DNA of 64,000 nucleotides, from assembly GCA_017305665.1 (NCBI GenBank), contig JAFKKH010000014.1, forward strand, positions 168,903 to 232,902, given 5' to 3'. This document shows, piece after piece, positions 1 through 64,000 of this stretch; within the stretch, counting starts at the first letter, position 1, and each line of letters opens with the position of its first letter. The stretch comes from Hyphomicrobiales bacterium. GTDB lineage: Bacteria; Pseudomonadota; Alphaproteobacteria; Rhizobiales; Xanthobacteraceae. The notes beneath the pieces are model-generated. The model saw nothing but the letters and a program-made list of their open reading frames with translations, was not told where the DNA came from and did no database searches. The translations under genes and the position numbers were made by a program.

Positions 1-468
1 CTGATGGACAAGTTCGGCGTGTCGACGCAGGCCGCGCAGCTCTATCTGTTCATCTTCCTGGCCTCGAATGCCATCGGCGCATTTTTCGGCGGACCGATCG
101 GCGATCGCTTCGGCCGCAAATACGTCATCTGGTTTTCCATTCTCGGTGCGCTGCCGTTTACGCTGGCGCTGCCCTATGCCGGGCTGTTCGGGAGCGCGGT
201 GCTGACCGTGTTCATCGGTCTGATCATCTCGTCGGCGACATCGTCGATCATCGTGTTCGCGCAGGAATTGATGCCGCATCGCTTCGGCATGATCTCCGGT
301 GTGTTCTTCGGCGTCGCGTTCGGTATCGGTGGTCTCGGCGCCGCAGCGCTCGGCAAGGTCGCGGATCACACCGGCATCGCCTTCGTCTATCAGGTCTGCT
401 CGTTCCTGCCGGCGATCGGCCTGCTGGCGATCTTCCTGCCGCGGCTGCCCAAGGTGTCCTACGGCTGA
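1..468 (+). CDS. MFS transporter, C-terminal part (Fsr-like)
   Basis: The reading frame is already open at base 1, so this is only the last 155 or so residues of a major facilitator superfamily protein; the 5' part lies outside the window. The loop sequence GDRFGRKYVIWFS is the MFS signature GDRxGRK at the second-half cytoplasmic loop, and four to five hydrophobic segments follow. The overall look resembles the fosmidomycin-resistance (Fsr) type drug/proton antiporters of the inner membrane. Substrate cannot be assigned from the fragment. The next gene starts about 230 bp downstream and appears to have its own promoter. Confidence 0.8.
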   Translation: MMDKFGVSTQAAQLYLFIFLASNAIGAFFGGPIGDRFGRKYVIWFSILGALPFTLALPYAGLFGSAVLTVFIGLIISSATSSIIVFAQELMPHRFGMISGVFFGVAFGIGGLGAAALGKVADHTGIAFVYQVCSFLPAIGLLAIFLPRLPKVSYG

Positions 469-604
469 TCGGCGCCTGTGCCTGCCGACCGGGCGGGCGG
501 AGCTCATTTTGTCAACGAAACGTTAGCAAGTGTGGCGAGGGCGGGGCGCGTTCGCGCAAACCCGCCCAAAAATCGTCATCGATTATCAACCTTAAAAATT
601 AGGG

Positions 605-619
605 TTAAGTGCCGCTTAA
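605..619 (+). promoter_or_regulatory. CtrA-type box upstream of outer-membrane protein gene
   Basis: TTAA-GTGCCGC-TTAA matches the full CtrA consensus TTAA-N7-TTAA exactly. It lies about 85-95 bp before the likely start of the beta-barrel gene, in an otherwise AT-richer stretch (about 580-620). CtrA is the cell-cycle master regulator of Alphaproteobacteria. A single chance match is possible, so this is a motif call only. Confidence 0.4.
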
Positions 620-701
620 GCATTTGGTGCCATCGTCCGGCCGTGAGTTTTCGAGCGTGGGGCCTCCGTTGTCTGCCTCACCGGACAAAAGGATGAAGCC
701 A

Positions 702-1556
702 ATGCGTAGAGTTAGCCTGTTGGTCGCCGCGGGAGCGACATCGCTGTTTTCGGGCGCGGCGCTTGCCGCCGATCTCCCGATCGCTCCGCCCCCACAATAC
801 TACGCGCCCCCGCCGGTCGAGGACTTCGGCGGCTGGTACCTGCGCGGCGACATCGGGATGAGCAGCCAGAGCGTCAAGAATCTCGACAACGCGCTCTATA
901 GCTCACTCAATTCGCTCAACCAGACCACCGGTTTCGATAGCGCCGGCATCTTCGGCCTCGGCGTCGGTTATCAGTTCAACAACTGGTTCCGCGGTGACAT
1001 CACCGGTGAGTATCGCGGCAAGTCGAACTTCCACGGCCTCGACATCATTACCTTCGACAACGGCGGTGCGCCGGGCTTCGGTTCCGATAAATACACCGCC
1101 AGCAAGTCGGAGTGGCTGTTCCTCGCCAACGCCTATGCCGATCTCGGCACCTGGTATTGCGTGACGCCCTTTGTCGGTGCCGGTGTCGGTATGTCGCGTA
1201 ACACCATCTCGAACTTCGTCGATCAGGGCGTCGGTTCGCTATTCCCGCCCGGAAGCGGGGTCGGGCCGAGCCTGGCTTACGGCGACACCAAGTCGAAGTG
1301 GAATTTCGCCTGGGCCCTGCACGCCGGTCTTGCCTACAAGGTCACCAACAACCTGACGCTGGAAATGTCGTACCGCTACGTCAATCTCGGCGACGGCGTC
1401 ACCGGCGACCTCGTGGCATTCGACGGAACGAACAACGTCAACAACCCGATGCATTTCAAAACCATCACCTCGCAGGATGTGCGGTTCGGCATGCGCTGGA
1501 ATTTCGATGCGCCGGTCTATGCACCGCCACCGCCCCCGCTCGTCACCAAGGGCTGA
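702..1556 (+). CDS. outer-membrane beta-barrel protein (Omp25/31-like)
   Basis: Secreted protein with a clear signal peptide (MRRVSLLVAAGATSLF then AxA-ADLP cleavage near residue 22). A proline-rich linker (PPPQYYAPPPVEDF) precedes alternating-hydrophobic strands rich in Gly, Tyr and aromatic pairs such as GLGVGYQFNNWFRGD and MSYRYVNLGDG, typical of the 8-stranded Omp25/31/porin-like surface proteins of Rhizobiales. It probably sits in the outer membrane. ATG 702 is preferred because AAAGGA ends 8-9 bases before it; ATG 693 (MKPM...) is an in-frame alternative directly on the ribosome site. Followed by a strong terminator at 1584. Confidence 0.85.
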   Translation: MRRVSLLVAAGATSLFSGAALAADLPIAPPPQYYAPPPVEDFGGWYLRGDIGMSSQSVKNLDNALYSSLNSLNQTTGFDSAGIFGLGVGYQFNNWFRGDITGEYRGKSNFHGLDIITFDNGGAPGFGSDKYTASKSEWLFLANAYADLGTWYCVTPFVGAGVGMSRNTISNFVDQGVGSLFPPGSGVGPSLAYGDTKSKWNFAWALHAGLAYKVTNNLTLEMSYRYVNLGDGVTGDLVAFDGTNNVNNPMHFKTITSQDVRFGMRWNFDAPVYAPPPPPLVTKG

Positions 1557-1583
1557 GCGCTTCCATCTCTTAACGGTTCTTAA

Positions 1584-1614
1584 CGGCGCGGGCTTGTCCC
1601 GCGCCGTTTTGCTT
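1584..1614 (+). terminator. intrinsic terminator after beta-barrel gene
   Basis: A 9-bp perfect stem CGGCGCGGG / CCCGCGCCG with a 5-base loop is followed by TTTTGCTTTT. It lies 27 bp after the stop codon of the first outer-membrane protein gene and separates it from the second one. Confidence 0.85.
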
Positions 1615-1753
1615 TTGCGCCGCGCGACTTTCGTTGCGTGCGCAGTGGGCCGGCGACGAGAAAGATTGCGGTCGCGCGAGCTGCGACAACCATTGGTTAA
1701 GGTTAACAGGCCATGATCCGTATGTGGCCAAGTTGTGTCAATGGAGCGTTGCG

Positions 1754-2578
1754 ATGCGTAGACTTCTGCTGGCGGCGATGGTTCTCGGCGTAGCGCAGAG
1801 CGCCCATGCGGCCGATCTTGCCGACCTTCCCGTTTTGCGCGGAACGTTGCCCGAAGGTCTCAGCACGGTGCGGACGGTGTGGCAGGGTTTCTACGTTGGC
1901 GGACAGGCCGGCGTTGGCGAATCCGACATGAATTTCACGGGTGCGACCAAAAACGTCGCAGCGAAGTTGCTCGCAAACACCGCGATCGAGAATTCAGGTG
2001 GTGTCTCGAGCTGGCCCATCGGCAGCAAGACATCGAACCGCGGTGACGGGTGGGGCGCCTTCATCGGCTACAACAGCCAGTGGGACGATGTCGTGCTCGG
2101 CGTCGAAGCCAGCTACATGCACGGCAAGTTCGGCGGCTCGCAGACCGACAGCATGAGCCGCTTCTTCACCGATAACCTCGGCTATACGGACAGCGTTACC
2201 TACGCGGGCACCGGAACCATGGCGCTCTCGGACATGGGAACGTTGCGTGTCCGCGCTGGCTACGCCGTCGGCTCATTCCTGCCGTATCTGTTCGGCGGCG
2301 TGGCGCTCGGCCAGGCCGATATCATCAGGACGGCTCATATCTACGGAACGCAAGTCAACCCCGGCGCTGCGCCTGGCTTCCAGAACGTTCCGTTCGACCT
2401 GAGCGCGACCGACGCGCGGCATAGCCGTCTGCTTTACGGCTATACGGCCGGCGCCGGCGTCGACGTCATGCTGATCGGAGGTTTGTTCCTCCGGGCCGAA
2501 TATCAATACGCGCGCTTCTCGGCGTCGATCGATACCGACGTCAACACGGTGCATGTGGGCCTCGGCTACAAGTTCTGA
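1754..2578 (+). CDS. outer-membrane beta-barrel protein (Omp25/31 family)
   Basis: About 274 residues. The signal peptide is MRRLLLAAMVLGVAQSAHA, cleaved before ADLADLP. The body has the WQGFYVGGQAGVGES opening, internal GAFIGYNSQWDDVVLGVEASY and LRVRAGYAVGSFLPYLFGGVALG strands, and ends in aromatic-terminated strands (VGLGYKF), the hallmark of outer-membrane proteins inserted by the BAM complex. This matches the opacity/Omp25-Omp31 family that is expanded in Bradyrhizobium relatives. GGAG at 1743-1746, 7 bases before ATG 1754, decides the start; a longer frame to 1634 has no ribosome site. It is the second of two tandem but not closely similar barrels. Confidence 0.88.
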   Translation: MRRLLLAAMVLGVAQSAHAADLADLPVLRGTLPEGLSTVRTVWQGFYVGGQAGVGESDMNFTGATKNVAAKLLANTAIENSGGVSSWPIGSKTSNRGDGWGAFIGYNSQWDDVVLGVEASYMHGKFGGSQTDSMSRFFTDNLGYTDSVTYAGTGTMALSDMGTLRVRAGYAVGSFLPYLFGGVALGQADIIRTAHIYGTQVNPGAAPGFQNVPFDLSATDARHSRLLYGYTAGAGVDVMLIGGLFLRAEYQYARFSASIDTDVNTVHVGLGYKF

Positions 2579-2658
2579 TTCGGCAGCGCCTTTGTGCGAC
2601 CGCGGTTGACAGGCCTGCATCCGGCTGATGCTCTGCTGCCCTGACCGGGGCGGCCGTC

Positions 2659-3249
2659 ATGAAGATCTTTGGCGATCTCAATTCAGGCAATTGCCTGAAG
2701 GTGAAGTGGGTGTGCGACCGCCTCGTATTGCCGCACACATGGATCGACGTCGACACCATGAAGGGCGAGACCCGGACGCCGCAATTCCTGGCGATGAACG
2801 GGGCAGGGCAGGTGCCGGTCGTCCAGTTCGACGACGGCCGGACGCTGGCGCAGTCCAATGCCATCATCCGCTATCTGGCGCGCGGCAGCGAGCTGATCCC
2901 GGCGGATTCGTTCCTCGCCGCGAAGATGGATGAATGGCTGTTCTGGGAGCAGTACAGCCACGAGCCCTATATCGCGGTGTGCCGTTTCCATATGGTCTAT
3001 CTCGGCAAGCCCGCCTCCGATCTCGATCCGGACAAGGTGAAGCGTGGTCATGCGGCGCTGGCGCGCATGGAGCGGCAGCTCGCGGCGACGCCGTTTCTGG
3101 TGGGCGATGCAATTTCGCTCGCCGATGTCGCGCTCCTGGCCTATACGCGAATGGCACACGAGGGCGGCTTCGATCTCTCCTCATACGCATCGATCCGGCG
3201 CTGGATCGGCGCAGCGGAACGTGAATTGAACCTCACTCCCTTGAGCTGA
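2659..3249 (+). CDS. glutathione S-transferase family protein
   Basis: A 196-residue cytosolic GST with an N-terminal thioredoxin-like domain (residues 1-78) and an all-alpha C-terminal domain. Visible glutathione-site features are the cis-Pro motif GQVPVVQ near residues 50-56 and the QSN pair near 66, where the family normally has E/Q-S. The C-terminal domain contains the N-capping motif SLADVALLAYTRM. The early SGNCLKVKW stretch resembles bacterial GSTs that use Ser or Cys near position 9-11. Substrate is unknown; conjugation of electrophiles or disulfide chemistry is the family role. The GNAT gene follows 15 bp later, so the two may be co-transcribed. Confidence 0.88.
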   Translation: MKIFGDLNSGNCLKVKWVCDRLVLPHTWIDVDTMKGETRTPQFLAMNGAGQVPVVQFDDGRTLAQSNAIIRYLARGSELIPADSFLAAKMDEWLFWEQYSHEPYIAVCRFHMVYLGKPASDLDPDKVKRGHAALARMERQLAATPFLVGDAISLADVALLAYTRMAHEGGFDLSSYASIRRWIGAAERELNLTPLS

Positions 3250-3264
3250 CATGCGGAAGACATC

Positions 3265-3732
3265 ATGAGTGCAATGAACGTCACGATCCGGCCTGCGCGA
3301 CGCGACGATGTTCGAATGATTGTTGGGATGCTCGCCGACGATCATCTCGGCAAGGCGCGCGAGCGTCTGGAGGATCCGCTGCCGGCGTCGTACTTCCGCG
3401 CGTTCGACGCCGTCGCCAACGATCGCAACATCCAGTTGGTCGTTGCCGAAGATGGTGACGGCAAGGTGATCGGATGTCTGCAACTCTGCATCCTGCCGGG
3501 GATTAGTTCGCAGGGCGCCTCGCGCGCCCTGATCGAGGACGTTCGGGTGGCGTCGCACCAGCGCAGCCGCGGCATCGGCGAGCAACTCGTGCAATGGGCG
3601 GTGGCGGAGGCGCGTGCCAAGGGATGCGTCCTGGTGGAGTTGCTCACTCATCAGACCCGTGTCGACGCTCAACGCTTCTATGCGCGGCTCGGATTCGCCG
3701 CGAGTCATGTCGGGATGACGCTGCGGTTCTAG
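3265..3732 (+). CDS. GNAT family N-acetyltransferase
   Basis: A 155-residue single-domain GNAT protein. The acetyl-CoA pyrophosphate-binding motif is QRSRGIG at residues 99-105 (Q/R-x-x-G-x-G/A), preceded by the beta4 strand IEDVRVAS and followed by VLVELLTHQTRVDAQRFYARLGF, the usual motif B. Substrate is not predictable; members acetylate amines of small molecules or proteins. The start could also be the second Met, three codons in. It lies directly after the GST gene on the same strand and may share its message. Confidence 0.88.
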   Translation: MSAMNVTIRPARRDDVRMIVGMLADDHLGKARERLEDPLPASYFRAFDAVANDRNIQLVVAEDGDGKVIGCLQLCILPGISSQGASRALIEDVRVASHQRSRGIGEQLVQWAVAEARAKGCVLVELLTHQTRVDAQRFYARLGFAASHVGMTLRF

Positions 3733-3832
3733 CGCCTCGATCTCCGGATCGTGAGTTCGCTTTGGATCAAGGGAACCGGAACGGCGACGGATGCCGCTCG
3801 TTGGTGCTGTGTCATCAACGATGGAGCGACCC

Positions 3833-4222
3833 ATGCGATCCCGAATGACTCTTTCCGCTCTCGCGGCAGCGACGTTCATCGGTTCATTGGCTCTGACCAG
3901 TGCCTATGCCGCAGGTCCGGGCACCGCCGGTGCTGGCACATCGGGCGGCATGCCGAGTGCCGGTTCTGTGAACAGCCAGAACTCCGGCTCGGCAGGCATC
4001 CGGTCGGCGCCCGGCGGCTCGTCCACCACAGCTACCGGGATCGGCATGAATGGCACGCCGGGTACGACGACAGGCACGGGACTTAACAGCGGCAGCACCG
4101 GCACGGTGCCCGGCGCGCCCAACACATCGACTCCCGGACATATCGGCACCGGCGCATCGCCGAGCGGCTTGCCTGGCGACGATCCGAACGCGCCCGGCTA
4201 TCCCGGCCGTATCGGCCACTAG
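3833..4222 (+). CDS. small secreted Gly/Ser/Thr-rich hypothetical protein
   Basis: A 129-residue protein with a signal peptide (MRSRMTLSALAAATFIGSLA, cleaved after AYA). The mature part is low complexity, built from Gly, Ser, Thr, Pro and Asn with repeats such as TGIGMNGTPGTTTGTG, and ends PNAPGYPGRIGH. No enzymatic motif is visible. It is probably exported to the periplasm and disordered; similar short proteins are common in Bradyrhizobium relatives. GGAG six bases before ATG 3833 favours this start over upstream in-frame ATGs at 3791 and 3821. Function unknown. Confidence 0.7.
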   Translation: MRSRMTLSALAAATFIGSLALTSAYAAGPGTAGAGTSGGMPSAGSVNSQNSGSAGIRSAPGGSSTTATGIGMNGTPGTTTGTGLNSGSTGTVPGAPNTSTPGHIGTGASPSGLPGDDPNAPGYPGRIGH

Positions 4223-4330
4223 AGCATTTCAAATTTTGACCGGAATGCATTCACTCAAGCGTCATTGCGAGTTCACGAAAAATTGGCTCTTGCCAATTTT
4301 GCGCTGAGCGAAGCAATCCGGTTCTTTCTA
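4223..4330. repeat. degraded intergenic palindromic repeats
   Basis: The gap 4223-4519 holds no gene. Directly after the stop codon is an AGAGCATTTC... segment, and from 4259 a GTCATTGCGAG...GAGCGAAGCAATCCGG segment with an internal hairpin around AAAATTGGCTCTTGCCAATTTT. The latter phrase resembles a repeat family I know from Bradyrhizobium intergenic regions. The rest of the gap (4331-4519) is AT-richer and may carry the promoter of the next small gene; nothing else is seen. Confidence 0.5.
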
Positions 4331-4519
4331 GAGAGCTGGCGAGCGGCTGTGACGAACTGTCGCTCGCTTGCCTTGTGTGCTGCGATGATTGCGGAAGTGG
4401 CTCCGCTATTCGTTCTGCTTAACGTGCGGTCAACTAACAGCCGGATCGTAATTATTTTCTTCAAACCGGTGTGCGTGCTTTGGCGTATTGAATACCGGGC
4501 CGTATTGGATTCCCGCGCA

Positions 4520-4726
4520 ATGAAAAATTACACGATCGTCAAGGTCGGCAACGATTATGTCGTGCGGGCCAAGGAGCAAAGCGTTCTCAAGGTCGCAAGT
4601 CGTCGCCGAGCTGCCAAGCTTGTGGTGGAGGCCGCGGAGCTTCTCCATCAACCGCGTGCAGACGACGCTGCGTCGGCATCGGCAGACGAGTCCTCCAGCG
4701 CGCCAGACGCTCCTGAAGGTTCTTGA
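4520..4726 (+). CDS. small hypothetical protein
   Basis: Sixty-eight residues starting MKNYTIVKVGNDYVVRAKEQ, with basic middle SRRRAAKLVVEAAELL and an acidic/Ser-rich disordered tail (DDAASASADESSSAPDAPEG). The N-terminal part reads like a small beta-alpha fold and the codon usage is normal for the region. No known family is recognised. It sits immediately before the serC leader, in the same orientation; the upstream in-frame extension to 4265 lies in repeat sequence and is unlikely to be coding. Confidence 0.5.
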   Translation: MKNYTIVKVGNDYVVRAKEQSVLKVASRRRAAKLVVEAAELLHQPRADDAASASADESSSAPDAPEGS

Positions 4727-4746
4727 CGACAACGGGCGTTTCCCAT

Positions 4747-4805
4747 ATCTCCGCCAGTGGGACACCTCCCCCCAACGGGAGGCTTACTATCTGGAAGGGT
4801 AGACG
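4747..4805 (+). ncRNA. serC RNA motif (cis-regulatory leader)
   Basis: Immediately before serC there is a compact structured leader: hairpin CCTCCC (4765-4770), loop CCCAAC, GGGAGG (4777-4782), closed by an outer helix CCAG (4754-4757) / CTGG (4791-4794). The segment ends 5-10 bases before the serC ATG, so the structure covers the ribosome-binding region. Position and layout fit the serC motif described upstream of serC-serA in Alphaproteobacteria. Its ligand, if any, is not known. The family call is from memory of the motif, not from a covariance search. Confidence 0.65.
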
Positions 4806-5978
4806 ATGACTGCAGCGAAGCCCGCTTCGCGGCCGAATGTGCCGCATTTCTCCTCCGGCCCCTGTGCCAAGCGCCCCGGCTGGACCCCCGAAAAACTCAA
4901 GGACGCCGCCCTCGGCCGCTCGCATCGCGCGAAGATCGGCAAGGCCAAGCTCAAGCTCGCGATCGAGACGACGCGCGAGGTGCTGGAAATTCCGGCCGAC
5001 TACAAGATCGGCATCGTGCCCGCCTCCGATACCGGCGCGGTCGAGATGGCGCTGTGGTCGCTGCTCGGCGCACGGCCGGTCACGACGATTGCCTGGGAAT
5101 CCTTCGGCGAGGGCTGGGTCAGCGACATCATCAAGGAATTGAAGCTCAAGGATGTCACCAAGCTGCATGCCGGCTACGGCGAAATCCCGGATCTCGGCAA
5201 GGCCGACCCGAAGTCGGATATCGTCTTCACCTGGAACGGCACCACCTCCGGCGTGCGCGTGCCGAACGCGGAATGGATCAGCGCAAACCGGGAAGGCCTG
5301 ACGATCTGTGACGCCACCTCGGCGGCGTTCGCGCAGCCGCTCGACTGGGCCAAGCTCGATGTCGTGACGTTCTCCTGGCAGAAGGCGCTCGGTGGCGAGG
5401 CCGCGCATGGCATGCTGGTGCTCAGCCCGCGTGCGGTCGAACGGCTCGAGACCTACAAGCCGGCGTGGCCGCTGCCGAAGATTTTCCGCATGACCAAGGG
5501 CGGCAAGCTCAATCAGGGCATCTTCGAGGGCGAGACCATCAACACGCCGTCGATGCTGTGCGTCGAGGACTATCTCGACACGCTAGCCTGGGCGAAGTCG
5601 GTCGGCGGCCTCAAGGGCCTGATGGCGCGTGCCGATGCCAACACCAAGGTGATCGCCGACTGGAAGGCGAAGACGCCGTGGATCGATTTCCTCGCGAAGG
5701 ATCCGGCGATCCGCTCCAACACCTCGGTGTGCCTGAAGGTCATCGATCCCGCGATCACGTCGCTGTCGGCCGATGCGCAGTCGGACTTCGCCAAGAAACT
5801 CGTCGCCGCGGTCGAGAAGGAAGGCGCCGGCTATGATTTTGCGCACTATCGCGATGCGCCGGCGGGCCTGCGCATCTGGTGCGGCGCGACCGTCGAAGCC
5901 AGGGACGTCGAGCTGCTGACGCAGTGGATCGACTGGGCTTTCGCCGAGACCAAGGCCACGCTCGCAAAGGCAGCGTGA
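4806..5978 (+). CDS. serC: phosphoserine aminotransferase
   Basis: A 390-residue PLP enzyme (class V aminotransferase fold) that converts 3-phosphohydroxypyruvate and glutamate to phosphoserine and 2-oxoglutarate in serine synthesis. The start [14 protein letters not shown] is the alphaproteobacterial form of SerC. The PLP lysine is Lys193 in [14 protein letters not shown], and [12 protein letters not shown] contains phosphate-contacting residues. It lies upstream of serA on the same strand and is preceded by a serC-type leader. Full length, no disruption. Confidence 0.96.
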
Positions 5979-5987
5979 TGCTTATCA

Positions 5988-6183
5988 CCTCGCCCCGCTC
6001 TTGCGGGGAGAGGTCGACCGCATAGCGGTCGGGTGAGGGGCTTCTTGCTTCACACCCAGACATCAATGCCCTTCATCCCGACCTTCTCCCCGTAAGAACG
6101 GGGAGAAGGTGAAGAATTTCGGTTCGTAAAACTTCACCCCACCCCGGCGCTGCGCGCCGACCCTCCCCTCAAGGGGAGGGTGG
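5988..6183. repeat. three REP-like palindromes between serC and serA
   Basis: The 216-bp serC-serA gap is filled by three palindromic units: CTCGCCCCGCTCTTGCGGGG-type at 5988-6040, CCTTCTCCCCGTAAGAACGG-type at 6082-6111, and ACTTCACCCC...CCCTCCCCTCAAGGGGAGGG at 6131-6183. The first and third share the CTC(A)CCC/GGGTGAGGGG phrases with the element at 18873-19022. The last palindrome ends at the serA ribosome-binding site (GGAGGA, 6182-6187). Confidence 0.8.
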
Positions 6184-6194
6184 AGGACAACATC

Positions 6195-7784
6195 ATGACT
6201 AAACCCAAAGTTCTCATTTCCGATGCGCTGTCGCCCGCCGCCGTGCAGATCTTCAAGGATCGCGGCATCGAGGTCGATTTCCAGCCGAACCTCGGCAAGG
6301 ACAAGGAAAAGCTCGCCGAGATCATCGGCAACTACGACGGTCTCGCGATCCGCTCCGCCACCAAGGCGACGGCGAAGATTCTCGAGAAGGCGAAGAAGCT
6401 GAAGGTCATCGGCCGCGCCGGCATCGGCGTGGACAACGTCGAGATTCCTGCGGCGACCGCCAAGGGCATCATCGTGATGAACACGCCGTTCGGTAATTCG
6501 ATCACCACCGCCGAGCACGCCATTACCCTGATGCTGGCGCTGGCGCGCGAAATCCCGCAGGCCGATGCCTCGACCCAGGCCGGCAAGTGGGAGAAGAACC
6601 GCTTCATGGGCGTCGAGATCACCAACAAGGTGCTCGGAGTCATCGGCTGCGGCAACATCGGCGCCATCGTCGCGGATCGCGCGCTCGGCCTGAAGATGAA
6701 GGTGATCGCGTTCGATCCGTATCTGTCGCCGGAGCGGGCCAAGGATCTCGGCGTCGAGAAGGTCGAACTCGACGATCTGCTGAAGCGCGCCGATTTCATC
6801 ACGCTGCATACGCCGCTGACCGACAAGACCCGCAACATCCTCGACGCCGCGGCACTGGCGAAGACCCGGAAGGGTGTGCGCATCGTCAACTGCGCCCGCG
6901 GCGGCCTGGTCGACGAGCAGGCGCTGGTCGACGCCTTGAATTCCAAGCATGTCGCGGGTGCCGCGTTCGACGTGTTCGTCGAGGAGCCGGCTACCACCAA
7001 CGTGCTGTTCGGCCATCCCAACGTGATCTGCACGCCGCATCTCGGCGCGGCCACCACGGAGGCGCAGGAGAACGTCGCGCTGCAGGTCGCAGAGCAGATG
7101 TCGGACTATCTCTTGAGCGGCGCGATCTCCAATGCCGTCAACTTCCCGTCGATCACGGCCGAGGAAGCGCCGAAGTTGAAGCCGTTCATCGAGCTTGCGG
7201 AAAAGCTCGGCTCGTTCGCGGGCCAACTCACCGAGAGCGGAATTTCCAAGGTGACCATCACTTACGAGGGGCAGGTCGCCGAAATGAAGATCAAGGCGCT
7301 GACCTCGGCGGCGCTGTCGGGCCTGCTGCGTCCCATGCTGGGCGACGTCAACGTCGTCTCCGCGCCCGTCGTCGCCAAGGAGCGCGGCATGGTGGTGGAC
7401 GAGGTCGTGCGCGCGGCCGAGAGCGACTACGAGAGCCTGATCACAGTGACGGTCTCCACCGAGCGGCAGGAGCGGTCGGTGTCCGGCACGGTCTATGCCG
7501 ACGGTCAGCCGCGTCTGGTCGACATCAAGGGCATCCGGGTCGATGCCGAGTTCGGCAAGTCGATGATCTACATCACCAACGAGGACAAGCCGGGCTTCAT
7601 CGGCAAGTTCGCGAGCCTGCTCGGCGATGCCAAGGTCAACATCGCGACCTTCCACCTCGGCCGCAACAAGCAGGGCGGCGACGCCATCGCACTGGTCGAG
7701 ATCGACGGTGCGGTGCCGGCCGACGTGCTCGCCAAGGTGCAGACCCTGCCGCAGGTCAAGCAGGCCAAAGCGCTGACGTTCTAA
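6195..7784 (+). CDS. serA: D-3-phosphoglycerate dehydrogenase
   Basis: A 529-residue enzyme, first step of serine synthesis (3-phosphoglycerate + NAD to 3-phosphohydroxypyruvate). The nucleotide-binding motif is GCGNIG at residues 151-156. The catalytic set Arg235 (NCARGG), Glu264 (FVEEP) and His282 (TPHLGAA) is intact. Residues 320-450 form the allosteric substrate-binding domain of the long type-1 form, and the last 75 residues are an ACT domain (MIYITNEDKPGFIG), usual for serine feedback. GGAGGA seven bases before ATG 6195 sets the start. Confidence 0.97.
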   Translation: MTKPKVLISDALSPAAVQIFKDRGIEVDFQPNLGKDKEKLAEIIGNYDGLAIRSATKATAKILEKAKKLKVIGRAGIGVDNVEIPAATAKGIIVMNTPFGNSITTAEHAITLMLALAREIPQADASTQAGKWEKNRFMGVEITNKVLGVIGCGNIGAIVADRALGLKMKVIAFDPYLSPERAKDLGVEKVELDDLLKRADFITLHTPLTDKTRNILDAAALAKTRKGVRIVNCARGGLVDEQALVDALNSKHVAGAAFDVFVEEPATTNVLFGHPNVICTPHLGAATTEAQENVALQVAEQMSDYLLSGAISNAVNFPSITAEEAPKLKPFIELAEKLGSFAGQLTESGISKVTITYEGQVAEMKIKALTSAALSGLLRPMLGDVNVVSAPVVAKERGMVVDEVVRAAESDYESLITVTVSTERQERSVSGTVYADGQPRLVDIKGIRVDAEFGKSMIYITNEDKPGFIGKFASLLGDAKVNIATFHLGRNKQGGDAIALVEIDGAVPADVLAKVQTLPQVKQAKALTF

Positions 7785-7813
7785 AGCGGGACGCTTGAGG
7801 TTTACGCGACGGC

Positions 7814-7898
7814 GTCATCCTGAGGTGCGAGCGTAAGCGAGCCTCGAAGGATCGCCGTCGCCCTTCGAGGCGTGCAAGAGCGCGCGCCTCAGGATGAC
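7814..7898. repeat. palindromic intergenic repeat (GTCATCCTGAG type)
   Basis: An 85-bp inverted repeat starts GTCATCCTGAG and ends CTCAGGATGAC, with inner arms CCTCGAAGG / CCTTCGAGG. A diverged relative lies at 37279-37374. It sits 3' of serA and could help end or stabilise its transcript. Confidence 0.8.
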
Positions 7899-7951
7899 AC
7901 TCTCGTTTCCGTATTGGTTCACTCGGTTCTAGAGCGGGATCTCTGCGCCGA

Positions 7952-8899
7952 TCAGGCCGCGCGAACGGCCGCGGGCGTCTGCCGCGACGCAATGACGACG
8001 CCGGCCAGCACCAGCGCGTAGCCGACCAGATGGAACGGGCGCAGCGTCTCGCCGAGGAACAGGATCGCCATCGCCGAGCCGAACACCGGCATCAGATGCT
8101 GGAACGGTGCGGCGCGGTTCGGCCCGATCAGCGCGACGCCGCGGTTGAAGAACAGGTAGGCCAGCGCCGACGGGAAGATCGCGACATAAGCCAGCGTGGC
8201 GAAGGTCAGGCCATCGAAGGTCAGCGTCGCATTGCCCGACGCAAGTTCCCACACTGAAAACGGCACCAGCATCAGCGCACCGCAGCCCGTCGTGAAGCCG
8301 ATCAGCGAGAGTTGATGGGTTCTCGGCCGTCGCGGCATCAGCGCGGAATAGAGGCCGAACGCGAACATGCAGGCGGCGTACATCAGGTCGCCCTTGTTGA
8401 GGCGGATGCTCGCAAGCGCGGTGATGTCGCCGTGAAGGATGATGGTCAGCACGCCCGCGAGCGAAATCGCGATGCCGAGCGATTGCCAGCGGGTCAGGCG
8501 CACGCCGAACAGCGTCAGCGACCACAACGCCACGAACAGCGGCCCCGACGATTGCATCAGCAGGCCGTTCAGGGCCTCGGTGTACTGCATCGCTGCGTAG
8601 GACAGCACGTTGTTGATGGCGAAACCGGTCGCCGAGAAGGTCAGCATCAGCGGCCAGTGGGAAATCAGGGTTTTCCAGTCGCGGCGCAGGTGCGGCCATG
8701 CGAACGGCAGCAGCAGGAGGAAGGTGCCCAACCAGCGGAAACAGGAGAGGGTGATCGGCGGGACGTGGCCCGCGACATAGCGTGCCAGCACCACGTTACC
8801 GGCCCAGAACAGCGAGGTCAGGGAGAGCAGCAGATAAGGCTGGTTGCCGAGCCATGTGATCGGCGAGACGGGGGTGGGCGGTGATGCGGGGGGCGTCAT
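7952..8899 (-). CDS. EamA/DMT family transporter
   Basis: A 315-residue inner-membrane protein with ten predicted hydrophobic segments arranged as two EamA repeats (roughly residues 20-150 and 165-300). The YLLLSLTSLFWAGNVVLARY start and the AYLFFNRGVALIGPNRAAPF and FLGETLRPFHLVGYALVLAG stretches are typical of the RhaT/YdcZ-like drug/metabolite exporters. The substrate is unknown. It is followed upstream (on the same strand) by a paralogue at 9075-10040 with the same loop signatures, so the pair is a tandem duplication. Confidence 0.9.
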   Translation of the reverse strand: MTPPASPPTPVSPITWLGNQPYLLLSLTSLFWAGNVVLARYVAGHVPPITLSCFRWLGTFLLLLPFAWPHLRRDWKTLISHWPLMLTFSATGFAINNVLSYAAMQYTEALNGLLMQSSGPLFVALWSLTLFGVRLTRWQSLGIAISLAGVLTIILHGDITALASIRLNKGDLMYAACMFAFGLYSALMPRRPRTHQLSLIGFTTGCGALMLVPFSVWELASGNATLTFDGLTFATLAYVAIFPSALAYLFFNRGVALIGPNRAAPFQHLMPVFGSAMAILFLGETLRPFHLVGYALVLAGVVIASRQTPAAVRAA

Positions 8900-9074
8900 G
8901 AATCGGTCGCTAGTACCCGCTTTCCTGAAGACGAACCCGCTGCAACTGATGCAGGAATTTCAAACCGGCGGTACTGGACCGACGTTGCACCGGTTTGGTA
9001 GCACGGCACAACACCTGTTCGTGCAAGGCTACAATGCCCTGGCGTAATCGGCGTCGTGTCTTGTCATGACGACG

Positions 9075-10040
9075 CTATGACGGCGGCGCGGCTTGCTCGC
9101 CTTCGGCCACCGGCGCCTTGGGCGCGCGCGCCGCGATGACCACGCCGGTCAGCACCAGTGCATAGCCGACCAGATGGAACATGTGCAGTTGTTCGCCGAG
9201 GAAGACGATCGCCATGATGGAGCCGAACGCCGGGATCAGGTGGAAGATCGGGGCGGCGCGGTTGGCGCCGATCAGTTGCACGCCGCGATTGAAAAAGAGG
9301 TAGGCCAGCGTCGAGGGAAACACCATCACATAGGCCAGCGCCAGCAGGTTCGGCAGGTCGATCTGCATCATCGGCCGGACCTTCATCTCCCACACCACCA
9401 GCGGAATCTGCACGATCGCGCCGCAGCCGAAGGTGAAGGCGAGGAACGACATGCCGTCGATCGCCGGCCGCTTCAGCGCCATCACCGAATAGAAGCCGAA
9501 GATCGCCAGCGCCAGGATGAACAGCAGGTCGCCGTCGTTGAACCGGATCGCGGCGAGCGCGCTGAGGTCGCCCTTCAACAGGATCGCCAGCACGCCGAAC
9601 AACGAGACGCACAGCCCGATCCCCTGCTTCAGCGTCAGCGGGATGCCGAGCAGCGCCAGCGACCAGATCGCCACGAACAGCGGCCCGGCCGATTGCAGCA
9701 GCAGGATGTTGAGGGCTCCGGTTCGCTCCAGCGCGAGGTATTGCAGCGTGTTGAAGGCGCCGATGCCCGCGATCGAGATCAGCACCATGATGCCGAAATG
9801 CCTGCGGATCACCGGCCAGTCCTGCACCAGGTAGCGCCACGAAAACGGCAGCACGATCAGGAACGCGCCGCCCCAGCGGATGAAAGCCAGCGTCACCGGC
9901 GGGATGTGGCCCGCGACTGCGCGGCCGATCACGGCATTGCCGGCCCAGAACAGCGCGGTCAGGCTCAGCAGCAGATAGGGCTGGTTGGCGAGCCAGTTGT
10001 TCGACGGCGCGGCGCTGGGGATGTGGTCGGTGGCGGCCAT
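9075..10040 (-). CDS. EamA/DMT family transporter (paralogue of neighbour)
   Basis: A 321-residue ten-segment EamA exporter. NNWLANQPYLLLSLTALFWAGN, AYLFFNRGVQLIGANRAAPI and FLGEQLHMFHLVGYALVLTG correspond almost residue for residue to the adjacent 7952-8899 gene, indicating a local duplication followed by divergence. The C-terminus is a short charged tail (APKAPVAEGEQAA). Direction is the same as the paralogue and they are separated by 175 bp with no visible feature, so they could share a promoter. Substrate unknown. Confidence 0.9.
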   Translation of the reverse strand: MAATDHIPSAAPSNNWLANQPYLLLSLTALFWAGNAVIGRAVAGHIPPVTLAFIRWGGAFLIVLPFSWRYLVQDWPVIRRHFGIMVLISIAGIGAFNTLQYLALERTGALNILLLQSAGPLFVAIWSLALLGIPLTLKQGIGLCVSLFGVLAILLKGDLSALAAIRFNDGDLLFILALAIFGFYSVMALKRPAIDGMSFLAFTFGCGAIVQIPLVVWEMKVRPMMQIDLPNLLALAYVMVFPSTLAYLFFNRGVQLIGANRAAPIFHLIPAFGSIMAIVFLGEQLHMFHLVGYALVLTGVVIAARAPKAPVAEGEQAAPPS

Positions 10041-10259
10041 TGTGAATCCGGTTACAGGCCGTGCAGGCGCCGCCCGGTTCTTCCGGGCCGAGGGCTGCCC
10101 GGCTCGTTCAGAGACACCGATTTGCGTTGCTCATCAATGGCGCTGTTGCATTGCGTCCATGCGTGAGGCGGAACGCGTGGCGTCCGGCTTTTGCGCTCAC
10201 GCTTGCCGGAGGAGCAGTGTAGCATGGGCCGATGTTGTTGACGTGATCACGGGTGAGAC

Positions 10260-11216
10260 ATGACGGGATCTTCGCATCGGCGCGAGCCATGGCCTGAATT
10301 GCCCTATGCGGCGTGGCGCGACACCTGCGAGACCCTGCAGTTGTGGACACAGATCGTCGGCAAGGTGCGGCTGGTCCGGACGCCGTGGCTCAATCATTCC
10401 TGGCATGTGGCGCTGTATGTCACCGCGCGCGGATTGACGACCTCGCCAATTCCGGATGGCGCGCGCACTTTCCAGATCGATTTCGATTTTCTCGACCACG
10501 TTCTGGTCATTGCGACCAGCGACGGCGCGCAGCGGCGGTTGCCGTTGAAGCCGCAATCGGTGGCTGCCTTCTATGCCGCGGTGATGGCGGCGCTGGCGGA
10601 TCTCGGCATCGAGGTGACGATCGATGACATGCCGAACGAGATTGCCGATCCGACTCGCTTCGGTGACGACCGGCAGCACGCCTCGTACGACGCGGATGCG
10701 GCGCAGCGCTTCTGGCGCGTGCTGGCGAGCGCCGATCGCGTCTTCAGGCAATTCCGCACCGCGTTTCTCGGCAAATGCAGTCCGGTGCATTTCTTCTGGG
10801 GCAGCTTCGATCTCGCGGTGACGCGGTTTTCAGGCCGACGGGCGCCGCTGCATCCCGGCGGCGTTCCCAACCTTCCGGACGATGTCGCGCAAGAAGCCTA
10901 TTCGCACGAGGTAAGCAGCGCCGGCTTCTGGCCGGGCGGAGGCGCGATCGACTATCCGGCGTTCTATTCCTACGCCTATCCCGCGCCGGATGGATTCGCG
11001 TCGGCACGCGTCAAGCCCGACGCCGCGTTCTTCAGCAAGGACCTCGGTGAATTCCTGCTGCCCTACGACGCGGTCCGCAGCGCGCCGTCGCCCGACGATG
11101 CCTTGTTGCAATTCCTGCAGACAACCTATGAAGCGGCCGCGGATGGCGCCAAATGGGATCGTGCCGCGCTGGAATGCGCGCAGGGCAAACCGGGCCGGCC
11201 ACGGCGGGTCTCGTAG
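10260..11216 (+). CDS. DUF5996 family protein
   Basis: A 318-residue soluble protein starting EPWPELPYAAWRDTCETLQLWTQIVGK. The middle has the DDRQHASYDADAAQRFWRVL and KCSPVHFFWGSFDLAVTRFSGRRAP stretches that I associate with the DUF5996 family; a conserved His/Trp/Phe-rich pocket is visible there. No reaction is known for the family. The gene is alone on this strand, between the EamA pair and a convergent ybaK-type gene that ends seven bases past its stop. Confidence 0.8.
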   Translation: MTGSSHRREPWPELPYAAWRDTCETLQLWTQIVGKVRLVRTPWLNHSWHVALYVTARGLTTSPIPDGARTFQIDFDFLDHVLVIATSDGAQRRLPLKPQSVAAFYAAVMAALADLGIEVTIDDMPNEIADPTRFGDDRQHASYDADAAQRFWRVLASADRVFRQFRTAFLGKCSPVHFFWGSFDLAVTRFSGRRAPLHPGGVPNLPDDVAQEAYSHEVSSAGFWPGGGAIDYPAFYSYAYPAPDGFASARVKPDAAFFSKDLGEFLLPYDAVRSAPSPDDALLQFLQTTYEAAADGAKWDRAALECAQGKPGRPRRVS

Positions 11217-11223
11217 CCTCGCG

Positions 11224-11697
11224 TCAGGCCGTCACATCAGCAACGACGGCCTGAAGCGCCTTGCAGGCATCTTTGGGATCGAGCTGGATCTGCAGGCCGC
11301 GCTGGCCGCCGTTGATGAAGACTTTCGGCTCGTTGATTGCTGCGGCCTCGATCGCGGCCGGCACGCGCTTCTTCTGGCCGAACGGGCTGATGCCGCCGAC
11401 GTGATAGCCGGTGAGCCGCTCGGCATCCGCCGGGCGCATCATCTTCGCCGCCTTGCCGCCGAACGCACTCGCGAGCTTCTTCATGCTGATCTCGCGATCC
11501 GACGGCACGATCACGCAGACCGGCTTGCCGTCGACTTCGGCCATCAGTGTTTTCAGCACGCGCCGTGGCTCCGCGCCGAGCGCGGCGGCGGCCTGCAGCC
11601 CGATGCTGTCGGCTTCGGGATCGTAGTCGTAGGCATGCAGCGTGAAGGCCACGCCGAGCTTTGCCAGCGTTTGCGTCGCGCGCGTGGTTTTTGACAT
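11224..11697 (-). CDS. ybaK: Cys-tRNA(Pro)/Cys-tRNA(Cys) deacylase, YbaK/EbsC family
   Basis: A 157-residue trans-editing protein that hydrolyses mischarged Cys-tRNA(Pro). The fold markers are GLQAAAALGAEPRRVLKTLM, the basic MKKLASAFGGKAAKMM helix including the catalytic Lys region, and the GYHVGGISPFGQKKRVP loop that is diagnostic for YbaK. Length is normal. It is convergent with the DUF5996 gene. Confidence 0.93.
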   Translation of the reverse strand: MSKTTRATQTLAKLGVAFTLHAYDYDPEADSIGLQAAAALGAEPRRVLKTLMAEVDGKPVCVIVPSDREISMKKLASAFGGKAAKMMRPADAERLTGYHVGGISPFGQKKRVPAAIEAAAINEPKVFINGGQRGLQIQLDPKDACKALQAVVADVTA

Positions 11698-11825
11698 TGC
11701 GGTCCGACCCTGATGTCATGCCGGAAGAGGCGGCGGAAAATCGAGACATGGTCGTTTTGCCATGAAAGCAACAGGCGGGAAATCCCGCGGCACGGACGGC
11801 GCGCAACCAATGGATCGGATGTCGC

Positions 11826-12023
11826 ATGGATAAGCCTGCACCTCAGGATGATCCCGAGCCGGACGGCAGTCGCCGGGGCGCGCTGGTTGGCCTGGCGATC
11901 GCCGTGGTGCTGCTCGTGGTCGGGCTCTGGCTCGCGCGCGAGCTTCATTCGGCGAGCCAGATTCAGGACTGCGTGATGTCGGGCCGCTCCAATTGCCAAC
12001 CCATCGACGCGCCGTCACGATAA
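11826..12023 (+). CDS. small single-pass membrane protein, hypothetical
   Basis: Sixty-five residues: an acidic, Pro-rich N-terminus (MDKPAPQDDPEPDGSRRG), one hydrophobic helix (ALVGLAIAVVLLVVGLWLAR, about residues 19-38) and a short tail with two Cys (QDCVMSGRSNCQP). The charge pattern suggests an N-in/C-out topology, placing the Cys pair in the periplasm. It precedes the gamma-glutamyltransferase gene by 42 bp and may share its transcript. No named family. Confidence 0.6.
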   Translation: MDKPAPQDDPEPDGSRRGALVGLAIAVVLLVVGLWLARELHSASQIQDCVMSGRSNCQPIDAPSR

Positions 12024-12065
12024 GTTGCCACACGACAACGAACAAAAAGGATGCAGGGCAGGATC

Positions 12066-13760
12066 ATGACTGGAAACTGGCGCGAGCGTGCGGGCACCCC
12101 CTTCGATTGTCAGAAACTGCCGGCGTCGGGAAGCCGCGGCGTGGTGGTCAGCAACCATCCGCTGGCGTCGTCCGCGGGCGCGGAGATGCTGGCGGCCGGC
12201 GGCAACGCCATCGATGCGGCGATCGCCACGCTGTTCACGCTGACCGTGGTCGAACCGATGATGGTCGGCATCATCGGCGGCGGCATGGCGCATATCCGTC
12301 TCGCCGACGGCAGCCACCGCGTGGTCGACGGCCAGAGCACCGTGCCGCGCAGCGTCAGGCCGGACACCTACACGTCGAAGCCGGGCTCTGCGGCCCATGT
12401 GTTCGATACGGTCGGCGAGGAGAACCTGATCGGCGCCAAGGCGGTCGCGGTGCCGGGCTCGCTGAAGGCGTGGTGCGAAACCTTGCGCAACTACGGCACC
12501 ATGAGCCTTGCCGATGTGCTGCAGCCCGCCATCAAGCACGCCGCGCGCGGCTATCTCGCCACGCCTTACCTGCACGAATGCATCAGCGATGTCGCGAGCA
12601 CGATGTCGCGCGACAAGCCGCTGTCGGCGATCTACCTGCGTGACGGTCAGCCGCTCAAGGCCGGCGATCGGGTGGTACAGGCCGAGTATGCCGAGACGCT
12701 CGAGCTGATCGCGCGTGACGGCGAGGGTGCGCTGTACGGTGGCCCGCTCGGCGACATTCTCGCCGATTACATGAAAGCGCAGGGCGGCTTCATCACGCGC
12801 GAGGATCTGACGTCTTACAGGACCGTCGAACGCGCGCCGATCCGCGCCAGCTATCGCGGCTGGGAGATCGCGGGTCCGCCGCCGCCCGCGGCATCCGGCG
12901 TGCACATCACCGAGATGCTCAACATCCTCGAAGGCTACGACGTCACGGCGATGGGTTTCGGCACGCCGGAGATGATCCATCTGCTCGCGGAAGTGCTGAA
13001 GATCGCGTTCGCGGATCGCGCGGCCGCAAGCGGCGATCCGGATTTCGTCGGCGTGCCGGTGGAGCGGCTGACCTCGAAGGACTATGCGCGCGAACGCCGC
13101 GAGGCGATCGACCCAAGGCGCGCGCAAAGCTGGAGCGCCGGTGTCAAACAACTGGAGAGCGCCCACACCACGCACATGACGGTGGCGGATGCTTTTGGCA
13201 ACGTGGTCGCGACCACGCAGACCATCAACGACCTGTTCGGCGCCAAGGTCATGATTCCCGGCCTCGGCGCGATCGGAAACAACTACCTGAACCTGTTCGA
13301 TCCGCGTCCGGGCCATGCGCTGTCGCTCGCGCCCGGCAAGCGCGTCACCACGTCGATGTCGCCTGTCATGGCGCTGCGCGGCGGCAAGCTGGTTTATGCG
13401 CTCGGCCTGCCCGGCGGAAAGCGGATCTTTCCGAGCGCGTTTCAGGCGCTGGTCAACCTCATCGATCACGGCATGACCTTGCAAGAGGCGGTCGAAGCGC
13501 CGCGAGTCTGGACCGAGGGCCATGCGCTCGAGGTCGAACTGGCGTTTCCCGACAATGTGCGCGCGGCGCTGACGTCCATGGGGCATGAGGTCGTGCAGAT
13601 GCCGACCGTCGGCGGCGGCATGAACGGCGTTCACGTGCGCGACGACGGCACCGTGTCGGGCTCGGCCTGCTGGCGCGCCGACGGCACGCCGGTCGCGCTC
13701 GCCGGCGGACTGGCCCGCGCCGGCGTCCGGTTCGGGATCGACGGCAAACCGCGGGCTTGA
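12066..13760 (+). CDS. ggt: gamma-glutamyltransferase family protein
   Basis: A 564-residue Ntn-hydrolase precursor that self-cleaves before its catalytic threonine. That residue is Thr368 in the TTHMTVAD motif (Thr-Thr-His-x-Thr/Ser-Val), followed by the FGNVVATTQTIND signature; the C-terminal GGGMNGV contributes late active-site glycines. Unlike typical periplasmic GGTs there is no signal peptide (MTGNWRERAGTPFD), so it is probably cytoplasmic, in the way YwrD/PgsD-like or acylase-type relatives are. It may act on gamma-glutamyl compounds or be a cephalosporin-acylase-like amidase. ATG 12051 is an alternative start. Confidence 0.9.
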   Translation: MTGNWRERAGTPFDCQKLPASGSRGVVVSNHPLASSAGAEMLAAGGNAIDAAIATLFTLTVVEPMMVGIIGGGMAHIRLADGSHRVVDGQSTVPRSVRPDTYTSKPGSAAHVFDTVGEENLIGAKAVAVPGSLKAWCETLRNYGTMSLADVLQPAIKHAARGYLATPYLHECISDVASTMSRDKPLSAIYLRDGQPLKAGDRVVQAEYAETLELIARDGEGALYGGPLGDILADYMKAQGGFITREDLTSYRTVERAPIRASYRGWEIAGPPPPAASGVHITEMLNILEGYDVTAMGFGTPEMIHLLAEVLKIAFADRAAASGDPDFVGVPVERLTSKDYARERREAIDPRRAQSWSAGVKQLESAHTTHMTVADAFGNVVATTQTINDLFGAKVMIPGLGAIGNNYLNLFDPRPGHALSLAPGKRVTTSMSPVMALRGGKLVYALGLPGGKRIFPSAFQALVNLIDHGMTLQEAVEAPRVWTEGHALEVELAFPDNVRAALTSMGHEVVQMPTVGGGMNGVHVRDDGTVSGSACWRADGTPVALAGGLARAGVRFGIDGKPRA

Positions 13761-13812
13761 TCCTCGTCGCGCAAATGCCTCGCGTATCGCGAAGGCACGA
13801 TCTATCAGCGTC

Positions 13813-13935
13813 GTCATTCCGGAAGCCGCGTAGCGGCTGTCCGGAATCCATATCCCCTGTGCTGACGCATCGGACAAAAGCCGTCACGGGGGTTATGGAT
13901 TCCGGGTTCATCGCTGCGCGATGCCCCGGAATGAC
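13813..13935. repeat. palindromic repeat (GTCATTCCGG type) between convergent genes
   Basis: Outer arms GTCATTCCGG (13813-13822) and CCGGAATGAC (13926-13935) enclose inner arms GGAATCCATA.CCCC / GGGG.TTATGGATTCC. It lies between the converging ggt and S10 peptidase genes, a common location for REP/bidirectional terminator-like elements in this group. Confidence 0.75.
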
Positions 13936-13951
13936 GGAAGAACTTCAGTCG

Positions 13952-15520
13952 CTACTCCGCCTTCATCATCGCGCGGACCGTGTCGCGCAGCGCCTGCCGC
14001 GACATATCGCGTGAATAGAACATGTGGCCGCCGGGATAGACCGCGAGCTTGACGCGGTCGCGCGAGCCGAAGGTCGGCAATTGATCGAGCCGGATCTGCG
14101 TGCCGAAATACGGCGTCGCCAGATCGAACAGGCCGTGCGCCACCAGTAGCTTCAGTTTCGGGTCGTCGGCGAGAATCTCGCGGATGTCTGTCATCGATTG
14201 CACGCCGCTGCGGTTCTTGCCGAAATCCCAGGCGCGATTGACCGCGCCGTTGAGCAGTTCGTAGGAGCCTTCGGGCCGCCACTTCAGCTTGTGCGCGTAA
14301 AGCTCGTAGGCCGCCGCCGTCAGCGGCGCGAGCAAAGGCGTCTCGGACGGATCGCCGAAGTCCGCCGAACTTGAATCCGGATAGGGATCGAAGCCGAGTA
14401 CGCTTCCATCGTAACGCCCCGTCACCTTGCCGTTGCGGCGATCGAAGGCGCGACGGAATTCGCTGACGTCGAAACGCCCGGCCAGCCTGCGGCTTTCCTC
14501 GCGGTCGATGCCGGTCAGCGCGGCGAAGCGATCGGCGAGGCGCGTGGTCGCCTCCTTGTCCGCCTGACCCTTCATCAGGTCGGTGAGGAAGTCGCCCCGT
14601 GCGTAGGTCTCGACGTCGGCCACGTCGGCCCGCGTCAGCGTTCCGCCTTTCTCCTTTTCGCGCGCCACCGCCGCCATGCTGGGAAGGCTCGCCACGAAGC
14701 GCGTCATGCCGGTGCCGATCACGTCGCCGAAATCCAGCGCCGGTGAAATCAGGACGAGGCCTTTGACGGCGATGCCCTGCCGCGTCTGCAGGTTGTGCAC
14801 GATCTTCGGCCCGCGAATGCCGCCATAGCTTTCGCCTGTGATGAATTTTGGCGATTGCATCCGGTCGGCCTTCTCCAGCCAGCGGCGGATTACCAGCGCG
14901 ATGGAGGCGACGTCGCCATCCACGGTGAAGAAATGCTTCTTCGCCTCGTCGCTGCTCGCGACCATGCGGCTGTAGCCGGTGCCGAGCGGATCGATGAACA
15001 CGAGATCGGTGAAGTCGAGCCAGGTCTCCGCATTGGGCTCGAGCGCGGGCGTCGCGGAGAGGCCGTTCGGTCCGGCCTGCATCGCGATCCGCCACGGGCC
15101 GTTGCTGCCGAATTGCAGCCAGGCCGAGGACGCGCCGGGGCCGCCGTTGAACACGAACGTCACCGGACGCGTCGCGGGATCGGCGCCGTCGAGTTGATAG
15201 GCTGTCGTGACGAGATCGGCCTGCGGCTCGCCCTTGTCGTTGAAGATGCGGATCGCGCCCGCGGTCGCGGTGAAGGCCAGCGAGCGGCCGGGCAGCGCGA
15301 GGGTGTGCTTGGTGACGGACTGCGGCGGCAGGCGGCGATGATCGGCTGCGGCGGTTGCGCCGTGTGCGGATTCGCTGTCGCCTTTCGGGGCCGACGGCTT
15401 CGCGTCGCTGTGATGCGGTGACGTTGTCGGCGGCGCGTCGTCGGCGCGAACCATGGCCGGGAACAGCAGTGCCAGCAGGACCGCCGAGACAAAGGCTTGG
15501 CGGGTCATTGAATTGAACAT
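13952..15520 (-). CDS. S10 family serine carboxypeptidase-like protein
   Basis: A 522-residue exported alpha/beta-hydrolase. The signal peptide is MTRQAFVSAVLLALLFPAMV with cleavage after RA. A Pro/Ser/His-rich linker follows. The oxyanion motif FVFNGGPGASSAWLQFG (about 123-138), nucleophile Ser231 in TGESYGGIRG, Asp in HGLFDLATP and His in GGHMFYSRD complete the serine-carboxypeptidase triad. Family members remove C-terminal residues from peptides; substrate here is unknown and the location is periplasmic or extracellular. The ribosome site and start codon lie within a 28-bp tandem duplication. Confidence 0.9.
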   Translation of the reverse strand: MFNSMTRQAFVSAVLLALLFPAMVRADDAPPTTSPHHSDAKPSAPKGDSESAHGATAAADHRRLPPQSVTKHTLALPGRSLAFTATAGAIRIFNDKGEPQADLVTTAYQLDGADPATRPVTFVFNGGPGASSAWLQFGSNGPWRIAMQAGPNGLSATPALEPNAETWLDFTDLVFIDPLGTGYSRMVASSDEAKKHFFTVDGDVASIALVIRRWLEKADRMQSPKFITGESYGGIRGPKIVHNLQTRQGIAVKGLVLISPALDFGDVIGTGMTRFVASLPSMAAVAREKEKGGTLTRADVADVETYARGDFLTDLMKGQADKEATTRLADRFAALTGIDREESRRLAGRFDVSEFRRAFDRRNGKVTGRYDGSVLGFDPYPDSSSADFGDPSETPLLAPLTAAAYELYAHKLKWRPEGSYELLNGAVNRAWDFGKNRSGVQSMTDIREILADDPKLKLLVAHGLFDLATPYFGTQIRLDQLPTFGSRDRVKLAVYPGGHMFYSRDMSRQALRDTVRAMMKAE

Positions 15521-15571
15521 CGTCTGCTCCTGGTCCGTCGCGAAACATCGTCTGCTCCTGGTCCGTCGCGA
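15516..15571. repeat. 28-bp tandem duplication covering RBS and start codon
   Basis: Two perfect back-to-back copies (15516-15543 and 15544-15571) of a 28-bp unit. Read on the minus strand each copy contains GGAGCAGACGATG, i.e. a ribosome site and an ATG. Because 28 is not a multiple of three the upstream ATG (15548) opens a different frame from the S10 peptidase ATG (15520). Confidence 0.95.
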
Positions 15572-15960
15572 GAGCGAAAGCTTTGCCGGAAAACTGTGGC
15601 AGGTGAGGGACCTGCCCAGTACCGCCTATCTGGCGCGGTTCGTTCGGACGCGGAGATTCGGATGATGTGGCCGTTCGCGACGCCGCCACACGGCCGCCCC
15701 AAAGCGGACGCGGGTGGCTTGGTCCGAACAGGATTTTTAGGGGAAATCAATGGTTTGGAAGCGGCGTTTGGGTCTTTTGGCGGCCGTTCCGGCTTGCGTC
15801 CCCCGCCTGCATCCTTTATCCGATGGGACGCCTCGCACGCGAGCGGCCCCCGGCCGTAATTTCGGCTGGGCAAGCCACGGCATGATCCCGAAACGACGGA
15901 CACCGCTTCGCCGGGATACATCATGCGCTAACACGTCAAGTTGCAGAGGATCCTCTCGAA
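15572..15960. other. intergenic region upstream of purA
   Basis: About 390 bp without a credible gene. Short frames here lack ribosome sites and family likeness. It must contain the promoters of purA (rightward) and of the S10 peptidase (leftward); an AT-rich patch GGATTTTTAGGGG near 15732 is the only visible candidate. No clear structured leader was recognised. Confidence 0.5.
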
Positions 15961-17253
15961 ATGACCAACGTTGTCGTCGTCGGTGCCCAGTGGGGTGACG
16001 AGGGGAAGGGCAAGATCGTCGACTGGCTGTCGGAGCAGGCCGACATCGTCGTCCGCTTCCAGGGCGGCCACAACGCGGGCCATACGCTGGTCATCAACGG
16101 CAACACCTACAAGCTCGCGCTGCTGCCGTCGGGCGTGGTGCGCTCGTCGAAGCTGTCGATCATCGGCAACGGCGTGGTGTTCGATCCGCAGGCTTTCGTC
16201 GACGAGGTCGAGAAGCTGAAGGGGCAGGGCGTCAAGGTCTCACCGGACAACCTGCGCGTCGCCGAGAACGTCACGCTGATCCTGCCGCTGCATCGCGAAC
16301 TCGACTCCTTGCGTGAGAACGCCAGCGCGGCGACCGCGATCGGCACCACCCAGCGCGGCATCGGCCCCGCCTATGAGGACAAGGTCGGCCGCCGCGCCAT
16401 CCGCCTGATGGACCTCGCCGACCCGCAGACCCTGCCGCACAAGATCGAGCGGCTGCTCGCCCATCACAACGCGCTGCGCCGCGGCCACGGCATCGCCGAA
16501 GTGAATGCCGGTGAGCTTCTGAAGACCCTCGCCGCAATTGCGCCGCGGGTGCTGCCCTATGCTGACAGCGTATGGAATCTGCTCGATCACAAGCGCCGCG
16601 AGGGCAAGCGTATCCTGTTCGAAGGCGCGCAGGGTGCGCTGCTCGACGTCGACCACGGCACCTATCCCTATGTGACCTCATCCAACACGGTGGCGGCGCA
16701 GGCCGCGACCGGGACCGGCATGGGCCCGAGCGCGCTCGGCTATGTGCTCGGCATCTGCAAGGCCTACACCACCCGCGTCGGCCAGGGCCCGTTCCCGACC
16801 GAGCTGACCAACGAGATCGGCGAGCTGATCGGCCAGCGTGGCCGCGAGTTCGGCGTCAACACCGGGCGCAAGCGGCGCTGCGGCTGGTTCGACGCCATGC
16901 TGGTGCGGCAGACGGTCCGCACCTGCGGCATCCACGGTCTGGCGCTGACCAAGCTCGACATCCTCGACGGCTTCGACAGCATCGAGGTCTGCACCGGCTA
17001 CCGGCTGGACGGCAAGGAGATCGACCATTTGCCCGCGGGCGAGGGCGCCCAGGCCCGGATCGAGCCGGTCTACGAGACCATCGAGGGCTGGAAGGAGCCG
17101 ACCGCCAATGCCCGGTCGTGGGCCGACCTGCCGGCCCAGGCCATCAAATATGTCCGCCGGATCGAGGAACTGGTGGGCTGCCCGGTGGCTCTGCTTTCCA
17201 CCAGCCCCGAGCGCGAAGATACCATCCTGGTGCAGAATCCGTTCGAGGCTTAA
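15961..17253 (+). CDS. purA: adenylosuccinate synthetase
   Basis: A 430-residue enzyme that joins IMP and aspartate with GTP in AMP synthesis. The signature start [20 protein letters not shown] carries the catalytic Asp and P-loop, GGHNAGHTL has the catalytic His, and [15 protein letters not shown] and [20 protein letters not shown] complete the IMP/GTP site. [10 protein letters not shown] near the C-terminal third contacts aspartate. Full length. AGAGGA lies about 10 bases before the ATG. The next gene starts 52 bp after the stop. Confidence 0.97.
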
Positions 17254-17305
17254 CGGGATGTTACCGGAATACGTTCAAGGTTAAGGTTGGTAGCATTGAA
17301 GAGAT

Positions 17306-18820
17306 ATGGCTGATTATTACCCGCTGATCGCGCGTGCCATTTCCGGACTGGACGCCAACGCGCCCGGCGAGCAGCGGCGCGCGCTCTATGAGCGGGCGCG
17401 GACCGCGCTGATCGCGCAGCTCCGCAGCGTCGAGCCGCCTTTGAGCGAATCCGAGATCACCCGCGAGCGGCTGTCGCTGGAAGAGGCCGTGCGCAAGGTC
17501 GAGTCCGAAGCCGCCCAGCGCGCCCGCGAGGCCACGCGCGGCTCCCGCGCCGGCGATGCCTTCCGTGCCTCCACCCGCGCGGCAACGAAGTCGCCGGATG
17601 GGCCACCGCCCGCCACGCCGGCGATCCGCCCCCGTGCGAACGTCACGCCGCAGCCGCGCAACCTGCGCGCCGATGCGCCGGCCCAGCCGCCGCGTCACCC
17701 GTCGGCGGACGATCAGCCGCCCACCCGCGAGGGACAGGGCCAGCCGCCGCGCCGCCATCAGGGGCCGGCGCCGACGCCGGGGATGCGCGGCTTCCGCGAC
17801 GTCACCGCCGATGTGGACGATCTCGGCCGCGCCGCCGCGCAGGCCAGCCGCTCGGCCCGCCGCACCTACGCCAACGTGCCGTCGCCGACGCCGGAATTCG
17901 ACCGGCTCGAGCCGAGCCTCGAGGACCGCGGCGCGTCCGACGCACCCTATTCGTACGATGAATCGCCCGACGAGGCCGCCCACTACCAGCAACCGCCGCC
18001 CGCGCCGCGTCCGCGGCCGCAGGCCGGTCGCGATCGCGGCAAGCCGCGCCGGGTCGCCGGTGGCGGCTTTCCGTTCAAGAGCGCGATCGCGGTCGGCCTC
18101 GTGCTGATCATCGCGGGCGCCGGCATCGTGTGGGGACCGAAGCTCGTTCCCATGGTGCGCGGCCTGTTCAAGTCGGCGCCGAGCCAGACCGCCGAGACGG
18201 CGAAGCCGGCAACGCCCGGGCCGAAGCCGAAGATCACCGACCGCGTCGGCCAGCCGTCGTCGTCGGAAACGCTGGCGCCGGTGGCGCAGCGCGTCGTGCT
18301 GTATGACGAGGATCCAAGCGACCCCAAGGGCAAGCAGTATGTCGGCACCGTGGTGTGGCGCACCGAGCAGGTGAAGGGCGCCGCCGGCAAGACGCCTGAA
18401 ATCGCCGTGCGCGCCGACATCGAGATTCCCGAACGCAAGTTCAAGATGACGATGTCGTTCCGCCGCAACACCGACACCTCGCTGCCGGCGAGCCACACTG
18501 CGGAATTGACCTTCGTGCTGCCGCCCGATTTCGACGGCGGCGGTGTCGCCAACGTGCCGGGCATCCTGATGAAGTCCAGCGAGCAGGCCCGCGGCACACC
18601 GCTGGCCGGACTCGCGGTCAAGGTCACCGACGGCTTTTTCCTGGTCGGCCTGTCGAACGTCGAAGCCGACCGCTCGCGCAATATCCAGCTCCTGAAGGAG
18701 CGGTCCTGGTTCGACGTGCCGATCGTCTACGCCAACCAGCGCCGCGCCATCATCGCGATCGAGAAGGGTGAGCCCGGCGAGCGCGCCTTCAACGAGGCCT
18801 TTACCGCCTGGGGCGAGTAG
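17306..18820 (+). CDS. membrane-anchored hypothetical protein with long disordered N-terminus
   Basis: A 504-residue protein. Residues 1-80 are charged and helical (ALYERARTALIAQLRSVEPPLSESEI...), 80-250 are Pro/Arg/Ala-rich and probably disordered, one transmembrane helix follows (AIAVGLVLIIAGAGIVWGP, about 265-283), and the last 200 residues form a folded, probably periplasmic domain (VVLYDEDPSDPKGKQYVGTV ... TYRNTDTSLPASHTAELTF-like). It belongs to a hypothetical family I associate with Bradyrhizobium, without known role. Closely spaced behind purA. Confidence 0.75.
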   Translation: MADYYPLIARAISGLDANAPGEQRRALYERARTALIAQLRSVEPPLSESEITRERLSLEEAVRKVESEAAQRAREATRGSRAGDAFRASTRAATKSPDGPPPATPAIRPRANVTPQPRNLRADAPAQPPRHPSADDQPPTREGQGQPPRRHQGPAPTPGMRGFRDVTADVDDLGRAAAQASRSARRTYANVPSPTPEFDRLEPSLEDRGASDAPYSYDESPDEAAHYQQPPPAPRPRPQAGRDRGKPRRVAGGGFPFKSAIAVGLVLIIAGAGIVWGPKLVPMVRGLFKSAPSQTAETAKPATPGPKPKITDRVGQPSSSETLAPVAQRVVLYDEDPSDPKGKQYVGTVVWRTEQVKGAAGKTPEIAVRADIEIPERKFKMTMSFRRNTDTSLPASHTAELTFVLPPDFDGGGVANVPGILMKSSEQARGTPLAGLAVKVTDGFFLVGLSNVEADRSRNIQLLKERSWFDVPIVYANQRRAIIAIEKGEPGERAFNEAFTAWGE

Positions 18821-18872
18821 GCGCGCGGCGCTCAATATTGAATTGATGTCGTCCTCGCGTGACAAGCGCACT

Positions 18873-19022
18873 CCCTCGCCCCGCTCTTGCGGGGAGAGGG
18901 TTGGGGTGAGGGGTGTTCGCCCGCCAATGCCGGGTTCGCGATGAATGCAGTGCCTTGCCCCTCACCCGATCGTCTTCGCTGCGCTTCGCCGGTCGACCTC
19001 TCCTCGCAAGCGGGGCGAGGTT
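18873..19022. repeat. REP-like palindromic repeats between convergent genes
   Basis: CCCTCGCCCCGCTCTTGCGG...GGGGTGAGGGG (18873-18915) and its imperfect mirror CCCCTCACCC...CTCGCAAGCGGGGCGAGG (18958-19022). The same phrases occur at 5988-6040. It lies between the converging 504-residue protein and EamA genes. Confidence 0.8.
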
Positions 19023-19026
19023 AAGA

Positions 19027-19938
19027 TCACGCCGTCCGTTTGCTGCGCAATGCCAGCGCGACGCCGGTCAGCGTGAGCACGCCGGCCGCGAGTTCGCGCC
19101 AGCCGAGCGGGTCGCCGAGGAACAGCGCGCCTGACGCGACGCCGAGGATCGGCACCGTCAGCGTGCCCATGGCGGCGGTGGTCGCCGGCAATCGTTTCAG
19201 CGCCGCGAACCACGCGAGATAGCACACACCCATCGGCACCAGCGCCATGTAGACGAGATCGGCGAAGCCGAACGCGCTCAGCGCATTCAAATCCGGCCGC
19301 TCGAAAATCCAGCCGAGCACGATCATCGGCAGGCAGCCGAGCCCGGCCTGCCACGCCACCGCGCTGAGCGGGGGCATCGGCAGCGGACCCTTCGCCAGCA
19401 CGCTGCCGAGCGCGAACAGCGTGGCCGAGGCGAGCGCCAGCACCATGCCGAAAATCTTGTCGGCGCCAAACGCGAAGCCGTGGCCGCCGAACAGGATCAC
19501 CATGCCGCAGATGCCGAGCACGAGCGCCGCGATGTCGCGTCCCGACGGATGCGCGCCGCGCAGCGGCCACGCGAACAGCATCGCCCAGATCGGCATGGTG
19601 TAGACCAAAAGCGCCGCCTCGCTGATCGAGAGGTACTTCATCGCCATGGTGCCGAAGCCCATCCAGGCGAAGACGTTGGTGAACGAGGCGAACAGCAGCG
19701 TCGGCACCATGCCGCGCGGCACCGCCAGGCTGTCGCGGCGCGCCATGGCGATCGCGGCAAGGATCGCGGCCGCGGCAACGCCGGCGACGCCGCGCGAGAA
19801 TAGCGGCGGCCAATCGCGCAGCAGAATCTTGATCGCGGGCCAGTTCAGGCCCCAGCCGATCGAGGTTACCGCGAGGAAGAGGAAGCCATGCCAACGGGCA
19901 TGCGAGGGAGGAGCACGCATTTGCCGGGAACCTCGCAT
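19027..19938 (-). CDS. EamA/DMT family transporter
   Basis: A 303-residue inner-membrane exporter with ten hydrophobic segments in two EamA halves. WGLNWPAIKILLRDWPPLFSRG opens the first repeat and TVPILGVASGALFLGDPLGW the typical end of the second. It is only distantly related to the tandem pair at 7952-10040. The start may be the internal Met of MRAPPSHARWHG, six codons in. Substrate unknown. Confidence 0.88.
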   Translation of the reverse strand: MRGSRQMRAPPSHARWHGFLFLAVTSIGWGLNWPAIKILLRDWPPLFSRGVAGVAAAAILAAIAMARRDSLAVPRGMVPTLLFASFTNVFAWMGFGTMAMKYLSISEAALLVYTMPIWAMLFAWPLRGAHPSGRDIAALVLGICGMVILFGGHGFAFGADKIFGMVLALASATLFALGSVLAKGPLPMPPLSAVAWQAGLGCLPMIVLGWIFERPDLNALSAFGFADLVYMALVPMGVCYLAWFAALKRLPATTAAMGTLTVPILGVASGALFLGDPLGWRELAAGVLTLTGVALALRSKRTA

Positions 19939-20039
19939 GAAGCGAGGTGTCGCGGCAATCGTCCCGTTGACATGGCAACGATGCCCGGCCAGTCGCCGGA
20001 TCGGTTACAGCCTGTGCGGCCGGTTGTTCGCAAAGGGGC

Positions 20040-20222
20040 TCAGGCCTGCTGCTGTGCCGCGGCCGATGTCTGGATCATCTGCTCATGGCGTCGCGCATGC
20101 CGCGCCTTGAGGCGGTAATCGTTCTCGAGATGGTAGAGCATGTCGCGCATGTTGACGTCGGACTCCTCATGCGCGAGGCGGCGGCAGGTGTCGGCGCGTT
20201 CGATGAAATACGTCTCTGACAT
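20040..20222 (-). CDS. small hypothetical protein (60 aa)
   Basis: Soluble, highly charged, helical 60-residue protein, MSETYFIERADTCRRLAHEE at its start and RHARRHEQMIQTSAAAQQQA at its end. One Cys, several His and Arg. The sequence looks like the short helical-hairpin proteins frequent in Bradyrhizobium relatives but no named family is recognised. It is alone, with another small minus-strand gene 230 bp upstream. Confidence 0.6.
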   Translation of the reverse strand: MSETYFIERADTCRRLAHEESDVNMRDMLYHLENDYRLKARHARRHEQMIQTSAAAQQQA

Positions 20223-20368
20223 CGTTCATCTCCGTCGATTCCAGCCTCCCCAATGGGTTGAAGCTTTGAAAAATTTCCCGGCGAAGATTAGGCAAGATAG
20301 CCCCGATGAGGGAACTCAGCCCTGCATCGGGCTCATGGCTTGAGCGTGAACGCCATTCAGCCCAGCTC

Positions 20369-20434
20369 GTCATGCCCGGCATCCACGTCTTCAAGGCTTG
20401 GCAAGTCCAAAGACGTGGATGCTCGGGGCATGAC
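20369..20434. repeat. palindromic repeat (GTCATGCCC type)
   Basis: Outer arms GTCATGCCC / GGGGCATGAC and inner arms ATCCACGTCTT / AAAGACGTGGAT form a long hairpin just 3' of the 72-residue gene on the minus strand. A shorter element of the same type is at 35749-35770. Confidence 0.75.
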
Positions 20435-20448
20435 CGAATGTCGCGCGG

Positions 20449-20667
20449 CTACGGCGCGCCGTTTTCGCCCGCGCGCACCGTCATGTTCATCAGGTGATGC
20501 GCGTCGGTGACGCCGTCGGCGGCATTGCGCACCAGCGCCTCGGCCATCTTCGCTTTCGTCGCCGGCGTGCGATGCTCCGGCCCGATATGCTCGACCGCGA
20601 TGTCGAGCAGCTCGCGCAGATGTGCGACATAATCCGCGTCGAATTTCTGCGGCGGAATCTGACTCAT
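20449..20667 (-). CDS. small hypothetical protein (72 aa)
   Basis: Seventy-two residues, start MSQIPPQKFDADYVAHLREL, mostly helical and acidic at the front, then KAKMAEALVRNAADGVTDAHHLMNMTV. Regular composition and a plausible ribosome site (GAGGGACAAT before the ATG) support it as a gene. No domain recognised. A palindromic repeat follows directly. Confidence 0.6.
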   Translation of the reverse strand: MSQIPPQKFDADYVAHLRELLDIAVEHIGPEHRTPATKAKMAEALVRNAADGVTDAHHLMNMTVRAGENGAP

Positions 20668-20892
20668 GCGATTGTCCCTCCTTCGCGATGGAGGGCGGAG
20701 GGTGGCGGCGCAATGGGGCAGAGATGCGTCGCGGAGAGGGTGATGTCGGGGCGGGGAAGCGGCGTTATGCCTTGGGTTTTAACGCATGTATCGAAGCCGT
20801 GATTGCGAGCCTGTTCTTCTTGCGGCTGCTCAAGCGAATCGCGGTACGTGTTGTGGGAGAGAGCCTGCTCGCTTTGCCGGGGGAGCAACGAG

Positions 20893-21450
20893 ATGTCGGA
20901 TAAGCATGAGACAAAAGTGATCCCAAGGCGGACGCCGGAATCGGCGGCAATGGTCGCAAGCGTCAAGCGTGCGATGGCGATCACGCCGGTTCTCAACCGG
21001 TTGACCTTCGCCGATGCGGACGAGATTCGCGCCGTCTTCAGCGAACTGATCGGCAATAGGGTCGACGAACGCTTTTCCGTGATCCCGCCGTTCTACACAA
21101 CCGGCGGCGAGAACATTCGCATCGGGCGCAACGTTTTCATCAATCAGAATTGCACCATGTACGATCTCGGCGGGATCGACATCGGCGACGACGTGATGAT
21201 CGGGTCGAATGTCAGCATCATCACATCCAGTCATCCGGTCGAGCCGTCACGACGGCGCGACGCGGTGATCGCAAAACCCATCGTGATTGAAAGAAATGTT
21301 TGGATCGCAGCGGGTGTCACAATTATCGGCGGCGTTAGAATAGGAGAGAACTCGGTGGTTGCCGCAGGTTCAGTGGTTACTCACGATGTTGCGCCGAATA
21401 CGCTCGTTGGAGGAAATCCGGCAAGGGTCATTCGTTCGATTGACAGCTAA
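20893..21450 (+). CDS. maltose O-acetyltransferase-like LbH acyltransferase
   Basis: A 185-residue left-handed beta-helix acyltransferase of the LacA/Maa/NodL group. Hexapeptide repeats run from about residue 75 to 175: GENIRIGRNVFINQNCTMYD, IDIGDDVMIGSNVSIITSSH (with the catalytic His and the HPVE loop), NVWIAAGVTIIGGVRIGENS, and VVAAGSVVTHDV then NTLVGGNPARVI, the CoA-binding close. Members move acetyl groups to sugars or lipo-oligosaccharides. GGGAG before ATG 20893 sets the start; the frame to 20803 is not needed. Solitary gene. Confidence 0.9.
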   Translation: MSDKHETKVIPRRTPESAAMVASVKRAMAITPVLNRLTFADADEIRAVFSELIGNRVDERFSVIPPFYTTGGENIRIGRNVFINQNCTMYDLGGIDIGDDVMIGSNVSIITSSHPVEPSRRRDAVIAKPIVIERNVWIAAGVTIIGGVRIGENSVVAAGSVVTHDVAPNTLVGGNPARVIRSIDS

Positions 21451-21489
21451 AAGCTCCTGCTATTTGGGCAAGGAATAAATTCCTTGACT

Positions 21490-21905
21490 TCTTTCCTATC
21501 CTCCCATATTGTCCGTCTCATCCCGTCCCACTGAGGGGCGTTACCGGGACGCCGATTGGCGCGGGGCGGGATGCGGCGCCTGCGGGCGCGGAGCAGACGT
21601 TGCTTCGCACCCCCGGGAGGCCTCGGGTCGCCGTCCGCCGCTACTATGAGCGGCTGCCACAGGTTGGCTGGACGCGGCACAGGCGAACGCGGGGAAATCC
21701 CGCGGGATGGCGAGCGGACGAAGCGCTCGCGCCTGTGCCCGGAAGCACGGTCCCGTCGCCAAAAGTCGCCGCGGTGGAGCGTCGAAAGGCGTTCCGCGGC
21801 CTCCGCTCTCCGGCGTTTCCGGAGACCGTGCCGCGGCCACTGATTGAAGGCGCGCTTTTCGGCGCTCCGCCTCCCTCGTTCGGGAGGCCTGTTGAACTTA
21901 ACCCC
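21490..21905. repeat. GC-rich non-coding block, probable dispersed element
   Basis: The 528-bp gap 21451-21978 has no credible gene: all frames here are Arg/Pro/Ser-rich shadows. The block starts near CATCCCGTCCCACTGAGGGG and contains short inverted pairs such as GGGAAATCCCG, GGCGTTCCGCGGCC and TCCGGCGTTTCCGGA. From memory, blocks with this kind of opening recur in Bradyrhizobium genomes as a long dispersed repeat; that needs a search. The last 70 bp lead to the ribosome site (AGGAG) of the next gene. Confidence 0.45.
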
Positions 21906-21978
21906 ACACGCGATGAGGATTCGCGGGCAACGATGACGCTTGCCTGCGTGCACTCCCTCGACATCAGGAGATCGAACC

Positions 21979-22302
21979 ATGGTGCTGGCTTGCGACGTGA
22001 AGATCCTGAAGCTGCGCGAAGCGGACGCGCGCGAGGAAGACGACGTGGCGCAGTCCGACGCGGACTACGCCGAGTGCGTCGACATCGTGCGCTGCGTGTT
22101 GTCGAACAAGGTCGCGCTGCACCGGCGCTGTCCGCTGAAGGTCTGCATCCGGGCGCGCACCTGCGCGGGCAAAGGGCAGCCGTGCCTGTCGCTGCTGACG
22201 CGGCCGGTGATCCCGGCCGCGCGAGCGCAGGCGATCATCGACGATCTCTACTACGACAAGCAGGCCGAGCGGCTCGCGGCGGAGCAGGCGGGTGAGGCGT
22301 GA
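21979..22302 (+). CDS. small cysteine-rich hypothetical protein
   Basis: A 107-residue protein with seven Cys at 5, 33, 39, 51, 56, 62 and 69, no signal peptide and an acidic lead (EADAREEDDVAQSDADYAEC). The cluster CVDIVRC...RRCPLKVCIRARTCAGKGQ suggests bound metal or an iron-sulfur or zinc site in the cytoplasm. AGGAG eight bases before ATG 21979 supports the start. No named family recognised. A GC-rich hairpin follows the stop. Confidence 0.65.
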   Translation: MVLACDVKILKLREADAREEDDVAQSDADYAECVDIVRCVLSNKVALHRRCPLKVCIRARTCAGKGQPCLSLLTRPVIPAARAQAIIDDLYYDKQAERLAAEQAGEA

Positions 22303-22319
22303 TGACGTAACGAAAAGAC

Positions 22320-22340
22320 GGCGGGCCCTGGGGACCCGCC
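22320..22340. terminator. hairpin after Cys-rich gene
   Basis: GGCGGG...CCCGCC with inner CCC/GGG pairs and no T-run afterwards. It is 17 bp past the stop of the Cys-rich protein and may protect or end that transcript; without a U-tract the terminator role is weak. Confidence 0.4.
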
Positions 22341-22435
22341 GCCGTGCGCACGACATGCACTATGATTTCGTGATGAAAATCGTTCCGGCATCTGCCACGC
22401 GCGTGAAGCGGGGCGCGGATGCCGGGATCGGATCG

Positions 22436-22684
22436 TTAGCGTCCGTTGCCGCGGCAGCGGCCGCCGGGGCCGATGTGATAGCCACGCGGGCAGGCGTGGG
22501 CGGCGGGGTGAGCCCAGTTGCGGCGGCAGCCGCCATAGGTGCCGCGATGCCATCCGGCGCCGCATCCGCCGGCGACTTCGATGACGTTGGTATTCGGCGC
22601 CGATGTCACCGTGCCGAGTGGCATGGCGGTGGCGGCACCTGCGATCAGGCTGGCGAAAAACGCGGCTGCAACGAGTGTCCTCAT
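22436..22684 (-). CDS. GCG_CRPN-type small secreted protein
   Basis: Eighty-two residues: signal peptide MRTLVAAAFFASLIAGAATA, then a mature part with VAGGCGAGWHRGTYGGCRRN and ACPRGYHIGPGGRC. The GCG...HRG.YGGC.xN motif is the prefix seen in GCG_CRPN proteins of Bradyrhizobium and relatives; here four Cys could form two disulfides in the periplasm. Function unknown. A second small secreted gene lies 51 bp upstream on the same strand, so they may form an operon. Confidence 0.8.
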   Translation of the reverse strand: MRTLVAAAFFASLIAGAATAMPLGTVTSAPNTNVIEVAGGCGAGWHRGTYGGCRRNWAHPAAHACPRGYHIGPGGRCRGNGR

Positions 22685-22735
22685 CGGTCGTCTCCTCTGG
22701 CGTCTGTTCGGTGGTCCTTTGAGGCTGGTGAAAGG

Positions 22736-22981
22736 TCAGCGGCGGCCGGCGTCGAAGGCGATGCCGGCCTGGACCTCGGCAATCGCCTGGTCGATCAGTG
22801 TCAGGCCGCGGACGCGGTGCCCGCCCTTGTTCGGCGTGGCGGCGGCGAGTTCGCCCCGCGCCGAGCGCAGCATGGCGAGGCTCGAGGTCATGTGCGGCTG
22901 GGCGGCGAGGGCGTCGCCGATCCCGGTGCTGGCGGCAACGATCGCGCCGAGCATGGCCGCGTGCGAAAGGGACAATCTCAT
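22736..22981 (-). CDS. small secreted hypothetical protein
   Basis: Eighty-one residues with a signal peptide (MRLSLSHAAMLGAIVAASTG, cleavage near ALA) and a helical mature domain LAMLRSARGELAAATPNKGG HRVRGLTLIDQAIAEVQAGI. The ArxEL...A.(P)NKGGHR...AI..V..GI pattern recurs in short exported proteins of this bacterial group as I recall. No enzymatic residues. It precedes the GCG_CRPN-type gene on the same strand. Confidence 0.65.
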   Translation of the reverse strand: MRLSLSHAAMLGAIVAASTGIGDALAAQPHMTSSLAMLRSARGELAAATPNKGGHRVRGLTLIDQAIAEVQAGIAFDAGRR

Positions 22982-23305
22982 GGGCTGGTCTCCTCGTCCG
23001 GTGTGTGTCGCGGAATCGATGGCCGCTGCGGCTCGTTATGCCGCCGGGAGCATCCCGGCGTGGTGGCCGATTCATCGCCACCGCCGTCATCGATAGAACG
23101 GCGGTCGGTCCGACGTCTTGGACCGGCAAGCGTTCACGCATTTGAAATTTGGACTGGGCGGCGCTGTTATCGTATGGGCTGTCTTCAGCCAGCGTTCATA
23201 TCGCCGCAGGCAGCGTATGGCCGTCACGCGCGGTGGGGCCGGATAGGCCCGGACTGTCGTTTGGGATTTGTCGTCACGCTTCAGCGGTCCGGAAATCGGC
23301 GCGCC
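22982..23305. other. divergent intergenic region
   Basis: A 324-bp gap between the leftward secreted-protein genes and the rightward AraC gene. It has no plausible gene; an open frame runs through it but is Arg/Ser/Gly-rich and lacks a ribosome site. Hairpin GCCGCCGGGAGCATCCCGGCG lies at about 23040-23060. It must carry the promoters for both sides; no operator was recognised. Confidence 0.45.
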
Positions 23306-24280
23306 ATGCCCGTCACCAAGCCCGTCATCAAGAAAGCGCTGTCCACCGACATGCTGCCCGGCGAGCTCAGCGACCGGCAGCGGTTTCTGTCGTTCGCCGA
23401 ACTGTTCGAGCACTTCTCCAACACCGGCGAGCTCGATCCCGCCGAGGGCGTGCCGTTTCGCGCGGCGATGAATTCCATCACCATCGGCACCACCTTGCTC
23501 GGCCGCTGCGACGGCACGTTCAGGACGGTCCGGCGCGGCAAGCGGCTGATCCAGATGACCAACGACGATCGCTACTGTCTCGCGCGGCACGCCGGCGCAC
23601 ATGCGGCGCAACTGGTGCATCGCGGCCGCGAATTCACGCTGCGGCCCGGCAGTCTCGTGCTGCTGAAGCTGGACGAGCCGTTCCACAACGCCGACGGCAT
23701 CAACTACAAGAAGTTCACCAATGTGCATCTGCCGGTGGCGGCGCTGCGCGGCAACGTCCGCAGCATCGACGATCTGGTGGGGCGCGAACTGGCGCCGGGC
23801 GGCGCGCTGTCGCTCGCGATGGACTACAGCGACCTGCTGCTCGAACATCCCGGCGCGGTGGACGAGGCGGGCATGGCGATCGCCGGCCATCTGATCGATC
23901 TCGTGACGCTCGGTCTCGCCGCGCGCGGCGATGCGCTGGATGCCGCGCAACGCGGCGGCTTGCGCAGCGTCCGGCTTCGCGCCGTGCTGATGATCCTCGA
24001 GAAGCGCTTCACCGAGCCGGATTTCTCCACGCACAAGCTTGCCGCCGCCGCCGGCCTGTCGGAGCGGTATGTCAACGAGTTGCTGTACGACGACGGCGCG
24101 AGTTTCAGTACCCGTCTCAACGAGCTGCGGCTGCGCAAGGCTGCGGATATGCTCGCGCGCGACGGCGATCGTCGCATCAGCGACATCGCCTTCGATTGCG
24201 GCTTCAATGACCTGTCCTATTTCAATCGCTGCTTCCGCCGCCGTTTCGGACTGACGCCGAGCGCGGCGCGCGGGCGTTGA
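23306..24280 (+). CDS. AraC family transcriptional regulator
   Basis: A 324-residue regulator. Residues 30-200 form an AraC-binding-2-like cupin domain (FRAAMNSITIGTTLLGRCDG, FTLRPGSLVLLKLDEPF). Residues 215-322 are two helix-turn-helix units: DFSTHKLAAAAGLSERYVNE and RISDIAFDCGFNDLSYFNRC then FRRRFGLTPSAAR, the AraC signature. The frame is open far upstream but ATG 23306 gives the expected length. Its target is not evident: neighbours are small hypothetical genes, so regulation of the divergent pair or autoregulation is possible. Confidence 0.9.
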   Translation: MPVTKPVIKKALSTDMLPGELSDRQRFLSFAELFEHFSNTGELDPAEGVPFRAAMNSITIGTTLLGRCDGTFRTVRRGKRLIQMTNDDRYCLARHAGAHAAQLVHRGREFTLRPGSLVLLKLDEPFHNADGINYKKFTNVHLPVAALRGNVRSIDDLVGRELAPGGALSLAMDYSDLLLEHPGAVDEAGMAIAGHLIDLVTLGLAARGDALDAAQRGGLRSVRLRAVLMILEKRFTEPDFSTHKLAAAAGLSERYVNELLYDDGASFSTRLNELRLRKAADMLARDGDRRISDIAFDCGFNDLSYFNRCFRRRFGLTPSAARGR

Positions 24281-24331
24281 TGGGACCGCGGCGATGAGTG
24301 ACCGCATGACGCGCTTGCGCTGGCGCTGGGA

Positions 24332-24889
24332 ATGTCCCACATGACGGGCATGTCGAACGACGATCTGTTTTCACGCCATCCCACCCGCTCCCGGTCGTCG
24401 GCGCGCGCAAAAGTCATCGATCAGGACGGCCGCGAAATTTATGGCGGAACCGATCCGTTCGGCGCGGGCGGATTCGGCGGCGAGTCATTTCGCCACGGCC
24501 CGTCCGGATTCGCCTTCGATTTCAGCACCGCGTTTCGTCCGCTGACGCGCGAGGAGCGGCTGGCACGGCTCGAAGCCATCGCGAGGCTGCTCGACGTCGC
24601 CTTCGTCGTGCCGGGAACGAATATCCGCTACGGCATCGACGGGCTGATTGGACTGGTCCCGGTGATTGGCGACATCATCACCACCGCGATCTCGCTGTGG
24701 CTGGTGCGCGAGGCACGCGCGCTCGGCGCGCCGTGGCACATCACGGCGCGAATGCTCGGCAACGTCGCGTTCGACGGGGTGATCGGCCTGGTGCCGGTGG
24801 TCGGTGATGCGGTCGACGTCATGTTCCGCGCCAACATCCGCAATGTGCGGATGCTGCGGCGCTGGCTGGACAAGCAGCCGAAGGTTTAG
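24332..24889 (+). CDS. DUF4112 family membrane protein
   Basis: A 185-residue protein. A disordered Gly/Ser/Arg-rich N-terminus (1-65) is followed by the DUF4112 core: RLARLEAIARLLDVAFVVPG, IRYGIDGLIGLVPVIGDIIT, then LGNVAFDGVIGLVPVVGDAV DVMFRANIRN. The twin GLVPV(I/V)GD motifs are the family hallmark and mark two amphipathic or membrane-embedded hairpins. Role unknown. Its stop codon overlaps the stop codon of the convergent next gene by four bases. Confidence 0.88.
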   Translation: MSHMTGMSNDDLFSRHPTRSRSSARAKVIDQDGREIYGGTDPFGAGGFGGESFRHGPSGFAFDFSTAFRPLTREERLARLEAIARLLDVAFVVPGTNIRYGIDGLIGLVPVIGDIITTAISLWLVREARALGAPWHITARMLGNVAFDGVIGLVPVVGDAVDVMFRANIRNVRMLRRWLDKQPKV

Positions 24890-25173
24890 GCGGCGTCCTG
24901 CGAGGCGGACTCGTCGATCGCCGGGGCAGCTACCTTGCGGCGCGGCAGCGGGAAGTCCTGGCGCTCATAAAGCGTGCGGATGCCGTTCTGATCGAAGCGC
25001 GCTTCGTCGACCTGCAGATACGCGCCATTCAGCGAGTCGGCCGGCAGCTCTTCAATCGCGAACCGCACCGCATCGGCCGCCGTATCGAAGCGGCGATAAG
25101 CAAAGCCGGCACGCTTCTTCTTGCGGATCGCAGCGGGAAACAGTTCGGCGGATTTCTTGAAGCTGAATGCCAT
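24886..25173 (-). CDS. small hypothetical protein (95 aa)
   Basis: A 95-residue basic soluble protein: MAFSFKKSAELFPAAIRKKK at the start, then YRRFDTAADAVRFAIEELPA and LQVDEARFDQNGIRTLYERQ. The composition suggests a small alpha/beta fold; similar short proteins are widespread in Bradyrhizobium relatives as far as I recall. GAGG eight bases before the ATG supports the start. It is convergent with the DUF4112 gene. Confidence 0.7.
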   Translation of the reverse strand: MAFSFKKSAELFPAAIRKKKRAGFAYRRFDTAADAVRFAIEELPADSLNGAYLQVDEARFDQNGIRTLYERQDFPLPRRKVAAPAIDESASQDAA

Positions 25174-25437
25174 GGCGGGAACCTCTACAGTGTACGCGAT
25201 GGAGAAACGACAAATGCCGAAAGCGGGGATACGGCCATTGGCGGCCGCCCGAGATCCAGCATGTCCATGATGCCCAATTATATAAGTGTGCGGCGCAGAA
25301 ATTGCGACCTTTTCAGGCCAGGATGATGAATCCGGCCCGAAACGGGAATCTTGAAATTAATCGTTATATTTCAATGACATGATTGGGGCATGGCAGGATT
25401 CGAGCCATGTCCCCGTCGAATGGCTCGGGCATCTGCC
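25174..25437. other. AT-richer intergenic region with inverted repeats
   Basis: The gap includes CCAATTATATAAGTG near 25275, an inverted repeat TTGAAAT (25351-25357) / ATTTCAA (25368-25374), and CGAGCCAT / ATGGCTCG arms near 25403-25430 just beyond the stop of the next minus-strand gene. The first could be the promoter of the 95-residue gene; the last may be a transcript-end hairpin. No gene is supported. Confidence 0.4.
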
Positions 25438-25821
25438 TCACTTTTTCGCACCGTCCTCGTCCATCGGGATCACCTTCAGCGGCGATGTATAGGGCTCGAT
25501 GCGCAGGGAATTCGTGGCCAGCAGGCCGACCTTGCGCAGCGGTGCCTGCTCGAGAGCGCCGGCTTCGGCTTTGCGCACGCCGTATTGCCAGACGCTCATC
25601 GATCCCTGCGCGGCGAGCTGCTTTGCGATGCCGCCCGCATTGTGGCCCTCGATGCGCGAAAGCTCGTCGCGGCTGATGCCGATCACGATCTCGTCCTTTG
25701 TCGTGATCACCTTGAACAGCGACACCTTGTCGGTGGCGAGCGCGGGATGATTGAGCACACTCTCGAGGATCAGGCCTGCGAGCCCGATTCCGAGCAGCAG
25801 GCGGGTGGAAGTCTGGGACAT
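25438..25821 (-). CDS. hypothetical protein with N-terminal signal/anchor
   Basis: A 127-residue protein: MSQTSTRLLLGIGLAGLILE is a signal peptide or anchor, followed by a folded part (DKVSLFKVITTKDEIVIGIS ... GGIAKQLAAQGSMSVWQYGV RKAEAGALEQAPLRKVGLLA) and a charged end MDEDGAKK. Probably periplasmic. No known domain recognised. It lies 126 bp downstream of msrB on the same strand and may be a separate unit. Confidence 0.65.
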   Translation of the reverse strand: MSQTSTRLLLGIGLAGLILESVLNHPALATDKVSLFKVITTKDEIVIGISRDELSRIEGHNAGGIAKQLAAQGSMSVWQYGVRKAEAGALEQAPLRKVGLLATNSLRIEPYTSPLKVIPMDEDGAKK

Positions 25822-25947
25822 CAGGTGGGTCTCGTCGTTTCTTGTTGGCGCGCGGCGGTTGACCGCTGTCGCGCAAATAACAACGCCCCGCGCAACCAGA
25901 GACTTGGTCGCGCGGGGCGAAGGTCAGGTTCGGGACAGGCTACGTAG

Positions 25948-26355
25948 TTATTCGGGTTCGAGTTTCAAGGCCGCCGAATTGATGCAGTAGCGCAGGCCGG
26001 TCGGCCCCGGTCCGTCGTTGAAGACATGGCCGAGATGGCCATCGCATTTTGAACACAACACCTCGGTGCGGATCATGCCGTGGCTGGTGTCGCGTTCCTC
26101 ATCGACATGGCTCTCGACCGCGGGCGTGGTGAAGCTCGGCCAGCCGCAACCGGAGTCGAACTTGGCATCGGATTCGAACAACGTCTGACCGCAGCCGGCG
26201 CAGACATACGTGCCCTTGCGGTGCTCATGCTCGTATTCGCCGGAAAACGGCCGCTCGGTCGCCTTCTCACGCAGCACGGCGTACTGCATCGGCGTCAATT
26301 CCTTGCGCCATTCGGTTTCGTTCTTGGTGACCTTGCCGGTCCTGGTTTCGGACAT
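25948..26355 (-). CDS. msrB: peptide-methionine (R)-S-oxide reductase
   Basis: A 135-residue repair enzyme that reduces methionine-R-sulfoxide. Zinc is bound by two CxxC pairs, CAGCGQTLF and [14 protein letters not shown]. The catalytic Cys is Cys124 in [10 protein letters not shown] and GCGWPSF forms the substrate pocket. No signal peptide, so cytoplasmic. It follows msrA by 29 bp on the same strand; the pair covers both sulfoxide epimers, although MsrA appears exported. Confidence 0.95.
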
Positions 26356-26384
26356 TGGTCCTCCGTTCGGGATGTGAGCCGCCG

Positions 26385-27104
26385 TCAGTTGGTGGCTTTG
26401 GCGTCGCGCACCAGTGTCGGCTTCTCGATATAGTTTTGCGCGAAGATCTTCTTCAGGTTCTGGATCTTCGGAATGTCGTTATACGCAATATAGGGCTGGT
26501 TGGGGTGCAATGTCAGGTAGTCCTGATGATAGCTCTCCGCCGGGAAGAAGCCCTGCAGCGTGCCGACCTTGGTCACGATCGGCTTCTTGTAGACCTTGGC
26601 GGCATTGAGCTGGGCGATATAGGCCTCGGCGACCTTCTTCTGCTCGTCGTTGGTCGCGAAAATCTCCGAGCGATACTGCGTGCCGGTGTCGGGGCCCTGG
26701 CGATTGAGCTGGGTCGGATCGTGTGCCACCGAGAAGTAGATCTGCAGAATCTTGCCGTAGCTGATCTGCTTCGGATTGAATTTGATTTCGACCGACTCGG
26801 CGTGGCCGGTGGTGCCGGTGCTCACCATCTCGTAGTCCGCGCTTTTCTTGGCGCCGCCGGCATAGCCGGAGATGGCATTGACCACGCCTGCGGTGTGCTG
26901 GAACACGCCCTGCACGCCCCAGAAGCAGCCGCCCGCGACAACCGCGGTCTGCAGGCCGTCGGCGGGCTTCGCATCCATCGCCGGCGGCGGAATGACGACG
27001 GCGTCTTCGGCCGCGCGGGACGGGCCAACGAGAACCCACGACAGGGCAAGTGCGCCGGCGACAGCGGCGGTGCTGAGAACGTGACGGTTGAACGGGCTGC
27101 GCAT
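26385..27104 (-). CDS. msrA: peptide-methionine (S)-S-oxide reductase, exported
   Basis: A 239-residue enzyme with signal peptide [20 protein letters not shown]...SRA, suggesting action in the periplasm. The catalytic Cys60 is in [27 protein letters not shown] and [11 protein letters not shown] are the standard substrate-pocket motifs, and [12 protein letters not shown] the C-terminal active-site stretch. ATG 27104 is chosen because it opens the signal peptide; a frame extends to 27221 without signal features. First gene of the msrA-msrB pair. Confidence 0.94.
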
Positions 27105-27289
27105 GGGATCGACCTTTCGGGGCTCGGAAACGCCGGCATCCACGGATTCAATAGTCCCGGCTGGCCCTAGATACGTAGCGGCCCCTCGATTGTTACGACG
27201 GCCGGCAACCGGCCGCCACACGAATGCGTGAACATATCCCGCTTATTCGCCGAAGTCCGCAAGCGTTGCCCTGAGCGAGGCCAGTCGGA

Positions 27290-27556
27290 TCATTTAAAAC
27301 GAGGGCGCCTTGCATCCGCCCTGCGGAAACGCACGCTGTCTTCGCCAAGACGCGTCGCGACAAAGCCGGCCTCGATGCAGGCCTCGCGCTGCGGCATCCG
27401 TTCTTCCGGTGCGCGCGCCGTGTCCCACCAAGACGCGCGCTGCGCCGCGCGGGGAAGACCATCGTCGATGATCTCCTCGATCTGCTCGAAGGTGAGCACG
27501 AACTCGACCAGCGTCTGCTTCTTCAGATAGTCGCGCAGGGCGTCGTAGTTCGGCAC
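27290..27556 (-). CDS. DUF7662-like small protein
   Basis: Eighty-eight residues from a GTG start: (V)PNYDALRDYLKKQTLVEFVL, TFEQIEEIIDDGLPRAAQRA, SWWDTA..., ending VRFRRADARRPRFK. The YDAL.DYL..Q...V.LTF..IE.I(I/L)...LP.SA....WW pattern matches the DUF7662 family of small proteins, often linked to nuclease-like or immunity contexts but with no proven role. A 168-bp repeat copy begins four bases upstream of the start codon, so the native leader has been replaced. Confidence 0.75.
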   Translation of the reverse strand: MPNYDALRDYLKKQTLVEFVLTFEQIEEIIDDGLPRAAQRASWWDTARAPEERMPQREACIEAGFVATRLGEDSVRFRRADARRPRFK

Positions 27557-27560
27557 GATG

Positions 27561-27728
27561 CTAGTGTCCTGATTCCGAAGTTCGCATGTCCTGGCGACAA
27601 CCTTTGATGCGAACTTCGGAATCAAAGGGACACTAAGCAAGTTTATGATTCTAGTGTGGCCTAGGTTCAGAAGTCCGCTTCACTGACTCGCTGCGATAAT
27701 GCAGCGGTCTTCTGAATCACCGCGCTAC
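27561..27728 (-). repeat. double-hairpin repeat, copy 1
   Basis: One of two inverted copies. Hairpin A has arms GATTCCGAAGTTCGCAT / ATGCGAACTTCGGAATC bounded by CTAGTGTCC...GGGACACTA; linker AAGCAAGTTTATGATT; hairpin B has arms GTTCAGAAGTCCGCT / AGCGGTCTTCTGAA (one arm slightly degraded) bounded by CTAGTGTGG. It fills exactly the space between the DUF7662-like start codon and the galU stop codon, whose TAG lies in the repeat end. Confidence 0.95.
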
Positions 27729-28612
27729 GCCCCGAGATGCTTTTTCATCTCGGCGCGCAGCCCGTCACGGAGATCGGGACGTGTCATGCCGAATGCGATA
27801 TTGGCGCGGAGGAAGCCGGCGCGCGAGCCGCAGTCGTGACGCTCGCCCTCGAATTCGAGGCCGTAGAATTTCTGCGACTTCGACAGCCCGATCATGGCGT
27901 CGGTGAGCTGGATTTCGCCGCCGGCGCCGCGTTCCTGTGTCTCGAGGATTTTGAAGATTTCCGGTTGCAGGATGTAGCGGCCGGTGATCGACAGGTTGGA
28001 AGGTGCTGTGCCCTTCGGCGGCTTCTCCACCATGCCGTCGATCTCGAATACCGAGCCCTTGCCTTCGCCGTGTCGCTGGCCGACGCCACAGATGCCGTAG
28101 TTGTGGGTCATGTCGTCAGGGACAGCCTCGACCGCGACCACGTTGGATTTGGGACCAAGCTTTTCGGCCGCCTGCATCATCTGCTTGAGACAGCCCGGCG
28201 TGTTCAGTACCAGTTCGTCGGGCAGCACGACCGCGAACGGCTCGTCACCGACGATATCGCGCGCGCACCAGACCGCGTGACCAAGTCCGAGCGGCGCTTG
28301 CTGGCGGGTGAAGCTCATGGCGCCGGCTTCGGGCTGAAATTGCGCAAGCAAATCCATTTCGGCTTTCTTGCCGCGCGCCTTCAACGTTTCGTCCAGCTCG
28401 AACTGGCGGTCGAAATGATCCTCGATCGCGCCCTTGTTGCGCCCGGTGACGAACACAAAATGCTCGATGCCCGCTTCCTTGGCTTCGTCGACCACGTACT
28501 GGATCAGCGGCCGGTCGACGATGGTGAGCATTTCCTTCGGCATCGCCTTGGTGGCAGGCAGGACGCGGGTTCCGAGACCTGCGACCGGGAAAACGGCTTT
28601 GCGAATTTTCAT
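27725..28612 (-). CDS. galU: UTP-glucose-1-phosphate uridylyltransferase
   Basis: A 295-residue nucleotidyltransferase that makes UDP-glucose for exopolysaccharide, LPS and glycolipids. The start MKIRKAVFPVAGLGTRVLPA carries the G-x-G-T/S-R nucleotide loop and ATKAMPKEMLTIVDRPLIQY the catalytic Lys. FAVVLPDELVL binds the metal and GLEFEGERHDCGSRAGFLRA is the C-terminal uridine motif. Full length. The stop codon overlaps the repeat at 27561-27728. Confidence 0.96.
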   Translation of the reverse strand: MKIRKAVFPVAGLGTRVLPATKAMPKEMLTIVDRPLIQYVVDEAKEAGIEHFVFVTGRNKGAIEDHFDRQFELDETLKARGKKAEMDLLAQFQPEAGAMSFTRQQAPLGLGHAVWCARDIVGDEPFAVVLPDELVLNTPGCLKQMMQAAEKLGPKSNVVAVEAVPDDMTHNYGICGVGQRHGEGKGSVFEIDGMVEKPPKGTAPSNLSITGRYILQPEIFKILETQERGAGGEIQLTDAMIGLSKSQKFYGLEFEGERHDCGSRAGFLRANIAFGMTRPDLRDGLRAEMKKHLGA

Positions 28613-28879
28613 ATCGGCTCTTCAGACTGCAAGCGGGTGAATGGATCGATGAGACATTTGTTAACCGGTTTGCAGCCGGGAACAAAGGCGGATGTGTGGT
28701 CGCTGGTGGCCGTCCTTCTGGCGATTCGGGGCCGGGGTGAACCGTATCGGCATAATCCGCGACCAATTGTCCTTGCCCAGTCGTGAAAAATGATCCGCTG
28801 TTAAGCCGATGGAAACCGTGACAGGGCCTCCTGAGATCGGGATACTCTTCGATATGGATTGGGCATGGTCGGGATAGCA

Positions 28880-30304
28880 ATGCAGGCACGGGTGCGCGGA
28901 ACGGCAATGCTGGCGGCAATCACGCTCGCGATGCTCGTGCTGCCCGGTGAGGTGCGCGCGCAAACATCGAGCGGCAATGGCATTCAGGGCTTCCTTGACG
29001 ACCTCTTCACCGGATCGATCGCCAAGGGCGGGCAGGGCTCATCCCAGGCGTCGCGCGGCGGCTCCGTGCAGCTTCAACCCACGCAGACACCGGCCGCGAG
29101 TTCGGCAGCGTTGCCGTGGAGCGGCCAGGACGGCGCGTCGGGCCATCCGCTGATGACAGCGAGCGCGATCCGTCAGGCGGCCGCGAATTTTCCGAACTGC
29201 GTCGCCGCCATGTGGCCCGATGCTGCGCGCCGTCACATCACGCGCGAGAATTTCGTACGCTTCACAAGCGGCCTGTCGCCGGACCTGCGCATCATGGACC
29301 TGATGGATTCGCAGCCCGAATTCACCAAGGCGATCTGGGATTATCTTGATATCCTCGTCAGCGACGCGCGGCTGGCACGAGGCCGTGAAATCCTTGCGAC
29401 CTACAAGCCGCAGTTCGATGCGGCCGAGAAAGCCTACGGTGTCGATCGTTATGCGATCGCGGCGATCTGGGGCATCGAGTCGAATTATTCGACCCAGATG
29501 GGTGACCGCAGCGTGCTGCAATCCACCGCGACGCTGGCCTGCGTCGGACGTCGCCAGGGCTACTTCCGCGACGAATTCCTGTCGGCGCTCGAGATTCTCA
29601 ATCACGGCGATTTGCGACCCGAGCAGATGCGCGGTTCGTGGGCCGGCGCATTTGGTCCCACGCAGTTCATGCCGACGGCCTTCAAACGCTATGCGGTCGA
29701 CGGCGATGGCGACGGCCGCCGCGACGTGGTGGACGATCCTGCCGATCTGATCGCCTCGACTGCGAACAACCTGAAGAAGGACGGCTGGCAGACCGGCAAG
29801 ACCTGGGGCTACGAGGTCGTCGTTCCCAAGGGCTTCAACTACATGCTGGCGGATCGCGCCAAGGCCATGACGCTTGCCCAGTGGGAGCATCTCGGCATCC
29901 GGCGCGCGGGCGACAAGGCGTTTCCGCACCCCGCCGATCGGGCCTATCTGCTCGCGCCGGCCGGCGCCGAAGGGCCCGGCTTTCTGATGCTGCAGAACTT
30001 CCGGGTGTTCATGAAATACAACCCGGCGGAAGCCTATGCGCTGGCGATCGGCCACTTTGCCGACCGCTTGCGTGGCGGCGCGCCGTTTATCCAGCCGTGG
30101 CCGCGTCAGGAACGGGTGCTGTCCCGCGCCGAACGGCTTGAATTGCAGCAGCTTCTGGCCGAGCGCGGATTCTATCGTGGAACTCCCGACGGCCAGATCG
30201 GCGGGCTGACGCGGAAGGCGCTGCGCAGCTTCCAGGCCTCGGTCGGAGAGCCGGCCGACGGGTTTGCCTCATCGGATGTGCTGGAGCGGCTGCGGCGGCG
30301 GTAA
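28880..30304 (+). CDS. MltB-type lytic murein transglycosylase
   Basis: A 474-residue periplasmic enzyme cleaving the MurNAc-GlcNAc bond of peptidoglycan. Signal peptide MQARVRGTAMLAAITLAMLV, cleaved after RA. The SLT_2 domain spans about residues 95-395 with catalytic Glu200 in AIWGIESNYSTQMG and the GSWAGAFGPTQFMPTAFKRY motif. A PG_binding_1 domain closes the protein (LQQLLAERGFYRGTPDGQIG). Earlier in-frame starts (28865) have poorer ribosome sites. Divergent from galU; together with DUF459 it forms an envelope-related block. Confidence 0.92.
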   Translation: MQARVRGTAMLAAITLAMLVLPGEVRAQTSSGNGIQGFLDDLFTGSIAKGGQGSSQASRGGSVQLQPTQTPAASSAALPWSGQDGASGHPLMTASAIRQAAANFPNCVAAMWPDAARRHITRENFVRFTSGLSPDLRIMDLMDSQPEFTKAIWDYLDILVSDARLARGREILATYKPQFDAAEKAYGVDRYAIAAIWGIESNYSTQMGDRSVLQSTATLACVGRRQGYFRDEFLSALEILNHGDLRPEQMRGSWAGAFGPTQFMPTAFKRYAVDGDGDGRRDVVDDPADLIASTANNLKKDGWQTGKTWGYEVVVPKGFNYMLADRAKAMTLAQWEHLGIRRAGDKAFPHPADRAYLLAPAGAEGPGFLMLQNFRVFMKYNPAEAYALAIGHFADRLRGGAPFIQPWPRQERVLSRAERLELQQLLAERGFYRGTPDGQIGGLTRKALRSFQASVGEPADGFASSDVLERLRRR

Positions 30305-30456
30305 GGCCCCTAAAACGCACCGGTAACCCTTTCGGAACGATTGTCGGCACGCTATTGACGCTTCGGGGGACGCCCGGTTTATGGGGCGAAAACCGCCCGC
30401 TTGCGGCCCGATTCCGTTATTATAGCCGTTGCCAGAAATCCTTTGCGATCGAACGC

Positions 30457-32061
30457 ATGTTTGGACCGAAATCACTGCTGCGCAGACTGAGCCGACGTGG
30501 CCCCCGATTGGCGCTGGCCATCGTGTTGGCGACGCTGGTCGCCGCGCCGGCGTCGGCACAGTTTTTCAATTTCGGGTTTGGACGCCCGGCGCCGGCGCAT
30601 CGCGGCGGCGGAGGCGGTTGGTTCGGCTCTGACAATCCGTTCTTCGCGCCGTTCCAGCAGCAGCCGCCGAGGCAGCAGCAACAACAACGGCCGGTGGAGA
30701 ATTACTCGCACGCACCGCCGCCTGAAAAGCGCGACACCGTGCCCGAACGCAATGTGCTGGTGCTCGGCGACGCCATGGCCGATTGGCTCGCCTATGGCCT
30801 CGAGGATGCGTTCAACGAAACGCCCGACATGGGCGTGATCCGCAAGCACAAGACCGTCTCCGGGCTGATCCGTTATCAGCCGAAGGGTGAGCCCGCCGAC
30901 TGGGCGGCAGCCGCCAAGGGGATCCTCGCGACCGAGAATCCGAGCGCCATCGTTGTCATGCTTGGTCTCCACGACCGCATTCCGATCCACGAGGCGGCGG
31001 AAAAGGACAAGGACGGCAAGGCCGCCGACAAGAAGAAGGCCGACAAGAAGGACAAGTCCGACGCCGGCAACACGGCGGCCGACAAGCCGGGCGACGCCGA
31101 CCAACCCGCCGCGGACGATGAAGCGGACGGCGAACCGCCGGCCGCTGCTGCGCCGGAAAAATCGGCGCGCGCACGCAACGGCATCGCCCAGTTCCGCAGC
31201 GACCGCTGGGTCGAACTCTATAACAAGAAGATCGACGAGATGATCGCGGTTCTCAAATCCAAGGGCGTGCCGGTGCTCTGGGTCGGTCTTCCCGCGGTGC
31301 GTGGCACCAAGTCGACCTCCGACATGCTGTTCCTCGACTCGCTCTATCGCGACGCTGCGGGCAAGGCCGGCATCACTTATGTCGATATCTGGGATGGCTT
31401 CGTCGATGACAACGGCCGCTACATCCAGCAGGGTCCAGACTTCGAAGGCCAGACTCGCCGGCTGCGCTCCTATGACGGCGTGTTTTTCACCAAGTCCGGT
31501 GCGCGCAAGCTCGCTCACTATGTCGAGCGTGAAATCACTCGGGTTCTCGCGGCGCGATCCGGGCCGGTCGCGTTGCCGAGCGAGCCCGGTACGCCGGATA
31601 CCGACGTCAAGCCGGGACAGCCGGCGCCACGACCGCTCGCCGGACCGATCGTGCCGCTGGTGGCATCCTCGGTCGGAACCGATCAGTTGCTTGGTGGCCC
31701 TGGCAGTCGCCCGGCGGCCGTTGACGCGCTGGTCGCGCGAACACTCGTGAAGGGCGAACCGCTCACCGCGCCCGCCGGCCGCGCCGACGATTCCGTCTGG
31801 CCGCGCCGGGAGGTCGGCATCGAACCGGCCAAGGGCGATGTGCCGGTCGCCACGGCAGCGCCGGAGACTGGAAATCCTGCTGCAGCCGCGCCGCCCAAGC
31901 CGAAGAAGCCGCGTCCGGCGCATCCGGCCGAGCAGGCCCAGTCGAGCGGAGCGTTCGGCTTCCGTCCGGCCGCGCCGCAACCGGCGCCGAAACAGCGGCC
32001 CGCAGCGCCACGTCCGGCGGACGATATCGGAAACTTTTTCTCGGGGCTCTTCGGGCGCTGA
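30457..32061 (+). CDS. DUF459 SGNH-type hydrolase, secreted
   Basis: A 534-residue exported protein. Signal peptide with twin-Arg-like basic lead (RRLSRRGPRLALAIVLATLV), cleaved after ASA. A Gln/Pro-rich linker is followed by the DUF459 domain: VLVLGDAMADWLAYGLEDAF (block I, with Asp-Ala in place of the usual GDS), ENPSAIVVMLGLHDRIPI (block III, Asn/His region), VLWVGLPAVRG and FTKSGARKLAHYVE (Asp-His like block V). A Lys/Asp-rich insert (about 190-255) interrupts the domain. The Ala for Ser change suggests an inactive or altered esterase. Probable cell-wall or polysaccharide modifier. Confidence 0.85.
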   Translation: MFGPKSLLRRLSRRGPRLALAIVLATLVAAPASAQFFNFGFGRPAPAHRGGGGGWFGSDNPFFAPFQQQPPRQQQQQRPVENYSHAPPPEKRDTVPERNVLVLGDAMADWLAYGLEDAFNETPDMGVIRKHKTVSGLIRYQPKGEPADWAAAAKGILATENPSAIVVMLGLHDRIPIHEAAEKDKDGKAADKKKADKKDKSDAGNTAADKPGDADQPAADDEADGEPPAAAAPEKSARARNGIAQFRSDRWVELYNKKIDEMIAVLKSKGVPVLWVGLPAVRGTKSTSDMLFLDSLYRDAAGKAGITYVDIWDGFVDDNGRYIQQGPDFEGQTRRLRSYDGVFFTKSGARKLAHYVEREITRVLAARSGPVALPSEPGTPDTDVKPGQPAPRPLAGPIVPLVASSVGTDQLLGGPGSRPAAVDALVARTLVKGEPLTAPAGRADDSVWPRREVGIEPAKGDVPVATAAPETGNPAAAAPPKPKKPRPAHPAEQAQSSGAFGFRPAAPQPAPKQRPAAPRPADDIGNFFSGLFGR

Positions 32062-32075
32062 TTAACGGCGCAGTG

Positions 32076-32244
32076 CTAGTGTGGTGGTTCAGAAGTCCGC
32101 TGCATTATCGCAGCGAGTCAGTGAAGCGGACTTCTGAACCTGGACCACACTAGAATCATAAACTTGCTTAGTGTCCCTTTGATTCCGAAGTTCGCATTAA
32201 AGATTGTCGCAAGGAACATGCGAACTTCGGAATCGGGACACTAG
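32076..32244 (+). repeat. double-hairpin repeat, copy 2 (inverted to copy 1)
   Basis: A 169-bp copy in opposite orientation to 27561-27728: CTAGTGTGG, hairpin B (GTTCAGAAGTCCGCT / AGCGGACTTCTGAAC), CCACACTAG, linker AATCATAAACTTGCTT, hairpin A (GATTCCGAAGTTCGCAT / ATGCGAACTTCGGAATC), GGGACACTAG. Both ends are intact CTAG. Its right end supplies the TAG stop codon of the CsbD-like gene. Confidence 0.95.
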
Positions 32245-32603
32245 TAGCGCCAGCGCTGACGGCGCGGTGGCCGGTTCATCATCATCGCAAGCGCGAACCC
32301 GATTCCGCCCGCGAGCAGGAGCGCGCCGAGTGGGTTGTTCTTGACCTGCCTTGCGATGGCGCGTGAGCCTTGCTGGTAGGTATCGCTGCCCGCGCTGTAG
32401 GCGTCTTGTGCGAGATCCGCTGCCGCATCGCCGGCATCCCGGACCGCGTCCTTGGCCTGACCGTAGAGATTTTGCACGGTGCCGGCCGCTTCGCGAGCGC
32501 GGCCCGAGGCGCTGGTTCTTGTGTCACCGGCGATATCGCCGGCCGTGCCTTCGACTTTTCCGGCGACGTCCTTTGCAACGCCGACGATCCGATCCTTGTC
32601 CAT
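32241..32603 (-). CDS. CsbD-like / DUF883-like stress protein
   Basis: A 120-residue protein starting MDKDRIVGVAKDVAGKVEGT, the CsbD signature (KDR..G..K...GK..E..G...D...), then a long amphipathic helix rich in Ala/Asp/Gln (QAKDAVRDAGDAAADLAQDA) and a Gly-zipper membrane anchor NNPLGALLLAGGIGFALAMM with basic tail RPPRRQRWRY. The anchor resembles ElaB/DUF883 proteins, so the product is probably inner-membrane attached and stress induced. The stop codon falls inside the CTAG end of repeat copy 2. Confidence 0.8.
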   Translation of the reverse strand: MDKDRIVGVAKDVAGKVEGTAGDIAGDTRTSASGRAREAAGTVQNLYGQAKDAVRDAGDAAADLAQDAYSAGSDTYQQGSRAIARQVKNNPLGALLLAGGIGFALAMMMNRPPRRQRWRY

Positions 32604-32688
32604 GTATGTTCACTCCGCGAGATCATGTCTTGGGGAGTTAACTGGCGCGCTGCAGCCAAGTTCCCGGCTGCGCGATCGGGCCGCGGCG

Positions 32689-33423
32689 TTACAGGATCAA
32701 TCCGCCATCGACGACGAGCGTATGGCCGACCACATAGGACGACAGCGGCGAAGCGAGGAACAGCGCCGCGCCCGCCATGTCCTGGGGCGTGCCGAGCCGG
32801 TTCAGCGGAATACTGGCGAGCGCGCCTTCCAGCCGCTTGGGATTTTCAGTGGTGACCTTGGTCATCTTGGTATCGACGAGACCCGGCGCGATACCGTTGA
32901 CACGGATACCGTCCTCCGCCCAGGCCTGCGCCAGCGTGCGCGTCAGCCCGACCGCGCCGGTCTTCGAGGCGTTGTAGGCGGGATTGCCCTTGGTCGCGTG
33001 ATACGCGGCCGTCGAGCTGACGATGATTAGTATGCCCTTGCTCTTGCTCAGCATGGGATGGAATTTGGTGGCGCAGGCCATCAGGCTGATCAGGTTGACC
33101 TCCATCACCTTGCGAAAACCTTCCATCGCAAATTCGCCGCGCCGGTAGACCACGGCGCCCTGCGCCAGCACGAGGCAATCGAGCGTTGCGAACGGCGGCT
33201 CGAAATTCGCGATCGAATCCGGATGACCGACGTCGAGCCGCGAATACTGCAATCCGGCCAGATCGGAGCCTTCAGCAGCGGAGTAGTCGGAGGCGTTGGC
33301 GCGGGTGCCGCAGACGTGAACCGTGGCGCCGCGTGCACGGAAGGCCTGCGCGATACCGTTGCCGATGCCGCTGGAGCCGCCGACCACCAGCATCCGCTTT
33401 CCGCTGAAATCCAGTTCGTTCAT
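32689..33423 (-). CDS. SDR family oxidoreductase
   Basis: A 244-residue classical short-chain dehydrogenase. The NAD(P) loop is VVGGSSGIGNGIA (TGxxxGxG-type, residues 14-26), the catalytic Tyr-x-x-x-Lys is YNASKTG near 150-156 after Ser in IIVSSTAAY, and the C-terminal HTLVVDGG is typical. Substrate unknown. It is divergent from another SDR gene at 33529, with about 105 bp between the two starts that must hold both promoters. Confidence 0.9.
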   Translation of the reverse strand: MNELDFSGKRMLVVGGSSGIGNGIAQAFRARGATVHVCGTRANASDYSAAEGSDLAGLQYSRLDVGHPDSIANFEPPFATLDCLVLAQGAVVYRRGEFAMEGFRKVMEVNLISLMACATKFHPMLSKSKGILIIVSSTAAYHATKGNPAYNASKTGAVGLTRTLAQAWAEDGIRVNGIAPGLVDTKMTKVTTENPKRLEGALASIPLNRLGTPQDMAGAALFLASPLSSYVVGHTLVVDGGLIL

Positions 33424-33528
33424 GGACGCGCTCCCTCACATTGGTTGACCCATTTGGACGGCGGTGCCAGCCTTGTGTCAATCGCGAGCGCGACGACGCT
33501 CGTCATGACAATCATGCGGGAGACGCCG

Positions 33529-34308
33529 ATGTCCGATTTCAAGCAACTCAGCCGCTCGGTCGCCGGACTGACCGTGCTGGTCACGGGCGCTGCGAGCGGC
33601 ATGGGCCGAGCCACGGCACGCGTGTTCGCGGCGGAAGGCGCCAGGGTCGCGGTGACGGATTTTTCCGCTGACGGCGCGCAGGCGGTCGCCGACGCGATCA
33701 CGGCGAGCGGCGGCACTGCGAAGGCGTGGGCGCTTGATGTCGCCGATCCAAAGGCGATCACGCGCGTGGTCGGCGAGATCGCGGCGCATTTCGACGGTCT
33801 CGATATCGTCGTCAACAACGCCGGCATCTCGGTGCGACTCGCGATCGACGACGCCGGCTACGACGAGGCCTGGACAAAAGCCATCGCCGTGATGCTGACG
33901 GCGCATCCGCGGGTGATCCGCGCCGCGCTGCCGCACCTGCGCAAATCGAAGTCTCCGCGCATCGTCAACATCGCCTCCACCGAGGCGCTCGGCGCGACCG
34001 CGCTGCACAGCCCGTACTCCGCGGCGAAGGCCGGTGTCACCGGGTTGACACGCTCGCTTGCGGTCGAGCTCGGCCGCGACGGCATCACCGTGAACTGCAT
34101 CTGCCCGGGTCCGATCACGACCGGCATGACCGCGCGCATCAGCGACGAGCACAAGGCGATCTACGCGAAGCGCCGCACCGCGCTCAACCGCTATGGCGAT
34201 CCGGAGGAGGTCGCGCACATGACGCTCAGCCTGTGTCTGCCGGCGGCCTCGTTTCTCACCGGCGCCGTGATCCCGGTCGATGGCGGGTTGATGGCGCGCA
34301 ACGCATAG
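33529..34308 (+). CDS. SDR family oxidoreductase (3-oxoacyl-ACP reductase-like)
   Basis: A 259-residue short-chain dehydrogenase: VTGAASGMGRATARVFAAEG (cofactor loop), NNAGIS, catalytic Ser in IVNIASTEALG and YSAAKAGVTGLTRSLAVELG with the Tyr-Lys pair, and FLTGAVIPVDGGL at the end. The FabG-like C-terminal motif does not fix the substrate. GGGAG six bases before ATG 33529 sets the start. It is followed after 81 bp by a TauD-type dioxygenase on the same strand. Confidence 0.9.
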   Translation: MSDFKQLSRSVAGLTVLVTGAASGMGRATARVFAAEGARVAVTDFSADGAQAVADAITASGGTAKAWALDVADPKAITRVVGEIAAHFDGLDIVVNNAGISVRLAIDDAGYDEAWTKAIAVMLTAHPRVIRAALPHLRKSKSPRIVNIASTEALGATALHSPYSAAKAGVTGLTRSLAVELGRDGITVNCICPGPITTGMTARISDEHKAIYAKRRTALNRYGDPEEVAHMTLSLCLPAASFLTGAVIPVDGGLMARNA

Positions 34309-34389
34309 CCGTATCGCGTCCGCTCGATTGACAAGCGGTGTCGCAGGAGTAGCCTTTTCGCAAAACAAGCAACAGACGAGGAAACCGCC

Positions 34390-35277
34390 ATGGCGCCCAG
34401 CGTTCGCAAGCTGCATCAGCATTTCGTCGGCGAGGTCTCCGGCATCGACCTGCGCAAGCCGCTGACGCCGGACGAGGCCCGCACCATCGAATCCTGGATG
34501 GACGAATACGCCGTGCTGGTGTTTCACGGCCAGGATATCACCGACGAGCAACAACTCGCCTTTGCCAACAATTTCGGCGAGCGCGAAAACCGCAAGGGCG
34601 GCAACGTCACCCGCAAGGAGGAATATCGCCTGAACTCCGGACTCGCCGACGTTTCAAACCTCGGCAAGGACGGCAAGCCTCTCCCCCGCGACAACCGCAC
34701 CCATCTGTTCAACCTCGGCAACTGCCTGTGGCATTCCGACAGCTCGTTCCGGCCGATCCCGGCGAAATTCTCGCTGCTGTCGGCGCGGGTGGTGAACCCG
34801 AAGGGAGGCAATACCGAATTCGCCGACATGCGCGCGGCCTACGATGCGCTCGATGCCGGCACCAAGGCCGAGATCGCGGACATGATCTGTGAGCACTCCT
34901 TGATGTATTCGCGCGGCGCGCTGGGCATGAGCGATTTCTCCGACGAGGAGAAGGCGATGTTCAAACCGGTGCTGCAGCGGCTGGTGCGCATCCATCCGGT
35001 GCACGGCCGCAAGTCGCTGTACCTGTCGTCCCATGCCGGCGCCATCCATGGCATGAGCGTGCCGGAAGCGCGGCTCTTGCTGCGCGACCTCACCGAACAC
35101 GCGACGCAGCCGGAATTCGTCTACGTCCACAAGTGGACGCTGCATGATCTCGTGATGTGGGACAATCGCCAGACCGTGCATCGCGTGCGGCGCTATGACC
35201 AGTCGCAGCCGCGCGACATGCGCCGCGCTACCGTCGCCGGCACCGAACCCACGGTGCAGCAGCAGGCCGCGGAGTAG
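34390..35277 (+). CDS. TauD/TfdA family Fe(II)/2-oxoglutarate dioxygenase
   Basis: A 295-residue non-heme iron oxygenase. Iron ligands are His115 and Asp117 in LWHSDSSF and His264 in DNRQTVHRV; the following Arg residues bind 2-oxoglutarate. The start LHQHFVGEVSGIDLRKPLTP is typical of the TfdA side of the family, whose members oxidise aryloxyacetates, taurine or similar sulfonates and esters. Substrate here unknown. It lies behind an SDR gene; the two may act in sequence on one compound. Confidence 0.92.
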   Translation: MAPSVRKLHQHFVGEVSGIDLRKPLTPDEARTIESWMDEYAVLVFHGQDITDEQQLAFANNFGERENRKGGNVTRKEEYRLNSGLADVSNLGKDGKPLPRDNRTHLFNLGNCLWHSDSSFRPIPAKFSLLSARVVNPKGGNTEFADMRAAYDALDAGTKAEIADMICEHSLMYSRGALGMSDFSDEEKAMFKPVLQRLVRIHPVHGRKSLYLSSHAGAIHGMSVPEARLLLRDLTEHATQPEFVYVHKWTLHDLVMWDNRQTVHRVRRYDQSQPRDMRRATVAGTEPTVQQQAAE

Positions 35278-35286
35278 GGCAAGGTC

Positions 35287-35640
35287 TCACTCCCCCAACT
35301 GCGCCTTGTAGTCGTCGAGCACACCCTGCACGCGGTAGCAGCTTGCGAGATCGGGTGTGAAGGGGAACCACTTGTTATCGGTGTCGACGTAGACCTGTGA
35401 ATCCTTCTCGCCGCGCGCACGGCCGAACGCCATGTTGGTCTTGTCGGATTTCGTGAGGTAAGGCGCGAGCGTTTTCAGGAGATCGTCGGTCTGCCCTGGC
35501 GTGATCAGGCTCTTGGCCTCGCATTGTAGCGCAGCAGCGAAGAACGAGCCGGCGCTGACGGCGACGTTGCGCGACATCGCCTGCGCCGAAAGCGGCGAGA
35601 TGACGGCCAGCAACACAAATCCCCAACGCACTGCCGTCAC
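35287..35640 (-). CDS. small secreted hypothetical protein
   Basis: A 117-residue protein with signal peptide MTAVRWGFVLLAVISPLSAQ and a mature domain containing two Cys (ALQCEAKSLI and ASCYRVQGV) that may form a disulfide. The order of secondary structure (helical front, QVYVDTDNKWFPF strand, Cys near the end) resembles Rap1a/Tai-like immunity folds, but the likeness is weak. Periplasmic. It is convergent with the TauD gene and separated from gltD by a terminator hairpin. Confidence 0.65.
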   Translation of the reverse strand: MTAVRWGFVLLAVISPLSAQAMSRNVAVSAGSFFAAALQCEAKSLITPGQTDDLLKTLAPYLTKSDKTNMAFGRARGEKDSQVYVDTDNKWFPFTPDLASCYRVQGVLDDYKAQLGE

Positions 35641-35739
35641 TGTTCCGCTGTCCCCACCGTCGAGACGACAGTAACGCGACAGGCGCGCCGATCAATTCAC
35701 AGATTGTCTCTGTGCACGATGAGATCGATTGCATTGCCA

Positions 35740-35771
35740 TAAACGAAAATGCCCGGCACGAGCCGGGCATG
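35740..35771 (-). terminator. intrinsic terminator of gltBD
   Basis: On the minus strand the palindrome ATGCCCGGC-TCGT-GCCGGGCAT is followed by TTTTCGTTTATGG, 22 bp after the gltD stop codon. The same palindrome type appears at 20369, so a repeat appears to serve as terminator here. Confidence 0.75.
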
Positions 35772-35791
35772 ACGACGGCAATATTTGCCGC

Positions 35792-37246
35792 TTACCTTGG
35801 CAGGCTTGTGGTTCCCATCAGCGCCTGATCGATGGAACGGGCGCAGAGACGGCCTTCGCGGATCGCCCACACGACTAATGATTGTCCGCGGCGCATGTCG
35901 CCGGCCGAAAACACCTTGGCCAACGAGGTCCGGTAGTCCTGCAGGTTGGCGCGCACGTTGCCGCGCTGGTCGAGGTCGAGGCCGAGCGTCTTCAACAGGC
36001 CTTCGTGCACCGGATGCACGAAACCCATGGCGAGCAGCACGAGATCCGCGTCGAGTTCGAACTCGCTGCTGGCGATCGGCTGGAACTTGTCGTCGACGCG
36101 GACGCAATGCATCTTTTTCACCTGGCCGTCGGCGCCGGAAAACTTCTGCGTCAGCACGGCGAAGTCGCGCTTGGCGCCTTCCGCCTGGCTCGATGACGTG
36201 CGCATCTTGAGCGGCCAGTTCGGCCACGTCAGTCCCTTGTTCTCGTGCTCGGGCGGCGCCGGCATGATTTCGAGCTGCGTCACCGAGAGCGCGCCCTGGC
36301 GGAACGACGTGCCGATGCAGTCGGAGCCGGTGTCGCCGCCGCCGATCACGACCACATGCTTGCCGCCGGCCAGGATGTCTGGCGCATCGAACTTTTCGTT
36401 GCCGACGCGGCGGTTCTGCTGCGGCAGGAAGTCCATGGCGTAGTGAATGCCCTTGAGGTCGCGGCCGGGAATCGGCAGGTCGCGCGGCGCTTCGGAGCCG
36501 CCGGTCAACGCGACGGCGTCATACTCCTTCACAAGCTGTTGCGGATCGATCGCGCCTGCCGCGCTGCCACCGACCGGTTTGCCGTAGTGGAAGGTGACGC
36601 CCTCGGCTTCCATCTGCTTCACGCGGCGATCGATGATCTGCTTCTCCATCTTGAAGTCGGGAATGCCGTAGCGAAGCAGGCCGCCGGCCTTGGCGTTCTT
36701 CTCGTAGATGTGCACCTCGTGCCCAGCGCGCGCGAGTTGTTGGGCGCAGGCAAGACCCGCGGGACCGGAGCCGACCACGGCGACCTTCCTGCCGGTCTTC
36801 TCGGCAGCGATTTCCGGCGGCAGCCAGCCGTTGTCCCAGGCGCGGTCGACGATCGCGCATTCGATGGTCTTGATGGTGACGGGGTTGTCGTCGATGTTCA
36901 GCGTGCAAGAGGCTTCGCACGGCGCCGGGCAGATGCGGCCGGTAAATTCCGGGAAGTTGTTGGTCGAGTGCAGCGAGCGCGAGGCCTCTTCCCAGTTGCC
37001 CTGATAGACGAGGTCGTTCCAGTCCGGGATCTGGTTGTTGACCGGGCAGCCGGGCGTGCCGGGCTGAGCCGAACCGGTGCCGTGGCAATACGGAATGCCG
37101 CAGTTCATACAGCGCGCGGCCTGATCGCGCGTTTCTTTCTCGGACAGCGGAACCACGAACTCGTTGAAGTTCTTCAAGCGCTCGGCGACCGGCTCGTACT
37201 TGCGGTCGTGCCGTTCGATTTCAAGAAAACCCGTAATCTTTCCCAT
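35792..37246 (-). CDS. gltD: glutamate synthase (NADPH) small subunit
   Basis: A 484-residue flavoprotein that feeds electrons from NADPH to GltB. N-terminal iron-sulfur Cys sets are [12 protein letters not shown] and [12 protein letters not shown]. The FAD site is [20 protein letters not shown] (about 150) and the NADPH site [13 protein letters not shown] (about 290). ATG 37246 ([12 protein letters not shown]) is the conserved start; the frame extends 12 codons further without support. It lies 143 bp behind gltB on the same strand, with a palindromic repeat between. Confidence 0.96.
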
Positions 37247-37278
37247 CGGACCTGATGCCCCTGCAGCTTGTCTCATCC

Positions 37279-37374
37279 TCATCCTGAGGAGCGGTATCTT
37301 CGCCGCGTCTCGAAGGATGGTTATTTATCTCCACCCTTCGAGGTCGGCGCTTTGCGCCGGCGCCTCAGGGTGAC
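37279..37374. repeat. palindromic repeat between gltB and gltD
   Basis: Arms CATCCTGAGG...GCCTCAGGGTGAC with inner CTCGAAGGATGG / CCACCCTTCGAG and a hairpin GGCGCTTTGCGCC. It is a diverged relative of the element at 7814-7898 and fills most of the gltB-gltD gap. Confidence 0.75.
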
Positions 37375-37389
37375 GTTGTTGTTTGTGAC

Positions 37390-42162
<4,773 letters not shown>

Positions 42163-42414
42163 CTTAATCCAGTCCTCTTTCTCGGCCGGGACCTGACGTC
42201 CCGAAACGTAATCTGCGTCTTTGGCGCACCTTGGGCGGTCGCGGCACCCCCGATCGACAACCTTGGGGCCACCACTCGCGCGCCGCGAGCCGAAGTTTTA
42301 AGAATTCAAACCTGGCGCCCAACGTCCCCGGTGGACAACTGGCTTGCCATGCCCATAATCGGACGTCAGATGCCCGGATTTGGCGGTAGGCCCATGCCAG
42401 GCCGGCCGTCAAAA

Positions 42415-42437
42415 TTAAGACAGCTTTGCTGTCCTAA
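42415..42437. promoter_or_regulatory. operator-like palindrome 1 upstream of gltB
   Basis: TTAAGACAGC-TTT-GCTGTCCTAA: ten-base arms with one mismatch and a three-base centre. This symmetry is typical of a dimeric regulator site. It is about 255 bp from the gltB start and 250 bp from the start of the rightward gene. Confidence 0.45.
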
Positions 42438-42456
42438 CCATGACACTGCCAAATTT

Positions 42457-42471
42457 TTGTGTATCACACAA
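42457..42471. promoter_or_regulatory. operator-like palindrome 2 upstream of gltB
   Basis: TTGTGT-ATC-ACACAA, a perfect 6-3-6 inverted repeat in an AT-rich patch, 20 bp from palindrome 1. The regulator is not known. Confidence 0.4.
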
Positions 42472-42683
42472 GCGCGCGGGAGTCCCCGATCGCGTGGCAG
42501 TTATGCCCTCATGATGGTCGGTGCGCAGCCGCCCCGGATTTGAAGAAAACACGCCCTGATCCGGCCCAAGGTCCGCCCAATTCAGCCCTGAAATTCCGCT
42601 CGCGCAACGAAGTTGCGCTGGGGCGGTAACGATCCGTTCGGGACAGGGCAGACGGGCAACAGGGTCACAGGAGCAATAAGACA

Positions 42684-43412
42684 ATGAAGCTGTTCACAGG
42701 ATGGCTGGCCCTGCCGGCCGTAGCGGTATTGGCCGCCACCGGTGCGGCTCTCGCCGTCACCAGCGCCCAGGCACAGAGGCTGGCGCCCTACGAGATCGAC
42801 CGGCCTGCGGTCGTCGTCTCCGATCTGGGCGGACCGTATGCGGCAATGCCGCCGGGCCCGGTGCGGGAGTACGGCCCTCGGCTGTTGCCGGCACTCGAGG
42901 TCTACACCGTGGTGCGCGACAGCGGGTTCTCGCCGCTCGGCGTGCCGCGACAGCGCGGTTTCGTCTATACCATCGCGGTCATCAATCGCGACGGCGACGA
43001 TGGGCGACTGGTGATCGACGCGCGGAACGGCCGTATCGTCAGGTTCATACCCGCCTATCTCGCCGGCAATCATGTCAGCGATGACCTCACCGCGACCTAT
43101 GGACCGGTGGGTCCGCCGCCGCGGGTGATCGAAGCGCGCCGCGGCCCGCCGCGCCCGCCTGCGTCGATCCCGCGTCACTACGCCAGCCGCTCGCCATCGT
43201 CGGTGCCGCTGCCCAAGCCGGCGCCTCATGCCGTGGTGGCGCCGAAACATGTGACCGCCACGCCGAAGCCGGTTACGCCGCCGGCGCAGCAATCCGCCTC
43301 GGTGCAGGAGAAGCCGACGGATACGACGCCGGCCACCGCGCCGGCGGAGGCAACGTCCTCGCCAACGATTGAGCCGACCAGGGACATGCCGCCGGTGCAG
43401 GGCTTCAACTGA
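42684..43412 (+). CDS. secreted hypothetical protein with Pro-rich tail
   Basis: A 242-residue protein. Signal peptide MKLFTGWLALPAVAVLAATG with cleavage after AQA. A small folded domain (residues 50-130) holds YTVVRDSGFSPLGVPRQRGF VYTIAVINRDGDDGRLVIDA RNGRIVRFIPAYL, a PepSY-like beta pattern, and the last 110 residues are Pro/Ala/Thr-rich and disordered. Probably periplasmic. Similar proteins occur widely in Bradyrhizobium relatives. A strong bidirectional terminator follows. Confidence 0.75.
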   Translation: MKLFTGWLALPAVAVLAATGAALAVTSAQAQRLAPYEIDRPAVVVSDLGGPYAAMPPGPVREYGPRLLPALEVYTVVRDSGFSPLGVPRQRGFVYTIAVINRDGDDGRLVIDARNGRIVRFIPAYLAGNHVSDDLTATYGPVGPPPRVIEARRGPPRPPASIPRHYASRSPSSVPLPKPAPHAVVAPKHVTATPKPVTPPAQQSASVQEKPTDTTPATAPAEATSSPTIEPTRDMPPVQGFN

Positions 43413-43450
43413 CGGCAGAGTCCCTTCTAACAAGGGCAAGGACAAAAACA

Positions 43451-43480
43451 AAAAGCGCCCCGGGGCACCGGGGCGCTTTT
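43451..43480. terminator. bidirectional intrinsic terminator
   Basis: AAAAGCGCCCCGG...CCGGGGCGCTTTT: an 11-bp GC stem with A-run before and T-run after, placed between the rightward secreted-protein gene and the leftward hsp20 gene. It can end transcription from both sides. Confidence 0.92.
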
Positions 43481-43506
43481 CTACATTGGAGATTTAGCTG
43501 CGCCGA

Positions 43507-43974
43507 TTAGGCGGCGGCTTTCGCGCTCTCGATCACGGGGGCGCCAGACGCGGAGCTCGCGATCGGAATGCTGCGAGGCTTCTTGGCTTCCGGAATCTCG
43601 CGGACGAGATCGACATGGAGCAGGCCGTTCTCGATCGAGGCGTTCTTCACCTGCACGAAGTCGGCAAGCTGAAACACGCGCTCGAAGGCGCGGGCCGCAA
43701 TGCCGCGATACAGCACTTCGGATTTATCCTTGCCGTTCTCGTTGGCGACTTTCTCGCCCTTGATCGTCAGCGTGTTTTCCTTCGCGACGATGGAGAGTTC
43801 GTTCTGGGCGAAGCCGGAAACGGCGACGGAGATGCGATAGTCGTTCTCGCCGGTGCGCTCGATGTTATAGGGCGGGTAGCCCGGCGCATCGCCATTGGCC
43901 TGATCGAGCAAGTTGAAGAGGCGGTCGAAGCCGACGGTGGAACGATAAAACGGGGTGAGGTCGAAAGTACGCAT
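43507..43974 (-). CDS. small heat-shock protein, Hsp20 family
   Basis: A 155-residue chaperone of the IbpA/HspA class that binds unfolding proteins. MRTFDLTPFYRSTVGFDRLF is the class-A type start; the alpha-crystallin domain runs from about 37 to 128 (NIERTGENDYRISVAVSGFA, GERFxx-like YRGIAARAFERVFQLADFVQ, GLLHVDLVREIPE), and an I-x-I-like RSIPIAS lies in the C-terminal extension. GGAGGA seven bases before ATG 43974 sets the start. Transcription and translation both look heat controlled. Confidence 0.94.
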   Translation of the reverse strand: MRTFDLTPFYRSTVGFDRLFNLLDQANGDAPGYPPYNIERTGENDYRISVAVSGFAQNELSIVAKENTLTIKGEKVANENGKDKSEVLYRGIAARAFERVFQLADFVQVKNASIENGLLHVDLVREIPEAKKPRSIPIASSASGAPVIESAKAAA

Positions 43975-44065
43975 AGGGTAGTCCTCCATTGAGCGACTGT
44001 TGATGAACCCGCCCGCCAATCGGGCCGGGCTTTCGTCTGTGTGCAGCCTAGAGAGGCCTGCACGA
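43975..44065 (-). ncRNA. ROSE-type RNA thermometer of hsp20
   Basis: The roughly 90-nt 5' leader folds into three hairpins on the minus strand: GTGCAGGCCT...AGGCTGCAC (44063-44041), CCCGGCCCG..CGGGCGGG-type (44030-44008), and AGTCGCTCAATGGAGGACT (43998-43980). The last contains the U(C/U)GCU motif opposite the ribosome site GGAGG, with a G opposed to G, as in ROSE elements of rhizobial small heat-shock genes. Melting at high temperature would free the ribosome site. Family call is by motif and fold, not by covariance search. Confidence 0.8.
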
Positions 44066-44070
44066 AGGTG

Positions 44071-44098
44071 ATATGGGAGAGCTTCCAGCGCGTTCAAG
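44071..44098 (-). promoter_or_regulatory. sigma32 (RpoH)-like promoter of hsp20
   Basis: On the minus strand CTTGAA (44098-44093) and TCCCATAT (44078-44071) are separated by 14 bases, close to the RpoH consensus CTTGAA / CCCCATNT. The predicted transcript start (about 44064) coincides with the first base of the ROSE hairpin 1. Confidence 0.65.
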
Positions 44099-44169
44099 AG
44101 GGCGGGCTCTCCTGCTTTTTGACGTTCCCGCCCTTGTTTTCGGGGCTTTCCTGCCGGCCCGGTCCACTC

Positions 44170-45114
44170 ATGACGCTCGTTTCGATTCCCGCCAATCCGG
44201 CGCCCGAGGATTACGTCAGCGGCACCATCAAAACGCCCGATGGGGTCGACCTGCGGTTCGCGCGCTGGGCGCCACCGCCGGGACGCAAGGGCACGGTGTG
44301 CGTCTTTACCGGGCGCAGCGAGCAGATCGAAAAGTATTTCGAAACGGTACGCGACCTGCGCGATCGCGGCTTTGCGGTGGCGATGATCGACTGGCGCGGG
44401 CAGGGCCATTCGCAGCGCCAGTTGCAGGACGGGCGCAAGGGTTACGTCCGCCGCTTCTCCGATTACGAAATCGATGTTCAGGCCTTCGTCGAGCAGGTGG
44501 TGATGCCGGATTGTCCACCGCCGCATTTCGCGCTGGCGCATTCGATGGGTGGCGCGGTGCTGATCCGCGTCGCTCATTCCGGCAAGCGCTGGTTCGATCG
44601 CATCGTGCTGTCGGCGCCGATGATCGATCTGCCAGGCAAGCGCACATCGTTTCCCGCGCGCGCGCTGCTGCGAACCATGCGGCTTCTCGGAATGGGTGGG
44701 CGCTACGTGCCGGGCGGTGGCGGCGACCTGACCGGTGCCGCGGACTTCATCAACAATCCCTTCACCTCAGATCCCGTGCGCTTCGCGCGCAACGCCGCGA
44801 TCCTCGACGAAGACCCGACGCTGGGGCTCGCCTCGCCAACGGTGGCGTGGGCGGATTCCGCTTTCAGGGCGATGCATGAATTTCGCGCCCTGAATTATCC
44901 GTCGCAAATCCGCCAGCCGTTGCTGATGATCGCAGCCGGGAGCGACACCATCGTCTCCACCGCTGCGATAGAGGAGTTCACCTATCATCTGCGCGGCGGC
45001 TCGCATCTCGTCATCGCCGGATCGAGGCACGAAATCCTGCAGGAGCAGGATCGCTACCGTACCCAGTTCTGGGCGGCGTTCGATGCTTTTGTGCCGGGCA
45101 CGCCGCTGTTCTGA
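44170..45114 (+). CDS. alpha/beta hydrolase (lysophospholipase-like)
   Basis: A 314-residue serine hydrolase of the Hydrolase_4/PldB group. TVCVFTGRSEQIEKYFETVR and AMIDWRGQGHSQRQLQDGRK are the typical lead motifs; the nucleophile Ser is in FALAHSMGGAVL (G-x-S-x-G variant AHSMGG) and the acid/His in AAGSDTIVS and GSRHEILQE. Likely acts on monoacylglycerol or lysophospholipid. No signal peptide. LysE gene follows 14 bp later; possible operon. Confidence 0.9.
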   Translation: MTLVSIPANPAPEDYVSGTIKTPDGVDLRFARWAPPPGRKGTVCVFTGRSEQIEKYFETVRDLRDRGFAVAMIDWRGQGHSQRQLQDGRKGYVRRFSDYEIDVQAFVEQVVMPDCPPPHFALAHSMGGAVLIRVAHSGKRWFDRIVLSAPMIDLPGKRTSFPARALLRTMRLLGMGGRYVPGGGGDLTGAADFINNPFTSDPVRFARNAAILDEDPTLGLASPTVAWADSAFRAMHEFRALNYPSQIRQPLLMIAAGSDTIVSTAAIEEFTYHLRGGSHLVIAGSRHEILQEQDRYRTQFWAAFDAFVPGTPLF

Positions 45115-45128
45115 CGGTGTAACAAACC

Positions 45129-45761
45129 ATGTTGGGCATTCACGATCTCTGGCTGTTCATCCTGTCCGGGCTTTTGCTCAACATCACGCCCGGACCGGAC
45201 ACCGTCTATATTCTCGGCCGCAGCCTGCAGCTCGGCTGGCGCGGCGGCGCGGCAGCCGCCATCGGAATTGGCTGCGGCTGCCTCGTCCACGTGACCGGTG
45301 CCGCGATCGGGCTGTCGGCGCTGCTCGCGGCGTCATCGACGGCCTTTGCGATCGTCAAGCTGGTCGGCGCGGCGTATCTGTTGTTCGTCGGTGTCCGCAT
45401 GCTGGTATCACGGCCGCAGCCGATCGCTGCGGCGGCTGATAACGACGACATCCCGCTGCGCAAGGTGTTCTGGCAAGGCGTGATGACCAACGCGCTCAAC
45501 CCGAAGGTTGCGCTGTTCTTTCTGGCATTCCTGCCGCAGTTCGTCAGTGCGGACGCGCCGCACAAGGCGCTCGCCTTCGCGCTGCTCGGTGGCATCTTTG
45601 TCGTTAACGGAACGCTCTGGTGCCTCGGGCTCGCAGCCTTCGCTGCGCGCGCGGCGCAACGCATTCGTCAATCCACGCAGGTGCTGCTGTGGATCAACCG
45701 CGCGCTCGGCGGATTGTTCATCTATCTCGGCGTGCGCGTTGCCATGCTCGACGCGCGGTAA
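45129..45761 (+). CDS. LysE family amino-acid exporter
   Basis: A 210-residue inner-membrane protein with six hydrophobic segments. LFILSGLLLNITPGPDTVYI LGRSL carries the LysE/RhtB signature with the NxTPGPD motif, followed by GAAAAIGIGCGCLVHVTGAA and the FWQGVMTNALNPKVALFFLA FLPQF motif. Exports amino acids or homoserine lactone-like compounds; substrate unknown. Close behind the hydrolase gene. Confidence 0.93.
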   Translation: MLGIHDLWLFILSGLLLNITPGPDTVYILGRSLQLGWRGGAAAAIGIGCGCLVHVTGAAIGLSALLAASSTAFAIVKLVGAAYLLFVGVRMLVSRPQPIAAAADNDDIPLRKVFWQGVMTNALNPKVALFFLAFLPQFVSADAPHKALAFALLGGIFVVNGTLWCLGLAAFAARAAQRIRQSTQVLLWINRALGGLFIYLGVRVAMLDAR

Positions 45762-45768
45762 ATCGGTT

Positions 45769-46620
45769 CTATTTCGCGAGCTGTTCCGCCAGGAAATCAT
45801 GCATCGTTGCGTTTGCACGGTGAGTGGCGTCTGCGTCGTATTTGAGCCAGTGGCCGAAATACTTTCGACCGTCCTGCAGCGTTGGAACATCGAAGGCATG
45901 ATAGGCGCCGGGATAAACGGTCAATTGAACCGGCGCGCCGCGGCCCGCACGCAGCCGCATCCAGCGTTCGCAGTTGTCGGCGGGTGTCCAGTCGTCCAGC
46001 GCGCCGATTAGAATGAGGGTGGGGATCGCGAGTTGCCGGCTTGCGATGCTGCACAGCGGATAAAAGGCGACCGCGGCCTTGAAGGCGAGATCGTCGGGGA
46101 TCGCATAGATGTTGACCGAATGGACCGACGCCAGCCCCATCACGGCGACGCCGCCTTGCGACGATCCGACGACGGCGATGCGTTTGGGATCGACGTAAGG
46201 AAGCTTTGAAGCATAGAGTAGCCCGCCCAGTGCATCGGCGATGCGGCGGGTTATTGAGCCTCCGCTGCAGGCTTCCTTGATGCCCCGCGTCGTAAAGCTG
46301 TCGACCGCCAGTGAGACATAGCCCCAGCCGGTCATTAGCTTGGAGATGCGATCGCGATTGCTTGCGCTAAGCCCGGCGCAACTGTGCAGATAGATCACCG
46401 CGGGGAACGGACCGTCGCCGTCGGGCTTCGACAGGTATCCGCTGATGATGTCCGGGCCGGGAGGTTCTGGCTCGCCGCGTTCGCGCGCCTGTTGCTGCTG
46501 GATCTGGGCGACGCGATAGGGTGCACTCTCGAACCTGACCAGTTCCTGAGCGGCCGATGCGCGGCCTGCGTTGCCGATGGCAAACGCGGCCAATACAAGA
46601 AATGTCAACGCGAGGCGCAC
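45769..46620 (-). CDS. dienelactone hydrolase-family protein, exported
   Basis: A 283-residue alpha/beta hydrolase starting at GTG 46620 (MRLALTFLVLAAFAIGNAGR signal peptide, cleaved after ASA). GPFPAVIYLHSCAGLS is the oxyanion strand, VVGSSQGGVAV carries the nucleophile Ser (G-S-S-Q-G-G), and the acid and His are in LIGALDDWTPADNC and GAYHAFDVPTL. Periplasmic hydrolase of unknown substrate. GGGAGGA before the GTG supports the start. Convergent with the LysE gene. Confidence 0.88.
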   Translation of the reverse strand: MRLALTFLVLAAFAIGNAGRASAAQELVRFESAPYRVAQIQQQQARERGEPEPPGPDIISGYLSKPDGDGPFPAVIYLHSCAGLSASNRDRISKLMTGWGYVSLAVDSFTTRGIKEACSGGSITRRIADALGGLLYASKLPYVDPKRIAVVGSSQGGVAVMGLASVHSVNIYAIPDDLAFKAAVAFYPLCSIASRQLAIPTLILIGALDDWTPADNCERWMRLRAGRGAPVQLTVYPGAYHAFDVPTLQDGRKYFGHWLKYDADATHRANATMHDFLAEQLAK

Positions 46621-46655
46621 GCGTGCGTTCCTCCCGGCGGTAATGTCAGCCGAGT

Positions 46656-47435
46656 CTACGACATCATCTTCTCGATGGCGACGCCTGCGAGGTAAACGCC
46701 GAGCAGCAGCATCGCGACCAGGAACCAACGGCGGAAGGTCGCGGCGTCCATGCGCGAGCGCACGGATTGGCCGAACGCCATGCCGGTGAAGGATCCGACC
46801 ATCGCGATCACGCCCGGCACCACGGTCGAGGCATCCATCAGCCCGGCGTGGGTCAGGTTGAACGCCAGCGCGAAGGTCGCGGTGGTGAAAAACACGCCCA
46901 GTGCCTGCACCAGTTCGTCCTTCTCCAGGCCGATGGCCTGCATGAACGGCATCGACGGAATGACCTGGACGCCGGTCGCCGCGGACACCACCCCAGTCAC
47001 CATGCCGACGATGCCGCCGACCCATTTCTCGTGGGGACGTGCGACGGCGAAGCGGACTTGGCGCAGGCCAACGATCGCGTAGATCACCAGCAGGACGCCG
47101 AGGATGATGGTGCCGAAACGGGCATAGGGGCCGGTCATCAGGCCCGCACCGGAGAGAATGCCGATTACGGTGCCGAGCATCAGCGGCCAAAGCCGCCGCA
47201 CGATGTCGCGCAGATACGGTCCTGCGAAGGTCTGCCAGATGTTCGTGATGATCGCCGGCACGATGACGATGGCGAGCGCATGGGCCGGTGGCATCGCGAC
47301 GGCCAGAAGGCCCACGGACACCGTCGGCAGGCCAAGCCCGATCACGCCCTTGATGAAGCCGGCCAGCGTGAACACCGCCGCGGTGATCAGCAGCATGGTG
47401 ACGGACATGGACGATGAGGCGAGGAGAGCGGACAT
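46656..47435 (-). CDS. TauE/SafE family sulfite exporter-like transporter
   Basis: A roughly 260-residue inner-membrane protein with eight hydrophobic segments; the repeats GFIKGVIGLGLPTVSVGLLA and GIVGMVTGVVSAATGVQVIP each carry the TauE G-x-x-x-G-x-G core. Family members export sulfoacetate, sulfite or other organic anions. It is divergent from a LysR gene with a gap of about 110 bp, the usual layout in which the regulator controls the transporter. ATG 47444 or 47408 are alternatives. Confidence 0.9.
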   Translation of the reverse strand: MSALLASSSMSVTMLLITAAVFTLAGFIKGVIGLGLPTVSVGLLAVAMPPAHALAIVIVPAIITNIWQTFAGPYLRDIVRRLWPLMLGTVIGILSGAGLMTGPYARFGTIILGVLLVIYAIVGLRQVRFAVARPHEKWVGGIVGMVTGVVSAATGVQVIPSMPFMQAIGLEKDELVQALGVFFTTATFALAFNLTHAGLMDASTVVPGVIAMVGSFTGMAFGQSVRSRMDAATFRRWFLVAMLLLGVYLAGVAIEKMMS

Positions 47436-47546
47436 GCGCGGCACATTGACCGATTGCGGCTGGGGCTACAATCTGGAGGTTACGGAGCAAGCCTTCGTCT
47501 ATAGCGAAAGCTGGAAGCCGCAAAGCTTGACGCGGGAGAGACAGCC

Positions 47547-48440
47547 ATGCGCTTCGATCTGGTTGACCTTCAGTTGTTCGTCGCGGTGGCCGATTCCCGC
47601 AGCATCACCCAGGGCGCGGCGCGCTGCAATCTGGCACTGGCCTCCGCCAGCGCGCGGATCAAGGGCCTTGAGGAGGCGCTCGGCGTCTCGCTGCTGACGC
47701 GGGGACGGCGCGGCGTGGCTCCGACCGCGGCCGGGGAAAGCCTGCTCGGCCACGCCCGTATTGTGCTGCAGGACGTCGAGATCATGCGCGGCGATCTGGT
47801 CGCCTATGCCAGCGGCACGAAAGCCAGCGTGCACATGCTCGCGAACACGGTCGGGCTGTCGGAGCATCTGCCGAAGGCGCTCGCCGCGTTTCTCCGCGAG
47901 CACCCGCATATCAGTCTTGACGTCGAGGAGCGCGAAAGCGCCGACATTGCGCAGGCGATCGCAAGCGGTATCGCCGATCTCGGTTTCGCGGCCGAGCATA
48001 CCTTGCCCGATACCATTGAACGGTTTGCGTTCAGCACGGATCGGCTGGTGGTCGTCACGGCGCAGCGCAGCGAATTTTCCGGCCGCCGTGTGATCGACTT
48101 CAGGGAGATCATCGATCGCGACTTCATCGGGCTGACCAGCTCGACTGCATTGCAGAGCCACGTCGGAAAATATGCCGCGCGGCTCGGCGCGCGCCTGCGG
48201 TTTCGAGCACGGCTGCGCGATTTCGATGCGATGTGCCAGATGGTGGCGGCAGGCGTCGGCATCGCGGTCATGTCGGAAGTGGCCGCACGGCGCTGCGCAC
48301 GCACGCTGCCCATTTCGATCGTGCGGCTACGCGGGACCTGGGCCAACCGCCAGCTTGCGATCTGCTACCGCAGCCTCAGAACGCTACCGCGTCCGGCGCG
48401 TCTGCTCGCCGAGCACCTGCGCAAGGCCGCGGTTCCCTGA
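47547..48440 (+). CDS. LysR family transcriptional regulator
   Basis: A 297-residue regulator. N-terminal helix-turn-helix: DLQLFVAVADSRSITQGAAR CNLALASASARIKGLEEALG, then the linker VSLLTRGRRGVAPTAAGESL. The C-terminal effector domain (90-295) shows the HMLANTVGLSEHLPKALAAF type lead. GGGAG before the ATG is a good ribosome site. Likely controls the divergent TauE-type gene. Effector unknown. Confidence 0.93.
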   Translation: MRFDLVDLQLFVAVADSRSITQGAARCNLALASASARIKGLEEALGVSLLTRGRRGVAPTAAGESLLGHARIVLQDVEIMRGDLVAYASGTKASVHMLANTVGLSEHLPKALAAFLREHPHISLDVEERESADIAQAIASGIADLGFAAEHTLPDTIERFAFSTDRLVVVTAQRSEFSGRRVIDFREIIDRDFIGLTSSTALQSHVGKYAARLGARLRFRARLRDFDAMCQMVAAGVGIAVMSEVAARRCARTLPISIVRLRGTWANRQLAICYRSLRTLPRPARLLAEHLRKAAVP

Positions 48441-48470
48441 CAATGGGGACCCGATACCGGCGCGCCAACG

Positions 48471-48653
48471 CTACTTCGGCGGCTTCAATTTCTTTGAATT
48501 GATGTATCCGCTTGCCGCGGTCTGCAATCTGCTAGCTTCCTTGAGTGCGGCGTTGCGCTCCAGGCCGGGCTTCATTTTGCGCGCAAGCTCAAGGGCTTCT
48601 GCGGCACGTGCGGCTAGATCAGGATTCCCTGTGCTGATGGGGGTGCGCCGCAT
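48471..48653 (-). CDS. small hypothetical protein
   Basis: Sixty residues from MRRTPISTGNPDLAARAAEA, a charged helix (EALELARKMKPGLERNAALK EASRLQTAASGY) and a basic end NSKKLKPPK. An in-frame ATG at 48728 would add 25 residues. Regular composition and isolated position between the LysR and hisN genes support a real gene but there is no known family. Confidence 0.5.
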   Translation of the reverse strand: MRRTPISTGNPDLAARAAEALELARKMKPGLERNAALKEASRLQTAASGYINSKKLKPPK

Positions 48654-48745
48654 GATGTTGCCCTCGCTCGGCGCAAGGTTAGGCAGGCGAAGCTCCGCTG
48701 TCGGTACGATTGTGAACAGAGGCGGCAAAGAATGCGGACGTTCTG

Positions 48746-49531
48746 TCAGGCGTTGAGGATCTTGAGCGCGGCCTCGTGGACGCGCGGATCGCCAGCGGCG
48801 ACGATGCGCCCGCCACTCTGCGCGGGCTTGCCTTCCCAGGTGGTGATGACGCCGCCCGCGCCGGTGATGATCGGGATCAGCGCGGCAATGTCGTAAGGTT
48901 TCAGCTCGGTCTCGATGACGAGATCGAGGTGTCCTGCGGCCAGCATGCAGTAGGAATAGCAGTCACCGCCGTAGCGGGTGAGCCGCACCTCCGCTTCGAC
49001 CCGGCCGAAGGCCGCGCGATCCTCGGTGTTCATCAACAGTGGACTGGTCGTGAATGACGTCGCTTCCTTCAGCGACGCGCAGCGGCGCACCGCCAGTTTG
49101 CGTACGCTCGAAGGACCGCGATAACGCGCCGCGCCGTTGTCGCCGCTGAAGCGTTCGCCGATGTAGGGCTGATGCATCATGCCGTAGACCGGCGTGCCGT
49201 GATGGAGCAGCGCGATCAGCGTGCCCCAGATCGGAAAGCCGGCGATGAAGGATTTCGTGCCATCGATGGGGTCCAGCACCCAGACGTAATCGGCGTCCTC
49301 GCGCTCATTGCCGAATTCCTCGCCGACGATGCCGTGCTGCGGAAAGCTCGCCTTGATCAGACGCCGCATCACCGCCTCGGCGGCGCGGTCGGCTTCCGTG
49401 ACCGGATCGAAGCCGTGGCTGGCGCTCTTGTTTTCAATCCCCAGAAGGGAGGTCCTGAAAAAGGGCAGGATGGTTTCGCCAGAAGCCGTGGCGAGGCGGT
49501 CGATGAAGGCGGTAAAATCGATGACCGTCAC
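48746..49531 (-). CDS. hisN: histidinol-phosphatase (inositol monophosphatase-type)
   Basis: A 261-residue Mg-dependent phosphatase. Metal motifs are GEEFGNE (about 70), WVLDPIDGTKSFIAGFPIWG (D-P-I-D-G-T) and, near the C-terminus, YDIAALIPIITGAGG. KLAVRRCASLKEA and RYGGDCYSYCMLAAGHLDLV match the HisN branch used for histidine synthesis in Actinobacteria and Alphaproteobacteria. GTG 49531, preceded by GAGGA, gives the normal 260-residue length; longer frames are poorly supported. Confidence 0.9.
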   Translation of the reverse strand: MTVIDFTAFIDRLATASGETILPFFRTSLLGIENKSASHGFDPVTEADRAAEAVMRRLIKASFPQHGIVGEEFGNEREDADYVWVLDPIDGTKSFIAGFPIWGTLIALLHHGTPVYGMMHQPYIGERFSGDNGAARYRGPSSVRKLAVRRCASLKEATSFTTSPLLMNTEDRAAFGRVEAEVRLTRYGGDCYSYCMLAAGHLDLVIETELKPYDIAALIPIITGAGGVITTWEGKPAQSGGRIVAAGDPRVHEAALKILNA

Positions 49532-49907
49532 GCTGTCCTCACCGGGCGATGCAAGGCAATCCAAAAGGCTGTTTAAAGGTATTGAGCGCCTCCTATACAT
49601 GGCCAGATCGCGGATCGCACCGTCCGCAAGTCTGGCGCGGTGCAGTTTTCCCGCTTTCGAGTCGGCGGTCCGCCGCGCGGGCAACAGGCTTGATGCGACG
49701 ATCCTGAAACCGGGATCGCAACCATTATGCGTCTCGTCGCAGGAGCCGGATCAGGAGGGCGAGCTCACCATTCAGCCCAAGTCACTGGTTCTCATGGGAA
49801 AACCGTCATGCGCGCTGGCATGCCAGGGAAGGTAGGTATGCATAATTGCATGGGAAAACGCCCAAAAGCCCTTGCACTTTGTGCAGCGCAGCCGCATATT
49901 GTTGCGG
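49532..49907. other. intergenic region upstream of sRNA
   Basis: About 375 bp without a credible gene between hisN and the sRNA. It contains inverted repeat ATGCA-TAAT-TGCAT (49838-49851) and the probable sRNA promoter: TTGCAC (49872-49877), 17-bp spacer, CATATT (49895-49900). TGCA-rich motifs (TTGCACTTTGTGCAGCGCAG) overlap the -35 box. The hisN promoter lies at the left end. Confidence 0.5.
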
Positions 49908-49995
49908 TGCGGTAGCGCCTCGCGCTATCGCTGCCCTCCTTGGGCGTTTCCTCCCTAGACTTGGGCCGCTTGTTCTCACAAGCGGCCCTTTTTTC
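49908..49995 (+). ncRNA. mmgR / alpha-r8 family small RNA
   Basis: Predicted about 85-nt trans-acting sRNA: hairpin GGTAGCG-CCTCG-CGCTATC (49911-49929), small hairpin GCCC-TCCTT-GGGC (49934-49945), single-stranded TTTCCTCCCT (49947-49956), then the terminator hairpin GGGCCGCTTGT-TCTC-ACAAGCGGCCC with TTTTTTCTTTT. The ten-base UUUCCUCCCU is the invariant signature of the rhizobial mmgR (alpha-r8) family, linked in Sinorhizobium meliloti to nitrogen status and PHB storage. No protein gene precedes the terminator on this strand, which itself argues for an RNA gene. Confidence 0.8.
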
Positions 49996-49998
49996 TTT
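49963..49998 (+). terminator. intrinsic terminator of the sRNA
   Basis: Eleven-base-pair perfect stem (GGGCCGCTTGT / ACAAGCGGCCC), four-base loop and TTTTTTCTTTT tail. Only the small RNA upstream can use it on this strand. Confidence 0.93.
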
Positions 49999-50025
49999 TC
50001 CGATCGGCGCGGCGGATGGGGACGT

Positions 50026-50913
50026 CTATTCGGCCGCGGCCTGGAACGAGCCGAGATCGTCGAGCGGGACAGTGGCCAACGCATCCGCAAGCGTTCTGAA
50101 GTCCGATGCCACCTGTCCAAAACGCGGACCGCGCTCGCGCCGCCGCTCATCCATGTAGACCGCGCGATTGAGCTCGATCTGGATGGTGTGCAGGCCGCTG
50201 GCCGGATTGCCGTAGTGCTCGGTGATGAAGCCGCCGGCATAGGGCTTGTTGCGCGCGAGGGAATAGCCGAGGTCACCCATCACCTTTTCGACGGCGTCAG
50301 GGAGCAGCGGCGCGCAGCTGGTGCCGTAGCGGTCGCCGATCACGATGTCCGGGCGGCGCGGCTCGTCGCGCGAGATGCCGATCGACGGCATGGAGTGGCA
50401 ATCCACCAGGATGACAGTCCCGAAGGTCTGATGTGCGGTGTGGATCAGACGACGCAACGCGCGATGATAGGGCTTGTAGAGCGTCTCGATCCGGCCGAGC
50501 GCGTCGTCGACGCTGAGACGCTCGCGATAGATCTCCTGACCGTCGCCGACCACGCGCGGGATGGTGCCGAGGCCGCCGGCGACCCGCATCGAGCGCGTAT
50601 TGGCGAAGCTCGGCAGCCGCCCCATGAACATTCGTGGATCGAGTTCGTAGGGCTCGCGATTCACGTCGACATAAGACCGGGGAAAATTGACCCGAACCAC
50701 TGGAAAACCCGCTCCGGCCAGATCACCGATCAATTCGTCCATGAACGAGTCTTCGGAGCGGCGCAGACCAGCCAGATCGATTCGCGAGGCCGCCAGGAAT
50801 TGCTCCGGATAGATCGAGCCGGAATGGGGGGAATTGAAGATGATCGGGGCCCGCCACGTCGCCGGCTCCACGATCTCGAACGGGGGCGACTGATCGCCGT
50901 CAAACTGGGTCAT
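50026..50913 (-). CDS. N-formylglutamate amidohydrolase family protein
   Basis: A 295-residue protein of the HutG-like/FGase family. IIFNSPHSGSIYPEQFLAAS RIDLAGLRRSEDSFMDELIG gives the early His and Asp of the metal site and VILVDCHSMPSIG the second DxHSxP metal motif, ending with GGFITEHYGNPASGLHTIQI ELNRAVYMDE. The reaction in the family is hydrolysis of N-formyl-glutamate or a related substrate. ATG 50913 gives the normal length. Together with cpdR next door the order is conserved in rhizobia. Confidence 0.88.
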   Translation of the reverse strand: MTQFDGDQSPPFEIVEPATWRAPIIFNSPHSGSIYPEQFLAASRIDLAGLRRSEDSFMDELIGDLAGAGFPVVRVNFPRSYVDVNREPYELDPRMFMGRLPSFANTRSMRVAGGLGTIPRVVGDGQEIYRERLSVDDALGRIETLYKPYHRALRRLIHTAHQTFGTVILVDCHSMPSIGISRDEPRRPDIVIGDRYGTSCAPLLPDAVEKVMGDLGYSLARNKPYAGGFITEHYGNPASGLHTIQIELNRAVYMDERRRERGPRFGQVASDFRTLADALATVPLDDLGSFQAAAE

Positions 50914-51087
50914 CGCCAGGCGTCGTCCCTGAAATTGGCTGCGGCCTGCCGAGCTCAGCCAGACGGGCCGCATTAAGAACTTGCATTGTCGATAATCGCG
51001 GCCATTCTGCCAAGCCAAACTTCGCCTTCACCCCAAATTTACCAGCTATCAGGCTTAGTAGGATGACTGATCCTCCAAGCCGGGCCT

Positions 51088-51459
51088 ATGACCTCCGCCA
51101 TGCACAAAATCCTCCTTGCCGAAGACGATAACGATATGCGCCGGTTTCTGGTCAAGGCGCTGGAAAATGCGGGTTTCAAGGTCTCGTCCTACGACAACGG
51201 CCTGTCAGCCTATCAGAGGCTGCGCGAGGAGCCGTTTGAAATGCTTCTGACCGACATCGTGATGCCGGAAATGGATGGGATCGAGCTGGCACGGCGGGCT
51301 TCGGAACTCGACCCCGACATCAAGATCATGTTCATCACCGGTTTCGCCGCTGTGGCGCTGAATTCCGATTCCGAGGCGCCCAAGAACGCCAAGGTGCTCG
51401 CCAAACCGGTGCACTTGCGGGAATTGGTCAGCGAAGTGAACAAGATGCTGGCGGCCTGA
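51088..51459 (+). CDS. cpdR: CpdR-type single-domain response regulator
   Basis: A 123-residue receiver domain that in Alphaproteobacteria controls ClpXP localisation and cell-cycle proteolysis, with CckA/ChpT phosphate flow. Sequence KILLAEDDNDMRRFLVKALE NAGF and the rest match CpdR closely. The phosphoacceptor Asp is in LLTDIVMPEMDGIEL (residue 56 here), with Thr in FITGFA and Lys in VLAKPVHLREL. An internal ATG (51100) is an equally likely start. No output domain. Confidence 0.93.
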   Translation: MTSAMHKILLAEDDNDMRRFLVKALENAGFKVSSYDNGLSAYQRLREEPFEMLLTDIVMPEMDGIELARRASELDPDIKIMFITGFAAVALNSDSEAPKNAKVLAKPVHLRELVSEVNKMLAA

Positions 51460-51532
51460 TTCGGGCCTCACTCGTCCTTGCCTGTCCGCACCAGAGCCGA
51501 TATAGGACGCGGCGACCCATTCGGATGTTTCC

Positions 51533-51607
51533 GGGCGCGTAGCTCAGCGGGAGAGCACTTCCTTGACATGGAAGGGGTCACAGGTTCGATCCCTGTCGCG
51601 CCCACCA
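51533..51607 (+). tRNA. tRNA-Val (GAC)
   Basis: Full cloverleaf: acceptor GGGCGCG / CGCGCCC with discriminator A and encoded CCA (51605-51607), D-arm GCTC-AGCGGGA-GAGC, anticodon stem CTTCC / GGAAG around TTGACAT with anticodon GAC at 51565-51567, and T-arm CACAGG-TTCGATC-CCTGT. 75 bases. Confidence 0.97.
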
Positions 51608-51655
51608 TCCGAGTTCACAGGCATCGACCGGATGCCGTATCTGCTCCGTAAATCT

Positions 51656-51680
51656 GGCCCGCAAATTGCGGGCCTTTTGT
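51656..51680 (+). terminator. terminator after tRNA-Val
   Basis: GGCCCGC-AAATT-GCGGGCC followed by TTTTG, about 50 bp past the tRNA gene. The rest of the 51608-51852 gap holds no gene. Confidence 0.88.
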
Positions 51681-51852
51681 ATTCCGGTGTCTCTGTTCCT
51701 GCCGCAGGCTGACAAATTCGCACCGAAGGCCGCTTGGGATATCCACGCGGCTCGCGTTCATACTTTAATTACGTCGAGGAATCCCAACGGCCCGGCATTC
51801 TGAGCTGCTTCAAACACGGCACGAACACTGCAGACAACCGGGCAGATCACTC

Positions 51853-52407
51853 TCAGGGTGATTTGGCGGGATTGTAACCTGACGGCGGTAGTTCGCTGTC
51901 CTTGTCCATCTGCGAGATGCGCGTTTCGAGATATTCGGCGGTTTTAATGAATGTCTCGATCTGTTGTCGTGAGAGCTCTCCGACAAGCCGTTCGTGACGG
52001 ATCAGGATGTCATCGAACATGCGATCATGAAGTTGCCTGCCGGCCTTGCTCAACGTCACCAGGGTGCGCCGGCGCGCGCTGTTGGGCACGTCGCGAATCC
52101 CGATCAATCCCCTGCCGTCGAGGCTTTTCAGGGCGCGGCTGACGGCCGCCTTGTCGAGGCTCCCCAAGGTCCAGATGTCGTAGGCGCTGGCGGGTCCGTT
52201 CGACGCGAGAAATGACAGGATGCGCCAGTCGAGCAGCGTGACGTCATACTGTTCCTGGAAGTACGCCTTTGCCGAAGCGCGAAGTTTCATGGAAAGGCGG
52301 GAAACGACTGTCGGGACGTAGCGCTGGAAGTCGATGGCCTGATCGGAAGCCGTCCGCTTCGTTGCGGATCGAACCGGTCCTTGCTGGAGCTCCATCCTCT
52401 TCGACAT
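51853..52407 (-). CDS. MarR family transcriptional regulator
   Basis: A 184-residue winged-helix regulator. LSMKLRASAKAYFQEQYDVT LLDWRILSFLASNG is the dimer helix and first DNA helix; TLGSLDKAAVSRALKSLDGR GLIGIRDVPNSARRRTLVTL is the recognition helix and wing. It is divergent from the ABC binding-protein gene. A perfect palindrome at 52569-52587 lies between the two starts and is its probable operator. The start could also be 52431 or 52395. Typical ligands are aromatic acids. Confidence 0.9.
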   Translation of the reverse strand: MSKRMELQQGPVRSATKRTASDQAIDFQRYVPTVVSRLSMKLRASAKAYFQEQYDVTLLDWRILSFLASNGPASAYDIWTLGSLDKAAVSRALKSLDGRGLIGIRDVPNSARRRTLVTLSKAGRQLHDRMFDDILIRHERLVGELSRQQIETFIKTAEYLETRISQMDKDSELPPSGYNPAKSP

Positions 52408-52568
52408 CGTCGCTCTGTTTCCGCTCGCCATTTTTTGCCGGGCCGAAAGGCTGATCCAAGTCCCGGGATTGTGCAACGGGGCCTTCGCGCGTTTTCCAAA
52501 AGCCGCGTCGCGCCGGTGCTGGATATGGCGCGGCCGGGGAATTGACAAGCGGACCGGCGAATGGTTTC

Positions 52569-52587
52569 ATTTACAATAGTTGTAAAT
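52569..52587. promoter_or_regulatory. probable MarR operator
   Basis: ATTTACAA-TAG-TTGTAAAT is a perfect 8-3-8 inverted repeat. It overlaps a -10-like TACAAT (52572-52577) for the rightward gene, and a half-site TTGTAA is repeated at 52595-52600. MarR dimers bind sites of this size. Confidence 0.75.
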
Positions 52588-52632
52588 ACCACCATTGTAA
52601 CGACAACCAATAATCGAATGGAGGAGGAGGCC

Positions 52633-53841
52633 ATGACCCACAGGATCTGTGCGCCGGTGCTGGCGACCATCATTGCTGCAACATGTTTCAACGTCGCGAT
52701 CGCCGCGCCGAAGTACGGTCCCGGGGCTTCCGATAAGGAGATCAAGATCGGGCAGACCACCGCATACAGCGGTGCTTTCTCGGCCTGGAGCGCCGCGGCA
52801 CAGGTGCAAGCGGCTTACTTCAAGATGCTGAATGAGAAAGGCGGTGTGAACGGGCGCAAGATCAACCTGATCTCGCTTGATGATTCCTACAGCCCGCCGA
52901 AAACGGTCGAGCAGACCCGCCGTTTGGTCGAGAGCGATGAGGTGCTCTTCCTTTTTGGTTCGCTTGGAGCGGCCTCGAATACGGCGGTCCACAAGTACCT
53001 TAACGTCAAGAAGATCCCGCAGTTGTTCCCTCAGTCGGGGGCGGCGAAGTGGTCTGATCCAAAGAAATTCCCATGGACCATGGGGTGGATGCCGTCCTTC
53101 GCAAATGAAGGGTTCATCTACGGCAAGTACGTCCTTGCCCACATTCCCGATGCCAAGATCGCCGTCTTCTTTCAGAATGACGATTATGGAAAGGACTACA
53201 TCGCCGGCTTCAAGAAAGCGCTCGGCGCCAACGCCGCGAAGATGATCGTGTCGGAGACGAACTACGAGTCCGCGGATCCGACCGTCGATTCCCAGATCGT
53301 CACCATGAAGGCATCAGGCGCCAACGTCTTGATGGATGCGAGTTCGCCGAAGTTCGCAGCGCAGGCGATCCGTAAAATGGGCGAGATCGGCTGGCGCCCA
53401 ACGCACTTCCTGGCGTCGCCCAGCGCGGTGATCGACCGTGTCTTCAAGGTCGCGGGGCTGGACTATTCCAAGGGGATCATTTCAGCGGCGTATTTGAAGG
53501 ACCCCGGCAATCCAGCCATGAAGGACGATAGTGGGGTGAAAGATTATCTGGCGTTTTTGGCCAAATACCTTCCGAACCTCGATCCGCAGAACCGCAACGC
53601 CGTTTGGGGTTATGCGTCGGCGGAAACGATCACTGCAGTGCTTAAGCAGTGTGGCGATGACCTGACGCGCGAGAACGTCATGCATCAGGCGGCCAATCTC
53701 AAGGATGTCAGCGTGACCATGCTGCTTCCGGGAATCCTGATGAACACCAGCTCGACCGATTACGAACCGATCGAAGACGAGCGTCTTCAGGTCTTCGACG
53801 GGTCGGATATGAAAACGATGAATGAAAAGGCCGAAAAATAG
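52633..53841 (+). CDS. branched-chain/aromatic-type ABC transporter substrate-binding protein
   Basis: A 402-residue periplasmic protein of the LivK family (cluster Peripla_BP_6). Signal peptide MTHRICAPVLATIIAATCFN with cleavage after AIA, then EIKIGQTTAYSGAFSAWSAA AQVQAAYFKMLNEKGGVNGR KINLISLDDSYSP, the classic Leu/Ile/Val-binding lead. Ligands of relatives include aromatic acids. GAGGAGGAGG lies right before the ATG. First gene of the oxygenase operon; its permeases and ATPases are not in the window. Confidence 0.92.
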   Translation: MTHRICAPVLATIIAATCFNVAIAAPKYGPGASDKEIKIGQTTAYSGAFSAWSAAAQVQAAYFKMLNEKGGVNGRKINLISLDDSYSPPKTVEQTRRLVESDEVLFLFGSLGAASNTAVHKYLNVKKIPQLFPQSGAAKWSDPKKFPWTMGWMPSFANEGFIYGKYVLAHIPDAKIAVFFQNDDYGKDYIAGFKKALGANAAKMIVSETNYESADPTVDSQIVTMKASGANVLMDASSPKFAAQAIRKMGEIGWRPTHFLASPSAVIDRVFKVAGLDYSKGIISAAYLKDPGNPAMKDDSGVKDYLAFLAKYLPNLDPQNRNAVWGYASAETITAVLKQCGDDLTRENVMHQAANLKDVSVTMLLPGILMNTSSTDYEPIEDERLQVFDGSDMKTMNEKAEK

Positions 53842-53887
53842 CCGATGGTCGGTTTTCCCGGGTGTATCAGACAATGAGAGAAATGTG

Positions 53888-55237
53888 ATGAGTGTCCACG
53901 CCTCTATCAATGACCTCGTCGATGATCGCCCGGGCGACCAGGCGTTCCACGTCGCGCGCAGGGCGTTCACGGATCCGGCGATTCTCGATCTGGAGCTGTC
54001 GCATATCTTCGAATCGACGTGGTCGTTTGTCGGGCTGACGACACAAATTCCGAAGCCGCACGATTACATCACGACGTTCATCGGACGGCAGCCGATTTTG
54101 CTGATGCGCGACGGACAGGGACATGTTGGCTGTTTTCTCAACACCTGCCGGCATCGCGCGACGATCGTCTGTCCGTTCAAGCGCGGCCGCCAGAAGTTTC
54201 ATGTCTGCCGGTACCACGGCTGGGCCTACGACAGCGCGGGTAAAAATACCATCGTGACGGAGATGGACGATGGTCAGTATCCGCCGTCATTCAAGGACGC
54301 CGATCGCAATCTGCTGCGCGTCGCTCGGTTCGAAAACTATCGCGGCCTTCTGTTCGCGAGTCTTTCGGCAGATGTGCCGCCCTTGAGTGACTACCTGGGA
54401 GATGCCAAGGCCTTCATCGATCTGGTTGCAGATCAGAGCCCGGTGGGCGAACTGGAATTCGTGCCCGGAGAGATCACCTACACGTTCGATGCAAACTGGA
54501 AGCTGCAGTTCGAGAATGGCCTCGACTACTATCATTTCAATTCGACGCACGCCTCTTATGTGGACATCCTGAACCAGCGAGCCAAGTCTGGAACGTCGGG
54601 CCCGCTGCCGCAGGAAGCACCTGACGAGATGGAAGGTCAGGGAAGCTTCAGTTTCGACCATGGTCATGCGGTGAACTGGTCCATCAAGCGACAGTCCCGC
54701 TACGGGCGCCCGCTGGTCATCGATCCTGCCTATCTCGCCGAGTTGAAAGCGCGCGTGGGAGAGACGCGCATCAAATGGATGCTTCGCCAGCGCAATCTGA
54801 CGATCTTCCCCAATCTGCAGATCATCGATATCAGTTCGGCTCAGCTTCGCACGTGGCGGCCGCTCGCCGTGGACAAGACCGAGATGACGTCCCATTGCCT
54901 CGCGCCGGTCGGCGAGAGCGCGGAGGCACGCCGTGTTCGGATCCGCAACTACGAGGATTTCTTCAATCCGAGCGGGCTCGCCACATCGGACGACAATGTC
55001 ATGTACGAATTCTGCCAGACCGGCTACGAGGCGCAGGCCGGCAATACGTTCGGACACCTGCGCGGTCTCGCCAACGGTCCGATATCCCCCAGCGGTCATG
55101 CGCAGGAGCTCGGAATATCGCCGGTGGAATCGGCGTTCGGCAAGCCTGCCTTCGGTGGCGAAACCAATTTCCATCCGGGATACCGGGAATGGCGGCGGCT
55201 GTTGCAGCGTCACGTGGATGGTGGCGCCGATGCTTGA
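53888..55237 (+). CDS. Rieske aromatic-ring-hydroxylating oxygenase large subunit
   Basis: A 449-residue alpha subunit. Rieske [2Fe-2S] ligands are Cys87 and His89 (TCRHRA) and Cys107 and His110 (VCRYHGW). The catalytic iron ligands are His216 and His221 in DYYHFNSTH with the electron-bridging Asp213. The Asp/His spacing and length resemble BenA/AntA/NagG-type oxygenases that act on benzoate, anthranilate or salicylate. The stop codon overlaps the start of the small-subunit gene. Substrate is not known. Confidence 0.93.
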   Translation: MSVHASINDLVDDRPGDQAFHVARRAFTDPAILDLELSHIFESTWSFVGLTTQIPKPHDYITTFIGRQPILLMRDGQGHVGCFLNTCRHRATIVCPFKRGRQKFHVCRYHGWAYDSAGKNTIVTEMDDGQYPPSFKDADRNLLRVARFENYRGLLFASLSADVPPLSDYLGDAKAFIDLVADQSPVGELEFVPGEITYTFDANWKLQFENGLDYYHFNSTHASYVDILNQRAKSGTSGPLPQEAPDEMEGQGSFSFDHGHAVNWSIKRQSRYGRPLVIDPAYLAELKARVGETRIKWMLRQRNLTIFPNLQIIDISSAQLRTWRPLAVDKTEMTSHCLAPVGESAEARRVRIRNYEDFFNPSGLATSDDNVMYEFCQTGYEAQAGNTFGHLRGLANGPISPSGHAQELGISPVESAFGKPAFGGETNFHPGYREWRRLLQRHVDGGADA

Positions 55238-55748
55238 GCGGATGTCGTCCGATTTGTCGCAGCGGAAACAGGCCGCTGAAGCAATCCTTTTCCTCGAGGC
55301 GCGCTATCTCGACGACAAGGAGTGGGATTCGTGGGCCGGGCTTTACGAACCTGACGCGGAGTATTGGGCGCCGTCCTGGCTCGATGAATACGACACGGCC
55401 GACGATCCCAACACGCAGGTGTCGTTCATCTATCACAACTCGCGATCTCAGTTGCAGGAGCGAATCTCACGCATTCAATCGCGCAAGTCGATTACGGCGT
55501 TGCCGCTGCCGCGAACGCTGCACGTGATTTCGAACATCACCGCATCGGAGGGAGAGAACGACTTGATCGTCGCCCGGTCCAACTGGACGACGCACGTGTT
55601 TGATCCGCGTGCCCAGAAGCAGCATCTCCATTTCGGGACCTATGAGCATGTCCTGAAACCGTCCGATGGTCAGTTGCGGATCGCGCGGAAGAAAATCGTC
55701 ATCATGAACGATCGCATTCCCAGCGTTCTCGATTTCTACAGCATCTAG
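55230..55748 (+). CDS. Rieske oxygenase small subunit
   Basis: A 172-residue beta subunit with the SnoaL-like cone fold: KQAAEAILFLEARYLDDKEW DSWAGLYEPDAEYWAPSW and the C-terminal FGTYEHVLKPSDGQLRIARK KIVIMNDRIPSVLDFYSI are typical of BenB/AntB/NagH-type subunits. ATG 55230 overlaps the end of the large-subunit gene by eight bases (translational coupling); an internal ATG at 55242 is possible. Pairs with the large subunit in an alpha3beta3 enzyme. Confidence 0.92.
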   Translation: MLERMSSDLSQRKQAAEAILFLEARYLDDKEWDSWAGLYEPDAEYWAPSWLDEYDTADDPNTQVSFIYHNSRSQLQERISRIQSRKSITALPLPRTLHVISNITASEGENDLIVARSNWTTHVFDPRAQKQHLHFGTYEHVLKPSDGQLRIARKKIVIMNDRIPSVLDFYSI

Positions 55749-55758
55749 GGATCGTCTC

Positions 55759-56091
55759 ATGGAGGAGCAGGCCGGGCGCTGGCACGCAGTGCTGAAGGAA
55801 AGTGAGGTGCCTGACGGCGATCCTGTTCCATGCAGCATCGACGATGTCGAAATCGCGATCTATCGGGTCGACGACGAGTATTTTGCGACGTCCAATATCT
55901 GCACGCATGCCCAGGCGTTATTATCGGACGGCTTTCTCGATGGACATCTGATCGAATGTCCGATTCATGGCGCATGCTTCGATATACGGACTGGGAAAGC
56001 CATGACGAGTCCGGCCGAGATCGACCTCGAGACGTTTCCAACGCGTGTTCGCGGCGGAAGCATTGAAGTATTGATACCGGCGAGGCCGTAG
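55759..56091 (+). CDS. Rieske-type ferredoxin
   Basis: A 110-residue [2Fe-2S] protein. Ligands are Cys48 and His50 (ICTHAQALL) and Cys67 and His70 (ECPIHGACF). It moves electrons from the FAD reductase (57486) to the oxygenase (BphF/NagAb type). It starts 10 bp after the small-subunit gene, in the same operon. Confidence 0.94.
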   Translation: MEEQAGRWHAVLKESEVPDGDPVPCSIDDVEIAIYRVDDEYFATSNICTHAQALLSDGFLDGHLIECPIHGACFDIRTGKAMTSPAEIDLETFPTRVRGGSIEVLIPARP

Positions 56092-56249
56092 CGCCGCGCG
56101 ACATTGCGCCGACGTCCGACAGCATGATCAAGTCTGGTGCACGACCCGCAATGAAATTGCGAAGTTGACTTTGAATCAGAATAGCTCAGGCGCAGAATAG
56201 TGAGGTAGGGTTAGCAGTCCTGCCGCGGCTGATGGAGTCTATCGAAGCC

Positions 56250-56591
56250 ATGCCTCATCTTGTGATCGAATATTCCGAGGGCGCCGTGAGCCGGGAGGAG
56301 GTGAGCCATCTGATGGAGCAGCTTGCCTCCGCCGCGGCACGGACCGGCGTCATGAAGGCGTCCGACATCAAGGTGCGGGCACGAAGCTATGACGATTTTC
56401 TGATCGCAGGCAAAAAGGACAGCTTCATTCATCTGTCGGTCTATTTGCTTGCAGGAAGAACACCGGAACAGAAGGTCGATCTCAGTGAACAGCTGCGGCA
56501 AGTGATGATTGAAAGCTGTGCGAACGTCGTCAGCCTGAGCGTTGACATCCGTGACATGGATCCTGTCGCTTACAAGAAGCGGCTGAAATGA
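56250..56591 (+). CDS. 5-carboxymethyl-2-hydroxymuconate isomerase-like tautomerase
   Basis: A 113-residue member of the tautomerase superfamily. MPHLVIEYSEGAVSREEVSH gives the Pro immediately after Met that becomes catalytic Pro1, and RARSYDDFLIAG and MIESCANVVSLSVDIRDMDP match the HpaF/CHMI branch, which isomerises ring-cleavage products. This suggests that a meta- or gentisate-type cleavage product occurs in the pathway, though no ring-cleavage gene is present here. A gap of 158 bp separates it from the ferredoxin gene. Confidence 0.85.
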   Translation: MPHLVIEYSEGAVSREEVSHLMEQLASAAARTGVMKASDIKVRARSYDDFLIAGKKDSFIHLSVYLLAGRTPEQKVDLSEQLRQVMIESCANVVSLSVDIRDMDPVAYKKRLK

Positions 56592-56653
56592 GCGGGCGAC
56601 CGTATTGCCTCGCCGGTTACGGCGTCGGAAAAACGGCGTCCACTATCCGGTGA

Positions 56654-57448
56654 TCAGACCAGCAGCGGCTGTGCCGCGTCGGATAGATCCTTCAGGAGAG
56701 GCAGAAAGCGGTCGATCATTTCGCCCGTGGTGATGCGGTCGACATGTGCGCCGATATTCGCGGCTGCGACAATCGTTCCGTCGTAGCGGCGCAGCGGCAC
56801 CGAGATCGAGCGGAATCCCTCTTCGGCTTCCCGATCGACCAGACTGTATCCCTTGGTGCGGTCGGTGATGATGGTGGCGATCAGTGTCGGCTTGTCGAGC
56901 AGCGTACTCGGGGTTTGCGCCGTCAGAGTCATATCGCTGATCGCTGCGGTCAGTTCCTCGTTGGAAAGCCGGCTGAGTAGCACCCGTCCGACCGAGGTGC
57001 AGAACGCGGGCAAGCGATAGCCGATATCCAGCCCCATCGAAAAGATGCGTGCGGGGCTGGAGCGGGCGACGAACACCACATCGACCGCGTCGAGGATCGC
57101 AACGGAACAGACTTCCCTGGCCTTCACCGAGACCTCGTCCATCAACGGCTGCAGCACGGTGCTGATCTGGTTTGAAGTCAGATAAGCGGAGGCTAGCAGC
57201 AGTACGCGCGGCGTCAGGGAAAACAGCCGCTCGTCTCCTGCAACGAAGCCGGACCGCTGCAGCGTCATCAGGATGCGGCGAACGGTGGCGCGCGGCAGGT
57301 TCGCTATCCTGGCGATGTCGCTCAGCGTCATCGGACGGCGATCGATGCCGAACGATTGAAGCACCCGAAGACCGCGATCGAGGCTTTCGATGAATTCCGC
57401 GCCGCCACGCGCGTTCTTCTCTTCCTCTGTGCGCTTCAGTTTCGGCAT
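56654..57448 (-). CDS. IclR family transcriptional regulator
   Basis: A 264-residue regulator. The N-terminal winged helix is MTLSDIARIANLPRATVRRI LMTLQRSGFV; the effector domain (90-255) has the FSMGLDIGYRLPAFCTSVGR VLLSRLSNEE and TKGYSLVDREAEEGFRSISV stretches that bind aromatic acids in PcaR/PobR/PcaU-type proteins. It is downstream of the reductase gene (37-bp gap) on the same strand. Palindromes at 58775 and 58909 are probable targets. Confidence 0.94.
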   Translation of the reverse strand: MPKLKRTEEEKNARGGAEFIESLDRGLRVLQSFGIDRRPMTLSDIARIANLPRATVRRILMTLQRSGFVAGDERLFSLTPRVLLLASAYLTSNQISTVLQPLMDEVSVKAREVCSVAILDAVDVVFVARSSPARIFSMGLDIGYRLPAFCTSVGRVLLSRLSNEELTAAISDMTLTAQTPSTLLDKPTLIATIITDRTKGYSLVDREAEEGFRSISVPLRRYDGTIVAAANIGAHVDRITTGEMIDRFLPLLKDLSDAAQPLLV

Positions 57449-57485
57449 CCGGGCCGTGCCTCCGCTGACTGTGCTCGACCGATCG

Positions 57486-58739
57486 TCATGAATTGCCGCG
57501 TGGGGTGCTGGCCTTGCCGATCGTCTTCACCAGTGACTTGAGATCGAAGGAAGGATCTGCGGCTTCTTCCGGTGTCGGCGAAACGCCGGCGGTAATGAGG
57601 CGGCGGCAAGCCAACTGGTCGCCCGGCCTGTTGATGCTGTCGGCCGCGATCAGGTTCTCGCCGCGGTACATGAAAACGGAGAACCTGCCCTCGTCCTCGG
57701 TACCGCGCACCACCATGCGATCGTGACGGGCCGATAACCCGACGATCTGCAGCTTCGCGTCATACTGGTCGGACCAGAACCAGGGGACAGTGTCATAGGG
57801 GCCGTGACGCCCAGCAATGGCGAACCCCGCGGCCTTGGCCTGATCCTGCGCGTTCTGCACGGACTCGAGCCTGATCCAGCCGTCAGCAAAGCGATTGTAG
57901 TGGTTGGCGCAATCGCCCGCGGCGTAGATGTCCGGATGTTCGGTGCGGCCGTACTCGTCGACCACCACGCCGTTGGTGCACTTCAGTCCGGCGGCGCGCG
58001 CCAGATCGTCATTGGCGATTCCCCCGATTCCGACCAGTACCAGATCGGCCGGCAGCTTTGTGCCGCTCGCGAGCGTGACCGCGGCGACGCGGCCGTTGTT
58101 GCCTTCCATCGCGACGACGCTTTCTCCCATCCGCACATCGACGCCGGCCTTGAGATGCGTGGTGTGGAGAAAGCCGGACACCAGCGGGCACACGGCGCGC
58201 TCGAGAAGGCGCATGACGCTTTCGACCACGGCGACCTTCTTGCCGAGCTTGGCCGCCGAGGAGGCAACTTCGAGTCCGATGAATCCGCCGCCGACGATCA
58301 CGACTTCCGAGGCTCGTGCGAGCCGTGCCTTGAGGTCGAGCGCATCCGCTACCGATCGCAGATAGCAGACGCCATCAAGATCGGCGCCAGGCACCGCGAT
58401 CCGGCGCGCGCGCGAGCCCGTGGCAAGCACGAGTTTGTCGAAGTCGAGCGTGGCGCCGTCGTCGAGCCTGATGCGTTTTGCTGCCGGATCGATCTCGGTG
58501 GCGCGATGTCCCAGAACCAGATCGATCCGCTCCTTCTTGAAGAAGGCCTCGTTGCGCAGGACGAGATGGTCTTCGGTGGTGACACCGAGCAGAAAGTCTT
58601 TTGAAAGAGGCGGCCGCTGATAGGGCAGCCAGGTCTCGTCGCAGACCACGGTAATATCATCGGCGTAACCAGCTTCACGCGCAGCGAGCGCACTCTGGAT
58701 GCCGGCGTACGACGCGCCGATAACAACAAGTCCGGTCAT
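57486..58739 (-). CDS. FAD-dependent ferredoxin reductase of Rieske oxygenase
   Basis: A 417-residue BphA4/NagAa-like flavoprotein. FAD site VVIGASYAGIQSALAAREAG near the start, NAD site VIVGGGFIGLEVASSAAKLG (about 148), then DIYAAGDCANHYNRFADGWI R and a C-terminal reductase domain. It passes electrons to the Rieske ferredoxin. The start lies only about 35 bp from a palindromic site. First gene of the reductase-iclR unit and divergent from the second Rieske oxygenase. Confidence 0.93.
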   Translation of the reverse strand: MTGLVVIGASYAGIQSALAAREAGYADDITVVCDETWLPYQRPPLSKDFLLGVTTEDHLVLRNEAFFKKERIDLVLGHRATEIDPAAKRIRLDDGATLDFDKLVLATGSRARRIAVPGADLDGVCYLRSVADALDLKARLARASEVVIVGGGFIGLEVASSAAKLGKKVAVVESVMRLLERAVCPLVSGFLHTTHLKAGVDVRMGESVVAMEGNNGRVAAVTLASGTKLPADLVLVGIGGIANDDLARAAGLKCTNGVVVDEYGRTEHPDIYAAGDCANHYNRFADGWIRLESVQNAQDQAKAAGFAIAGRHGPYDTVPWFWSDQYDAKLQIVGLSARHDRMVVRGTEDEGRFSVFMYRGENLIAADSINRPGDQLACRRLITAGVSPTPEEAADPSFDLKSLVKTIGKASTPRGNS

Positions 58740-58774
58740 GGCTGGCTCTTGAGAATAAATGTTGCCCGGTCAAA

Positions 58775-58792
58775 GAACATAAGTTCGATAGA
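58775..58792. promoter_or_regulatory. IclR-type operator, proximal to reductase
   Basis: GAACATAAGTTC followed by GATAGA. The first twelve bases are palindromic apart from one position, and the sequence GTTCGATAGA is repeated in inverted form at 58922-58931. It lies 36 bp from the reductase start. Confidence 0.5.
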
Positions 58793-58908
58793 TGGGCGCG
58801 ACAAGGAAAACGATTGGACTTGGAAAAGTTGGCTGCCCAAGTGCGGTTGCATTGCAGCATCGATGAGACTTGCATCGTCGCAACATTGGAGGCATTCTCA
58901 ATCCATGT

Positions 58909-58931
58909 GAACATATGTTCGTCTATCGAAC
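58909..58931. promoter_or_regulatory. IclR-type operator, proximal to second Rieske gene
   Basis: GAACATATGTTC is a perfect 12-base palindrome and continues into GTTCG-TCTAT-CGAAC, another inverted repeat. It lies about 110-130 bp before ATG 59041 and shares both elements with the site at 58775. Confidence 0.6.
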
Positions 58932-59040
58932 AAGGCGAGTCGCGGCGGCAGGATTGTATTTCAACGGCAGGTCCATACGCTTTCATCGCGGTGTCGGACC
59001 AGCGCATCCCGGAACGACAAAATAGAGGGGACTCAACGCC

Positions 59041-60399
59041 ATGATGAGTCAGGAGCAGAACGATCTCATCACCCGAATCGGTCCGTCGGCACCGGCCGGC
59101 AAGTTGATGCGCATGTACTGGCAACCTGCTGCGCTGGTGGATGAACTCGAGGGACCTCGCCCGATTCGACCGGTCAAACTGCTCGGGGAAAATTTCGTTC
59201 TCTTTCGGGACGAGGCGGGGCGCTACGGATTGATGGATCGCGACTGCCCGCATCGTGGTGCCGACCTTGCATTTGGCCGTCTGGAAAATGGCGGTCTGCG
59301 CTGCGCTTTCCATGGCTGGCTGTTCGATGTTACGGGCCAGTGTCTTGAGACGCCGGCCGAGCCGGCAGGTTCGTCACTTTGCAAGAATATCAAGCAACGC
59401 TCCTATCCCGTCGTCGAGAAGGGCGGCATCCTCTGGGCTTATCTTGGTGAAGGTGAACCGCCGGCGTTTCCGGAGATTGACTGTTTCGCAGCGCCGGATG
59501 CGTACACATTCGCTTTCAAGGGATTGATGGCGTGCAACTGGCTGCAGGCGCTGGAAGTCGGCATCGATCCGGCGCACGCCTCGTTCCTGCACCGCTTCTT
59601 CGAGGACGAGGACACCTCGTCGGCCTATGGCAAACAGTTCCGGGGAGCATCGGCAGACTCGGAGATGCCGATGACAAAGGTGCTGCGTGAGTACGATCGC
59701 CCCATTATCAACGTCGAGCACACCGAATACGGCCTCCGGCTGGTTGCGCTGCGCGAGATCGACGAGCAGCGTACTCATGTGCGGGTGACCAACCAGTTAT
59801 TTCCGCACGCCTTCGTCATTCCCATGAGCACGGAAATGACCATCACCCAGTGGCATGTGCCGGTCGATGATGAGTCGTGCTACTGGTACGCGATCTTCAC
59901 CAGCTACGCGAAGCCCGTCGACAAGAAGAAGATGCGCGACCAGCGCCTCGAACTTTATGAATTGCCGGACTACGTGTCACGGAAGAACAAGGCCAACGAT
60001 TACGGCTTCGATCCGCACGAGCAGGCCACTGCGACCTACACGGGCATGGGCGCCGATATCAACGTCCACGATCAGTGGGCGGTGGAATCGATGGGCGCGA
60101 TCCAGAACCGAACACGCGAGCATCTCGGACAGTCCGACAAGGCCATCATTCAGTATCGCCGTCTGTTGCGGCAGGAGATCGAGAAAGTCGCATCGGGCGG
60201 CAAGCCGCTGATGCATATCGAGCCCGCCACCGCACGCAGCATTCAGGGTCCCGCCACTATGGACGGCATCGGGCCGACCAGGGGCTGGGAGACCTACTGG
60301 ATGGAAGTCGATGTCAAGCGGCGGCGCGGCGCGCCTTGGGCTGCGCCGGTACCGGCTGAACTCGTCGAGAAACTGCCTCATCTGACCGCGGCGGAATAA
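59041..60399 (+). CDS. Rieske oxygenase, phthalate/vanillate type
   Basis: A 452-residue stand-alone Rieske protein. [2Fe-2S] ligands are Cys69, His71 (DCPHRG) and Cys88, His91 (CAFHGW); iron ligands are His179 and His184 in DPAHASFLH with bridging Asp176. It resembles the phthalate 4,5-dioxygenase / VanA / LigXa group (alpha-only trimers doing O- or N-demethylation or ring hydroxylation). No small-subunit gene follows. Instead the next gene, a glutamine-synthetase-family ligase, starts one base after its stop codon. Confidence 0.92.
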   Translation: MMSQEQNDLITRIGPSAPAGKLMRMYWQPAALVDELEGPRPIRPVKLLGENFVLFRDEAGRYGLMDRDCPHRGADLAFGRLENGGLRCAFHGWLFDVTGQCLETPAEPAGSSLCKNIKQRSYPVVEKGGILWAYLGEGEPPAFPEIDCFAAPDAYTFAFKGLMACNWLQALEVGIDPAHASFLHRFFEDEDTSSAYGKQFRGASADSEMPMTKVLREYDRPIINVEHTEYGLRLVALREIDEQRTHVRVTNQLFPHAFVIPMSTEMTITQWHVPVDDESCYWYAIFTSYAKPVDKKKMRDQRLELYELPDYVSRKNKANDYGFDPHEQATATYTGMGADINVHDQWAVESMGAIQNRTREHLGQSDKAIIQYRRLLRQEIEKVASGGKPLMHIEPATARSIQGPATMDGIGPTRGWETYWMEVDVKRRRGAPWAAPVPAELVEKLPHLTAAE

Positions 60400-60400
60400 C

Positions 60401-61876
60401 ATGCACGGGACCACTTCTTCAAAGGATCACGCGTCGAGTTTCGTCGGGAAGCACGGCCTATGGTCCGACGAGCAGCGCGATGCGGCCGAGCGGATGCGGC
60501 GTCTGGTCGAGGAGCAGAAGCTGCACAGCATCCGGCTGGCATTTCCGGATCAGCACGGCATCCTGCGCGGCAAGACGTTGATGGCGGACGAAGCGGTTGC
60601 CTCCATCGAAAGCGGTTGCTCGATCACGACCACGCTGCTCGCCAAGGATACCTCGCATCGCACCGTCTTCCCGGTGTTCTCTGCCGGCGGCGGATTTGGC
60701 ATGAGCGAGATGCAGGGCGGCGGCGACGTCCTGATGGTGGCCGATCCCACGACGTTCAAGGTGCTGCCTTGGGCGCAGGGAACCGGCTGGCTGCTGTGCG
60801 ATCTGTATTTCCCCGATGGCCGACCGGTGCCTTTCGCCTCGCGTGGGCTCTACCGCTCGGTGCTCGAGAAGCTCGCGGCGCGCGGCTATGACTTCAAGGC
60901 GGGCCTCGAAGTTGAATGTCATATCTTTCGGGTAGCCAACCCGCGGCTGGGACTGGCCGATTCCGGAACGCCCGGTCGCCCCGGCGAGCCGCCGGACGTC
61001 AGCCTGTTGTCGCAGGGCTATCAGTATCTCACCGAGCAGCGTTACGACCAGATGGAGCCGGCGCTGGAGGTGATCCGCGACAACATCGTCGCGCTTGGCC
61101 TGCCGCTACGCTCCATCGAAGTGGAGTACGGACCGAGCCAGTGCGAGTTCGTGTTTCAGCCCACGGTCGGCCTCGTGCCCGCCGACACCATGGTGTTGTT
61201 CCGCACCGCCGTGAAGCAGATTTGCACTCGCCACGGCTATCACGCCACCTTCATGTGCCGGCCTCGGATTCCGAACGTGATGTCGTCGGGTTGGCATCTC
61301 CATCAATCGCTGGCGGCGCGCGATAGCGGGCTGAACGCGTTTATGACCGGCGAGCCGGATGGCCTGTCGAAGCTCGGCAGGCATTATATGGCCGGCCTGC
61401 TTGCGCATGCACGGGCGTCGGCGGTGTTCTCCACGCCGACCATCAACGGCTACAAGCGCTATCGTTCCTATTCGCTGGCGCCGGACCGCGCCATCTGGGG
61501 CCGCGACAATCGCGGCGTCATGATCCGCGTACTTGGTGGTCCCGACGATCGCGCGACCCGTCTTGAAAACAGGATCGGCGAACCCGCGGCCAATCCTTAT
61601 CTCTACATGGCATCGCAGATTCTCGCAGGCCTCAACGGCATCGATCGTTCGCTCGATCCGGGCGCGTCGGCCGATACGCCTTATGAAACCAAGGCGAGCT
61701 TCCTGCCGACGTCGCTCCGCGAGGCGGTGCTGGCGCTGAAGGAAGATCCGTTCTTCCGCGATGCGCTGGGCGGGCAGTTCATCGATTACTACGTCCACAT
61801 CAAGAATGCCGAGATCGAGCGCTTCCAGGCGGAGGTCACCGAATGGGAGCAGCGCGAATATTTCGAGCTGTTCTGA
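60401..61876 (+). CDS. glutamine synthetase family ligase
   Basis: A 491-residue ATP-dependent ligase. Metal and substrate residues correspond to GS: Glu170 and Glu172 (GLEVECHIF), Glu240/Glu242/Glu249 (IEVEYGPSQCEF), His299 (SGWHLHQSL), Arg/Asn set in RNRGVMIRV-like DNRGVMIRVLGG and the end motif ENRIGEPAANPYLYMASQIL. It is longer and divergent from ordinary GlnA and belongs with gamma-glutamyl-amide ligases (AtdA1, PuuA, IpuC types). ATG follows the Rieske stop by a single base, so translation is coupled. Probably glutamylates an amine. Confidence 0.9.
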   Translation: MHGTTSSKDHASSFVGKHGLWSDEQRDAAERMRRLVEEQKLHSIRLAFPDQHGILRGKTLMADEAVASIESGCSITTTLLAKDTSHRTVFPVFSAGGGFGMSEMQGGGDVLMVADPTTFKVLPWAQGTGWLLCDLYFPDGRPVPFASRGLYRSVLEKLAARGYDFKAGLEVECHIFRVANPRLGLADSGTPGRPGEPPDVSLLSQGYQYLTEQRYDQMEPALEVIRDNIVALGLPLRSIEVEYGPSQCEFVFQPTVGLVPADTMVLFRTAVKQICTRHGYHATFMCRPRIPNVMSSGWHLHQSLAARDSGLNAFMTGEPDGLSKLGRHYMAGLLAHARASAVFSTPTINGYKRYRSYSLAPDRAIWGRDNRGVMIRVLGGPDDRATRLENRIGEPAANPYLYMASQILAGLNGIDRSLDPGASADTPYETKASFLPTSLREAVLALKEDPFFRDALGGQFIDYYVHIKNAEIERFQAEVTEWEQREYFELF

Positions 61877-61941
61877 TGCGCCGTCGCTGACAAGCGGACT
61901 AGAATTACGCAGCCGCGCCAGATCGCAGCTGCCGTCCCATC

Positions 61942-63372
61942 TCAAATCGTCAGGCCGATGAATTTCAACTGGGACAATTCTTCGATCGCATAACGCACGC
62001 CTTCGCGGCCGACACCGCTCTGCTTCACGCCGCCGAACGGATAGCCGTCGAGCCTGAAACGTGTCGCTTCGTTGACCCAGAGCGCGCCGACGTCGAAATC
62101 ATCCGCGAAGCGCATCATCGCGCCGAGATCGCGGGTAAAGACAGACCCCTGCAGGCCGAACGGCGAGTCATTGGCGAGCGCGAGCGCCTGATCAACCGTG
62201 TCGAACGGCGCCACGATCGCAATGGGACCGAACACCTCTTCCCGCCACAGCCGGGCGTTGTCGCTGACATCGACCAGGATGCCCGGGGACAGTCCGGCGT
62301 TGCCGGCGCGCCTGGGCTCCAGCGCATAGCGCGCGCCTTTGGCGATCGCTTCGCTGCACATCGCCGTCACGCGCTCCGCGGCGGCCTTCGAAATCATCGG
62401 GCCAACATCGGTCTTCGGATTGGTGGCATCGCCCACATTCAGCGTCTTGGCCGCGTCGACAAACGCTTGAAGAAATGCGTCGAGCCGCGATCGCGCGACC
62501 AGCACGCGCTGTGCGGAGATGCATTGCTGTCCGCTGGCTTCGAAAGCTGCGGACGCGATTTTTTTTGCAGCTGCCGCAATGTCAGCGTCGTCGAGCACGA
62601 CGTTGGCGGCGTTGGAGCCGAGTTCAGCAACAAACTTCTTGGCGCCGGCTGCCCGCGCCAGGGCGTCACCGCCGCTTGTGCTGCCGGTAAAGGACACCGC
62701 CCGCACGTCAGGATGGGCCGCGAGCGCGATGGCGGTCTCCTTGTCGCCGGTGACGACCGTGAACAAGTTTTCGGGCCAGCCAGCGTCCTGAAAGAGGCGG
62801 GCGAGCCTGATCGCCGTGCGGGTGCCGGCGGGAGCAGGCTTGACGACAATGGCATTGCCGGCGGCGATCGCTGGCGCGACCTTTTGCACGAGCAAGTTGA
62901 CCGGAGCATTGAACGGCGTGATGCCGGCAACGACGCCATAGGGAATATGACGGACGAATCCCATGTGTCCTGTGCCGGGTGGCGTGACATCCAGCGGCAG
63001 TGTCTCGCCACCGAGCTGTGACAACGCGGAAGCCGTGGCTTCGAGAAACTCGGCTCCGCGACGCACTTCGAAAGTCGCCATGCGGATAGGCTTGCCGACA
63101 TCGGCGCAGATAATCGCAGCGATCTCCTCGGACGCGCCGGTTAGTGCTGCGGCAGCCGCCTTGAGCCATCCGATCCTGATGTGTGTCGGTTGCTTCCGAT
63201 GTTGGGCAAAGGCTGCACCTGCCGCCCGCACGGCGAGCGCGACGCCCTCCTGTCCGGCCTCGGAAATTCGGCCGATCGTCTTGCCGTCGTGTGGCATCAC
63301 GAGATCGAATGCGGCGCGAGAACTCTCGTGCGTCTTTCCGTTGATGAAGCTGGCATAGATCGGCAGGTTCAT
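61942..63372 (-). CDS. NAD(P)-dependent aldehyde dehydrogenase
   Basis: A 476-residue ALDH. Catalytic Cys284 (GQQCISAQR), general base Glu250 (VAELGSNAAN) and the oxyanion Asn155 (TPFNAPVNL) are present, with the FTGSTSGG cofactor loop at about 229. Ends with FGGVKQSGVGREGVRYAI. Oxidises an aldehyde to a carboxylic acid; in this cluster perhaps the product of an N- or O-dealkylation or of ring-chain breakdown. Convergent with the GS-like gene. Confidence 0.95.
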   Translation of the reverse strand: MNLPIYASFINGKTHESSRAAFDLVMPHDGKTIGRISEAGQEGVALAVRAAGAAFAQHRKQPTHIRIGWLKAAAAALTGASEEIAAIICADVGKPIRMATFEVRRGAEFLEATASALSQLGGETLPLDVTPPGTGHMGFVRHIPYGVVAGITPFNAPVNLLVQKVAPAIAAGNAIVVKPAPAGTRTAIRLARLFQDAGWPENLFTVVTGDKETAIALAAHPDVRAVSFTGSTSGGDALARAAGAKKFVAELGSNAANVVLDDADIAAAAKKIASAAFEASGQQCISAQRVLVARSRLDAFLQAFVDAAKTLNVGDATNPKTDVGPMISKAAAERVTAMCSEAIAKGARYALEPRRAGNAGLSPGILVDVSDNARLWREEVFGPIAIVAPFDTVDQALALANDSPFGLQGSVFTRDLGAMMRFADDFDVGALWVNEATRFRLDGYPFGGVKQSGVGREGVRYAIEELSQLKFIGLTI

Positions 63373-63427
63373 GGTCTTGCTCTTCTGTGGTGTCGAGAAA
63401 GCGTCGGATCGGTGCGGCAGTTAAGCA

Positions 63428-64000
63428 TCACCGCGGGTGAGCGATGAAGTTGAGCATCGCTTGGCCGAGATGATCCTCAGACGTGTTGATGTGGCCGATG
63501 ATCGATGTGTGATTGTGGCCGGGCAGCCAGACCAGGGGCGGTGCGCGGCGTTTGGCCTGCGCAAGACGCGAAGCCAGTTCGAGACAATGCACGTCGATCA
63601 GCGGGTTTTCATACTCTGCAAAGGCGATGAACGTGGGGAGGCTGTCCGGACCGATGTGGCTGACAGGAGAGGCATCCGCCAGCGCATCCGCACTGTCCGT
63701 TCCGTAATAGGCCACAACTTTATGGGCGTTCGGGTTCTCCGGTCGCGTCTCGGCGCGGACCCGGCCGCTGACGACGAGATGCCCAGCAAGGCCAGGCCCA
63801 TCGGCAGGATGCCGTCGAGAATCGTAGACGTAGCTTCCGCTATGCGCGGCGCCGGCGGAATGACCCATCAAGAACAGGCGATCACGATCGATGCCGAATT
63901 CGGTCGCATGCTGTCGGGTCCATGCGACGGCACTCGCAATGTCTTCGGTCGCGCCGGGGTATCCGGCATCGCCGGCCAGCCGGTATCCGATGTTGATGCC
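63428..64000 (-). CDS. alpha/beta hydrolase, 5' end outside window
   Basis: The last 190 residues of an alpha/beta hydrolase; the frame is open at 64000. GATEDIASAVAWTRQHATEF precedes the nucleophile motif LFLMGHSAGAAHS (Ser in G-H-S-A-G), and Asp and His follow in FAEYENPLIDVHCLELASRL and LPGHNHTSIIGHI. The pattern resembles the carboxylesterase/kynurenine-formamidase (AFMID) branch, which hydrolyses esters or formamides. It lies 55 bp before the ALDH gene on the same strand and is probably in one operon with it. Confidence 0.85.
   Translation of the reverse strand, partial: GINIGYRLAGDAGYPGATEDIASAVAWTRQHATEFGIDRDRLFLMGHSAGAAHSGSYVYDSRRHPADGPGLAGHLVVSGRVRAETRPENPNAHKVVAYYGTDSADALADASPVSHIGPDSLPTFIAFAEYENPLIDVHCLELASRLAQAKRRAPPLVWLPGHNHTSIIGHINTSEDHLGQAMLNFIAHPR

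Follow-up and report, generated by a model that had tools for sequence, protein, structure and literature searches.

We conclude that the right end of the window (the whole 64,000-nucleotide stretch that was analyzed, positions 168,903 to 232,902 of contig JAFKKH010000014.1 from a Hyphomicrobiales bacterium) is probably a mosaic, a reading to which we give a probability of roughly 0.6. In it, two catabolic modules lie in a variable region bordered by a tRNA-Val gene: module A, a cad-type Rieske oxygenase set, and module B, a sad-type pair of a Rieske oxygenase and a glutamine synthetase (GS)-like ligase. Gene sets of both kinds are already known; the new leads are that the two are joined here and what module B probably acts on in nature. 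The case is a warning that two adjoining oxygenases need not mean one pathway.

Gene content and borders of the variable region

The genes named in the initial annotation are all present with their stated domains: MarR, Peripla_BP_6, Rieske alpha, Ring_hydroxyl_B, Rieske ferredoxin, CHMI, and IclR, followed by the Pyr_redox_2/Reductase_C reductase, the Rieske plus LigXa_C oxygenase, the Gln-synt_C ligase, Aldedh, and the alpha/beta hydrolase. The last of these scored 41.8 bits against a chloramphenicol hydrolase model with a cut-off of 500.

TABLE 1 Features at the right end of the window
Feature	Coordinates	Strand	Evidence and remarks
tRNA-Val (gac)	51533..51607	+	ARAGORN; border of variable region
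MarR regulator, start uncertain (module A)	51853..52467	-	Pfam MarR_2 4.1e-9
Solute-binding protein, Peripla_BP_6 (module A)	52561..53841	+	92% in G112, same place
CadA-type Rieske oxygenase alpha (module A)	53888..55237	+	Pfam; frame open from 53822
CadB-type beta subunit, start uncertain (module A)	55230..55748	+	Ring_hydroxyl_B 9.3e-39; 57% to RD5-C2 copy taken as cad2
CadC-type Rieske ferredoxin (module A)	55759..56091	+	Rieske 7.9e-22; 54% to RD5-C2 copy taken as cad2
A/B junction	56092..56249		blastn against G112
CHMI-type tautomerase (module B)	56250..56591	+	PF02962 9.8e-15
IclR regulator (module B)	56654..57448	-	61/63 full-flank named loci
Ferredoxin reductase (module B)	57486..58739	-	Same divergent position in G112; 15/63 full-flank named loci
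Place of ferredoxin gene in relatives	58756..58881		blastn gap vs L034 3763-4229
Inverted repeat TGTTCG-N5-CGAACA, possible IclR operator	58916..58932		Perfect here
SadA-type (phthalate/LigXa family) Rieske oxygenase alpha (module B)	59041..60399	+	Rieske + LigXa_C
SadB-type GS-like ligase, predicted glutamyl-organic-amide synthetase (module B)	60401..61876	+	Gln-synt_C
Aldehyde dehydrogenase	61942..63372	-	Aldedh 4.3e-142; flanking, outside conserved module
Alpha/beta hydrolase	63428..64000	-	Abhydrolase_3 1.4e-12, BD-FAE; cut by contig end; flanking

The window ends where the contig does (232,902 bases), so the 64 to 75 kb part of the neighborhood named in the initial annotation lies beyond the assembled sequence. 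There is no N across 50001 to 64000. In all six same-genus genomes fetched (eight had a match), similarity to the window stops at 51607 to 51610, and the sequence 3' of the tRNA-Val gene is rearranged among these six. The search of these genomes for an unoccupied site was therefore negative, and no second border of the region could be shown. A repeat of the tRNA-Val end was not found elsewhere in the window. The first 3 kb to the right of the tRNA in genome G083 had no match in the window's own genome, in a search run without a positive control.

Conservation of the oxygenase-ligase pair and its probable substrate

From a scan for the ligase, 80 named loci were kept, of which 63 have full flanks (6 kb or more to the left and to the right). 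The oxygenase lies beside the ligase in 76 of the 80 and in every full-flank one, the four exceptions having short flanks. Two full-flank unnamed loci outside the 63 (L054 and L056) carry a ligase of 66 to 67% identity with the tunnel residue Lys82, described below, and no such oxygenase. For reductase, ferredoxin, CHMI, and transporter genes, the share of loci in which each accompanies the pair is well below one half, and no transporter block stands behind module B in this genome. Of 149 genomes sampled from the window's family, 67 have a ligase of the wider branch at E ≤ 1e-60, a count that takes in ligases at 45 to 51% identity, without Lys82 where checked.

Arg248 of the module B oxygenase is present in all 113 alignment rows. 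It aligns with R244 of PDO and R234 of IPDO, both carboxylate-binding; alternatively, it could bind the glutamyl carboxylate. Both enzymes come from Comamonas testosteroni KF1, and their structures (7fjl/7v25 and 9ina) rank among the nearest sequence relatives that have been solved. The carboxylate-binding arginine is common to all three, whereas Arg207 of PDO and His257 of IPDO are not kept in the module B oxygenase (printed alignment), which has a ligase partner.

PnbB (PF16155, 4-hydroxylaminobenzoate lyase) is found in 23 of 72,556 plasmid records, including 7 of the 10 that carry the pair and none of 40 other listed GS-like plasmid records. Six of the seven copies lie within 12 kb of the pair; five of these six have a nitroreductase match nearby, and five are from Burkholderiaceae. 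The Polaromonas PnbB (42%) is 24.6 kb from the pair, in an apparently different ring-cleavage cluster. PnbB had to be rejected as a marker that holds generally in the family of the window: it occurs in 6 of 149 genomes, is absent from the window's own, and was nowhere seen adjacent, the association being confined to the plasmid set. The ligase is present as well in four of these six genomes; in two it shares a chromosome with PnbB at a distance of megabases, and in the other two, which are drafts, it is on another contig. The link to 4-aminobenzoate thus rests on other genera. The window's own genome has a pcaHG-like pair and no LigB-type match. We infer that the substrate of module B is an anionic para-aminobenzene acid, probably 4-aminobenzoate, which would be oxidized to protocatechuate.

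It is unlikely, yet far from negligible, that the natural substrate is some other aromatic amine that is anionic or polar (aminophenylacetate, aminophenol, or a plant or folate breakdown product), with 4-aminobenzoate and sulfanilate as side substrates. CHMI-type tautomerases are known from homoprotocatechuate breakdown, and one is encoded near the pair in 18 of the 63 full-flank loci; our preferred explanation leaves this protein without an assigned role, which counts against it. The further binding protein (23/63), LivH-type permease (23/63), and amidohydrolase (14/63) near the pair name no substrate, which also leaves room for another amine. Against it stand the PnbB linkage in six plasmid records and the SA1 plasmid context described below. 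Among the papers listed by our literature searches, none assigns, going by title and abstract, a GS/Rieske pair to 4-aminobenzoate. One genome study reports growth on this compound, with genes for it not found, in the portion of the study available to us (PMC6460240).

Two modules rather than one pathway

Homology (blastn) to locus L187 (contig C107) of the closest relative, G112, ends at 56057, and homology to locus L034 (contig C71) begins at 56248 to 56250; modules A and B are separate loci on two contigs there. The initial annotation had taken all the genes as one set, with both oxygenases in one amine route. It had also joined the reductase at 57486 to the genes at 53888 to 56091 as a "full four-part Rieske oxygenase." This grouping does not hold: the left and right halves are the separate loci of G112, the reductase is conserved beside the other oxygenase and the ligase, and the set at 53888 to 56091 is of the cad (phenoxyacetate) type.

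A combined pathway, in which both oxygenases, the ligase, the aldehyde dehydrogenase, and the hydrolase act in turn on one aromatic amine, would account for genes that adjoin physically in this one genome. We consider it improbable, since the modules lie apart in G112, each carries its own regulator (MarR in A, IclR in B), and the module A alpha subunit is a CadA relative. Moreover, genes for this alpha subunit, the MarR protein, the aldehyde dehydrogenase, and the hydrolase were found in none of the 63 full-flank loci of the pair at the threshold used.

On the module B side of the junction, the CHMI gene is better started at 56250 (ATG CCT, Met-Pro), and the homology of relatives begins at 56248 to 56250. 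A 2Fe-2S ferredoxin gene stands beside module B in G112 (L074) and in 10 other named loci; it is missing in module B, and its best match in the window's own genome is 47% identical. The place of this gene spans 467 bases in G112 and 126 in the window (blastn), which indicates that module B lost its own ferredoxin in this genome. The loss is not special and by itself is no argument for sharing, because 5 of 16 reductase-bearing named loci also have no adjoining ferredoxin. The inverted repeat TGTTCG-N5-CGAACA, a candidate IclR operator, occurs upstream of the oxygenase in 26 of 75 loci scanned (window included) and in neither of two controls; its presence in so few of the loci counts against the operator role.

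The ligase is a predicted glutamyl-organic-amide synthetase

The ligase gene begins 1 base after the oxygenase stop codon. By sequence, the best solved relative of its product is NpaA1 (8wwu; E 3.4e-136). In the tree, the ligase groups with NpaA1 and DcaQ, outside both GlnA and PuuA, in line with the initial annotation, and it falls with the SA1 copy in a four-row clade (support 100/99). AtdA1 is 90% identical to NpaA1 (PMC11335346). We therefore predict a glutamyl-organic-amide synthetase (GoaS) of the kind represented by NpaA1, AtdA1, and DcaQ, with AtdA1 placed through its kinship with NpaA1.

Every one of the 22 sad-like rows, that of the window among them, keeps the amine-pocket glutamates E232 and E234 of NpaA1. 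The aromatic tunnel residues F75, F86, and W235, reported for NpaA1 and AtdA1, are Lys, Phe, and Tyr in the window ligase; the three-aromatic set thus marks aniline/naphthylamine enzymes rather than the whole GoaS family. At the position of Phe75, all 122 rows with a rounded identity of 55% or more have a lysine, Lys82; the eight rows below 55% have Leu, Phe, or Met instead. The region of the GS catalytic Asp50' is lost, with GFGMSE in the ligase versus FDGSS in the GlnA of the same genome.

Could the enzyme instead be an aliphatic-amine or polyamine ligase of the PuuA type, or a plain glutamine synthetase? Generic GS-family models do match it, all below their curated cut-offs. Identity to PuuA is 26%, however, and the genome has a separate, higher-scoring GlnA-type gene; together with the tree position, the kinship with NpaA1, and a ring oxygenase adjoining in every full-flank locus, this makes such an activity very improbable.

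Module A resembles cad clusters

By homology, and in our best explanation, module A would encode an aryl-ether oxygenase of the cad type, accompanied by its own MarR regulator and binding protein. Its alpha subunit is 64 to 68% identical to CadA (RD5-C2 and ERG5 copies) and falls in an eight-row clade with CadA of ERG5 and both CadA proteins of RD5-C2 (support 100/99). The alpha-beta-Rieske ferredoxin order of cad2 is present, as in the CadABC clusters of Bradyrhizobium RD5-C2/HW13 and Sphingomonas ERG5. Those clusters have CadR and CadK, where module A has MarR and the solute-binding protein instead, and, unlike in them, no tfd genes were recognized beside it. The MarR gene has an 89% identical copy in G112, divergent from the same genes; beside the solute-binding protein, no permease or ATPase gene was among the genes identified.

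An auxin (iad)-type locus, suggested by a Rieske alpha/beta pair standing with a MarR gene, by a match of that regulator to 7kfo (Variovorax iad regulator), and by IadD (9o71) among the structure matches of the alpha subunit, is scarcely credible: the match to 7kfo, at 5.1e-5, is weak and follows eight other MarR chains, 9o71 comes only twelfth, after phenylpropionate, biphenyl, naphthalene, and other oxygenases (the eleventh, 7yls, may be the same enzyme), the alpha subunit is 64 to 68% identical to CadA, and the neighbors, in an annotation without a dedicated search for iad genes, were not recognized as such. We rejected this reading, the iad MarR and the IadD-type alpha not being the best relatives.

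Proposed route and comparison with known systems

In the route that we propose, the substrate is an aromatic amine with a negative charge, in all likelihood 4-aminobenzoate or the analogous 4-aminobenzenesulfonate, and the ligase would attach glutamate to its amino group at the expense of ATP. The adjoining oxygenase would then oxidize carbons 3 and 4, with departure of the amide nitrogen, and the product, protocatechuate (or 4-sulfocatechol), could be opened by the pcaHG-like pair of the genome. IclR may control the divergent promoter via TGTTCG-N5-CGAACA sites, and the module B reductase, now next to the module A ferredoxin, may feed both oxygenases.

More tentatively, and with somewhat less than even odds for the whole, the pair would be a widespread route (Bradyrhizobium, Afipia, Rhodopseudomonas, Burkholderiaceae, and others) for 4-aminobenzoate, from which folate is made. 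Under this joint reading, a ligase with a positively charged tunnel (Lys82) would make N-(gamma-glutamyl)-4-aminobenzoate for oxidation to protocatechuate, the sulfanilate-degrading sad operon would be a recruited copy of the 4-aminobenzoate pair, and the cad module would supply the missing ferredoxin, so that one reductase serves two unrelated oxygenases here. As far as the available portions of two reports go (PMC6460240, PMC5632844), there is no settled assignment of genes to the aerobic breakdown of 4-aminobenzoate. With the PnbB family linkage and two invariant residues, Lys82 and Arg248, the substrate class becomes directly testable.

The closest known system is the sad operon of Hydrogenophaga intermedia PBC, described as encoding 4-aminobenzenesulfonate 3,4-dioxygenase (sadA), a GS (sadB), a ferredoxin (sadC), and sadD; the account available to us finds it conserved beyond polluted sites and leaves its natural substrate open (PMC5632844). 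The initial annotation had proposed an amine route via a gamma-glutamyl intermediate, which is the best reading given the grouping with NpaA1 and DcaQ and the oxygenase 1 base upstream. Its idea that the pairing was undescribed did not survive: the sad operon, with a GS gene next to those for a Rieske 3,4-dioxygenase and a ferredoxin, has been published (PMC5632844). The refuting condition that the initial annotation set itself, an earlier description of the gene set with its substrate, thus applies to most of module B. GS-like ligase, Rieske oxygenase, and electron-transfer genes are common to both, going by that account; module B has the sad layout of an alpha-only oxygenase directly upstream of the ligase, plus a reductase gene. 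Unlike sad, it has no counterpart of the sadC ferredoxin and has a divergent reductase and IclR gene, a CHMI gene, and the attached cad-type module.

Sequence kinship to sad was judged by proxy, through the pair that Novosphingobium resinovorum SA1, a sulfanilate degrader, carries on its plasmid pSA3, with identities to the window of 85% (oxygenase), 78% (ligase), 47% (IclR), 46% (CHMI), and 63% (reductase). The same plasmid has genes of the 4-sulfocatechol type: those for 4-sulfomuconolactone hydrolase, maleylacetate reductase, and pcaHG lie 40 kb from that pair. The pSA3 cluster differs from the window in its interspersed insertion sequences, its ferredoxin and glutaminase genes, and the place of CHMI after the ligase.

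In the npa (NpaA1 of JS3066), tdn-dca (DcaQ-type protein of pNB8c), and atd systems, the GS-like ligase belongs to the wider branch that also holds the window ligase, and glutamylation precedes Rieske oxygenation, as we propose for module B. These systems have a two-subunit oxygenase, a GATase beside the ligase, and Phe75 and Trp235, where the window has Lys and Tyr. The GS-GATase-alpha-beta-reductase order of npa and dca is not that of the window, which agrees with the initial annotation that the layout differs from the aniline type.

Organization of the region

Two modules and two flanking genes lie at the right end of the window (table). Module A encodes MarR, a solute-binding protein, a CadA-type Rieske alpha subunit, a beta subunit, and a Rieske ferredoxin; module B encodes a CHMI-type tautomerase, IclR, a ferredoxin reductase, and a phthalate-family Rieske oxygenase paired with a glutamine synthetase-like ligase. 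The initial annotation had named the right domains in all twelve genes and its gene list is largely correct, but its grouping of them into one cluster does not hold.

Coordinates of features in the window and in compared loci
Feature	Position	Strand	Remark
tRNA-Val(gac)	51533-51607	+	ARAGORN
Match to G112 contig C107	51838-56057		blastn, 4222 aligned columns, 89.8% identity
Module A	51853-56091		
Interval holding the join	56058-56247		
Match to G112 contig C71	56248-61876		blastn, 76-83% identity, plus one small piece and gap between
Module B	56250-61876		
Perfect TGTTCG-N5-CGAACA	58916-58932		inverted repeat upstream of oxygenase
Phthalate-family oxygenase	59041-60399		
Ligase	60401-61876		
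Aldehyde dehydrogenase	61942-63372		
Alpha/beta hydrolase	63428-64000		
G112 2Fe-2S ferredoxin gene	L034 3746-4090		overlaps reductase start
G112 stretch skipped by window homology	L034 3763-4229		blastn
G112 genes 3' of pair	L074 7462-13655		
pSA3 folP	L154 1367-2197		
Second Rieske set, own genome	L192, C6:49000-68900		

A scan for the ligase in a sequence collection matched at least 595 stretches, at least 580 of which encode a relative; the best 80 loci were kept (some strains appear twice), and 63 of these have full flanks (≥6 kb on either side). The phthalate-family oxygenase accompanies the ligase in 76 of these best 80 of 580 loci, the remaining four having short flanks, and in all 63 full-flank loci. 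Among the same 63, IclR is near the pair in 61, the tautomerase in 18, the reductase in 15, an amidohydrolase in 14, and a 2Fe-2S ferredoxin in 10; an additional binding protein and a LivH-type permease each occur in 23. The window's CadA-type alpha subunit, MarR, aldehyde dehydrogenase, and hydrolase occur in 0/63, at fixed identity and coverage thresholds that may miss diverged copies. A binding protein resembling that of module A was seen in two loci of the survey.

Within the window's family, 67 of 149 genomes matched the ligase at E ≤ 1e-60, and two sets of 20 regions were fetched from the better matches. A second set of 39 loci overlaps in part with the genomes of the 80-locus set. It includes 33 ligases of ≥55% identity, and full flanks are available for 31 of these; the oxygenase is present in 29 of the 31 and the module A alpha subunit in none. 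The two exceptions, L054 and L056, encode ligases of 66 to 67% identity that keep Lys82 (discussed below) without the phthalate-family oxygenase; the ligase thus does not always come with this partner.

The closest relative, G112, carries the two halves apart, on contigs C107 and C71. Because the C107 match stops at 56057 and the C71 match starts at 56248, the join is placed between them; window 50001-64000 contains no Ns. This separation, and the absence of the module A alpha subunit, aldehyde dehydrogenase, and hydrolase around the pair (0/63), argue against the single pathway proposed initially. Liv-type transporter genes and genes for an Amidohydro_3 protein and a binding protein lie 3' of the pair in G112; the window has none of them.

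The G+C content of module A is 57 to 58%, versus 61 to 65% for genes to its left. Similarity to same-genus genomes stops at the 3' end of tRNA-Val(gac) in all six fetched of eight with a match, and neither the ligase nor the module A alpha subunit was found in six such genomes at E ≤ 1e-60 (0/6 each). The region to the right of the tRNA thus looks like a tRNA-bordered island; no second border is seen before the window ends with its contig (the genome comprises 47 contigs, 5.03 Mb). The 3' side of this tRNA varies between genus-mates, and the site is possibly an insertion hot spot.

Ferredoxin loss and a candidate operator

In G112, a 2Fe-2S ferredoxin gene lies between the reductase and oxygenase genes. 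Window homology skips this stretch and retains a promoter part with inverted repeats (compared by eye); the closest matches to the ferredoxin in the window's own genome are 47% and 43%. Since 5 of 16 reductase-bearing loci among the best 80 of 580 also lack an adjacent 2Fe-2S ferredoxin, the gene appears to have been lost more than once, or the partner to be encoded elsewhere.

In 75 loci, the window among them, the 400 bases preceding the oxygenase were scanned for TGTTCG-N5-CGAACA with at most one mismatch and a spacer of 0 to 7. The repeat was found in 26 loci, with a spacer of 5 in 29 of 31 matches printed; 49 loci lack it at this stringency. Controls gave 0/75 within the ligase gene and 0/75 in letter-shuffled upstream sequence. 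With IclR close by in nearly all loci, the repeat is a likely candidate operator.

Module A

The alpha subunit is 97% identical to that of G112, 79% to that of G095, 68% and 64% to the two Bradyrhizobium RD5-C2 copies, and 65% to ERG5 CadA, and falls in an eight-row clade with RD5-C2 and ERG5 CadA (support, 100/99). The RD5-C2 copies were assigned to cad1 and cad2 by G+C content (56% and 63%) and gene order, in agreement with PMC8446748; when expressed, both clusters degraded 2,4-D and 2,4,5-T (PMC8446748). ERG5 CadA is 99% identical to CadA of Sphingomonas 58-1, on which 2,4-D loss depends, as mutants showed (PMC3877037). Given this clustering with CadA proteins tied to 2,4-D loss, module A likely encodes an aryl-ether-cleaving or related oxygenase. 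The account of the first cad system in PMC3877037 identifies no reductase, leaving room for the module B reductase to serve module A here. The window's own genome has a second binding-protein/Rieske alpha/Rieske ferredoxin set, 34 to 45% identical to module A, so the window is not alone in having a Rieske oxygenase with an adjacent binding protein.

Putative substrate-site residues of module B

By sequence, the best solved relative of the ligase is NpaA1 (8wwu), at 44% identity; a DcaQ-type protein of pNB8c is 51% identical and PuuA 26%. In a 31-row tree, the ligase groups with that of G112 (100/98), then with those of B. tropiciagri and Novosphingobium resinovorum SA1 (four rows, 100/99), followed by 12 alphaproteobacterial rows (100/99). 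As initially expected, it is not within GlnA, sitting away from both GlnA and PuuA, which form very long branches of deviant composition. One branch splits 22 sad-like rows from NpaA1 and DcaQ alone, in a count that leaves out seven rows without a group (GlnA and PuuA included); the 22 therefore need not form a clade.

Loop V68'-M81' of NpaA1 borders the amine tunnel, whose bottleneck holds F75', F86', and W235 (PMC11335346). The window ligase has Lys82, Phe, and Tyr at the F75/F86/W235 positions and Thr for M81. Lys82 is present in 122/122 aligned rows of ≥55% rounded identity, window counted (unrounded, 120 rows besides the window, 116 distinct sequences); of the eight rows below 55%, four have Leu, three Phe, and one Met. 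A second ligase group in the family (L069-L073, 44 to 48% identical) has Leu or Phe there and no phthalate-family oxygenase alongside; these are probably other amine ligases.

In the oxygenase, Arg248 occupies the aligned position of phthalate dioxygenase (PDO) R244 and isophthalate dioxygenase (IPDO) R234, numbered by hand from the alignment with a 23-residue offset assumed for 9ina; both bind the substrate carboxylate (PMC12445078). Arg is found in 113/113 oxygenase rows (112 besides the window, 107 distinct); PDO R207 and IPDO H257 are not retained in this alignment. Lys82 and Arg248 would both fit a ring with a negative charge, neither being proof.

Candidate acids and the sad operon

Ten plasmid records (H1-H10), among 50 listed of 467 with any ligase match, encode a ligase of ≥55% identity, and the oxygenase adjoins it in all ten. 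PnbB (PF16155, 4-hydroxylaminobenzoate lyase), a rare protein found in 23 of 72,556 plasmid records at E ≤ 1e-15, is encoded by 7 of these ten and by none of the other 40 listed (Fisher p, 1.2e-6 for seven and 1.3e-5 for six; records not independent). Six of the genes, five in Burkholderiaceae, lie 2 to 12 kb from the pair, with a nitroreductase match near five and none at threshold in Caballeronia NK8; the seventh, from Polaromonas, is 42% identical and 24.6 kb away in another ring-cleavage cluster. Reduction of nitrobenzoate yields 4-hydroxylaminobenzoate, which the lyase converts to protocatechuate, and 4-aminobenzoate is its over-reduced neighbour. A route from 4-aminobenzoate to protocatechuate would fit. 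In the window's family, PnbB occurs in 6 of 149 genomes and is absent from the window's own. The ligase is also present in four of these six: in two genomes it is megabases distant from PnbB, and in two it lies on a different draft contig. Contig C7 of the window's own genome encodes a pcaHG-like pair and C44 a further intradiol-family match; the genome gave no LigB-type match.

Plasmid pSA3 of SA1 carries the pair, ∼8 kb from folP (dihydropteroate synthase). Because sulfanilate and 4-aminobenzoate resemble folP ligands, this folP might guard folate synthesis. SA1 is called a well-studied 4-aminobenzenesulfonate degrader (PMC5632844). Located 40 kb from the pair, genes for an adenylosuccinate-lyase-family protein, 4-sulfomuconolactone hydrolase, maleylacetate reductase, an oxidoreductase, and pcaHG follow the order given for the SA1 4-sulfocatechol genes (PMC5632844). 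Six betaproteobacterial plasmids (two Caballeronia, one Paraburkholderia, two Cupriavidus, and one Polaromonas) have the order oxygenase-ligase-ferredoxin-reductase.

Glutamylation, proposed initially, is still the best reading of the ligase; the single pathway and the supposed novelty of the pairing are not retained, the sad operon (sadA, dioxygenase; sadB, glutamine synthetase; sadC, ferredoxin) having already been published (PMC5632844). By the same account, the operon is fairly conserved across every Hydrogenophaga genome reported at the time, and its original substrate is likely natural (PMC5632844). New here are the mosaic of modules and the loss of the ferredoxin gene, together with the two conserved residues (Lys and Arg) and the hypothesis that 4-aminobenzoate is the substrate.
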